Shown here: positions 1 to 37,988 of the stretch, in pieces | Layout: each line of letters opens with the position of its first letter | How positions within the stretch are numbered: position 1 is the first letter of the stretch | Assembly (NCBI GenBank): GCA_022508895.1 | Contig: JAFLUH010000012.1 | Location: 1-37,988 of the forward strand | Direction: 5' to 3' | DNA length: 37,988 bases | DNA from: Oscillospiraceae bacterium | Lineage (GTDB): Bacteria > Bacillota > Clostridia > Oscillospirales > Ruminococcaceae | Translations under genes and position numbers: made by a program | The notes under the pieces: model-generated | Database searches by the model: none | What the model saw: the letters and a program-made list of their open reading frames with translations, nothing else | What the model was told of the DNA's origin: nothing

Positions 1-915
1 ATCGACAATTTCAAAAACGTCAACGATCATTTCGGTCACGCCATGGGAGACGCCGTATTGAAAAAATGCGCGGCTATCCTTGACCGTGAAGTGGGAGATT
101 ACGGAAAAGCGGGGCGCATAGGCGGAGACGAGTTCCTTGTGATAATAGATAATTTTACCGTGTTTGAGGAAGTCAAAAATATTCTCCGAGGTATAAAAAA
201 CAATATACTTCAGGCGTATGTGGAAGAACGTGACGGCTTTTATGTCAGCACCTCCATCGGCTGCGCAATATTCCCGGACGACGTGGACAACTACGACACG
301 CTGTTCGAGGCGGCGGATCATCTCCTGTACCGCGCCAAGCAAAAGGGCAAGAACCGTTATATAATATTTGAAAAAGACAAGCATGGCAGCATCGAAGATG
401 TGCTTCGGGAAGGCGTCGAGAAGCTTGGCGTCGCAGGCAGGCGGGGGCTCACCAAGAGCGAAGCGGTCTGCCGTATCATTGATTTTGACATAAGCGGCAA
501 GGAATACGCACTGGAAAGTATCCTGCACGATATCATGGAATATTTCAGGATCGAGCGCATTGTCGTTTACAATAAAACAGACAGAAAAATCGAGCTTCAG
601 CGGGGGATAACTCCGCCGTCAGAAGAAACCTACAATTCCATAGATTACCTTTACGACAGCGATCTGGGACAGTTCTACAAGGACAATATCATGGTCATCA
701 ACAATATTCAGATGTTCCAGACAAAAAAATGCGATAAAATCTATAACAGCATGATAGATCAGAGCGTGTTTTCCGTTATGCACCACGAGATAACAGGCAA
801 GAGCGGCAAGGTGTATGTGATAAGCTATGAAATGATCACGAAAAAAATAACCTGGAGTATGGAGGATATGTATTTGTACAGACTTCTGGACACTATCTTT
901 GCAAAAAGGCTTTGA
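1..915 (+). CDS. GGDEF diguanylate cyclase, 5'-truncated by window edge
   Basis: The reading frame is already open at base 1 and reads IDNFKNVNDHFGHAMGD, which is the conserved N-terminal half of a GGDEF domain, so the ATG at 43 is internal and the true start lies outside the window. The catalytic GGDEF motif is intact (GRIGGDEF, around bases 112-135). GGDEF enzymes make cyclic di-GMP from two GTP. No RxxD inhibitory site is visible before GGDEF, so feedback inhibition may be absent. The domain ends near base 370 and is followed by about 165 residues I do not recognise, perhaps a second sensory or GAF-like domain. It is the only plus-strand gene here and converges on the muramidase operon, so it is probably not part of the injection-system locus. 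Confidence 0.9.
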   Translation: MDNFKNVNDHFGHAMGDAVLKKCAAILDREVGDYGKAGRIGGDEFLVIIDNFTVFEEVKNILRGIKNNILQAYVEERDGFYVSTSIGCAIFPDDVDNYDTLFEAADHLLYRAKQKGKNRYIIFEKDKHGSIEDVLREGVEKLGVAGRRGLTKSEAVCRIIDFDISGKEYALESILHDIMEYFRIERIVVYNKTDRKIELQRGITPPSEETYNSIDYLYDSDLGQFYKDNIMVINNIQMFQTKKCDKIYNSMIDQSVFSVMHHEITGKSGKVYVISYEMITKKITWSMEDMYLYRLLDTIFAKRL

Positions 916-949
916 GCAGATACTTTGCAAACGCAGCGGCTACTATCAA

Positions 950-985
950 CAGGCAGCTCCGCCTCAACCGAGGAAGAGCTGCCTG
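950..985. terminator. Convergent hairpin between GGDEF gene and GH25 gene
   Basis: A perfect 10-bp stem (CAGGCAGCTC at 950-959 with GAGCTGCCTG at 976-985) encloses a second small CCTC/GAGG stem. It lies between two convergent stop codons (915 on plus, 1030 on minus). The T-run is weak on both sides, so termination may be inefficient. Confidence 0.6.
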
Positions 986-1029
986 TCGTTATATTGAAGG
1001 AGACGGTAATTTGAATATATAAGTGCGAT

Positions 1030-2082
1030 CTATGTCTTGATCCACTGCTTGTCCATCCACGCCAGACGCCCGTTGTAAACGACCTGAGCCCAAGTCCGGT
1101 CGCCCTCCTGCTCGGTTTCGCCCGTGAGATAAACGGTTTTTCCGACGTCCAAAGTGCCAAGCTTCTCCATGTTCACTCCCGGAGAGACCCTGACGTTGAC
1201 GGCCGTGACGGTCAGACCCATGGTGTAGGTGCCGTACTGCTCGAACTGCTTAGCTCCCGTGCCGCTCTCGTCGGTGAGAGCCGAATACAGATTGGTACCG
1301 GCGTGACGGAACCACTGCTGCGTGCCTGATGGGGGCGTCACAAGCTGAGACGCCGCATAGTAGCCGCCATTCACACAGTTTTCACCACTGAAGCCGTTCT
1401 TGTCGGCTCTTCTGCGTTTGGCGGCAGTGCCGAGAGAACGGTATATGGCGTTGCTGTCGGCAGCGATGGGAGCTTTTTGGGGCTGCTTATCGTAATCGAA
1501 ATAGCAGACGTCTCCGTCTACTTTCATGCCGCCTACCTTATCAAGCCCCCACTGCCACATCTTCTGACCGTAGTTGAATTTGCTGCTGGGCTTGTTCGGG
1601 TCTCCCGTCCAGCACGCAAGCCACAGGTCATATTTGCCCACGATCTTCGTTTTGTCCACATAGGTTTCCAGCCATGAAGGGTTGATGTATACGCCTGCGG
1701 TGTAGCCGTACTCCCTGATAATGTCGCAGAAGGTGGTTATGATAGCGGTGCGGGTCGCACTGTCCAGCTTATCTATCTGTTTCTGCTCCTCCATGTCGTA
1801 ATAGACGGGATATGCAGGGGCATAGCGGCCGATCGCACTCAGGCAGGCGTCCGCTTCCTTTTCGGCCTGCTCAACGGTGTAAGCCATGCTGTACCAGTAA
1901 AAGCCGTAAGGCAGACCTGCGTCGGCGGCTCCCTTCGTATGCCTGCCGAGCTGCGAGTCAACGCTTTCGGCACAGCCTGCACGGATTATCACATAATCCA
2001 TGCCTGCGTCCTTTACCGTCTTCAGGTCAAGCCCCTTCTGGCAGTAGCTGATGTCTAATCCTCTTTTCCTTGTACCTTCCAT
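1030..2082 (-). CDS. GH25 muramidase (lysozyme) with C-terminal SH3-type domain
   Basis: The N-terminal 200 residues match the glycoside hydrolase 25 fold, which cleaves the MurNAc-GlcNAc bond of peptidoglycan. The first catalytic Asp is in GLDIS (D10), the DxE pair is in YYDMEE (D96, E98), and the WLACWTG and WQWG segments typical of the barrel follow. Residues about 285-350 look like an SH3b wall-binding domain (VNVRVSPGVNMEKLGTLDVG). There is no signal peptide, so export needs lysis, a holin-like route or packaging. The start has AAGGAGG nine bases upstream. It is the last gene of the operon behind the putative invertible promoter, which suggests a role in cell lysis or wall opening. That role is inferred. 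Confidence 0.9.
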   Translation of the reverse strand: MEGTRKRGLDISYCQKGLDLKTVKDAGMDYVIIRAGCAESVDSQLGRHTKGAADAGLPYGFYWYSMAYTVEQAEKEADACLSAIGRYAPAYPVYYDMEEQKQIDKLDSATRTAIITTFCDIIREYGYTAGVYINPSWLETYVDKTKIVGKYDLWLACWTGDPNKPSSKFNYGQKMWQWGLDKVGGMKVDGDVCYFDYDKQPQKAPIAADSNAIYRSLGTAAKRRRADKNGFSGENCVNGGYYAASQLVTPPSGTQQWFRHAGTNLYSALTDESGTGAKQFEQYGTYTMGLTVTAVNVRVSPGVNMEKLGTLDVGKTVYLTGETEQEGDRTWAQVVYNGRLAWMDKQWIKT

Positions 2083-2103
2083 TGCACTGTTCCTCCTTGC
2101 AGG

Positions 2104-3144
2104 TCAGCTTTGAGTGTCGATCTCGATTTCCAGATTGCCTACTATATCAGTTCCGCCTGATATCTTCAGGGGATTGTTTGCAGGATATGCACCGTTTGAG
2201 GCTATTTCCCCGTAGGGAGCGCTGAGACCGTCGCATCTGAGTATAACGGGGGAATTGATATTTGTCAGATCCTTGTCGTAAATGGGCATTCCTGCCGCTA
2301 TCAGAATGTTTACGTCGGTTTTTTCTCCGTTGCAGAATATCGTTGAAAGAGGAGGCTGAGCAACGCCGCCAATTTTGACGGAAAAATCAAGACATATATC
2401 ATAAGTGAATTTCACGCCTTTAAATTCGGTGATGGGAGCGTACACATACTTTGTGTCCCTTTTTGCTTTTTCCCATTTTTTCGCAAGGCTGACGCCGTCT
2501 ATGTTGGAGGGGAAATACTTTGTCCATGTGTCTATGTGCTTTCCCGAATGGTAGATGTGCATGGTGTTGAAGGAGCTGTCCTTCGTGTGATCGCTTGCGT
2601 TTATTTGCTTCCATACGGTAGTGCCGGCAAAAAATATGAGATTTTTGTATCTGGCGGTGAGCACCGCAATAGGGTTGTCGGAGGTGCCGAGGTGATCCAT
2701 CACAACGTTTCCGTAAATCGCCTTGTGGTAGTATTTGTCTTCATTGAGGTGTTTCCGGTTGTCGTTTATATCATACCAGAAAAACTCCGGCAGTGCGGCG
2801 ACGATAACATAGTCGTTGGGCTTCTGCTCGTCGGTCTGCACCACGTTTTCGGGCAAATCGCCAATCACCTTGCCAAACAGACCGGCAGTCTCCGCCGAAA
2901 GCCTGTTTACCCACCTGATCTGCCTTTCCGCTTTCACCTTATGGAGAGCGTTGTAGTAATCGGCGAGCGCTTGGGCGCTTGCGTTGTCGCCGGGGTTTTT
3001 GTTCCGTTCCGCGTTTATCTTATCGGTGAGCTCCCGGATGTCGGGGTCATTCAAAAAATTTGCTTCAAGGTCATTTCTCCATGTTAAACCGAGTCTGTCA
3101 TTTTCACCGCCGTTGATAAAGGGCAGAAATATTATTTTTTTCAT
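2104..3144 (-). CDS. Nitrilase-superfamily (carbon-nitrogen hydrolase)-like protein
   Basis: The 346-aa protein carries what looks like the Glu-Lys-Cys triad of the nitrilase superfamily: E120 in VIVAALPEFFW, K209 in TWTKYF and C251 in YDICLDF. The spacing (89 and 42 residues) and the hydrophobic strand before each residue fit the family, and VNILIAAGMP follows like the usual strand after the Cys. Such enzymes hydrolyse nitriles or amides or transfer acyl groups. The substrate cannot be told, and an insertion between strands one and two (residues 20-105) makes it divergent. The ATG overlaps the upstream stop by four bases with GGAGG before it, so translation is probably coupled. It has no signal peptide. 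Confidence 0.55.
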   Translation of the reverse strand: MKKIIFLPFINGGENDRLGLTWRNDLEANFLNDPDIRELTDKINAERNKNPGDNASAQALADYYNALHKVKAERQIRWVNRLSAETAGLFGKVIGDLPENVVQTDEQKPNDYVIVAALPEFFWYDINDNRKHLNEDKYYHKAIYGNVVMDHLGTSDNPIAVLTARYKNLIFFAGTTVWKQINASDHTKDSSFNTMHIYHSGKHIDTWTKYFPSNIDGVSLAKKWEKAKRDTKYVYAPITEFKGVKFTYDICLDFSVKIGGVAQPPLSTIFCNGEKTDVNILIAAGMPIYDKDLTNINSPVILRCDGLSAPYGEIASNGAYPANNPLKISGGTDIVGNLEIEIDTQS

Positions 3145-3713
3145 TGGTTTTCCTCCGGATCGTACAGTCCCGACAGGGACATGGTTTTGTCAAAGATTAT
3201 TTTCGTGTTCAATGCGCCTGCAAGTCCCGCTATATGGACTACGATAGGCGCAAGCTCACCGTCACGGGAGGCGAGAGCCATTATCCCGCCCCCGTTCAGG
3301 CTTGCCGCTTCATATCCCTCCAGCTCTCCCTTCGCTTTCAGTCGGACGGTCACCTGACACGCCAGCTTCTCGCACTCGGCGAAAACCCTGCGGCTGTCCT
3401 CAAGGCAGCCGTTCACGCAGTCGTTGACCGCTTCAAGCTGTGAAAGTATGAAGCTCTTTTCCAATGCTCGGTACTCTCTACGGTTAAGCACGGTGTTTTC
3501 AGGCTTGGGCGCACCGCAGACAAGCTTGCCCCTTATGACGGAAAGCTGAGAAGCTATGGGGAGACGGTATTTTTCTGCGGCGGCTTCCAGCTTCCTTACA
3601 AAGCTTATGCTGTCATTTTTCAGCTCGGTCCCGTTTTTTTCAAGTATGTCTATAAGCCCCGACAGTTCGCTCAATATGCCGTCCATGCTCTCCATCACAG
3701 GTATAAGTATCAT
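3141..3713 (-). CDS. Hypothetical protein, 190 aa, helical
   Basis: I do not recognise this family. The sequence is mostly predicted helix with heptad-like Leu/Ile spacing in residues 1-130 (SELSGLIDILEKNGTEL, then EYRALEKSFILSQLEAV). A Gly-rich, more hydrophobic C-terminus follows (SLNGGGIMALASRDG, HIAGLAGAL). There is no signal peptide or clear membrane segment. The start has GAGGGAG five bases upstream. It sits between the DUF2589-like and nitrilase-like genes and is coupled to the latter through a four-base overlap. It probably acts with them, but nothing in the sequence fixes a function. Confidence 0.75.
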   Translation of the reverse strand: MILIPVMESMDGILSELSGLIDILEKNGTELKNDSISFVRKLEAAAEKYRLPIASQLSVIRGKLVCGAPKPENTVLNRREYRALEKSFILSQLEAVNDCVNGCLEDSRRVFAECEKLACQVTVRLKAKGELEGYEAASLNGGGIMALASRDGELAPIVVHIAGLAGALNTKIIFDKTMSLSGLYDPEENQ

Positions 3714-3732
3714 TTGCGCTCCCTCTCTTGCG

Positions 3733-4578
3733 TCAGCTCAGAGACAAGAATCTTTGACCGCCGCTGCCTCTGCCGTCCTCCACTATCAGGTCAAGGTCCT
3801 GTTCCTTTATTTTCAGCGTTATGACCATCTGATTGTATATGCTGCCGTATTCGTTGATATTTCCTGTCCTTGGTTCCACATATACGCCCTTCTCTTTCTT
3901 GAGCATACGCTTGAACTCAAAGAACATCGCCTTTCCCGTTTCTGCTGCAAGCCCATCCAGTCCTTCCTCGTTTACAGGCTGATTTTCGGGCGGCAGTGAG
4001 CTGAGCTCTTCCCTTAAAACAAGTTTAAGATTTTTTATAAAGGCGTCCCTTATATCCAGCAGCTTTATCACCTCAAAGTTGGCAACGCTGAGAAACTTGT
4101 TCATAGGTTCCGCTACGTTTTCGGCAACGCGGTTTGCAGACTGCGCAAACGTCTCTTCCAGCTTGTCGCTCAGCTCTATGCCGTTTTCACCCAAGGGCGC
4201 GTCGTTATTGTCCATACCGCCGTCAGGAGTCGCTGCAGCCATTCTGTTCTGAGCCTCGGTCTTCAGCTCGTTTTTCCTTTTGTTGATATAGCTGTTGACA
4301 AACTGATTGTTCAGAATATGGGGCAGCTTCAGCTTTATGGCGCTTAAAACTATCTCACCCATGACCGATTTGCTGTTGTTGTCGGAGAGCACGCTTACCA
4401 CCGAAACGGGGAATTTTATCTCCGCCTCGTTGATGGTGAAATGGGGGACAGGCATTCCCTTTAAGAAAGGGTCTGCGTGATAGCTCTGGCTGAGCGCCGC
4501 GGAATTGGAATCGGCTATCTGCCTCGCATCGGAAATGTCCGATACAAGCTCGCCTATTAAATCACTTAGCATAACCAT
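3733..4578 (-). CDS. DUF2589-like companion protein, 281 aa
   Basis: The N-terminus (MLSDLIGELVSDISDARQIAD, then HADPFLKGMPVPHFTINEAEIKFPVSV) resembles proteins that travel with DUF2589 genes: a short helix, then 'DP-L-G-PVP' and strands of a beta-sandwich. The middle is helical and charged. The last 50 residues turn to strand (GSIYNQMVITLKIKEQDLDLIVEDG). Function is unknown for the whole family. It has no signal peptide or membrane segment. It is the second gene after the invertible promoter, 40 bases behind the DUF2589 gene, with GAGG eight to nine bases before the ATG. A second ATG two codons in is also possible. Confidence 0.65.
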   Translation of the reverse strand: MVMLSDLIGELVSDISDARQIADSNSAALSQSYHADPFLKGMPVPHFTINEAEIKFPVSVVSVLSDNNSKSVMGEIVLSAIKLKLPHILNNQFVNSYINKRKNELKTEAQNRMAAATPDGGMDNNDAPLGENGIELSDKLEETFAQSANRVAENVAEPMNKFLSVANFEVIKLLDIRDAFIKNLKLVLREELSSLPPENQPVNEEGLDGLAAETGKAMFFEFKRMLKKEKGVYVEPRTGNINEYGSIYNQMVITLKIKEQDLDLIVEDGRGSGGQRFLSLS

Positions 4579-4617
4579 TTAAATTACCTCGCTTTGATCG
4601 TTGTTCCGGCTATGGGG

Positions 4618-5565
4618 TCACTTATTCTCGCCGCTGTTTTTCTGCTGCTTATCCGCAGGCTGCTCCGACTGAGCGCTGCTTGACGCCGGGAGCGCCTTTG
4701 TGGAAATGGAATCCTCAAGAATATCAAGTATTCTGGACATTCCGGAGGGGATATCGTCCTGTACGGCGTGCACCTTGATATTCAGCGAGTAGTCCTTCTT
4801 GACCTCCTCCCCGGAAGTGCTTTTCTTCTGGTGGGAAACGGAGGTCTTGAGGTTCGTTGAAGCCTTGAAGCCCCAGCCCTTGTAGCCGAAGTTGGAATCG
4901 GAGTCCACGTTGCTTTTTGAAATGTCGCTGGTGTTTGTGGTGCTGACAGAGTTGATCTTTACGTTGAACTCGATATCCGTGTAATCGATCTTGATAAAGG
5001 GAATGGGCATCATCGTAAGGATCGGGACCTCGATCTGCATCTTCTGATAGACAGCGGGAACGGGAGTTCCGGCTTCGATGACTGTCACTTTGAGCTTTGC
5101 TGAACCGCTCGAGCCTTCCTGAGCAACGGAAACCGTTTTGTTGTTCTCGAGCAGCGTTTCATCGAAGACCTTGGTCAGGCTGACCTTTGTGATGGCTCCT
5201 TCGCTGTTCACCTTGATCTCTGCCTCGGCAATGTCCTTGGAGTTGTCATCGGTTTTGATGATGACGGTCTTCTTATCGGAATAGCCGCTGCCTGCAGCGG
5301 TCACGTCAAGCTTGATCTCTCTTGTTCCCTGTACCTGAGAGGGAGATACCTCCTTGTCATAAGAAAAGGTCACACAGATGGGATCGCCTACGCCGACGGT
5401 GTCGCCCGTGTTGGGGTCCACCTCACCGGGCTTGAAGCCCACGCTTCTGACAAAATTCACCGTAGTTTCCGCTGATTCACGCTGGGCGTTTACCACGGCG
5501 TTGAGAGCGCCGCCGATTATCGCACTGAAATCTATCGACGAAATTTCTTCTGCGGGATTGAACAT
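4618..5565 (-). CDS. DUF2589 family protein, 315 aa
   Basis: The start MFNPAEE is chosen because AAGGAGG lies about ten bases upstream. A longer frame reaches 5619 but lacks a site and would begin inside the promoter region. The N-terminal helix (DFSAIIGGALNAVVNAQRESAETTVNFVRSVGF) is the hallmark of DUF2589. The family's function is not known. A beta-rich region follows, with an insert of about 90 residues (ITKVSLTKVFDETL and neighbours) that looks like a small repeat sandwich. The C-terminus is Ser/Gln/Lys-rich and probably disordered. It is the first gene downstream of the putative invertible promoter, so its expression would be the direct readout of promoter orientation. Confidence 0.75.
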   Translation of the reverse strand: MFNPAEEISSIDFSAIIGGALNAVVNAQRESAETTVNFVRSVGFKPGEVDPNTGDTVGVGDPICVTFSYDKEVSPSQVQGTREIKLDVTAAGSGYSDKKTVIIKTDDNSKDIAEAEIKVNSEGAITKVSLTKVFDETLLENNKTVSVAQEGSSGSAKLKVTVIEAGTPVPAVYQKMQIEVPILTMMPIPFIKIDYTDIEFNVKINSVSTTNTSDISKSNVDSDSNFGYKGWGFKASTNLKTSVSHQKKSTSGEEVKKDYSLNIKVHAVQDDIPSGMSRILDILEDSISTKALPASSSAQSEQPADKQQKNSGENK

Positions 5566-5605
5566 GGCTTTTTTCCTCCTTTTTTGTATTTGTGGTACCA
5601 CGGTC

Positions 5606-5627
5606 ACATTATACAACATTATATTGC
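5606..5627 (-). repeat. Left inverted repeat (recombinase core site, IRL)
   Basis: Read on the minus strand it is GCAATATAA-TGTTG-TATAATGT. It matches the right repeat at 18 of 22 positions, plus an AA pair two bases further out. The outer half carries a consensus TATAAT. The arm AATGCAATATAA recurs as the distal arm of the right site, as expected for two recombinase-binding arms around a short central spacer. Confidence 0.75.
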
Positions 5628-5644
5628 ATTCCCGCTTTGAGCCG

Positions 5645-5675
5645 AAAAGAAAAAAGCCCTGCAGCTGCGGCTTTC
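5645..5675 (-). terminator. Intrinsic terminator of the recombinase gene, inside the invertible segment
   Basis: On the minus strand, GAAAGCCGCAGCTGC and its partner AGGGCTTT form a hairpin (outer stem AAAGCC 5653-5658 with GGCTTT 5669-5674) that runs into TTTTTTCTTTTC. As sequenced it shields the DUF2589 operon from read-through. Inversion would turn it to the plus strand and remove that shield. Confidence 0.65.
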
Positions 5676-5739
5676 CGCAAGGTCACAGGACTTGTTTCCG
5701 TTTTAGGTGAAAAATTTTTTATTTTTTTTAAAAAATGGC

Positions 5740-5768
5740 TTGACAAACGCAAAATAGTGTTGTATTAT
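5740..5768 (+). promoter_or_regulatory. Near-consensus sigma-70 promoter facing the recombinase gene antisense
   Basis: TTGACA at 5740-5745, a 17-base spacer and TATTAT at 5763-5768, preceded by an A/T-rich stretch like an UP element. No plus-strand gene follows. The transcript would run antisense through the recombinase gene that begins its 3' end at 5798. This orientation makes sense only as one state of a switch or as antisense control. Confidence 0.75.
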
Positions 5769-5770
5769 AT
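5749..5770 (+). repeat. Right inverted repeat (recombinase core site, IRR)
   Basis: Read on the plus strand it is GCAAAATAG-TGTTG-TATTATAT. It is in inverted orientation relative to the left repeat, so recombination between them would invert the segment rather than delete it. The site itself is an imperfect dyad: arm GCAAAATA, spacer GTGTTG, arm TATTATATTGC. It overlaps the spacer and -10 box of the rightward promoter. Confidence 0.75.
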
Positions 5771-5797
5771 TGCATTTTTCGGCAGGAGCCGCAGCGT

Positions 5798-6631
5798 TCA
5801 CAGACCAAGCTTGTCCAGCTTTTTTCGCTGCGCTTCCCTGGACGTTCTTGTGTATATCCTTGTGGTCTCTATGGAGCTGTGTCCTAAGATGTCGGCAAGG
5901 TCAACTATGTTGTTGTAGACGCTCATATACGTTCTGGCAAACATGTGGCGGAAGTTGTGGGGGTAGACCTCGGCTTTGTTTACACCTGAGTCTGCCGCTA
6001 TCCTTTTCAGGTTCCTCCACACGACGGAGGGATCGACGGGAGCGGTCCTCTGCTTGTTCCGGAAAAGACTGCCGGAGGTTATCCCGCTTTCTTCGCAGTA
6101 TGTAAGGAGGAGCGCCCGCAGCTCGTCCGGAATAAGAATAGTCCTCAGCTTCGACTTGAAGAATATTTCCGCATAGCCTGCGGCTGCAGCTTCACGGGTG
6201 ATAAATCTCAGCTCACCCACCCGTATCCCCAGACCTCCCAAACAGCGCATTATGAGATACCATTTCCTGTCCCTGTAAGACAGCCTCGTGTGCTCAAGCA
6301 TGGCATGATAATCCGTCACGGACATTTCGCCTGATGAAAAATACGTCTTTTGCCGCCTCATCAGATTAAGGCACAGGTCCTCCCGTCCCAGCCAGCGGAA
6401 ATATCTGTTGGCAGAGATAAGGTAGGAATTGACCGCAGAGCTTTTGTACCTCGATATCAGATAGGATTTGTACGCCATAACGTCCTCAGGCTCCGCAGTG
6501 CGCTTGTTCAAAAAAGCAAACAGACGCTCGACGTCGCTGATGTACTTTTTTACCGTCAGTCGGCTCAGCTCCTGACTTATAAGGTATCGGCGGTACGCCA
6601 GCCCGTTGCTTTCACAGAAAATTTCGTGCAT
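5798..6631 (-). CDS. Tyrosine recombinase (XerC/D-like, putative DNA invertase)
   Basis: The 277-aa protein has an N-terminal SAM-like core-binding domain (residues 10-85) and a full catalytic domain. The catalytic residues are visible: R137 in GIRVGE, a Lys in the KSKL hairpin (159 or 161), H225 and R228 in HNFRHMFA, H251 in LGHSS and nucleophile Y260 in RIYTRT. At this length it resembles Xer-type and phase-variation recombinases rather than large phage integrases, which have an arm-binding domain. AAGAGGAG lies ten bases before the ATG. It ends 28 bases from the right inverted repeat, so inversion of the adjacent promoter is the most economical role. It could instead be a remnant integrase of an inserted element. 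Confidence 0.9.
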   Translation of the reverse strand: MHEIFCESNGLAYRRYLISQELSRLTVKKYISDVERLFAFLNKRTAEPEDVMAYKSYLISRYKSSAVNSYLISANRYFRWLGREDLCLNLMRRQKTYFSSGEMSVTDYHAMLEHTRLSYRDRKWYLIMRCLGGLGIRVGELRFITREAAAAGYAEIFFKSKLRTILIPDELRALLLTYCEESGITSGSLFRNKQRTAPVDPSVVWRNLKRIAADSGVNKAEVYPHNFRHMFARTYMSVYNNIVDLADILGHSSIETTRIYTRTSREAQRKKLDKLGL

Positions 6632-7062
6632 AACGAAAAAACTCCTCTTATTTATATTCTAAAATTCCCGAGAAGTTTAGTCGACAATGTTACGCTTAAA
6701 CGCATAAGGCAATTTTCGTTTTATTTCAAGCCGTCTTTCGGTTTTTCCCTGTCAGAAGCCAAATTTTTCCTTTTGTTTCTTGATTATACTACGGATAAAG
6801 CACGAAACGTGTCGAAGCGTGAAAGGCGATCGGTAATAATTACGGATTTTTTGTATTTTCGCTGTTTTGCGGCGGATATTTTTTCAATATTTTGGGGAAA
6901 GACTGCTTTTCGCATTTACGGAGGGGGACGATGTCGGATTTTATTTTTTCGGATAAAATAAAAAACCGCAAACTCCTTGTTTGCAGTTTTTGCTTCGCCC
7001 GTATCTCTGCGCTCATTCCGTCGGGAGCATTGACAGACACTTGTAAACGGTCGGGCCGCTTA
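6632..7062. other. Intergenic region between effector and recombinase genes (about 430 bp)
   Basis: This stretch holds no convincing gene. It contains the effector-gene terminator at its right end and an A/T-rich run around 6840-6960. The leader of the recombinase gene must start here. The best minus-strand match is TTGAAA-N17-TATGCG near 6697-6725, which is weak. No copy of the 22-bp inverted repeat is seen in it. Confidence 0.6.
6955..6991. terminator. Bidirectional intrinsic terminator downstream of the effector gene
   Basis: Stem CCGCAAAC (6966-6973) pairs with GTTTGCAG (6979-6986) around a TCCTT loop, with one mismatch. A5 lies on the left and T5 on the right, and the left A/T run continues on the minus strand as TTTTTTATTTT. 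It lies about 75 bases past the effector stop and closes the long injection-system operon. Confidence 0.75.
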
Positions 7063-8943
7063 CTAATACCTAATTTTAACGACCTCGACCCTGTCGATCA
7101 GGAGCTGCAGCAGGAGCTGTGTATCTCCTGTAGCTCCGGTTGCAACACATAAGCTATAGGTGGGTTTGGACACTCCTTTGCCTTTACTGCCTTTTGAGGC
7201 GCCCTTATCTCTGACCTGTTCATGTTTGATACCGATATAGCCCCGAAGTACTCCTTCATTCAATGACGACCTTTGGAAAGGGTCCCATCTTTTATCATTC
7301 CACATTCTGATCGACGCCGGCGGTACAGCTATCAAAGAAGGTGAAAAAAGCAACTCCGATGCGCCCGGCTTTAATATAAACGCAAGGGTTACAAGGGCAT
7401 AGTTGGGCTTGTCATCCGAAAAGGGTCTGACAACGTCGTATTCCATCGCCTGCTCATATTCGCCAAAGTGTTTTCCAAATTCAGCTATCAGCGGATTGGA
7501 CCGATTTTCCGACATTTCAAAAGATCCTTCAATGATTTTTTCCTCTGCTTCTGCGGCTTTGCCTGAATCAAAAAAGCAGAGGATCGGAATTGCCTTCTCT
7601 GCATCCATGCTTCTGTATATCACAAGTTTTTCCTGCGAGCTTGTTTCTTGCAGACTGAGCAAAAGATTCCTTGCCGTTATTTTGTCAAAATCAGGATATC
7701 TTTTAGGTTTTCCCGTTTCATCGAATAAATTTCTTCTGACAGTGCAGCGCTCTGTTATTTTATTGGGAAGATCTTCTAAAGAAGGCAGCGCAGTCTCCTG
7801 CAGTTTTTCTCTGGCATAGGCGCCCGGAAGTCCCGTACTTTGCACCCTTTCCGCGGAAATGATGTCTATAGGCCCTGTCTCGCTGAAAATCCCCAAAATT
7901 TCATTAAAGAAGTTTATTTGTGCATTCAACTCATCCAGAATCTTATCGATTATATAACGGTCATGCATAAAGCGACGGCACAGGTTTTTATAGTTGATTA
8001 TTAACGATCCGATCAATGTAGCCAGCCGGCTTTTCCTCTCTTTGTTCCCGTTCTCACGGGAGATTTCGTAAATATCGTCTCTCAGTTTCGTTATACCTTC
8101 TCTTAAATAATCATACAGCATCGCTGCCTGAGGAGCTTGAGCACCGGATCCTGCATTATGCTCTATATGAAACAGTATGAATACCTTCTCCGCCTTTTTA
8201 TAATAGTCACTTTTTTTATCCTGTTCGTCCATGATTTCCCCTGCCGCCTCAACAAGCCATTCACAAAGCTGACTGCACATTGCGGATAAAATTTTGGCAG
8301 CATCAGCTCCCCAGCCATCCACAAGATCAATTACACCGTACTTGATATCTTCTTCAGCTGCATCACATATTTCTTTGCTTATTACAGTGATCAGGTCCGG
8401 CTCCTTAAGTTTTGGCAGAAGCTCAAAAAGCTCGTATTTCGATAATTCTTTTGTGTCTATACGCCCCTCGACCGATTCTTCACATTTTACCAGCAAACCG
8501 CCTTGTTCCGGACTTTCATACATGAGAAAAACACCTTGTACGATTTCCTGCCCGCCTTCACGGACTGTCCTGTCAAATGTGACAGTTCCGCTCTCTGCCT
8601 GCTGTTCCAGCCTGCGATCAGTATTGACCGGCAATCCGTTGATATATGTATTCGGTCTCACAAGCCCGCGTTTCTGCTGGATCACATGACCCAGCTCGTG
8701 CCCCAGATGCTTTTCCTGTCCGCGGCCGATGTATACATGATTTCCCTTGGTATATGCCAATGCCCCGAGCTTGGCGGGTTCCGCTGAATTATAATGCACT
8801 CTCACGTCATCGAAAGACAGACCGCTGGCCGCCTCATAGCGGTTTTTGACGGGTGCGGGGATACCGGTCAGATTTTTGTTGTTTGAATTTGTCTTAGTAT
8901 CAGAGTTTTTCTTCTGTAAGGGCGCATACTGCTCTGCGTACAT
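7063..8943 (-). CDS. DUF4157 protein, putative injected effector with ART-like C-terminus
   Basis: Residues about 30-120 form a DUF4157 domain: PVKNRYEAASGLSFDDVRVHYNS, YTKGNHVYIGRG, HELGH at 82-86 (HExxH zinc-protease signature) and RRLEQQAES. DUF4157 is a known mark of eCIS cargo proteins, where it acts as a releasing or loading module. A helical middle (180-355) follows. The C-terminal 220 residues contain LVIYRSM (R444) and GKHFGEYEQAMEY (491-502) ahead of hydrophobic strands, which is reminiscent of ADP-ribosyltransferase-type toxins. I rate that part only moderate. AAAGGAG sits eight bases upstream of the ATG. By eye the gene is more A/T-rich than the structural genes, as often seen for swapped-in cargo. 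No immunity gene is evident next to it. Confidence 0.8.
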   Translation of the reverse strand: MYAEQYAPLQKKNSDTKTNSNNKNLTGIPAPVKNRYEAASGLSFDDVRVHYNSAEPAKLGALAYTKGNHVYIGRGQEKHLGHELGHVIQQKRGLVRPNTYINGLPVNTDRRLEQQAESGTVTFDRTVREGGQEIVQGVFLMYESPEQGGLLVKCEESVEGRIDTKELSKYELFELLPKLKEPDLITVISKEICDAAEEDIKYGVIDLVDGWGADAAKILSAMCSQLCEWLVEAAGEIMDEQDKKSDYYKKAEKVFILFHIEHNAGSGAQAPQAAMLYDYLREGITKLRDDIYEISRENGNKERKSRLATLIGSLIINYKNLCRRFMHDRYIIDKILDELNAQINFFNEILGIFSETGPIDIISAERVQSTGLPGAYAREKLQETALPSLEDLPNKITERCTVRRNLFDETGKPKRYPDFDKITARNLLLSLQETSSQEKLVIYRSMDAEKAIPILCFFDSGKAAEAEEKIIEGSFEMSENRSNPLIAEFGKHFGEYEQAMEYDVVRPFSDDKPNYALVTLAFILKPGASELLFSPSLIAVPPASIRMWNDKRWDPFQRSSLNEGVLRGYIGIKHEQVRDKGASKGSKGKGVSKPTYSLCVATGATGDTQLLLQLLIDRVEVVKIRY

Positions 8944-9013
8944 GATAGCGTCTCCTTTCTTTGTTCCTGCTGCTGATTCATAGGATACTGAGTTGTTTGC
9001 CGAAAGTCCGATC

Positions 9014-10216
9014 TTACCGTGTGCTTATGATACTCTCACAGGTGAGCAGCATATCAAACGACGGGCTGTAATCAATAAGCTCCGCAACGTCCATATTAAA
9101 GACAAGGTACGGTGAGCTGACATATTCCTGCTCAAGGTCTCCCGGCTTTGCGCCGTTGAATACAGAGCCTATGATATTAGCGGCAAAGGGAGCGGTTCCC
9201 TCTGCGTCGCAGGGGTCCACGATAAGCAGCGCCGATCCGTTTTTTACATAAACTGAACCCTCCTGCACAAATACGGGTATCTTTTCGTCAAGGAATATCT
9301 GCATTATCTCAAACGCCCTGTCAGCGTCATGTATCACGTCGGTATTGAGAATATATGCGTCTATCCCGTCCTCATGTATCATTTTCCTGTATATTCCGAG
9401 GAGCTCCTCATAATATTCACCGTCGTCTGCAAACGAGTCGCTGACCAGATCATATTCAGTTATCTTGAACCCGTTCCGCTCCGCAATCAAACGGTAGGCA
9501 GGCAGCGCGCACACTATCTCATCGCCGTAAACGGCGCCGATATTCTTAAACTGAAATGTATCGTAGTAATACTGCATCTGCCTTGAATAGCCTGAGGAAT
9601 CCACATGCGCCCAGTACCGCCAGTCGCCCGAATCCCCCGCCGACACGACAAGACCCGAGGCGATAGGATCGGAGACTCCGTACATAAGCACGGGAATATC
9701 AAAGCCGAAGCTCTTCACCATTTCCGAGGGCGATGTGCCCATGGCAAGTATGGCGTCGATGTCCCCGTCAATCTCGATATGACGCTTCAGGCTCTCGTAA
9801 ATTTCTTCCCGTGTGCTGACGGAGGTGTAATAATGGGCGGTCTTGTCAAACTCCATGTATTCGCTCTGCGCATTGTCTGCAAGCCAGTTCATAAGCGCAA
9901 GGGTGTCCGATTCGGTCTCGGGATCGAACGGGAGCCTGTCATAGGTTATCCACCCGTCCGTCTTCAGACATTCGACAAGATAATACAGCATTCTGAAAAG
10001 CTCATTAAACTTGTCGTTATCCACATAAGCAAGCTTGAATTTGGAGCCGTCTTTCTTTTTTACGGGAAGATAGGGTCTCGTATCCCCCGTGTCATCAGGC
10101 TGACTGACGTTCACCGTATCTGACGTATTTGCCACTGCGCCGTCACAGCTGCACACTGCCGAGCAGGTCAAAGCAGCGCAAAGAATAAATATTGATCTTT
10201 TAAGCTTCTTTTTCAT
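9014..10216 (-). CDS. Lipoprotein resembling ABC transporter substrate-binding protein (ABC_sub_bind type)
   Basis: The N-terminus is a lipoprotein signal (MKKKLKRSIFILCAALTCSAVCSC) with C24 as the likely lipidated residue, so the protein should be anchored outside the membrane. The body looks like a two-lobed periplasmic-binding fold of the ABC_sub_bind family: IDAILAMGTSPSEMVKSF, then IPVLMYGVSDPIASGLV, FKNIGAVYG, IDAYILNTDVIHD and IPVFVQEGS. No ABC permease or ATPase gene accompanies it, so it is probably a sensor or scaffold rather than a transporter part. The ligand is unknown. Its start overlaps the upstream membrane-protein gene by 17 bases, which argues that the two products act together. 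Confidence 0.7.
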   Translation of the reverse strand: MKKKLKRSIFILCAALTCSAVCSCDGAVANTSDTVNVSQPDDTGDTRPYLPVKKKDGSKFKLAYVDNDKFNELFRMLYYLVECLKTDGWITYDRLPFDPETESDTLALMNWLADNAQSEYMEFDKTAHYYTSVSTREEIYESLKRHIEIDGDIDAILAMGTSPSEMVKSFGFDIPVLMYGVSDPIASGLVVSAGDSGDWRYWAHVDSSGYSRQMQYYYDTFQFKNIGAVYGDEIVCALPAYRLIAERNGFKITEYDLVSDSFADDGEYYEELLGIYRKMIHEDGIDAYILNTDVIHDADRAFEIMQIFLDEKIPVFVQEGSVYVKNGSALLIVDPCDAEGTAPFAANIIGSVFNGAKPGDLEQEYVSSPYLVFNMDVAELIDYSPSFDMLLTCESIISTR

Positions 10217-11240
10217 TCTTATGTTTGCGTCCTCTCACTCTTTTTTCGATCGCTCCCGCCGTCAGGTATACGACCAGTCCCACCGCCGCAAATAAAAGCA
10301 GCAGCCTGATAAGCTCATTGGCATAATACCATATCTGCGTTGCCGTATAATCATCGGATATAACGGCGGCTATTCTGTAATTTTTATCGTAAAATACGTT
10401 TTTGATATAGGGTATACGGTCAACACTATTGGAAAGCCAGCCGTTAAAGTCGTATATCTTCCCCAAAGCGACCCCTTTTTTCCTGACGTAATCCAGATCG
10501 TTCTGAAGCGACAGGATTATCTCCGCTGCGGAGTGCCCGATGATGCTGTCGGTTATCACTCTCAGCTTGTATGCCGAGATCGCCGTGTCGATCGCCGTAA
10601 ATGAGCATACGGCGGCGGATATTATCCCCAAGCTGCGCCTGAAAAGCCTTTCAGAGAGGCGGCAGCAATGTATCATAAATATCGTTCCCGTCAGGAATAC
10701 AAGGCTTCCCAGCGCTGAATCCAATATAAGACCTTCGCTGTAGAAATCCGAAAGTCGGTTGTCTACGGCATCACGATCGACGCTTAAAACCATATATCCG
10801 CACACCGTCTCATCACGTCCGTATATCGGCAGAGTAAGAATAAAACGCTCATTGGAAGGCTCGTCATACACTGCGTATATCTCTCCGCCCTCAAAGTTGT
10901 CGGTCCTTATCCGAGTTATTCCGTATCTGTCATCGTCAAGGACGGAATACAGCACCGTATAATCGGCGGAGACGATAAACGCTCCGTTGATATAGGAGCT
11001 GCAGCGTCTTGCGCCGTTCAATACCGACTGTATGCCATAGAAATTTTCAAGGCTCTTTCCGTTTTTCACGCCGTATTCTATCTGACGGGTATACTGCAGC
11101 GATTCGACTGCAAGACCTGTAAAAACGATGTCGCTGTATATCTCGCTTAAAGCGTAGGTTTTCACAAAATACATATTCTGCGCAGCAAGTATCAGCAGCG
11201 CACCCATCAGCAGCGTCATCAGCAGCTTCAGCTTCCCCAT
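10200..11240 (-). CDS. Membrane protein with Cache-like extracellular sensor regions
   Basis: The protein has an N-terminal membrane segment (residues 4-24), then an extracytoplasmic region of about 140 residues that reads like a Cache fold (GAFIVSADYTVLYSV, RFILTLPIYGRDETVCGYMVLSVDRDAV). Membrane segments follow near 175-195 and 205-220, then a second smaller extracytoplasmic part (VDRIPYIKNVFYDKNYRIAAVISDDY). A last membrane segment (LLLLFAAVGLVVYLTAG) ends in a short basic tail. There is no kinase, HAMP or cyclase output domain, so signalling would have to pass through a partner, plausibly the overlapping lipoprotein or the cyclase-like receptor further upstream. The ATG has GGAGGTG nine bases before it. 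Confidence 0.65.
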   Translation of the reverse strand: MGKLKLLMTLLMGALLILAAQNMYFVKTYALSEIYSDIVFTGLAVESLQYTRQIEYGVKNGKSLENFYGIQSVLNGARRCSSYINGAFIVSADYTVLYSVLDDDRYGITRIRTDNFEGGEIYAVYDEPSNERFILTLPIYGRDETVCGYMVLSVDRDAVDNRLSDFYSEGLILDSALGSLVFLTGTIFMIHCCRLSERLFRRSLGIISAAVCSFTAIDTAISAYKLRVITDSIIGHSAAEIILSLQNDLDYVRKKGVALGKIYDFNGWLSNSVDRIPYIKNVFYDKNYRIAAVISDDYTATQIWYYANELIRLLLLFAAVGLVVYLTAGAIEKRVRGRKHKNEKEA

Positions 11241-11277
11241 TGCTCCTTCACCTCCCTGCGCTCATCGGTCGTCCTGC

Positions 11278-11661
11278 TTACGGTATCTGTACCGTAAGGG
11301 CGGGCGTCATCGTTATCGAAATAACTCCGCCGTAGCTGCAGATACACTTGCTGCTGTTGTTGAGCGCCGGCTTGCCGCCGATAATAACGGTAGGCGAGCC
11401 GGGAGCCCACGGCGCAGCGCAGGCGGGTATACACGGCATCGGCGTGAGCACTCCCAGCGCCGCTGCGGTGGCAGCCGCAACCGTTGGGTTTGCAATGCTG
11501 CTGCACATACCGAAGGTCATCGGCAGCTTCGGCATATCCATTATCGTTGCAAAGGGGAAATTTACCCCCATTGCCGTGGATTGCGAGGTCACTGCCAGCG
11601 GGGCGGGAGCAACGCCAAAGGTGCACTGACATAAAGCCGTTGATACTGCGGGATTCCCCAT
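11278..11661 (-). CDS. PAAR-like DUF4280 spike-tip protein
   Basis: At 127 aa it matches DUF4280, a PAAR-like family that caps the spike of contractile systems. It has the Gly/Pro/Cys-rich start (MGNPAVSTALCQCTFGVAPAPL), the MPKLPMTFGMCSSIANP segment, CIPACAAPWAPG, and the closing GGKPALNNSSKCICSYGGVISI. The Cys residues may bind a metal ion as in PAAR tips. The gene lies far from the spike gene (28069-28827) but within the same train. AAGGAAG lies seven bases before the ATG. It is the expected functional match of Afp10. Confidence 0.85.
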   Translation of the reverse strand: MGNPAVSTALCQCTFGVAPAPLAVTSQSTAMGVNFPFATIMDMPKLPMTFGMCSSIANPTVAAATAAALGVLTPMPCIPACAAPWAPGSPTVIIGGKPALNNSSKCICSYGGVISITMTPALTVQIP

Positions 11662-11695
11662 GATTCGACTTCCTTTCTCTTTACCTTGTAAAATC

Positions 11696-12466
11696 TTATA
11701 TAAAATCCAGCTCTCCCAGCTCGGTCTTTCCCTCCGGCATCGCCATCGACAGCGCAGAGCAGATCTTTCCGTCCCTTTCGGCGAGAAATATGAGCGGGAT
11801 CATGCCGTTTTCCCTGCACTGTGTTAAATCGGGCGTAAGCAGCAGATAAAACGTTCCGTCCTCATCACACCGAAGCTTCACCAGAGGAGCGACGTGCTCA
11901 GACCGCAGATGATCGTATCTCAGCGGATTTTCCGTCGTATAAGCGTCGCCGTCGGCGGTCATCAGGGTCACTATCTCACAGGTCTCACAGAGCCTGTCTC
12001 CGATAAGGGCAAATGACGGCAGGGGCGGCTTTGTGCCGCGGCAGAAAAGCCTTATCTCCCGTGAGCCTGCGGCAGCGCTGTCCTCGGCTATTTTAAGCTC
12101 CGCACCCTGTTTTTGTACATAGAGATGACGCAGACCCTTCGCTCTGCCGCTGACGGACGGCATTCCGAACGCCGAAGGGTACTGCGGCGACGGGCTCAGA
12201 GCAAGATATATCACCGCCTGCTCTGCACGCTTTACCGTACTGTGATCTATGTCTATCTCCAGCTCCTCCTGCTGAAAGCCGTGCGACTGCACTTTCAGGC
12301 AATGAGCTCCCTCTGGCAGGTCCGTTAAAACAAAATATCCTCCCGACTTGTATTCATACCTTATAGGTTCACCGTCTGCGAGGATAAGCACCTCGGTGCG
12401 CTTCAGCACCCGAGCGGTGAACCCGTCGGTAATTTTCAGCACACAGGACAACTGCTTTTTTACCAT
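11696..12466 (-). CDS. Hypothetical eCIS-associated protein with N-terminal Ig-like (PEGA/carboxypeptidase-regulatory type) domain
   Basis: The start VKKQLSCVLKITDGF (ATG at 12466) is preferred because AAGGTGA lies four bases upstream, while an in-frame start 13 codons earlier has no site. The first 85 residues look like a small beta-sandwich that delivers a pattern of value, strand and 'LPEGAHCLKVQSHGFQ', as in PEGA and carboxypeptidase-regulatory-like domains. The rest is strand-rich without a recognised family. The gene is four bases behind the DUF4255 gene and just before the PAAR-like gene, so it may be a tail-end or tip accessory part. No signal peptide is seen. Confidence 0.6.
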   Translation of the reverse strand: MVKKQLSCVLKITDGFTARVLKRTEVLILADGEPIRYEYKSGGYFVLTDLPEGAHCLKVQSHGFQQEELEIDIDHSTVKRAEQAVIYLALSPSPQYPSAFGMPSVSGRAKGLRHLYVQKQGAELKIAEDSAAAGSREIRLFCRGTKPPLPSFALIGDRLCETCEIVTLMTADGDAYTTENPLRYDHLRSEHVAPLVKLRCDEDGTFYLLLTPDLTQCRENGMIPLIFLAERDGKICSALSMAMPEGKTELGELDFI

Positions 12467-12470
12467 ACTG

Positions 12471-13073
12471 TCACCTTTTTGTAAAATCCGTCTTATGCCG
12501 CACACTGAACTCGGCTGACGCGACCCGCGGCGCAGCCGTCCGTGTTCTTTCCGAGCGGATAAATATTTTCGATACCTCTATCCCGAAGGAGGGACATACG
12601 GTTTTTTCGGAATTGTTCCATATCCTTGACATTTCTTCGCTGCCAAGCTTTAATACGGCTAACGTGATCGGGTCCTTGCTTTCGGCAAGCGTTCCGGATA
12701 AAAACTCCGAAGGCAGGGTCGGTATATCTCTGAGCGCCTGCATGGCACGTCCGATCACCCTGTATTCATCGGTATATTTCTGCATTGCCGTCGCTTTTGA
12801 ATGGGAGGATACAAGCATATTAAGGGTCAGCTCCATCGGCGCAAACCGCTCTATACTTGGATCGTCAGGATCGAGGTGAAAACCGGTCCCCGTTCCCGTG
12901 TCTCTGACCTGCTGAATATTGTATATCCACACCGTAAGCTGAAAATCTCCCGGCGACTGCGGTTCGCACAGCCCGATATGCTCCTTCTTTGCGATAGGCT
13001 CGGGGGTCATCACGCTTTTCAGATAATTCACGACGGATTCCCCTGCCTCATATATTGCGGTATAATCTGCCAT
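12471..13073 (-). CDS. DUF4255 (Afp16/Pvc16-type) tail terminator protein
   Basis: The start MADYTAIYEAGESVVNYL is chosen for GGAGAGG five bases upstream and for the family's usual beginning. An earlier in-frame ATG exists at 13145 but overlaps the previous gene. The core contains PGDFQLTVWIYNIQQV, PPMELTLNMLVSSH-type strands and DEYRVIGRAMQALRDIPTLP, all typical of DUF4255, the Pvc16 N-terminal family. Afp16 caps the sheath and tube and sets particle length. In Afp-type clusters this gene ends the structural set. Here it lies after the signalling genes, which confirms that those are embedded inside the injection-system operon. Confidence 0.85.
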   Translation of the reverse strand: MADYTAIYEAGESVVNYLKSVMTPEPIAKKEHIGLCEPQSPGDFQLTVWIYNIQQVRDTGTGTGFHLDPDDPSIERFAPMELTLNMLVSSHSKATAMQKYTDEYRVIGRAMQALRDIPTLPSEFLSGTLAESKDPITLAVLKLGSEEMSRIWNNSEKTVCPSFGIEVSKIFIRSERTRTAAPRVASAEFSVRHKTDFTKR

Positions 13074-13101
13074 ATCGACCTCTCCGTTACTTAATGCCGC
13101 C

Positions 13102-14382
13102 CTATGACGTTTTGATAAATTCTCCGTACGGCGAGAACACATCAATATAGAAGCTGACTGCCTTTGCGCCGTTTTTGTAGAACGTTATTTCGGCATACTC
13201 GCAGCCGCAGACATATTCCACGTCAGCTACCGTGCAGGCTTGTCCGATGGGCGAGCTGCCTATACGCAAACCGTTATAGCTGATGGTGTATCTGCCTGTG
13301 TCATTCTCGCCGAAGTAAATTCCCTGAGGGAGCAGCACAGGCGAAAAAACAGTTCCATTTGCGGTTTTGCCTACCAGCCAAAGCCCCTCTCCTCTGCGCA
13401 TACCGCTGACGGCGGACTGATAGGCGGCAGCCTTTTCATCGCTTATTCCCAGCTGCGCCGTAAGCGCTCCTCCGCAGGCGGCGTCAAGCGCCATAAGCGC
13501 CTTGGCATAGCTTGCCTTGGACTGCGCCACAGCAAGTTGCGCACCGTCTCTTGCCTCAATAAGCACTTCAAACGCCTCAGAAGATATCATGCCAAGACGG
13601 ATATCCTCCTCGCCCTTCTTCACCTGCTCCACCATCGAGATGTAGGCTTTCAGCACCGTTCCCAGCGCATAATAGCTTTCCACTGCCGAATTATATTGCG
13701 ATGTGATATCCGGAGCGTCATATTCGGCTCTTTCCGCTCCCTCGGGAACACACAGAGAAGCCGCTCCCGGAACTTCGGAAAGTCCGTCCGGGTCAAGCTT
13801 CAGAATATCGGTGATAAAATAGGCTCGGTTAAAATCAAAACTGGACGGCAGCGGTCCGCCGATCATTTTTTCGATCTCGGAGCTTAATGCGCTTATTTCG
13901 GCAAGCACGGCTTTTATCTCGATATACGCTTCATCTGCGTCCTTTTCCTTGCTCTCTATGTCGGACAGCTCACAGCCGCCCCTGAGATAGAGACTTGTGA
14001 GGGTCGCTATCTCCGACTTGTACTTGCCGTATTCCGTAAGCCGCAGCTTCAGCCGCTTTAAGAGAATATCGTAATCTATCAGCGCTGCCGCCAGAGACGT
14101 CTCCTGCCTGTCTATCTGTGCGGAAAACTCGTTGAACAGCGCTATCCGCTGAGAGTACAGCTCCGCAAGCTGCGAAACGCTGTCGGCGGCTTCGTCATTC
14201 AGGCTCGTATCGGAAAACTCTTTCAGCACCCTGTCAAAGCGCTCGCTTATGTCTCTGAGCTGAAAGGCGTAATCGCTGCCGATACGTTTTACGGCATTAT
14301 TTTCGCAATAGCTGTCATAAGCCGAAGCGCTGCCGCTGAACAGCGACAGCAGCAGGAGCGCCGCTATAAAACGTTTTTTCAT
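13102..14382 (-). CDS. Exported coiled-coil protein resembling TolC-type outer membrane factors
   Basis: A clear signal peptide (MKKRFIAALLLLSLFSGSASA) is followed by about 280 residues of long amphipathic helices. The hairpin RLGMISSEAFEVLIEARDGAQLAVAQSKASYAKALMALD is the classic repeat of TolC-like factors. The last 110 residues are strand-rich (LWLVGKTANGTVFSPVLLPQG), unlike TolC. TolC proteins normally span an outer membrane, so in a Gram-positive setting it may instead form a wall-spanning helical bundle or scaffold. It is only 12 bases behind the MORN membrane-protein gene and 28 bases ahead of the DUF4255 gene, so it should be made together with the particle. The family call is moderate. 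Confidence 0.5.
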   Translation of the reverse strand: MKKRFIAALLLLSLFSGSASAYDSYCENNAVKRIGSDYAFQLRDISERFDRVLKEFSDTSLNDEAADSVSQLAELYSQRIALFNEFSAQIDRQETSLAAALIDYDILLKRLKLRLTEYGKYKSEIATLTSLYLRGGCELSDIESKEKDADEAYIEIKAVLAEISALSSEIEKMIGGPLPSSFDFNRAYFITDILKLDPDGLSEVPGAASLCVPEGAERAEYDAPDITSQYNSAVESYYALGTVLKAYISMVEQVKKGEEDIRLGMISSEAFEVLIEARDGAQLAVAQSKASYAKALMALDAACGGALTAQLGISDEKAAAYQSAVSGMRRGEGLWLVGKTANGTVFSPVLLPQGIYFGENDTGRYTISYNGLRIGSSPIGQACTVADVEYVCGCEYAEITFYKNGAKAVSFYIDVFSPYGEFIKTS

Positions 14383-14393
14383 TGTATCACACC

Positions 14394-16073
14394 CTAAAAT
14401 CCAAGACTTTCAAAATCCTCAATGTTTAAGCCAAGTTCATCGAACAAGCCCGCTATCTCATCATGAGACAGCGCAGAGCCGCCTGTTTCTCCGACAGCTC
14501 CCGACCCCCCGTCTGCCCTCCTGCTTTCGGCGGATCTAAGCAGCAGTTCGCCGCTGTATCTGTCCGTCCAGTAACGGACGGTCACCGTCTCATATTCCGC
14601 TGCATAGCATTTAACGCTTTCTGCGTCAATGCCGAGCCTTGAACGCACCCACTCGGGCAGAGGATCTTCGGTTTCCGCAACGGATAATGCAGTCGGGGCG
14701 GTGATATCCGCCGGCGACCTTATCTGCGTGCTGCCGCCGAAGGGCCTTGCAAATATCTCCTCTGCCGCGGCGACCGTTTCCGCCGAAGCAAAGCTGAATT
14801 TTATCAAAACGCCGAAGCTGCGGTCTTCAAGATAAAAGTAATCGGAAGCTACGGTCTGCGTAAGGGTCGGGAACATTTCCCTGACCGCCGCAGCGGACTG
14901 ACCTGCGATACGGCTGTAATCGTAATCGCCCTGCGCAAATGCTCCCGAATAAATCACTCTGCCTGTGACGTCGGTCAGCACGCCTGCGCCCTCGGGGATA
15001 TTCTCCGAAAAACCGCCCTCGTATCTTGTGCCGCTTGGATAGACCCTTTCGGCTGTGCCTGTTATTTCACCTGCCTCAAAGCTGCCGTATGTAATGCTGC
15101 CGTCGCTTCCGTAAAGTGTGCCGCTGCCGGAATAGCTCCCCTCCTCAAAGCCGCCTGAATACAGCTTTTTGCCGCTTTCATCATACAGCGTTCCTTCGCC
15201 GCCGTAGGCTCCCAGCATAAATGAGCCGCTGTAGATAAGCGTTCCTTTTTCGCTGTATTCCATACCTGCTCCGTGAGGTACGCCCCCGCTGAAGCTGCCG
15301 GTGTACCGGGCGGCTCCGTTTGGGTAAAGCTGTTTTCCGTTTCCGTCGGGAATGCCGTCCTTGAATTCGCCGATATACAGCAGCCGTCCGTTTGCGCTCA
15401 TCGTACCGCTGCCCTGCAGCAAGCCGCCTTCAAAGCTGCCGGAATAAACCGTGCCGTCCTCCGAGGTGTATTCGCCGCTGCTGAGCTCTCCTCCGCTGAA
15501 GGTACCCCGATATTTAATGGTCCCGTTCTCATAGTAAAGTGTGCCGCTGCCGTCAAATGCTCCCTCGTTATATTTTCCCTCATAGCAAACTGCTCCGCTT
15601 TCATAATACGCAGCGCCGTCGCCTGCGGCTTTTCCCTCCTCCAGCCTGCCTTCAAAGCTGAGGCGCTCCAGCTCCTCGTCATAGTAAATGCGTACCCTGC
15701 CGTTATAGGCGCCGACCGCCTCGTCCTCCGCATAAAAATCCTTTACCCAAAACCAGCTCGTAAACAGCGGGTGCAGCAAAAAAACATATATCAAGGGAAG
15801 CGTCACCAACAGCAGGGCAGCCGTTATAACCGTGGATTTTGCCACATATATGCTGCCCCAGTCGTAGTAATCCCCAGGGTTTTCGGGGCGCCTTTTCAGC
15901 ATATCCGGCAGACCCTTCAAAAGCTCCGAAAAAGCGGAGGTATTCGTCTTGTCCAATGATACCGCCGGCTCGTCGGTCTTTGCCCTGAAAGGCCGCAAAA
16001 GCACGTTTTTCAGTACCCTGAGCGATATTCCCAGCTTCTCCGTTATTTGTATTATCATAGCCTTAAAAATCAC
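14394..16073 (-). CDS. Membrane-anchored MORN-repeat protein
   Basis: After a basic N-terminal region there is one membrane segment near residues 78-98 (VITAALLLVTLPLIYVFLL). Then come about ten MORN-type repeats (residues 125-400) of the pattern YxGxFxxGxxxGxGTLY, for example YYENGTIKYRGTFSGG and LYPNGAARYTGSFSGG. The last 150 residues are unrecognised. With a cytoplasmic N-terminus the repeats would lie outside the cell. MORN repeats usually mediate protein or lipid contact. The annotated GTG overlaps the previous stop by four bases, and an ATG at 16058 is an alternative. With the TolC-like protein next to it, a role as an envelope anchor for the particle is plausible but inferred. Confidence 0.75.
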   Translation of the reverse strand: MIFKAMIIQITEKLGISLRVLKNVLLRPFRAKTDEPAVSLDKTNTSAFSELLKGLPDMLKRRPENPGDYYDWGSIYVAKSTVITAALLLVTLPLIYVFLLHPLFTSWFWVKDFYAEDEAVGAYNGRVRIYYDEELERLSFEGRLEEGKAAGDGAAYYESGAVCYEGKYNEGAFDGSGTLYYENGTIKYRGTFSGGELSSGEYTSEDGTVYSGSFEGGLLQGSGTMSANGRLLYIGEFKDGIPDGNGKQLYPNGAARYTGSFSGGVPHGAGMEYSEKGTLIYSGSFMLGAYGGEGTLYDESGKKLYSGGFEEGSYSGSGTLYGSDGSITYGSFEAGEITGTAERVYPSGTRYEGGFSENIPEGAGVLTDVTGRVIYSGAFAQGDYDYSRIAGQSAAAVREMFPTLTQTVASDYFYLEDRSFGVLIKFSFASAETVAAAEEIFARPFGGSTQIRSPADITAPTALSVAETEDPLPEWVRSRLGIDAESVKCYAAEYETVTVRYWTDRYSGELLLRSAESRRADGGSGAVGETGGSALSHDEIAGLFDELGLNIEDFESLGF

Positions 16074-18760
16074 TCCCCGAATACGGTATAGGTGAGCTGC
16101 GGCCGTTCCGCACCTATGTTGCGCTCTGCAAGATACATATAATTGCGGGATACTCCGTCGTCCGGCGCATACTTTACTATATCCATGAACCGACTGCGGG
16201 CGGCGGCAAAATCCCCGTCCTCAAAAAGTCCCACCGCCGCTTCAAACTGCGCTTTGAACTGTTCCTTCAGTTTAATGAGAAAATACGGATCGCCGTCAAA
16301 CATATCGTACAGCTTTACCGTGCTGGAATCCGACGCGGTGTAGCGCCCTATATACCGTCCTCTGTACCTGCCCTGCGGCAGATGGATATATGTGCTTTCG
16401 GTGCAGATTATGTAAAGTCCGCTGCTCCTGCACAGCTTTTCGATCTCCTCCGCCATGTTGATGGCGTTTGACACCGCTGTAGGCTGCATACGCATCTCAT
16501 CGCCCACAAACCCCAGCAGCACGCTGTCCTCGCTTATAACGATGCGCACGTCCGCAGTACAGGCTCCGCTCTCGCTGCGCTGCTTGTTGTAGGTCTGGGC
16601 GGTTTCCCGTATCCTAATCGCCGTCTGAAGGATATTTTCCGAGGAGTCGGGGAAAATGGCGTTGAAGCCGTTGTAAAGAAAGTTATATGCAGTCCCGTTA
16701 TTCCGGCTTATGATGGGGACGATCTGTTCAAATACCGAGTTTATGCTCTCGAAAAGCTCATCGGTGTCCATTCCCGTCAGGTTGCGGGACAGATCGAACC
16801 TGAGAAACATTATCGTCATTCTGCGCTTTGCGTGAAGCGCCTTCCCCACACGCTCTATCTGCGTCTCGCCAAGCGTGCTGAGAAAGCTGAGGGGAACAAA
16901 GCGGTAATAGTGACGGTTGAGCTTTTCAAGGCTGGCGGTCTTTTCAATGATATGCGAGGAAAGCTCCTTTACGGATTTTGACAGCTCCTCTATCTCGTCG
17001 CCTGTGTTCACACTGACGGGAAAGGCGTATTCGCCCGCCGCAATATGGTCCACGGACCTTCTGAGCCTTCTCACTGCGCCTGCCGTAATATTTTCGATTA
17101 TCATAAAAATCAGTACAAGAACGAAGCCCCCGACGATAAGAAAGAGGTTTATTTTCTGACTGATATTGCCTATTGCGTCCGAAATACCGTCCAGTCTCAC
17201 TCCCACAGCAATGTACATACCGTCTGAAAGACTTCTGATAAGATACAGCTTTTCCCCCTCCGTGCCGCGGTCGTACACCTGCACCTCACGCTCATTGCCG
17301 CCGCTTACGGTCTGTGTGAAGCTGTCGGTATGAAACAGCCTGTCAGCAGGGTATCCCTTGGGATAAAGCGCGCTGGAGGCTGTGATCTGCATTTTGCCGT
17401 TTGTGTTTTTCACGATGTGGATATCCGGCGTCTCGCTGCTGTCGGCTGCAGCCGCTATGCCGTATTCCCGTATAAATTCCTCATATTTATCTGCCGCAGT
17501 GACTGCGAGAATGTCCTCAAAGCTGTTGGCGATAAGCTGCGCCTCCCGTACATAGTCCGAGTAAACGATGCTTTCCACCTGAGGGATCATGATGAAATAC
17601 GACAGGAAAAACAGCATTACGAAAATGAGCATTATGATAAGCAGCGACTGACGCAGCAGTATCGAAACGTGCATTTTGAGTATGCCGCAGTAAAAATCCC
17701 ATGTGAGCACCGAAAGGACTATCACCGCAGCGGCCGTTCCCGCAAGCACCAGTATTCCGTTTATAACGTCGTTTTTATCGGTCGCCTCCGTGTTTATCCC
17801 CGACATGACCGAAAAGCTCCCCGAATATATCCTGTCGCTTTGTCCCCGTATCCTTCCCACAACGTTGCCCGTGATGCCTACGGATATATCGGTCATGTCC
17901 GCTATCGTCAGGTTTTCCTCGGTGTTGACCGTTATTTCACCGCTTACTATGTCTGACACCGAATATATGCCCGATGATTCCGACGATACCGAATATACAT
18001 TGCCGGTGGCGCTGTCCATTGCATAAATCCGGTCTATGCCGTTCCACAGGCAGTCGAATACGGCTCCCTCGTCGGCTTTCAAAAAGCGCTCTCCGGTCTC
18101 GGAGCAGACGGTCAATCCTCCCGGAACACCCAGCACCAGCTCTCCCGCCGAAGATGTATATGCGCCGTATATATCGGCGTCGGGAATTGCGTATTCACAT
18201 AGCTCCGACGCTGCTGCCGAGTGGTTTTTCGGCGCAGTAAGCACCTGCGCCCTGCCGTTTGTCAGCAGAGAAAAATAAATATTGTCGTCATCTTCGCTGA
18301 AGGAGGAAATGATATTCGTCTGACCGTTCAGGCGCTGAGAAACGTTTGCCGAAAACACCGTGTCCGCATAGCTTCCGTCCTCGTTGAAGGCATATACCGC
18401 CGCCTTTTCAATAAGAAGCGCTCTCCCGTCATACTCATACACGGTAAGGTAGATACCGTTGTCGTGCTCCACATAAATACCGCCCGCCAGAAAGCTTCCG
18501 CCGAATATCCTGCTGTCCAGCGCTTTTTCAAACAGCATTTCTCCCGAGGAGGCAACACAGACAAGCGCCTTTTCTCCGCTTCTGTCTCTTATGTAATATA
18601 TATTTCCCGCACGGTTTACGGCAAAAGCGCTCCGTACTGCGCCGTCCTCCGACGTCCCGCCGAATAATGCGCCGAAACCGAATATCCCGATAAGCAGCGC
18701 CGCTCCGATAACACAGTATGCGATAAAAATGACCATAAAGCTAATTATCTTTTTTGCCAT
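16070..18760 (-). CDS. Membrane receptor with beta-propeller, Cache-like and HAMP domains and a degenerate class III cyclase domain
   Basis: The start MAKKIISF is chosen for AAAGGAG five bases upstream. Order of parts (approximate residues): membrane segment 4-28, extracytoplasmic propeller-like region 44-320, membrane segments 334-354 and 372-394, Cache-like region 395-525, membrane segment 538-558, HAMP 560-612, cyclase homology domain 645-800, helical-repeat tail to 896. The domain entry RFVPLSFLSTLGETQIERVG, then MTIMF, is classic for adenylate cyclases. However, the first metal Asp (F-x-D) is Arg654 in FLRFD and the second (GD) is Asn697 in YNGF. It is therefore probably a non-catalytic signalling module. 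It overlaps the pseudokinase-like gene by 20 bases. Confidence 0.8.
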   Translation of the reverse strand: MAKKIISFMVIFIAYCVIGAALLIGIFGFGALFGGTSEDGAVRSAFAVNRAGNIYYIRDRSGEKALVCVASSGEMLFEKALDSRIFGGSFLAGGIYVEHDNGIYLTVYEYDGRALLIEKAAVYAFNEDGSYADTVFSANVSQRLNGQTNIISSFSEDDDNIYFSLLTNGRAQVLTAPKNHSAAASELCEYAIPDADIYGAYTSSAGELVLGVPGGLTVCSETGERFLKADEGAVFDCLWNGIDRIYAMDSATGNVYSVSSESSGIYSVSDIVSGEITVNTEENLTIADMTDISVGITGNVVGRIRGQSDRIYSGSFSVMSGINTEATDKNDVINGILVLAGTAAAVIVLSVLTWDFYCGILKMHVSILLRQSLLIIMLIFVMLFFLSYFIMIPQVESIVYSDYVREAQLIANSFEDILAVTAADKYEEFIREYGIAAAADSSETPDIHIVKNTNGKMQITASSALYPKGYPADRLFHTDSFTQTVSGGNEREVQVYDRGTEGEKLYLIRSLSDGMYIAVGVRLDGISDAIGNISQKINLFLIVGGFVLVLIFMIIENITAGAVRRLRRSVDHIAAGEYAFPVSVNTGDEIEELSKSVKELSSHIIEKTASLEKLNRHYYRFVPLSFLSTLGETQIERVGKALHAKRRMTIMFLRFDLSRNLTGMDTDELFESINSVFEQIVPIISRNNGTAYNFLYNGFNAIFPDSSENILQTAIRIRETAQTYNKQRSESGACTADVRIVISEDSVLLGFVGDEMRMQPTAVSNAINMAEEIEKLCRSSGLYIICTESTYIHLPQGRYRGRYIGRYTASDSSTVKLYDMFDGDPYFLIKLKEQFKAQFEAAVGLFEDGDFAAARSRFMDIVKYAPDDGVSRNYMYLAERNIGAERPQLTYTVFGE

Positions 18761-19490
18761 CATATCTCCTTTTTCTGAGCGGCTTCTCTTTTGCGCAGCG
18801 CAGCAGATACTGAAACACCGTTTCATTCCTGTTTTTTTCAAAGGCAGTCAGCGCAGCCTGCCGTATCTGCCGCCAAGCCGAATATGCTGCGGCAAGGCTT
18901 TCGTATCCTCCACCGAGAAGCTTTGAAATATATACGTCTATCTCTATGGGAAGCAAGCGGTTCTGCGGGAAAACGAGCCTCAGCATTTCACCCAGCCTGA
19001 ACGGGAGAAAATTATCTGGGGCCTGCACCTCGGGATCGATCAGAAAGTTCAGGCTTATACTTTTTGACGCTCTTTCCAGCACCGTATTATACGGCAGAAG
19101 GACACGTCCTGCGATACGGCTGTCAAGCAGGTCAAGCTCCAGCGCAGCGGAAAGCAGGCTTTCCGTGATGTCCGTCCTGTCGGAGAAATCGGCTTCGGGA
19201 CCTTGTCGGAGAAAATGCTCAAGGCTCTCTCCGTCCTTATACTCAAATATCGCCGATATGCTGCCGTCGGCGGTGGTCAGGCCCCGAAAGCCGCATAAGC
19301 CGTTCATTGGCTCGGAATAAAATATCGGCAGAAGCTCTCTTATCGTATCAGCGTTTGTGTATGTGTTGATGAGCAGCGTCCTGTTTCCTGCCTCTGAAGC
19401 AGCGTCGGCACACAAAGACGCCTCGTAGCCGTCCTTTGAGCAAAGCACCTCTATGACCCTGTATCTGCCATTGTCTATCCGTCTCAGCAT
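18741..19490 (-). CDS. Degenerate protein kinase-like (pseudokinase) protein, 249 aa
   Basis: The N-terminal 95 residues resemble a kinase N-lobe: RYRVIEVLCSKDGYEASLCAD, TLLINTY and SAIFEYKDGESLEHFLRQG (hinge). The catalytic HRD motif is not found, and the position where DFG would stand reads like NFLID, so phosphotransfer is unlikely. The C-lobe is short, with LRLVFP and IDVYISKLLGGGYESLAAAYSAWRQIRQA as helices. Similarity is by pattern only, so it may be another fold. The gene sits nine bases behind the 607-aa baseplate-type gene and overlaps the receptor gene by 20 bases, which places it between the particle and the membrane sensor as a possible adaptor. Confidence 0.45.
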   Translation of the reverse strand: MLRRIDNGRYRVIEVLCSKDGYEASLCADAASEAGNRTLLINTYTNADTIRELLPIFYSEPMNGLCGFRGLTTADGSISAIFEYKDGESLEHFLRQGPEADFSDRTDITESLLSAALELDLLDSRIAGRVLLPYNTVLERASKSISLNFLIDPEVQAPDNFLPFRLGEMLRLVFPQNRLLPIEIDVYISKLLGGGYESLAAAYSAWRQIRQAALTAFEKNRNETVFQYLLRCAKEKPLRKRRYDGKKDN

Positions 19491-19499
19491 ATCAATACC

Positions 19500-21323
19500 T
19501 TATGCATCTTCCCCGACGACCACAAATGCCGATACACGGCTTGCGGGATCGGCATTGCTGCAGGCGGATATCTCATACGTTCCCGCAGCGGAGGGCGCCT
19601 GATACAGACCGTTATCGTCGATACTGCCGCCGTCGGCGTCAACTACCGACCAGCTGACGGTCTTGTCCTCCGTTCCCTCTACGACCGCCGTGAACCTTAC
19701 TCTTTCCAGCGGCTTCATCTTGTGTATGAGAGGGGCTATCTGTACCGCAATATCCTCTTCGGCGCTCCCGCAGGAGTTATCGCCCACCGGCTTGAAGGCA
19801 AACCAGCGGACACGCACCGTATGACCCTCCACATAATCGGTAAGCCTGAGTCCTACCCTGAACGTGCCTTTATCGGGGTCAAGCAATGCAGCGGATTCTA
19901 TGCGGGGGACAAGCTTGGTCTCGTTCTTTGGGGAAAATACCTCACCGCTGCCGAAAAGCAGCCTGCGGGCGCCGTCCTCGGAATACTCCACCGATAAGGT
20001 CAGGCTCACTTCTCCGGGTCCCAGCCCGTGGGGTATGTCCTGTGAAAGAAATCGGGCGTTTACCCTTATCGCTCCCGATATGGGGATATCCACCGTGCCG
20101 GACGACGCGGCGTAGTCGTACTTCTCACCGGACGGTATGCCGAAACGGAAATCCAGCTTGCCGCTTTTCGGGTCATAATGCGTGTTCACACGGGGCTGCT
20201 GCCAATGCTCCAGCGTTTCGATACCTGCGGAAACGCCTCCCCTGAGAAAATTTCCGGACAGGCTGCCGCTTTGAGCAGCGGGAGCGTTCCCTGTACACAG
20301 ACTGCCGCTGCCGCCCGTATGTATCCTCTGTCCGAAGGGCAGGGGCGTGATGTGCCTTATGATATATCCCGTGCCTATTTTCAGACAGTCTACCTTCGCC
20401 AGATACAAGGGAGTGTTTTCCCCGTCGATATGATTTACGAGAGTGCTTATGCGGGTATCCCTCATCTCATTCAGGCTGTCCCTGTCGGCGCATATATATA
20501 CGTCCGGTATATCTACGGAGGTCTTGTCCGTGTAGTCCCCTATGCAGACCGAAAGCTCGCCTCTGCCGCTGCAAAGCGGAACGGATACCTCGGAGACCAG
20601 CGCAGCCCGCAGCGTAAAATCCACCGTGAATACGTCCTTCTCTGTCTTGCTTTCCTCTGCAAAGGATAATTCCGTGCTACCGCCGGAGCTTCGGAAATAG
20701 TCGGAGTCAAAGCGGTATGTAAAGGAAACGGGCTGACTGTCTATGCCCTTTATGACGATAAACCGCAGCGTCATCTCCTCACCCGCCGCCGCTGTCAGAG
20801 GTACTATCCTGACTATGCGCACTCCGTGAGAGTTGTATACCGACGTCACGGAGTTCGTTCCTCCGCAGCCGTAGATATCCGACAGCAAAGGCTCCTCGGC
20901 GCTCAGGTACAGCCTGTAGCCCTCCCCTATCTTGTTGAATTGCTCGCTGTCGTGGTCTGAGGCTCCTATATTGTTGACAGGCTCGCGGTCGGTTTGCAGG
21001 TATTGCAGGCACAGGTACCCCTGACCGCTTTTTTCAAGGCTTTCATATCCCTCCACCATGTTCAGCTTTCTTATGACAGGCTCGGATACCACTATCTCTC
21101 TGCCGGAATAATCCAGCGCCATTCCTGTCTCAACGGAAAAAGAGGCGTCGTCATTCTGATACACGCCGAGACCGCAGACCACTCCCGCACCGAACAGCGT
21201 GCGGTTGATCAGGCGGCGCTTGTTGTTGAAATAGCGCTGCTCCGTCTCGAAATCCCTTGCGGTGAGCATTTTCCCGTAAAAATATCTGTTTCGTTCGATA
21301 GGGAAAAAATTGTTATTGTTCAT
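19500..21323 (-). CDS. eCIS baseplate-associated protein with C-terminal bacterial Ig-like domain
   Basis: The N-terminus (ERNRYFYGKMLTARDFETEQRYFNNKRRLINRTLFGAGVVCGLGV) is a conserved signature seen in eCIS clusters next to the gpI-like gene. Its exact structural role is not settled. The middle 400 residues are strand-rich. The C-terminal 75 residues form a Big_2-like domain (VSWSVVDADGGSIDDNGLYQAPSAAGTYEI), a fold often used for contact with surfaces. Because no tail-fibre gene is present, this protein is a candidate surface-contact part. GGGAGAG lies six bases before the ATG, and the gene overlaps the previous one by 11 bases. Confidence 0.7.
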   Translation of the reverse strand: MNNNNFFPIERNRYFYGKMLTARDFETEQRYFNNKRRLINRTLFGAGVVCGLGVYQNDDASFSVETGMALDYSGREIVVSEPVIRKLNMVEGYESLEKSGQGYLCLQYLQTDREPVNNIGASDHDSEQFNKIGEGYRLYLSAEEPLLSDIYGCGGTNSVTSVYNSHGVRIVRIVPLTAAAGEEMTLRFIVIKGIDSQPVSFTYRFDSDYFRSSGGSTELSFAEESKTEKDVFTVDFTLRAALVSEVSVPLCSGRGELSVCIGDYTDKTSVDIPDVYICADRDSLNEMRDTRISTLVNHIDGENTPLYLAKVDCLKIGTGYIIRHITPLPFGQRIHTGGSGSLCTGNAPAAQSGSLSGNFLRGGVSAGIETLEHWQQPRVNTHYDPKSGKLDFRFGIPSGEKYDYAASSGTVDIPISGAIRVNARFLSQDIPHGLGPGEVSLTLSVEYSEDGARRLLFGSGEVFSPKNETKLVPRIESAALLDPDKGTFRVGLRLTDYVEGHTVRVRWFAFKPVGDNSCGSAEEDIAVQIAPLIHKMKPLERVRFTAVVEGTEDKTVSWSVVDADGGSIDDNGLYQAPSAAGTYEISACSNADPASRVSAFVVVGEDA

Positions 21324-22458
21324 CTGCGGCTCTCCCTAAAAAATTATCGTTGAAAATGCGCATTTTCTCGTCCGCCGACGCAGGAGAATATTCCCGCAAA
21401 ACCGAATTCACGCCGAGATAAGTGTGCTTTCCCAGTATGCAGCCCATGCGGGTGACGACCACCTCAGCCTCGGTATAAGCGGGTATCCTGCTTTTCAGCC
21501 TGCGCATGAAGGTCGCTGCCTCACGGGTATTCGCAAAGGTTTTTTCGGGCAGCAGTACGAAAAATCTGTACGGGTCCTCGCCGAACAGCCTGCGGTAGAC
21601 CTCCCTGTCACCGCCCTCGTGAACCAGCTTGTCCACGCTGTAATACTCTATGATATTCGGCGTAACGCCGTACTCTCTTTCTATCCAGCTTATAAGATTC
21701 CTTTTGACGCCTAAGCCCGAATTGTCCTCGGCGGCGACCCCGATCCTTTCCCTCAGCCGCTCCTCGGAAAGATACGCCGTGTCCTCTATGCAGAGCCACT
21801 GCGCCAGATACCTCAGCATTCCGCCCTTTGCCGAACGGTAGTCAAGCTGGTCGGCCATTGCCTCTATCCTGCTGTCCATTTCAAAGAAAATGCTGTCAAA
21901 TATGGAGAGATAGCGTGACAGAAAGCCGTTTTCCCCGTCCTCCGCACGGTATGCCTCGGGAAGATAATCCATCATTCTCTCACTGTGAAGAAGCAGCTTT
22001 ATCTTATTCACCCTGAGTTCTCTTTTGTCAAGCATAAAAAATTCCAGCTTTATCCAGATGTATCTTCCGCAAAGATCTACGGGACCGTCAAGGCAGCCTC
22101 TGAATATCGGCTTGAACAGCTGCCCGGCGGCGGCAAGCCTTTCTTCGCAGCTTACCGTGTCGTCGGTCAGAAAGCCGTCAAGCTCCAAAGAGCTGCCGTC
22201 CAATGAGACCGCTGCGGAGTTCGCCGCATACGCGCTGACCTTGATTATCGCATTATCGCACATTTCGGCGTCCACCGTCAGCTCTTCCCAGCGGAAATCG
22301 TGCTCCGTGGAGTCAATGGAGCCTGTTATCATGGTGCAGACGCCGCTTGCTTCGGAGGGAACTATGCTGTTCCCGCTTATCTCAAGCCCGTGCAAAAGGC
22401 ACCGCCGCCACTGCGACGGGCGATTCAGCGTGATGTATATTCTGTTGCCGCTGTACAT
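21313..22458 (-). CDS. Baseplate protein, phage tail protein I (gpI)-like
   Basis: The central part reads like the gpI family: MDYLPEAYRAEDGENGFLSRYLSIFDSIFFEMDSRIEAM (residues about 170-210), LRYLAQWLCIEDTAYLSEERLRERI, then GVKRNLISWIEREYGVTPNIIEYY. In P2-type tails gpI joins the gpJ wedge. The N-terminal 165 residues are strand-rich and add a domain absent from short phage gpI. The C-terminus (FMRRLKSRIPAYTEAEVVV, LGKHTYLGVNS) is well kept. AAGG lies about nine bases upstream of the ATG. The position directly after the second gpJ gene is the usual one in eCIS clusters. Confidence 0.85.
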   Translation of the reverse strand: MYSGNRIYITLNRPSQWRRCLLHGLEISGNSIVPSEASGVCTMITGSIDSTEHDFRWEELTVDAEMCDNAIIKVSAYAANSAAVSLDGSSLELDGFLTDDTVSCEERLAAAGQLFKPIFRGCLDGPVDLCGRYIWIKLEFFMLDKRELRVNKIKLLLHSERMMDYLPEAYRAEDGENGFLSRYLSIFDSIFFEMDSRIEAMADQLDYRSAKGGMLRYLAQWLCIEDTAYLSEERLRERIGVAAEDNSGLGVKRNLISWIEREYGVTPNIIEYYSVDKLVHEGGDREVYRRLFGEDPYRFFVLLPEKTFANTREAATFMRRLKSRIPAYTEAEVVVTRMGCILGKHTYLGVNSVLREYSPASADEKMRIFNDNFLGRAADEQ

Positions 22459-22479
22459 AGCATCAACCTTTCGGTGTTT

Positions 22480-24615
22480 TTATTTGGTCGTTTCAATGCT
22501 TACCGAACCGCAGTATGCAATGGCATGGAGCGGGATAGCTATCCTCCCGTATCCGTCACGGCGACAGCCGTTGTCGGGTGAGGACAGCCTGACCTGCCTG
22601 ACGGACAAAATGCCCTCCACGGAACACATACACGCCGTTATCTCCGATTCGATGACAGGTCCCCCGAATTTTGTCCTGCCGTCCTTGCCGTAGACGGACA
22701 GCATACTGCGCAGCGCTTCTTCACAGCGCTGCTTTGCCTGCCTTACCTCGTCGGTGCCGCAGACGACCTCTGCAAAAATATCTATCTTTACATATACGGG
22801 CGCCGATACCTTTACACGGGTAGTGACAAGACGGTAGTTTTCGATATGCTCCCTTACGGCTGCAAGAAAGCGCTTGTCAGGTACGGGAAAGCTGCTGTCG
22901 CTGTAGGGCAGCACGATTATGGAAACCGTATTGGACAGCTTTTCCTTCGGTATCTCTGGCGCTTCGGGATCGAAAAACGGTATCGCAGCGGCGTCCGCTA
23001 TCCTGATGCCAGGCGTCTGCATCACAAGAGTGCGGTAATCCTCGGCAGTAACGGCTCTTGTGCATTCCTGAAGCATATTTCTCATTCTCTGCACTGCATG
23101 ACGGAGAGTTTCCCAATCGCTGCCTCCGCTGCAATCCTCCGAATGTACCACGGGATAGCTGTGCCGTGTATCCGATACCTCGCCGATATTGCCCTTGGGC
23201 AGGTTTCCGCCTGCACCCATAGTGGTTGAGCATGAAAAGATCATTATGTTGTTGTTTCCTTTGGGAGGGACCTCTCCGTGCTCGTTATCGCCGAAAACGA
23301 TCCTGCGTCTTGATATGTCATACGAAAAGCAGCGATCATAGGGACCCGCAAGCGCCAGAGAACGGACATAATCATACTCCCTCCAGCAGGAGCACTCCGT
23401 CTCTGCGCCGTCAAGAACCATTATTCTCAGCTCTTCCGCAAGCACATAGCTGACCGGGTCAAAGGGAAAGCTCTGGCATGGCAGTCCGTTTGACGACAGG
23501 AACATTCTGTGCTCTCTGAAATAATCGCTGCAGTATATCACCCTGACATTAGACGCCCCGTCCTTTGCAGCAAGCCTGCCGTATTCGGACAGCTCCACCT
23601 CAGCCGTATCTTCCGTTTTTTTAATAACGGCTCGGTCGGCATATATCCAGCCGTCCTCGTTCCTTACAAAAGCAAGGCAAGTGCCCTGAAATGCAAGACG
23701 ATGGCTGACGGTAACGCTTGCCCCTGTCAGGACAAAGTCCTCAAAATCGGCATATATCTTTTTCTGCACCAATGGCAGTGTGTCCGTGCATATCATTCTG
23801 ACAAGCGGCATATCCTCACAGCCGCAGTATGTAAGCTTCCCTCTGATCCATTTCCCCTCGGGAAGCCCATTCATCTTCACGCTGCCGAAATCTCTGCCCG
23901 TTTTCAGAGTCAGCGTTCCTGAAAGGGATAAGGAACGGGTCTCGTCGGCGATCACCTCGCACTCCTTAAAGCCGCCGTATGACGAATATTCCCACCTGAT
24001 GTCCCTTGGGGAATATCCGCTTGTGCCAAAAGGATTTCTTTTCACCGGACAGTTGTCGGCTATGTAAAAGGTAAGTCCGAAGCCCTCGAAAAAGCTGTCG
24101 GAGCTTATTTTGTCTATTTTTATGTAAAGGCTTATCCCGCTGCCGTCCGGCCTGCTGCCGAAGGGGGAGAATACCGTGTGATTTTCAAAAGCAATGTCGG
24201 TTATGTCCATAAAGCCGTCATCGTTGGAAACATATACGCCGCCTATTTTGAACGGCGCACGGACAAATTCCCGAGGAGACGTGAACACCGTTCCGTCGTA
24301 CATTATCGCCGTGCTGCCCCTGACAAGCCTGTCTGGTGCTTCGCCGTCCTCAAAGAAAACCACGGTTTGCGCCGGCACAGGCTCCCGTACCTTTATTCCA
24401 AGCAAAGCCAGCATATTTTCACGGCCTCTGTCGGTGATGCGGTTGAGATAATACTGCTGCATTTCTTTCAGCCATGCGAACAGCTCTATCATCGTAATAC
24501 CGGGGTCGTGCTCGTTAAAATCCGTCCATTCGGGATATATGACAGGGATACGGCGCTTTGCCGCTTCAACTATATCCGTGTACTGCTGGTCGTCAAGCTC
24601 GGGCAGCTTTATCAT
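22480..24615 (-). CDS. Baseplate J-like protein 2 (Afp12-type)
   Basis: The start MIKLPELDDQQYTDIVEAAKRRIPVIYPEWTDFNEHDPGITMIELFAWLKEMQQYYLNRI is the standard opening of eCIS gpJ-like wedge proteins. The C-terminal third has TRAVTAEDYRTLVMQTPGIRIADAAAI, the gpJ-like core, then VREHIENYRLVTTRVKVSAPVYVKIDIFAEVV. Wedge proteins form the ring around the hub and change shape to trigger sheath contraction. At 711 aa it is of usual size. GGAAGG precedes the ATG by seven bases, and the gap to the previous gene is 34 bases. Confidence 0.9.
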   Translation of the reverse strand: MIKLPELDDQQYTDIVEAAKRRIPVIYPEWTDFNEHDPGITMIELFAWLKEMQQYYLNRITDRGRENMLALLGIKVREPVPAQTVVFFEDGEAPDRLVRGSTAIMYDGTVFTSPREFVRAPFKIGGVYVSNDDGFMDITDIAFENHTVFSPFGSRPDGSGISLYIKIDKISSDSFFEGFGLTFYIADNCPVKRNPFGTSGYSPRDIRWEYSSYGGFKECEVIADETRSLSLSGTLTLKTGRDFGSVKMNGLPEGKWIRGKLTYCGCEDMPLVRMICTDTLPLVQKKIYADFEDFVLTGASVTVSHRLAFQGTCLAFVRNEDGWIYADRAVIKKTEDTAEVELSEYGRLAAKDGASNVRVIYCSDYFREHRMFLSSNGLPCQSFPFDPVSYVLAEELRIMVLDGAETECSCWREYDYVRSLALAGPYDRCFSYDISRRRIVFGDNEHGEVPPKGNNNIMIFSCSTTMGAGGNLPKGNIGEVSDTRHSYPVVHSEDCSGGSDWETLRHAVQRMRNMLQECTRAVTAEDYRTLVMQTPGIRIADAAAIPFFDPEAPEIPKEKLSNTVSIIVLPYSDSSFPVPDKRFLAAVREHIENYRLVTTRVKVSAPVYVKIDIFAEVVCGTDEVRQAKQRCEEALRSMLSVYGKDGRTKFGGPVIESEITACMCSVEGILSVRQVRLSSPDNGCRRDGYGRIAIPLHAIAYCGSVSIETTK

Positions 24616-24649
24616 CTTCTCACCTTCCTTCGATTTTGGGTATTACGGG

Positions 24650-27643
24650 CTACATTTTTACCGTGTGCGCTCCGGCTGCTGCAATAAAGTAGGGGTAGGC
24701 ATTATCCGTATCCAGCGGCACCGCACAAAGCTTTCCGTCGCTGTAGTACTCCCCCGTCAGCATCAGCTGTCCGACGTATGAGACGTGCTCAAGCCCGTTA
24801 AGCGCATAATATATGCCGCTGACTGTGGGCATAGCGCCTATCCTTTTTTCGTCGGAGGTCTTTTCCACCGCTGAATTTATTGCTTTGACGATATCCTCTT
24901 CAACCTGAGCCGCATACTCGTAATCGTCCGGTCTTACCTCGACCTTGACGCTTACCCGCATTATTTTTGCGGGAACGACGTAAAGCCTGCCGCCGCATAC
25001 CGGCACCAAGCAGGCGTTATCGGTCAGAAAGGCTTCTATGCGTCTGCAAAGTGTCTCGGAATATGCCGTGCTGCCGAAATCAAGCGCCTTTACCACAACG
25101 GTGACGCTGCCGCTTTCCCGAAGCGCTTCGGCGTTCCTGCCGCTGAAGCACCTGACCTCCTCCACCTCGGCAAATTCCTCCATGACTATGGCTTCAAAAT
25201 CATCTGCCGTTACCGCTCTTCCTCTGTGCCTGAGCCTTTTTGTGCCTGTTTTCCGGACGGAATCCACCGTGTGGCCGTCGCTGCCGCCGCAGGCGTCCTC
25301 AAAATTAGTCATTCTGTCCACAAAGGGGATACCCGAAACAAGTCCCTCCAAGCCGTATGCGGGAAGATTTCCGCAGCTCCCTCCTCCGAAGGAATAGTCT
25401 ACGCTTATCTCCACTGTGCCCGAATATGCGGGTATCCTGCCGTTTATCCCGTCGCCGAAGCGGATAACGCCATGGGCAGTATCCAGCTCGTAATGACGGT
25501 CGCTTTCGGAGGAAGCGGACAGGGCGGCTTTCGCCTCCCATTTCACCCAGCATTCCGTAAGCTGACCCCCATCGTCCTTTACTGCCCGTACACGGCTTTT
25601 ATCGGTACTGATCAGCTCCTCCAGCTCTCTGGCAGAGGTCTCGCCAAGCTCATTGACCCACAGCTCGCAGCTTATCACGGGCTTGTTCATCAGAAGGATA
25701 TCCTGCCGTATTTTGCCTGCGGGTATTTCGTGCCGCTCTGCGGTCACTCTTTCCCGCTGGATTATCTCCACGGCATTTGTGCGGATACTGCGCAGAACGG
25801 GAAAATCAGTATCGTTATGGGACATATCCACCGCTCTTATCCAGAAGCCCGTTTCTCCGAAAAGAGAGCCTTCGGCAAAATCGGAGGGAGCGTACAGCGA
25901 CAGTATGCCGCTGTCCGAAAAGCCTCGGGTCTTGTCCGAAACCTTCAGTCTGTGCCATATATCCTGTCTGCCGTGCCCGTCTGCAAGGTACTCATAGGCG
26001 ATCATGTGCGACTTCTGCCTGCCTGCAAATTCAAGATACAGATTTATCGGAAGTCCGTCGGGAGCCTTGTCAAACATAAAATATACCGTGTTCCTTTTGT
26101 CGGGGAACAGCCTGAACAGGTCTGCGGCAACCGCTTTGGAGCGTGATGCGGCGCAGTTGTTGTTTGTGTATACCGCTTCGGCGGGAAGATAATTTGTTCC
26201 GTAGTCAAAATGTATATCCACGCTTTTAAGCAGAGGGATAAAGCGTCTGAAGCGCAGACTGAAGCCGTTTTCCACCTCACGCACTCTTGCCCGAAGCCAC
26301 AGTCCGCGGTATGCATTGTGAACGGATACTTCAAAATCGTCGGGGCAGGTAAAGCTTATATGCTTCCTGCCGTCTTTGCCCCTGCAGGAAAAAAGGTCGG
26401 TATCGCCCTGCACCTTCAGTCCCGCCCAGCCGTAGCCGTTCCAGTATTCCCATGACACCGAGGAAATAAAAATATCGTCGGGAGGAGGCAGCCTTGTCTC
26501 CTCCTTGTTTACCATCAGTCTGCGGTTAAATCTGCGTTTTACTTCCTCCTCGTCCGTACCGCTCTCCTGTATCACCGACGAAACGTTAAGCTCTAAGGTC
26601 ACATACGCTCCCCTTTTGCTGAACGCCTCGGTGCATTCGATATACAGCGAATCGTACAGATTTGGCTCTTTTCCGAAGCACCGAACGGGGTTTTCAGGGT
26701 CAAGCTCGTTTTCATTTGCAAAGATGTGGCTGGGTATTATCCCTCTGCCTGTTTCGGGGTCAGCCGTCATGCGGCTGCTTATCTCGACGCCGTCGGCAGT
26801 GATACTTTCCGTATCTCCCTTTTTCTTCATCTCGCAGAAAAGCCACGGAAGCGGCTCACCGTCCTGGGGAGCTTTTCCGTTTTCATCGGTAAACATTACC
26901 TCGCCGACGGGCTTTGAAAGGACTATGCAGTCGTTTTCACGGTGAGCTTTAAGCATGACTTTTCCCTTTTCGCCCATATAGCTCCAGACCGCAAATTCAG
27001 GGTCACAAAGCATATCCATGTGCTCGCCGCTGCCCAGCCGTGAAGCGGACGGGGTCATTTTCACCCGTATCTCCGCCTCTCCCGTAAGCCGCAGTACCGA
27101 CGAATGCGCTACGGCAAATACATGGCGCTCCATGTTGTCTCCATCGGGGCAGAAAAGCCGCAGCGGAAGCGCTTTTTCATCGGAAAGGTCCGCCTTTATT
27201 ATGGCGTCCTCCTGCGGCAGCGTCATATATATCGAGCTGATTTTTGCGGGGGTCGCAAAAAAATCGGAAACGGTCTCAAATATCACTCTTTTGCTTTCCC
27301 CGTCGGGATCGGCTGTATCTGCAAAAAGCTGAGTTCCTTTTTTTATGTAAACGTTATGGGGCGCACCCTCCACCAGCTCCGCCACAGCCGTTCCTACGGC
27401 GGGAGAGACCGATTTTGCGCCTGCTCCTGTCAGATTCAGAAACTCTAAAAAGTATTTCTCGGGCAGGCGGTCAAATCTGTCCACGGTGCCGCTGAACATC
27501 TCCGCAAAAAGCATTGCAAGCGCCGTGCCGCCGTCGGGCTCCTCCATGTCGAATTTCCACTCGGGCGTAAAGACCCTGCTTTTTTGGCGTATCACGGAAA
27601 GTATATCCTCCGCAGTCCTGCCGTCAGGCTTCGGGACGCTCAT
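24650..27643 (-). CDS. Baseplate J-like protein 1 (Afp11-type)
   Basis: At 997 aa this is the largest protein in the window. It starts with DGRTAEDILSVIRQKSRVFTPEWKFDMEEPDGGTALAMLFAEMFSGTVDRFDRLPEKYFLEFLNLTG, typical of Afp11. It ends with the gpJ-like core HRGRAVTADDFEAIVMEEFAEVEEVRCF and VRPDDYEYAAQVEEDIVKAIN. The middle (300-620) is strand-rich and variable. The start overlaps the gp25 stop by four bases, so translation is coupled. With the shorter gpJ-like protein it should make the heterodimeric wedge of the baseplate. Confidence 0.9.
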   Translation of the reverse strand: MSVPKPDGRTAEDILSVIRQKSRVFTPEWKFDMEEPDGGTALAMLFAEMFSGTVDRFDRLPEKYFLEFLNLTGAGAKSVSPAVGTAVAELVEGAPHNVYIKKGTQLFADTADPDGESKRVIFETVSDFFATPAKISSIYMTLPQEDAIIKADLSDEKALPLRLFCPDGDNMERHVFAVAHSSVLRLTGEAEIRVKMTPSASRLGSGEHMDMLCDPEFAVWSYMGEKGKVMLKAHRENDCIVLSKPVGEVMFTDENGKAPQDGEPLPWLFCEMKKKGDTESITADGVEISSRMTADPETGRGIIPSHIFANENELDPENPVRCFGKEPNLYDSLYIECTEAFSKRGAYVTLELNVSSVIQESGTDEEEVKRRFNRRLMVNKEETRLPPPDDIFISSVSWEYWNGYGWAGLKVQGDTDLFSCRGKDGRKHISFTCPDDFEVSVHNAYRGLWLRARVREVENGFSLRFRRFIPLLKSVDIHFDYGTNYLPAEAVYTNNNCAASRSKAVAADLFRLFPDKRNTVYFMFDKAPDGLPINLYLEFAGRQKSHMIAYEYLADGHGRQDIWHRLKVSDKTRGFSDSGILSLYAPSDFAEGSLFGETGFWIRAVDMSHNDTDFPVLRSIRTNAVEIIQRERVTAERHEIPAGKIRQDILLMNKPVISCELWVNELGETSARELEELISTDKSRVRAVKDDGGQLTECWVKWEAKAALSASSESDRHYELDTAHGVIRFGDGINGRIPAYSGTVEISVDYSFGGGSCGNLPAYGLEGLVSGIPFVDRMTNFEDACGGSDGHTVDSVRKTGTKRLRHRGRAVTADDFEAIVMEEFAEVEEVRCFSGRNAEALRESGSVTVVVKALDFGSTAYSETLCRRIEAFLTDNACLVPVCGGRLYVVPAKIMRVSVKVEVRPDDYEYAAQVEEDIVKAINSAVEKTSDEKRIGAMPTVSGIYYALNGLEHVSYVGQLMLTGEYYSDGKLCAVPLDTDNAYPYFIAAAGAHTVKM

Positions 27644-28050
27644 TTGCCTTCACCCTCCATCATATAAAAGGGATAGACCATGTTGAACTGATTGTTTGTG
27701 GTGCGGACGGTGTATTTTATGTTTATCTCCAGCACTCCCCTGCTGCCAACCCTTGGAAGAGCGGACGCCTCCACATTGGTTATGCGTGGCTCCCATCGCT
27801 CCAGCGCTTCACGGATACAGCTCTCAAGGGCAGCGATATGCTCGGGACGGCTGTCGGAAAACAAAAAATCCCCCGCCGATGTTCCGAATTCGGGCAGCAT
27901 TACCCTCTCGCCCGTATTGGTACGAAGGATCAGGCGTATCGCTTCACTGATATCCTCCTCCGCACTGCTCATGGCGACTCGGTTGGTAGAAGGGTCTATA
28001 CTGAAGGGGAATTTGAAGCCCCTTCCCATAAAGCTCTTGTTTTCTGACAT
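27640..28050 (-). CDS. gp25-like baseplate wedge protein (Afp9-type)
   Basis: The protein is 136 aa with the gp25 signature: FPFSIDPSTNRVAMSSAEEDISEAIRLILRTNTGERVMLPEFG, SRPEHIAALESCIREALERWEPRI, and closing strands. gp25 nucleates the sheath on the baseplate; the EPR-type motif appears here as W-EPRI. The second of two adjacent ATGs is chosen because GGAGG lies five bases before it. It is followed by the first gpJ-like gene with a four-base overlap. Confidence 0.93.
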   Translation of the reverse strand: MSENKSFMGRGFKFPFSIDPSTNRVAMSSAEEDISEAIRLILRTNTGERVMLPEFGTSAGDFLFSDSRPEHIAALESCIREALERWEPRITNVEASALPRVGSRGVLEINIKYTVRTTNNQFNMVYPFYMMEGEGK

Positions 28051-28068
28051 CATTGCCTCCGCATCATA

Positions 28069-28827
28069 TCAGTTGATCTTGGTGATCGAACCCTTTATAG
28101 TCATTACACCGCTGCTTTTTACCGTCACCGAGCCGCTGCCCGATATCTCGGCGGTGCCGCTTGCGCTTAAATTTATCTGCGGAGCGGACAGCTTGAGCTC
28201 CTTGTTTGCCTTTATCTCTACCGCTCCCGACGTTCCGTCGCAGGTCACGGTCACCCCGTTCCCCACCTTGACGGTCAGCTTTTTGTCGCAGGTAAGCTCC
28301 ACCTCTCCGCTTTTGGCGTTAAAGGACAGGGTGTTTTTTTCGTCGGAGATTTTTATGATCTGATCTTCGTCGTCAAGGATCACCGTCCGTTTTTTGGGCG
28401 TTGATACCGTTATCTTCTCCTTGTCCTTTGTGTCGGTGAAGCTGACGCAGGACTTGTTGGGAGTTGTCAGGGAATATTCCTCGTTTTTCCCGTCCTCAAC
28501 GGTGAGCGGCGGTTCTGCGTCCTTTACCCACAAGCTGCCTATAACGAAAGGACGGTGGATATCCCCGTTTTCGTAGGCAAGAGCCACGATATCCCCTGTG
28601 TTGGGGTGAAAAAAGCTGCCGTAACCGTTTCCGCCAAAGGGCGTTATGCAGTGTATCCAGCCTGTCTCCCTCGCTTCGTCCCCGCTTGTATCATAAGCGC
28701 ATTTCACCCGCCCCAGATTCTGCGGGTCCTTGATATTGGTGATCTGCGCAAGTATGATGCCGCTGCAGACCGATCTTCTCTCAGCCGATTCGCCTGCGCT
28801 GCCCAGCATATCAACAATTTCTGACAT
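28069..28827 (-). CDS. Spike protein, gp5/VgrG C-terminal-like (Afp8 second half)
   Basis: Residues 20-100 form an OB-fold domain (GIILAQITNIKDPQNLGRVKCAYD, then GWIHCITPFGGNGYGSFFHPNTGDIVALAYENGD, FVIGSLW), the gp5/VgrG core. Residues 150-252 are short strands rich in Thr, Lys and Gly (VELTCDKKLTVKVGNGVTVTCDG), which fit the trimeric beta-helix needle. Known Afp8 fuses this part to a gpD-like half. Here the halves are two genes 12 bases apart. GGGGGAG lies upstream of the ATG. The separate PAAR-like protein should sit on its tip. Confidence 0.9.
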   Translation of the reverse strand: MSEIVDMLGSAGESAERRSVCSGIILAQITNIKDPQNLGRVKCAYDTSGDEARETGWIHCITPFGGNGYGSFFHPNTGDIVALAYENGDIHRPFVIGSLWVKDAEPPLTVEDGKNEEYSLTTPNKSCVSFTDTKDKEKITVSTPKKRTVILDDEDQIIKISDEKNTLSFNAKSGEVELTCDKKLTVKVGNGVTVTCDGTSGAVEIKANKELKLSAPQINLSASGTAEISGSGSVTVKSSGVMTIKGSITKIN

Positions 28828-28839
28828 TATACTCCCCCG

Positions 28840-29901
28840 TCATACGCCGTCCGAGCAAAATCCTATCACGGTCGTAAAGCCTCCCGAACCGAATCTGTGA
28901 TTGACTGACGTTATGTAATATGTACCGCTGACGCTTGGGTCCAGTCTCTCAAATGTTATTTTGCCGCCCGGAGTAAGCTCCTGATTTCCAAGCACGGTGG
29001 CGGAGCCGCTGCACAGCTTCATGGAGCTTTCCTGCATCAGCGATTCGGCAAACACCTTGGCTTCCTTCCTGCTTCTTACCATGCTGCTTATGACCTCCTT
29101 ATCCTTGGCTCCCACGCTGGAGGAAAGCTTGTCTCCCGTTTTTTTGCCGCCCGATTTCGGCTTGACTGTGACGGAAAAATCCTCCTCACTGTCGGGAGAA
29201 GTGCCCGAGACCGTTACGGCTCCCAGCTGCTCCGCAAGCTCTACCGTGCGGTTGAAGCTTATCAGGTCCTTACCCCATGTGTAGGTCTCCTGAACCGACG
29301 CCGAGTTGAAAATATTATCCACAAAGCGCAGCTTGGTGCCTGTCATGCAGAAGGAGCTGCCCGTCAGCTTTGCAAGAGTGCAGATATAGCTGTAATCGTC
29401 CATGCCGTGCTGGGTCAGGGGGTTCTCCTTGTCCGCCTCTGCCGAAACGCTTACCTCAGTCCCGCCCGTGTATGACTTTACGGAGTCAAACAGACCCTCA
29501 ATTATCTGCTTTACGCTTTTGTTTTCATAGCTCTTATGCGAGCTGTTTCCCATCAGCATTCCCCTTGCGTCAAGGCAGGAAAAGCTTATCACGGCTCCTT
29601 CGGAGGAAAAATCCGTTGAGACGGAATTTATATATCCGATAAACACCTCTTTCGGGCTGTTATATCCCAGCTTTACCGTGACCTTTTTCCCTGCGGCTAT
29701 CGTTGAAGCCGCATCGCCTGTCAGCTTTCCGTTCTTGTAGTCGTATCCGCACAGTACATTGACATTGCAGCTGTTGGACCGGGAGCCCGCCGAAAGATGA
29801 ATGTCCACCGATTCCATCATAAACTCGGAGCTTTTCAACAGCGTATCGCCGACAGTAACCAGACACTGCGGCATCTGACCTTCGTTTCCGTTCGGCGGCA
29901 T
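28840..29901 (-). CDS. Baseplate hub protein, gpD/gp27-like (Afp8 first half)
   Basis: The start MPPNGNEGQ (ATG at 29901) has GGGAG seven bases upstream, while the ATG at 29907 would be too close. Residues 15-110 give the phage late control D pattern: strands with SNSCNVNVLCGYDY, GKKVTVKLGYNSPKEVFIGYINSVSTDF and ISFSCLDARGMLMGN. Then come KSVKQIIEGLFD and MDDYSYICTLAKLTGSSFCMTGTKLRFVD, which are typical of hub proteins. The C-terminus reads TPGGKITFERLDPSVSGTYYITSVNHRF. It should form the trimeric platform between tube and spike. Confidence 0.88.
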   Translation of the reverse strand: MPPNGNEGQMPQCLVTVGDTLLKSSEFMMESVDIHLSAGSRSNSCNVNVLCGYDYKNGKLTGDAASTIAAGKKVTVKLGYNSPKEVFIGYINSVSTDFSSEGAVISFSCLDARGMLMGNSSHKSYENKSVKQIIEGLFDSVKSYTGGTEVSVSAEADKENPLTQHGMDDYSYICTLAKLTGSSFCMTGTKLRFVDNIFNSASVQETYTWGKDLISFNRTVELAEQLGAVTVSGTSPDSEEDFSVTVKPKSGGKKTGDKLSSSVGAKDKEVISSMVRSRKEAKVFAESLMQESSMKLCSGSATVLGNQELTPGGKITFERLDPSVSGTYYITSVNHRFGSGGFTTVIGFCSDGV

Positions 29902-29934
29902 ATACATTCTCCCTTCAGTGGATTGTGTGAGGCG

Positions 29935-30636
29935 TTATAATATGGGAGGTATCACGATATCCGTTCCCGATTCGGTCAGTCTGGGATTGTCGATGCCGTT
30001 GGCCTCCGCTATCCTGCGCCACTCTGAGCAGTCGCCGTATTCCGCATAGGCAAAGCTGTACAGCCTGTCCCCCTCGAAAACCGTCCTTGCCTTTGTGCGG
30101 TCGGGGGAATTCCTGAGAGTGCTGTTCATTTTTTCGGAGACCAGAGTAATGTCAACTACCGCCCTTACCGGCACTCCGGACGCACTGAACATAGTAAAGC
30201 GCTGCGAAACGGATTCGACGTGCCCTATAAAGCTTATCGTACCCCACACGAACTCCACGCCGCTGGGCTTGTGGGTATCGGGATTGACCTCGGTAAGCCC
30301 CATTATCAGACCGGTGTAATCACGAACGTCCTTTTTCCCGCTGTCAGCAGCAGCGGCAGAGTCAGATACGCCCGAAGGCAGCTTATCTCCGCTTGTGCCG
30401 TATGTGTCGAACATAAGGCTGAAGCTCATGGTCTCAGCCTCGCCGCTGACAAAATGCTGCACGGGATAGTCAAGCCCGGGAATGCTGCTTTTGTTGTAAT
30501 TTACCGAACGCTGTATCGTAAAATCCGTGGGATTGAATATGCAGGGGATCGAATCCCCCTCGATGATGGCGGCGGCGCTTTTCAGCTTGCTGCCGGAATC
30601 AAGTATTCTGATTTTTGCTTTGTTGATAACCGCCAC
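29935..30636 (-). CDS. LysM-containing tube-baseplate protein (Afp7-type)
   Basis: The protein begins with a GTG preceded by GGTGG. Residues 20-165 match the eCIS/contractile-tail LysM-protein core (GDSIPCIFNPTDFTIQRSVNYNKSSIPG, HFVSGEAETMSFSLMFDTYG, GVEFVWGTISFIGHVESVSQRFTMFSASGVPVRAVVDITL). Residues about 188-233 are a LysM-like motif (DRLYSFAYAEYGDCSEWRRIAEANGIDNPRLTESGTDIVIPP). Afp7 and gp53 proteins clamp the hub to the wedges. Its position between the tube and hub genes is as expected. Confidence 0.92.
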   Translation of the reverse strand: MAVINKAKIRILDSGSKLKSAAAIIEGDSIPCIFNPTDFTIQRSVNYNKSSIPGLDYPVQHFVSGEAETMSFSLMFDTYGTSGDKLPSGVSDSAAAADSGKKDVRDYTGLIMGLTEVNPDTHKPSGVEFVWGTISFIGHVESVSQRFTMFSASGVPVRAVVDITLVSEKMNSTLRNSPDRTKARTVFEGDRLYSFAYAEYGDCSEWRRIAEANGIDNPRLTESGTDIVIPPIL

Positions 30637-30662
30637 TTAAACCACCGCCTTCGCCGTATCAT

Positions 30663-32000
30663 TTATAAGCCTATGCGCCGCCGCTCCCTGAGCAGCCTTG
30701 TTTCTATCTGTGAATATACTTTATCCGCAAGGCGTGTAAGCTCCTCGCGGCTCATTTTTTCCGTGTTTAACGCAGACGTCACTACCGTCGGTTCCGATCT
30801 GACGTTCAGCGACTGTTTCTTTCGGGTGTTTTGGGGCATATCAGCCGCCTGATGCTGTCTCAGCTCCATGGGTGGAGGGCGGCGGTAGCTGCCGATATCG
30901 GTCATGTACCTGTCCGTTTGTGCAGGAGGGATCAGCATTACCATATCACGCCCCGGTTCGGCAGTGCGGAACACGACCCTGCTATTCACTGCACCGAAGG
31001 ATATATCCGAACGCTCGCTCTTATAAAGCCGCTGTATAAACGACGATATGCGGGGACTGCTGATGAGGTTCGACCTGCTGTTTATCTGCCTCAGAAAAAT
31101 ACGGTTTTCAAAATGTGTATTGCCGAAATAGAAGTTTTCTGCCCTCGCAGGGCGGACGGAACCGTTTGGAACGGGTAAATCGAGCGGGATATCCGCCACG
31201 GCGTTTCTTATCTCCCTCTCCGTCCGTGCAGATACTGTCCCGCCCGTCTTTATACGGATATAGTAGTCTGCGGCTATTTCCCGCATAATGTTGTCACGGG
31301 TCTGCGCATAGTCGGATACCGCCGCCAGAAGCCGTCTTTTCATCACCGAGGAGTTCTTTTCCGTTTCCCTTATGTACATAAGCCTGCGGAGCAGCTCGGT
31401 CTGCTCCCGTGCGACGGAGCGCTTCAGGAGCTGCTCCAGCTTGTTCAAAAGAAACATTTCCGTCCCGGTAAGCTCCTCGTTATCCTTCGATTCCCTTAAA
31501 AAACGGGTCAGCGCCACACGCAGAGAATTTACCGAGGTGTTGTATGAGCTGCCCGTTCTGCCGTTTAACAGCCGGAATATGCTGCCAAGCTCGGATATTA
31601 TCAGCGACTTTGCGGCAATGCTTCTGACTGCGGCGCCGTACACGGTTTTATCTGCCAGCCTGTGCTTGTCCGCAACGGTAATGAAAACATTTTGCGGCGA
31701 GGAAGACATATTGACGGCTCTGCGCACCCTTTTGTCCGAAAAAAAACGAAAAATTATGCGGGAGGAGAAATTGTTCACCACGTTTTCGCTGACAGTAACG
31801 GGGTGTGCTGCCTTGTTTTCTGCGAAAAAAATAAGCCCCAGCCGCTGCCAAAGCGAGTATATGCGTCGGGAAAACCTTTCTCTTATTCCGTCCGCAAACT
31901 CTGTATCGGGAATATCAGGCACACATACGGGTCTGATAGCCCTGACGGTGCAAACAGGGGCAATTCCGCCTATTTTTTTGTGAAAAGCAATATTTTTCAT
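30663..32000 (-). CDS. Orphan 445-aa protein in the Afp6 position
   Basis: I do not recognise this protein. It starts at an ATG that overlaps the tube-2 stop by one base (TGATG; a GTG one codon earlier is possible), so it is translationally coupled to a tube gene. The sequence is rich in Arg and Lys. Residues 130-260 are strongly helical with coiled-coil character (LNKLEQLLKRSVAREQTELLRRLMYIRETEK). The C-terminal 90 residues contain an extended Gln/Pro-rich stretch and a final amphipathic helix (ELTRLADKVYSQIETRLLRERRR). Other eCIS clusters carry a poorly conserved gene at this spot (Afp6). A divergent length-control or tube-lumen protein is possible. Confidence 0.7.
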   Translation of the reverse strand: MKNIAFHKKIGGIAPVCTVRAIRPVCVPDIPDTEFADGIRERFSRRIYSLWQRLGLIFFAENKAAHPVTVSENVVNNFSSRIIFRFFSDKRVRRAVNMSSSPQNVFITVADKHRLADKTVYGAAVRSIAAKSLIISELGSIFRLLNGRTGSSYNTSVNSLRVALTRFLRESKDNEELTGTEMFLLNKLEQLLKRSVAREQTELLRRLMYIRETEKNSSVMKRRLLAAVSDYAQTRDNIMREIAADYYIRIKTGGTVSARTEREIRNAVADIPLDLPVPNGSVRPARAENFYFGNTHFENRIFLRQINSRSNLISSPRISSFIQRLYKSERSDISFGAVNSRVVFRTAEPGRDMVMLIPPAQTDRYMTDIGSYRRPPPMELRQHQAADMPQNTRKKQSLNVRSEPTVVTSALNTEKMSREELTRLADKVYSQIETRLLRERRRIGL

Positions 32001-32434
32001 CACTTAGTTACTGTTTCGTCGGTGACAGCGCCGTGTACCATTTCAATGGTGGTTATCGCAACGTCGCTGCTCATGGCGTCAAATTGCGAATATTCCACCT
32101 TGACGGGCATGGCGTCCTTGACGGTCCATATCCTCACGGCTTTCCCCGCACTGTCCATCATGGTCACGGTCATGGGGTATTTTTTGAAAACTCCCGACTG
32201 TACGGCTGCAAACCACTTTGACAGCGGTTCGTCGGTGACCGTCCCTCTTTGAAGCACGATGTTGCTGTATTTCACACCTTTTGGCAGGTATATGGGAGAA
32301 TCAAAGTTTCCGCCCTCGGCATACTCCTCAAACTCCAGCTCGGCGCTGAGCCCCGAAACCGAAGAAAAATTTCCCTGCATATCTATATCATCAATAGTAA
32401 CACTGAATCTGCTGCCGGTATGTGGGTATCCCAT
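32000..32434 (-). CDS. Tube protein 2 (gp19-like, Afp5-type)
   Basis: The start GYPHTGSRFSVTIDDID (ATG at 32434) has GGAGG five bases upstream, while a GTG two codons earlier lacks proper spacing. The core (FSSVSGLSAELEFEEYAEGG, PIYLPKGVKYSNIVLQRGTVTDEPLSKWF, AITTIEMVHGAV) matches the contractile-tail tube family. Afp5-type tube proteins form the first ring joining the tube to the baseplate. It is separated from tube protein 1 by two small genes, as in other eCIS clusters. Confidence 0.92.
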   Translation of the reverse strand: MGYPHTGSRFSVTIDDIDMQGNFSSVSGLSAELEFEEYAEGGNFDSPIYLPKGVKYSNIVLQRGTVTDEPLSKWFAAVQSGVFKKYPMTVTMMDSAGKAVRIWTVKDAMPVKVEYSQFDAMSSDVAITTIEMVHGAVTDETVTK

Positions 32435-32460
32435 AAGCACCTCCGACTTAGACCTGTCTG

Positions 32461-32643
32461 TTATTCAAACAGGTTTTTCTGCTCCTTCTGCCCGCTGAGC
32501 TTTTTGTTGATGTCCGAAACCTTTGAGCACCACCGCCGGCGCTCCTTATGGTCAAGCTCCATCAGCTCCTCACGGGACCAGTGGAGATAGTATCCCAGAA
32601 ACGACATTTCCTCATAGAGCCTGTCCTCGGGATATAACGACAG
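32461..32643 (-). CDS. DUF6760 small eCIS protein with probable CTG start
   Basis: A 60-codon frame reads (L/M)SLYPEDRLYEEMSFLGYYLHWSREELMELDHKERRRWCSKVSDINKKL. It matches the DUF6760 pattern YP-D-LYEEV-FL-YH-HW-hx-hhxLEHxxRRRW found beside tube genes in eCIS clusters. No ATG, GTG or TTG lies before the conserved Tyr. A CTG at 32643 has AGAAGGG five bases upstream, inside the stop region of the previous gene, so a CTG start is the best call. Starting at the first ATG (48 codons) would cut off the conserved YPEDRLYEE. The role is unknown, probably a tube or baseplate accessory. Confidence 0.8.
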   Translation of the reverse strand: MSLYPEDRLYEEMSFLGYYLHWSREELMELDHKERRRWCSKVSDINKKLSGQKEQKNLFE

Positions 32644-32645
32644 CT

Positions 32646-33011
32646 CTACCCTTCTAAAAAATCCAAGGGGAGGTCGAATTTCTTGCCGCAGTGGGGGCAG
32701 GTGGTCTTATATGCGGGGACGTCCTGCATATTTATACGCTGGTACATATCCTGCAAAAAAGCAAGATCAACGGTAAAAAGATTTTCGATGACCTGATTGC
32801 TTATCATCGGCAGAGTGCCAAGCTTTGTGACCACCCTTGTCAGAAGTATCACGGTGAGATAGCCCGCATTCTGCTGAACACGGGGGTCACGCAGCGGCAG
32901 TATCTCATCTGCCGCAGTAGCTAAGCGCATGACGCCTTTCTTGTGTACCTCGCCGTTCTGGTCGATATAGCCCCTCGGCAGCTCAAATTCAAATTCTGTC
33001 TGAAAGCTCAA
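32646..33011 (-). CDS. Conserved eCIS/contractile-tail protein with C-terminal CxxC motif
   Basis: The gene starts at a TTG with AAAGGAG eight bases upstream. The 121-aa product begins with FQTEFEFELPRGYIDQNGEVHKKGVMRLATAADEI and continues LRDPRVQQNAGYLTVILLTRVV, a pattern common to small proteins near eCIS tube genes and to phage tail-assembly proteins. It ends in CPHCGKKFDLPLDFLEG, a single CPxC knuckle that may bind metal as a dimer or with a partner. An assembly-chaperone role for the tube is plausible, given similar genes in contractile phages. This is family-level inference. Confidence 0.75.
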   Translation of the reverse strand: MSFQTEFEFELPRGYIDQNGEVHKKGVMRLATAADEILPLRDPRVQQNAGYLTVILLTRVVTKLGTLPMISNQVIENLFTVDLAFLQDMYQRINMQDVPAYKTTCPHCGKKFDLPLDFLEG

Positions 33012-33101
33012 CGCTACCGCTCCTTTACTGTTGTTCTATGCAGCATTGCTCCGCCGCCGTATATCACGGTAAGGCGGCGGAACTATCCTGTCATGCAGCG
33101 A

Positions 33102-33599
33102 TCAGTTTGACGGCGGGGTTGCTGAATTTCCCGAGCTGCCGCTGACTCTTATCACACCCTCATGACAGATCTCAAGAGACTCGATGGCTACCTCACCGCC
33201 CGTACCGTTAAGGTCGGGAGCGGTGTAATGCGTCGGCCATGCGTTGATTATCTCCCATCTCGGGCCTCCCTCATTGCCGTTTTCATCAAGCAGCTTTATT
33301 TTGATGTCCTTGCGCTGTATGCCCTTGGGTCCTTCCGTGTTGCTGGAAGCCACGGAATTTATCCAGTCCAGCATCGCCATATCTCCTACCGACCCCCATT
33401 TAAGGGTGATATTGCCGTACTTCGTAAGCCCTGTCAGCTTTCTGGGGGTAGTGCGCTTCTCGTTTCCCTCCCTGTACTCGATAACGTCCACGGAAATATC
33501 CACGCCGGAAACCTCGCTGAAGCCCCCTGCATTTATTCCGTCTATCTCCACAGTATATCGGAAATTTTTAAATGGATATGTTATATCGCCTTCAGCCAT
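33102..33599 (-). CDS. Tube protein 1 (gp19-like, Afp1-type, main tube)
   Basis: The 165-aa protein has the tube fold signature: DITYPFKNFRYTVEIDGINAGGFSEVSGVDISVDVIEYREGNE, then RKLTGLTKYGNITLKWGSVGDMAMLDWIN, GIQRKDIKIKLLDENGNEG and VAIESLEICHEGV. It stacks into the hollow inner tube that carries cargo. AAGGAG lies nine bases upstream of the ATG. It follows the sheath gene by 17 bases. The short Ser/Gly/Asn-rich C-terminus is probably flexible. Confidence 0.95.
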   Translation of the reverse strand: MAEGDITYPFKNFRYTVEIDGINAGGFSEVSGVDISVDVIEYREGNEKRTTPRKLTGLTKYGNITLKWGSVGDMAMLDWINSVASSNTEGPKGIQRKDIKIKLLDENGNEGGPRWEIINAWPTHYTAPDLNGTGGEVAIESLEICHEGVIRVSGSSGNSATPPSN

Positions 33600-33616
33600 T
33601 TAATTCAACTCCTTTC

Positions 33617-35398
33617 TTAACCGTTGCTTTCGCTGGTGTACTGACCTATTCTGAATATCACGAATTCCGCAGGCTTCACGGGAGCTACGCCTATAACGCA
33701 TATAAGCCGTCCGTTGTCGATATCGTCCTGAGTCATCGTGCTGCGCCCTACCTCCACAAAAAATGCTTCGGCAGTGGTCGCGCCCGCAAGGGCTCCGCTT
33801 CTCCATGTGCTTGCAAGGAACATTTCGATGGTTCTTTTTACTCTTTCCCAGAGCGCCTCGGTATTGGACTCGAAAACCACCCAGTTGGTGTTTACCCTGA
33901 TTGATTCCTCAAGGTAGATAAACAGTCTGCGCACGTTGATGTACTTCCATGAGCCGTTGGAGGTGGCAGTCCTTGCGCCCCACACCCTTATGCCCCGTCC
34001 GGGGAAGGAGCGTATAAGGTTTATCCCTTTAGGGTTGAGCAGGTCCTGCTCTGCGGTGTTGTAGCTGACGGAAAGCCCCGTGCAGGCTCTTACCACCTCG
34101 TTGGCGGGAGCCTTGTGCACTCCCACCGTGTTGTCCGTGCGTGCATATATGCCCAGCACGGAAGCGGAGGGAGGTGCGATTATATTCTTCTTGGACACAG
34201 GGTCAAATATCTGCAGCCAAGGGTGATAGAAAGCGGCGTAGTGGGAATCGAACATATCCCTGTATTCTATCAGCTCGTCCGTCTTTTTCCTGTCCTTGGG
34301 CATATCCAGCACCGCAAAACGGCTTTTGAGGTTTTCACAGTGGGCTATCAGCGACATCTGCACCTCCGGCATAGTTACGCCTGGTACCGCCATAAGGCTT
34401 ACGTCGGAGTTCTCGATAAACGCCTGTATCCCCGTGCGCCTGCCGGGTCCCTCGTCGGTGCCTATATACTCCGCAGCCGTCACGCCCGCTATATTGCCGT
34501 CCGTACCGCCTGTAAGCTGGAGTATCACGGCGTCGCCCTTTCCGCCGATGGCTTCAAAGGGAGAGATCATCTCGGACGGGGAGGATTCGGATTCATCGCC
34601 GCTTTCCCCGGAGTCGGACGCTTCTTCGGCATCGGACTGCTCATCGGAACCGTCGGAGCCGCCCAGCTTCACTGCCACAAGCTCGCTCTTTGCCATTCTG
34701 GAAGCTATGTAATCGGCAGACTCGGTATTGAGGGATACGAAAAGATAATCCTCTTTTACTTCTCCGTATTTTACCGATACGTCTATCTCGCTGCTTCTGA
34801 TGAATTTTGTGGGAACAAGATTCGTATCCACCACAGAGGGGTCTACGGGGTTTTCAAAGGTAACGGTTTTTTCCTCGATCGCCGTTATTCTGTTGTATAC
34901 GGGGCTTTCTCCGTTATCTATCCGGACTACGTCGCCTATGGTAAAGCCGTCGGTGCTTCTGACGACCGCATTGTTGCCGTCTACCTCGTAAACCTGCGTC
35001 TTGACACGGGATACGGGAGAGACGGTGACCTTGATGCGGTTGCCCCATTCTCCCGGGTTTACCGCCCTGAAGCTCAGCGCCGAGCCGCTCTTGGTCTCCG
35101 CACACTTTGCGTCGGCGGGGCAGACACGCATTACAAACGCCCTTGAGCCTCCGTTGATAAAGAAATGCTCCACCGCATAGGGAAGATATCTTTTCTCGCC
35201 GAACTTTGTCTCGGAAAGATAGCCGCCGTAAATGCGGAGATAGTCGCTGAAGCTGGTGACAAGCTGGGGCTTTCCGATGACCGTGCCCTTTTCCGCAAAG
35301 CCCACAAAGCCTGCAGTGCTGGTACCTACGCCCTCCATAGGCACCGAGCCTGATTCATATTCCTCCACATACACACCCGGAGATAAATACTCTGGCAT
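33617..35398 (-). CDS. Tail sheath protein (single sheath gene)
   Basis: The start MPEYLSPGVYVEEYESGSVPMEGVGTSTAGFVGFA is the typical sheath opening. An in-frame ATG 15 codons earlier (35443) has no ribosome site and even contains the only AGAGGAGG inside its codons. The C-terminus has the conserved IRVWGARTATSNGSWKYINVRRLFIYLEESI and VEVGRSTMTQDDIDNGRLICVIGVAPVKPAEFVIFRI. The protein is 593 aa. Residues about 246-276 are an acidic Ser/Glu/Asp-rich insert (GSDGSDEQSDAEEASDSGES), likely a surface loop. Afp has three sheath paralogues; this cluster has one. The contracting sheath drives the tube into the target. Confidence 0.95.
   Translation of the reverse strand: MPEYLSPGVYVEEYESGSVPMEGVGTSTAGFVGFAEKGTVIGKPQLVTSFSDYLRIYGGYLSETKFGEKRYLPYAVEHFFINGGSRAFVMRVCPADAKCAETKSGSALSFRAVNPGEWGNRIKVTVSPVSRVKTQVYEVDGNNAVVRSTDGFTIGDVVRIDNGESPVYNRITAIEEKTVTFENPVDPSVVDTNLVPTKFIRSSEIDVSVKYGEVKEDYLFVSLNTESADYIASRMAKSELVAVKLGGSDGSDEQSDAEEASDSGESGDESESSPSEMISPFEAIGGKGDAVILQLTGGTDGNIAGVTAAEYIGTDEGPGRRTGIQAFIENSDVSLMAVPGVTMPEVQMSLIAHCENLKSRFAVLDMPKDRKKTDELIEYRDMFDSHYAAFYHPWLQIFDPVSKKNIIAPPSASVLGIYARTDNTVGVHKAPANEVVRACTGLSVSYNTAEQDLLNPKGINLIRSFPGRGIRVWGARTATSNGSWKYINVRRLFIYLEESIRVNTNWVVFESNTEALWERVKRTIEMFLASTWRSGALAGATTAEAFFVEVGRSTMTQDDIDNGRLICVIGVAPVKPAEFVIFRIGQYTSESNG
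34571..34663 (-). other. Acidic low-complexity insert in the sheath gene
   Basis: About 31 codons encode mainly Ser, Asp, Glu and Gly between two ordinary sheath segments (VAVKLGG before, EMISPFEAIGGKGDAVILQL after). It lies in the sheath's variable outer domain, so it should be exposed on the particle surface. No other eCIS protein in the window has such a segment. Confidence 0.7.
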
Positions 35399-35493
35399 AA
35401 CTGTTCCCGATCCCCTGTATAAGGAAATCAGTCCTCCTCTCATTGTGATTTAGAATGTACATCTGAATCTGTTTAACAGATCAAATCGCAGAT
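35399..35493. other. Short intergenic region with a 7-bp dyad
   Basis: Between the ATPase stop and the sheath start lies ATCTGTT-T-AACAGAT (35469-35483), a perfect dyad without a T-run. It may be an operator-like site or an mRNA hairpin. No good promoter is visible. Confidence 0.35.
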
Positions 35494-37653
35494 TTATATA
35501 TCGGACAAAAGATCTGCATACTGCCGCAGATCCTCTTTCAGAACAACAATGCCGTTCTTTTGCTGCTCCGTGACTATCCCCGTCAGGAGATGCCTCATGC
35601 CGATGGGCTTGCCTTCGGCAGCCGCACTGAACGCCGCATTGATGACGCAGTTTTTTATGCTGCCGCCCGCAAGTCTGAATCCCTCCGCCAAAAAATCAAT
35701 ATCCACGTCCTCCGCAACGGGAGCTTTTGCATCCAGAAGCTTTTTCCATAGAAGCCGTCTTGTTTCAGTGTCGGGAAACGGAAAGCTGACCACAAAATTT
35801 ATGCGGCGCATAAACGCCTCGTCTATATTCTGAACAAGGTTCGTTGCCATCAGTATCACTCCGTCATACTCCTCCATCTGCTGGAGCAGATAGGCGGTCT
35901 CGATATTTGCGTGCCTGTCGTGGGAATCCTTTACCTCGGTGCGTTTTCCGAAAAGAGCGTCAGTCTCGTCAAAGAACAGAATGCAGTCCGCATTTTTTGC
36001 TTCGGTGAAAATCCTGCTGAGATTTTTTTCGGTCTCGCCTATGTATTTGCTGACCACCTGAGATATGCACACCTTGTAAAGACGCATTTTCAACCGATTT
36101 GCAATGACCTGCGCCGCCATTGTCTTACCGGTGCCGGGAGGTCCGGAAAACAGCATGGACAGCCCTTTGCCGTATGCCGCTTTTTTGCCGAAGCCCCACT
36201 GGTGATACACGGTATGACGGTATTTCATATAGGAACACGCCTGCTTCAGCATATCGGCTTCGGCTTTGGGAAGCACTATATCTTCCCAGCCATATTCGGG
36301 CTTTATTTCCGACGCCAATGAGCCGAGCCCGTTTATCGCTTGGTCGTAGCAGCTGCGGTGAAGCGTTTCGGAGGATATGGCCCGCTCGCCCGAAATGTGC
36401 GAAAGCTCTTTGGCACGGCTTACTGCTGCGAATATCTGTTCAGGCGTAAATCGGAATTTTGCCGCAAGCTCCTCTGCCGATATGTCCTCTGCAAAATCAT
36501 GCTCCGCCATGGAATGCTCCCACAGCGTCAGCCGCTGAGCCTCGTCGGTGTCGTTTATCTCAATGTCCAGCTTGACGATGTCCTCGCCCAAGTGCGTATC
36601 ATTCCACTTTTTCTCGCTTATAATGTAAATATGGCTGCCAAGATGACGGAGGTTTTCCCGAATCGCCGACGAAAAATCCGTCAGACTTTCAGCATTCTCC
36701 ATAATCTGCTCAAAATCGTATATGCATAAAGCGCAATTTTCCAGCACACACCTGCATACGGCATCGGCGAATGCCACAGACGGCTTTTCCTTATGCCGAA
36801 AAAGCTCAGCCGATATAAACAGCACGCTTTCAAGATTTTCCTTTGCGCAGTGCTTTACGGTAAAATGCCGTCCGCTGCCGCGCTTGCCGCTTATGTAAAG
36901 AATTGAGGTCTTTTGCGTCTGCGGGGACCTTACGGCGTTTACCGCAAGATCCGTGATCTGCCGATTTATATATACGGGAGGAACGGCGTCGGTGGGTCTG
37001 AAATATTCGTATTCCGTGGGAGAGCAGCCGAAAAAACAGTCCGTCACCGCTCTGGAGAGGAACAGAGGTCTTCCGCCCGCAGAGCCCTCTCCCGCCCTGC
37101 ACAGATATTTCATCAGCACGGAATCCTCGGAAAATGCTGCAAAATATCCGGATATCCTGTCGCCCGGATATGCCCATAGGCGAACGGCAGTTTCCACTGA
37201 TACGGTTTTTTTGGTTATATCGTCCTGAAGAAAAACAAACAGCATTTCGTACTTCTTATAAAGCTCACAGCAAAGCAGCGTAAGCACTACCGCAAGCCGG
37301 AAGAAATCCAGTCCGAACATTACGCCTGCCTGCACTATCGGGATATCTGCAGCTCCGTCAGCCGCAGCACGGTATCTGCCGATAAAATACTCTCTGGCTG
37401 CAATCAGCTCGGATATCTCCTCATCGGTCAGCGAGCCGTATGCCGCTGAATCGGCGGCGCTGACAAGAAAACGTTCAAATTCCTCACGGGATACGGCTGT
37501 GCCCAGCATATTCTGCAAAGCGCTGTCGGGACCTACCAACGGGTGGTATTTGTATAAGTAGAATATGTGCAGGTCAAGCATTACCGCAAAATCGTCCAGC
37601 AGCTCGTCCTGATCGGCGAAGCAGCTGTCTGCGCGGGGGCGGTCAATATCCAT
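35494..37653 (-). CDS. eCIS AAA+ ATPase (Afp15-type), two AAA modules
   Basis: The C-terminal module has Walker A GPPGTGKT (504-511), Walker B ILFFDE (558-563), sensor-1 Asn in ATN (605), and arginine-finger candidates in FMRRINF (616-617). It is a classic AAA+ of the eCIS type. An earlier module near 250-345 is degenerate: GKRGSGRH replaces Walker A (Lys to Arg) and CALCIYDFEQI stands at Walker B. The N-terminal 240 residues are helical and probably bind partners. Afp15-type ATPases are needed for particle assembly or stability. AGAGG lies five bases before the ATG. Here the gene is first in the operon; in Afp it is near the end. Confidence 0.93.
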   Translation of the reverse strand: MDIDRPRADSCFADQDELLDDFAVMLDLHIFYLYKYHPLVGPDSALQNMLGTAVSREEFERFLVSAADSAAYGSLTDEEISELIAAREYFIGRYRAAADGAADIPIVQAGVMFGLDFFRLAVVLTLLCCELYKKYEMLFVFLQDDITKKTVSVETAVRLWAYPGDRISGYFAAFSEDSVLMKYLCRAGEGSAGGRPLFLSRAVTDCFFGCSPTEYEYFRPTDAVPPVYINRQITDLAVNAVRSPQTQKTSILYISGKRGSGRHFTVKHCAKENLESVLFISAELFRHKEKPSVAFADAVCRCVLENCALCIYDFEQIMENAESLTDFSSAIRENLRHLGSHIYIISEKKWNDTHLGEDIVKLDIEINDTDEAQRLTLWEHSMAEHDFAEDISAEELAAKFRFTPEQIFAAVSRAKELSHISGERAISSETLHRSCYDQAINGLGSLASEIKPEYGWEDIVLPKAEADMLKQACSYMKYRHTVYHQWGFGKKAAYGKGLSMLFSGPPGTGKTMAAQVIANRLKMRLYKVCISQVVSKYIGETEKNLSRIFTEAKNADCILFFDETDALFGKRTEVKDSHDRHANIETAYLLQQMEEYDGVILMATNLVQNIDEAFMRRINFVVSFPFPDTETRRLLWKKLLDAKAPVAEDVDIDFLAEGFRLAGGSIKNCVINAAFSAAAEGKPIGMRHLLTGIVTEQQKNGIVVLKEDLRQYADLLSDI

Positions 37654-37672
37654 GCAAACCTCTAAGCGTTAA

Positions 37673-37716
37673 AAAAACGCTTTCGGACCCGATTTATCGG
37701 GTCCGAAAGCGTTTTT
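37673..37716. terminator. Strong terminator hairpin in the leader of the eCIS operon
   Basis: A perfect 20-bp stem (37673-37692 with 37697-37716) closes a four-base loop and is flanked by A7 and T5, so it works on both strands. On the minus strand it lies between the promoter at 37738-37766 and the ATPase start at 37653. A downstream AACGCTT (37664-37670 read on the minus strand) can pair with AAGCGTT of the 3' arm, giving an alternative fold next to the AGAGG ribosome site. Confidence 0.85.
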
Positions 37717-37737
37717 AGATAATGTTATTGTATTTGT

Positions 37738-37766
37738 ACTATAGCATAGTTTTGGGGATTTGTCAA
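37738..37766 (-). promoter_or_regulatory. Sigma-70-type promoter of the eCIS operon
   Basis: On the minus strand: TTGACA (37766-37761), a 17-base spacer and TATAGT (37743-37738). Transcription would start near 37731 and give a leader of about 78 bases that contains the terminator hairpin before the ATPase ATG. Confidence 0.75.
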
Positions 37767-37809
37767 TAGGTTTTTTATTTTTCAATAAATATTCAAGTCT
37801 TTTTACAAT

Positions 37810-37838
37810 ATTATACGGTCTTTTTGACAAGACAGCAA
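37810..37838 (-). promoter_or_regulatory. Possible second, upstream promoter for the eCIS operon
   Basis: On the minus strand: TTGCTG, a 17-base spacer and a perfect TATAAT (37815-37810). The -35 box keeps only TTG of the consensus, so this site is weak or activator-dependent. Confidence 0.35.
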
Positions 37839-37950
37839 AGTGCTCCTTTAAGAGAATCCAAGGGCTTGTGTTATTGTGAGCAAAAAGATTTTTTCCGGTG
37901 CAGGAATATAAATCGCACTATGTGTCCAATGTTCCGGTTTTTTGCGAAGC

Positions 37951-37979
37951 AAAAAATGGATTGCCATTAGGGCAATCCA
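37951..37979 (-). terminator. Intrinsic terminator of an upstream minus-strand gene outside the window
   Basis: TGGATTGCC (37957-37965) pairs with GGCAATCCA (37971-37979), and the minus strand continues into ATTTTTT. It marks the end of a transcription unit whose gene lies to the right of the window. Confidence 0.65.
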
Positions 37980-37988
37980 AGGAACGTT

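Follow-up and report, generated by a model that had tools for sequence, protein, structure and literature searches.

The short region between a tyrosine recombinase gene and an operon headed by a DUF2589 gene is, with a probability that we put at about 85%, a recombinase-driven inversion switch that would assemble the promoter of this operon and that was sequenced in its OFF state. The window, i.e. the whole stretch of 37,988 nucleotides analysed here, holds 29 ORFs taken as genes (1030-37653), all of which read leftward in the order injection system, recombinase, switch and five operon genes. Both putative recombination sites fall between the recombinase gene and the operon, and the segment that they enclose is short and noncoding. 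The parts of the region, read from the recombinase toward the operon, are as follows:

5798..6631, minus strand: gene of a 277-aa tyrosine recombinase, the proposed inverter (Pfam Phage_integrase, 1.4e-14)
5749..5770, plus strand: putative recombination site 1, beside the recombinase gene, core at 5759-5763
5763..5768, plus strand: -10 hexamer TATTAT, in site 1, currently paired with the -35 hexamer; TATTAC in L127
5740..5745, plus strand: -35 hexamer TTGACA, within the segment, pointing at the recombinase gene as sequenced; identical in all six species introduced below
5618..5758, unstranded: putative invertible segment, the 141 bp between the cores
5645..5693, minus strand: hairpin resembling an intrinsic terminator, within the segment, oriented from the recombinase toward the operon; -20.7 kcal/mol for the piece tested, followed by TTTTCTTT
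5606..5627, minus strand: putative recombination site 2, beside the operon, core at 5613-5617
5608..5613, minus strand: -10 hexamer TATAAT, directed at the operon, within the outer arm of site 2 that inversion would leave in place; kept in five of six species, TATTAT in L127
5593..5600, unstranded: TGGTACCA palindrome, just past the predicted ON start site; TGGTACCA in five of six species, TGGTAATTACCA in L040
5575..5581, minus strand: AAGGAGG, ribosome-binding site of the DUF2589 gene, assigned from its sequence

An earlier note on this DNA had described two 22-bp inverted repeats with 18 of 22 identical positions, and a recount bears this out to the base, the two sites sharing an identical core that reads GTTGT in site 1 and ACAAC in site 2. 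In first-order shuffles of the 232-bp intergenic region, the repeat was reached by 0 of 300 and 2 of 300 sequences under two scorings; taken alone, it is thus far above chance and short of overwhelming. A stock repeat finder with a 9-base seed missed it, and the window copy (L069) scores below 15, the threshold used for the wider family. The repeats of five other species, each reached by 0 or 1 of 300 shuffles, are conserved counterparts that we regard as making the repeat secure. In the window's own genome, the segment is present as a single copy in a single orientation.

The promoter elements are placed as the earlier note had it, with a rightward TTGACA/TATTAT pair and a lone TATAAT facing the operon. 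As sequenced, TTGACA and TATTAT are separated by 17 bases, and transcription from this pair would run antisense into the recombinase gene. The TATAAT of site 2 has AGCGGG at the place of a -35 box. When the segment is inverted in silico, the operon side becomes TTGACA-N17-TATAAT, raising the operon-facing match to the consensus from 6/12 to 12/12, just as had been claimed for a crossover in the core aimed at the DUF2589 gene. The claimed 36-base leader with its AAGGAGG was likewise recovered, since the leader ahead of the start codon at 5565 comes to about 36 bases; a longer DUF2589 ORF start at 5619 was judged not to be in use. The TGGTACCA palindrome is a possible operator. Counterparts of the terminator-like hairpin pass the same filter in the segments of five of the six species, the exception being L041 with its weaker T tract.

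In the mechanism that we propose, the adjacent tyrosine recombinase would exchange strands at the ACAAC/GTTGT cores and thereby flip the 141-bp segment. In the OFF state, the -35 hexamer of the segment would pair with the -10 hexamer of site 1 and point antisense into the recombinase gene, while the putative terminator would insulate the operon from recombinase read-through. Inversion would then place the -35 hexamer and the stationary TATAAT of site 2 at a 17-base spacing, creating a consensus promoter that would serve the DUF2589, DUF2589-like, 190-aa, nitrilase-fold and cell-wall hydrolase genes. In this clade the -10 hexamer belongs to the arm that inversion would not move, so that a flip would create the promoter rather than reorient it. 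That the locus flips through its own recombinase, that its promoters and terminator work and that the cell is affected in any way are parts of this model that we infer from the arrangement of the elements.

The arrangement recurs beyond the window. Scanning genome contigs for the recombinase yielded three loci, and searches at the family and order levels (396 and 394 genomes drawn, respectively) added further orthologues. Altogether, recombinase, two sites and operon stand in the same order in six species of different genera: the window, L040 (the same locus as L125, genome G328), L041 (from Ruminococcus sp. Marseille-P6503; contained in L126, genome G320), L042, L127 (G482) and L128 (G158). 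Their recombinases are 55-61% identical to that of the window; all six species retain the two sites, the hexamers and their 17-base spacing, with 131-215 bp of DNA between the cores. In an alignment of four species, sites 1 and 2 appear as conserved islands amid poorly aligned DNA. Promoters were scored at one position and one spacing (17) only: as sequenced, the operon-facing match is 6-8/12 and the recombinase-facing match 10-11/12 across the six species, and once the segments are inverted in silico, the match toward the operon rises to 12/12 in five of them and 11/12 in L127. The outcome that the earlier note had named as contrary to its proposal, i.e. flanking genes conserved beside unconserved repeats, was looked for and did not occur in the six species. 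The same note had suggested a search for relatives with the segment reversed; with one assembly per species, all six are OFF and none is inverted. A further recombinase orthologue, L129 (G449), was kept out of the switch counts for and against, because its downstream DNA meets a sequence that reads like a transposase start and then the contig end.

The module is patchily distributed. A single strong DUF2589 match was found among 71 genomes of the window's genus, and strong matches in three other genera numbered 1 of 16, 1 of 15 and 1 of 20 genomes; neither searches of the genera of three relatives nor one of the family of a fourth turned up operon copies beyond those already known. A class-wide search with the site-2 pattern (391 genomes drawn, at most two mismatches) gave 14 places in 13 genomes, where the window matched exactly and the other 13 places carried two mismatches. 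A quickly built tree of 165 recombinases places the seven clade members (those of the six species and L072) in one group with an SH-aLRT of 99. This group stands beside a 141-row group holding all but two of the other family rows; the deeper joins are unsure because of several long control branches, which were flagged as possibly false joins.

This wider family, which belongs to the same order, was assembled as a set of 148 loci, consisting of the displayed loci plus 80 picked from the remaining listed matches (a subset of the matches) and leaving out three duplicates (L106, L116 and L120) and the window copy L069. Thirteen loci were dropped for having no recombinase ORF or less than 250 bp past its stop, leaving 135 analysable ones, in which the recombinase was placed by HMM and the highest-scoring inverted repeat within 900 bp past its stop was taken. 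A score of at least 15, the threshold, was reached in 116 of the 135 loci (112 of 131 without four clade loci), as opposed to none of 135 shuffled regions and none of the 19 analysable loci among 23 controls with other tyrosine recombinases; 19 family loci had no repeat at threshold. Site 1 begins between 10 bp before and 136 bp after the stop codon (median 13; 116 loci). In the related loci L003-L015 and L073-L228, the inverted-repeat promoter segment was mostly seen directly after the recombinase stop codon. Some genomes carry several copies of the recombinase, e.g. G041 with seven strong matches.

When sites were defined by their arms alone (CATAAT-N4-ATTATG, at most two mismatches), 86 of the 131 non-clade loci had exactly two of them and none of the 19 control loci had any. 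The four-base spacer between the arms was identical in inverted orientation in 85 of the 86 two-site loci, even though 55 different spacers occurred, compared with a mean of 2.0 and a maximum of 8 matching loci when spacers were dealt between loci. Such identity of the inverted spacers is what strand exchange between two putative sites demands. Spacer length is four in the family (ATAAT-spacer-ATTAT) and five in the clade (ACAAC/GTTGT), with equal inverted spacers after the recombinase gene in both. Given that most recombinases of this large related group carry an inverted-repeat segment with a matched but variable spacer, switches of this kind should be easily found in draft genomes.

The two groups differ in where the promoter lies. 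Among the 112 non-clade loci with a repeat, promoter calls gave 18 ON, 56 OFF and 38 ambiguous, and in the 74 callable loci the -10 hexamer ends 6-66 bp inside the repeat (20-66 bp in 72 of those). Family promoters thus sit wholly inside the segment, whereas the clade promoter straddles the site: a promoter straddling site 2 with a score of at least 12 was present in the inverted form of all four clade loci in the set and in one of the 112 others, L015, which also holds a perfect promoter inside its segment.

Reversed segments do exist in the family. Among 36 homologous segment pairs (at least 100 bp aligned; the pairs are not independent), seven are in opposite orientation, of which all except L085/L182 were checked for their flanks. 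In L187/L188 and L184/L187, which are from one genus, the recombinase gene and the downstream DNA are collinear at about 90% and the segment is reversed at 85% and 81%, respectively. Beyond site 2, the other four checked pairs lack similarity over 600 bp, which leaves only two pairs with collinear flanks on both sides. The segments of L105 and L111 turned out to share one orientation once the recombinase had been placed by HMM.

Taken together, these data argue that the switch-like region is real and conserved, and the family-level evidence for inversion, drawn from sequence comparisons, is strong. Phase variability of the operon, as the earlier note had put it, gains from the anatomy found in six species and from the repeats, spacers and reversed segments of the family; because none of the six clade copies is flipped, it stays an inference at this locus. 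At the family's OFF share of 56/74, however, finding six of six loci OFF has a chance of about 0.19, i.e. about one in five, and the missing ON copy in the clade is therefore weak evidence against switching.

The shared orientation of all six clade loci would also be expected of a fixed, non-inverting control region, in which the recombinase represses itself at both sites and the promoter facing its 3′ end makes an antisense RNA, and the good recombinase-facing promoter match throughout the six species is in line with such an arrangement. We nevertheless consider it improbable: it gives no account of a -35 hexamer that comes to sit 17 bases from a perfect operon -10 hexamer only after inversion, of an operon -10 hexamer that is kept without a -35 box, or of the matching spacers and the reversals seen in the related family. 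Less probable again is a former switch that repeat decay has locked in the OFF state. The four differing positions among the 22 of the window's repeats and the uniform OFF state would suit it, yet the recombinase is intact, its catalytic-type residues are invariant, and the core and both half-promoters have been kept in six species despite recombinases only 55-61% identical to that of the window. Finally, attachment sites of an integrated mobile element, which a recombinase of integrase/Xer type and the patchy distribution might call to mind, are very hard to reconcile with cores that are inverted instead of direct, so that exchange should invert rather than excise, with the small distance between the cores in all six species and with an operon always on the same side.

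The recombinase gene, which adjoins the switch, is intact. Six residues, R137, K161, H225, R228, H251 and Y260, which we take to be the catalytic ones, are invariant in a four-row recombinase alignment. Among phages, 23 records match the recombinase, all at less than 60% identity and at no more than 33% among the ten matches listed. A scan of viral contigs with the recombinase alignment gave 29 pattern matches and no relative, and a scan of viral contigs with the site-2 pattern found nothing.

Upstream of the recombinase gene lies a further conserved feature, recognised by alignment and folds:

6655..6680, minus strand: conserved element CTAAACTTCTCGAGAATTTAGAATA in the leader of the recombinase gene, immediately ahead of its start and with a predicted pairing to its ribosome site

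CTAAACTTCTCGAGAATTTAGAATA is kept with small changes in all six clade members with upstream DNA (the window, L125, L126, L127, L128 and L129), and other family and control loci differ from it by at least nine mismatches. In five folds, base pairing is possible between its ACUUCUC and GAGGAGU, the ribosome site, and L125 has a paired change in the CUAAA/UUUAG stem; the folds that stand out from shuffles are those of L128 (z -4.0) and the window (z -2.05) only. A search of Rfam gave no match for 5500-7080. Upstream of the recombinase of L041, an additional core-like sequence, TGTTGTATAAT, was seen (position 9475 of L126, equal to 5808 of L041), which may be a binding site within the promoter of the recombinase gene itself; the TGTTGTATAAT pattern was absent upstream of the recombinase in the window and the other clade loci scanned.

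The five genes that the ON promoter would serve are, in order of transcription:

4618..5565, minus strand: DUF2589 protein, 315 aa, first operon gene (PF11655, 7.9e-25)
3733..4578, minus strand: second protein, 281 aa, with a weak DUF2589-like stretch (PF11655 at E 0.024, below the cut-off; synteny conserved)
3141..3713, minus strand: conserved protein, 190 aa, family unassigned, recognised by synteny
2104..3144, minus strand: nitrilase-fold protein, 346 aa, the fold taken from a structure model
1030..2082, minus strand: GH25 lysozyme-like cell-wall hydrolase with an SH3 domain, last operon gene (PF01183, 2.6e-22)

The last gene encodes a GH25 protein in the window, L125 and L042 and a CHAP protein in L126, L127 and L128, and the GH25 protein was matched to endolysins in PHROGs. 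At the limits used, the 190-aa protein had no match in Pfam, NCBIfam, PHROGs or PADLOC; the operon proteins had none in NCBIfam above the cut-off, and PADLOC had none for the six proteins searched. A sequence search of the 346-aa protein family against solved structures returned nothing significant, and the structure model of the DUF2589 protein is poor (mean pLDDT 50.8). Plasmids gave two partial matches to the DUF2589 part, covering 35-36% of the query. In the literature, DUF2589 appears in a paper that, by its title, deals with archaeal energy metabolism. Because cell-wall hydrolase, nitrilase-fold and DUF2589 proteins keep company here, one may guess, with low confidence, that the operon product is envelope-active or lysis-linked and made by a minority of cells.

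The remainder of the window is filled by one large locus:

7063..37653, minus strand: extracellular contractile injection system (AAA ATPase, sheath, tubes, gp25, baseplate V and J, Pvc16-like, eCIS core)

Two genes, one ABC substrate-binding-like and one whose dCache match stays below the cut-off, are placed between the Pvc16-like and the eCIS core genes of this cluster; immediately upstream of the Pvc16-like gene comes one with MORN repeats. The CIS tube family PF19266 was found in one of seven genomes searched, the window's own; the other six comprised five with the module and G449, in which only the recombinase orthologue was seen. The module is thus not bound to the presence of the injection system. 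The idea that the switch governs this system was set aside in view of the six genomes lacking a CIS tube gene and of a terminator-like sequence, spotted by eye, that intervenes between the eCIS gene and the recombinase gene.

A more tentative reading, to which we give somewhat less than an even chance, takes the locus as a self-contained, patchily spread phase-variable module. Inversion would build the promoter from the -35 hexamer of the segment and a -10 hexamer in the recombinase's binding arm, the switch and its inverter would form a feedback loop through an antisense RNA that this -35 hexamer drives in the OFF state and an RNA leader hiding the recombinase ribosome site, and the whole would control an undescribed DUF2589/nitrilase-fold/cell-wall-hydrolase cluster. 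The locus offers a clean, testable case in which site-specific inversion would assemble a promoter and in which promoter and recombination site overlap in sequence. It also marks an unstudied operon in six species of different genera as likely to be phase-variable.

In the invertible promoters of gut Bacteroidales and others, the promoter lies inside the invertible segment. These systems, reportedly described by Jiang and colleagues in 2019, and the window have in common inverted repeats, a recombinase and an orientation-dependent promoter, but in the window only the -35 hexamer is within the segment. A second point of comparison is provided by the circle junction promoters of IS911/IS30-type elements, which arise when an insertion sequence is circularised through its transposase. 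In these elements, recombination joins -35 and -10 hexamers that are on different DNA ends; in the window, a proposed reversible inversion would do so instead of circularisation. We found no description of a split invertible promoter in searches of open-licence papers.

The general kind of switch is already known, as PMC11892184 covers Clostridia invertons linked to tyrosine recombinases. There, inverton group 139 comprises 33 invertons, 32 of them from the class Clostridia, with a tyrosine-type recombinase nearby, and is linked to one group of such recombinases, 'invertase group 35'; read data revealed orientation shifts of its invertons in cultures (PMC11892184). Two published coordinates imply inverton lengths of 255 and 257 bp, which fall within the range of about 222-471 bp, outer to outer, of the related family without the four clade loci. 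Judging by description and length, we think that the related family is probably this inverton group. The window clade differs from group 139 as described there: it branches separately, its segment is shorter and its promoter is divided by the site, and this predicted split of the promoter across the recombination site is what differs here.
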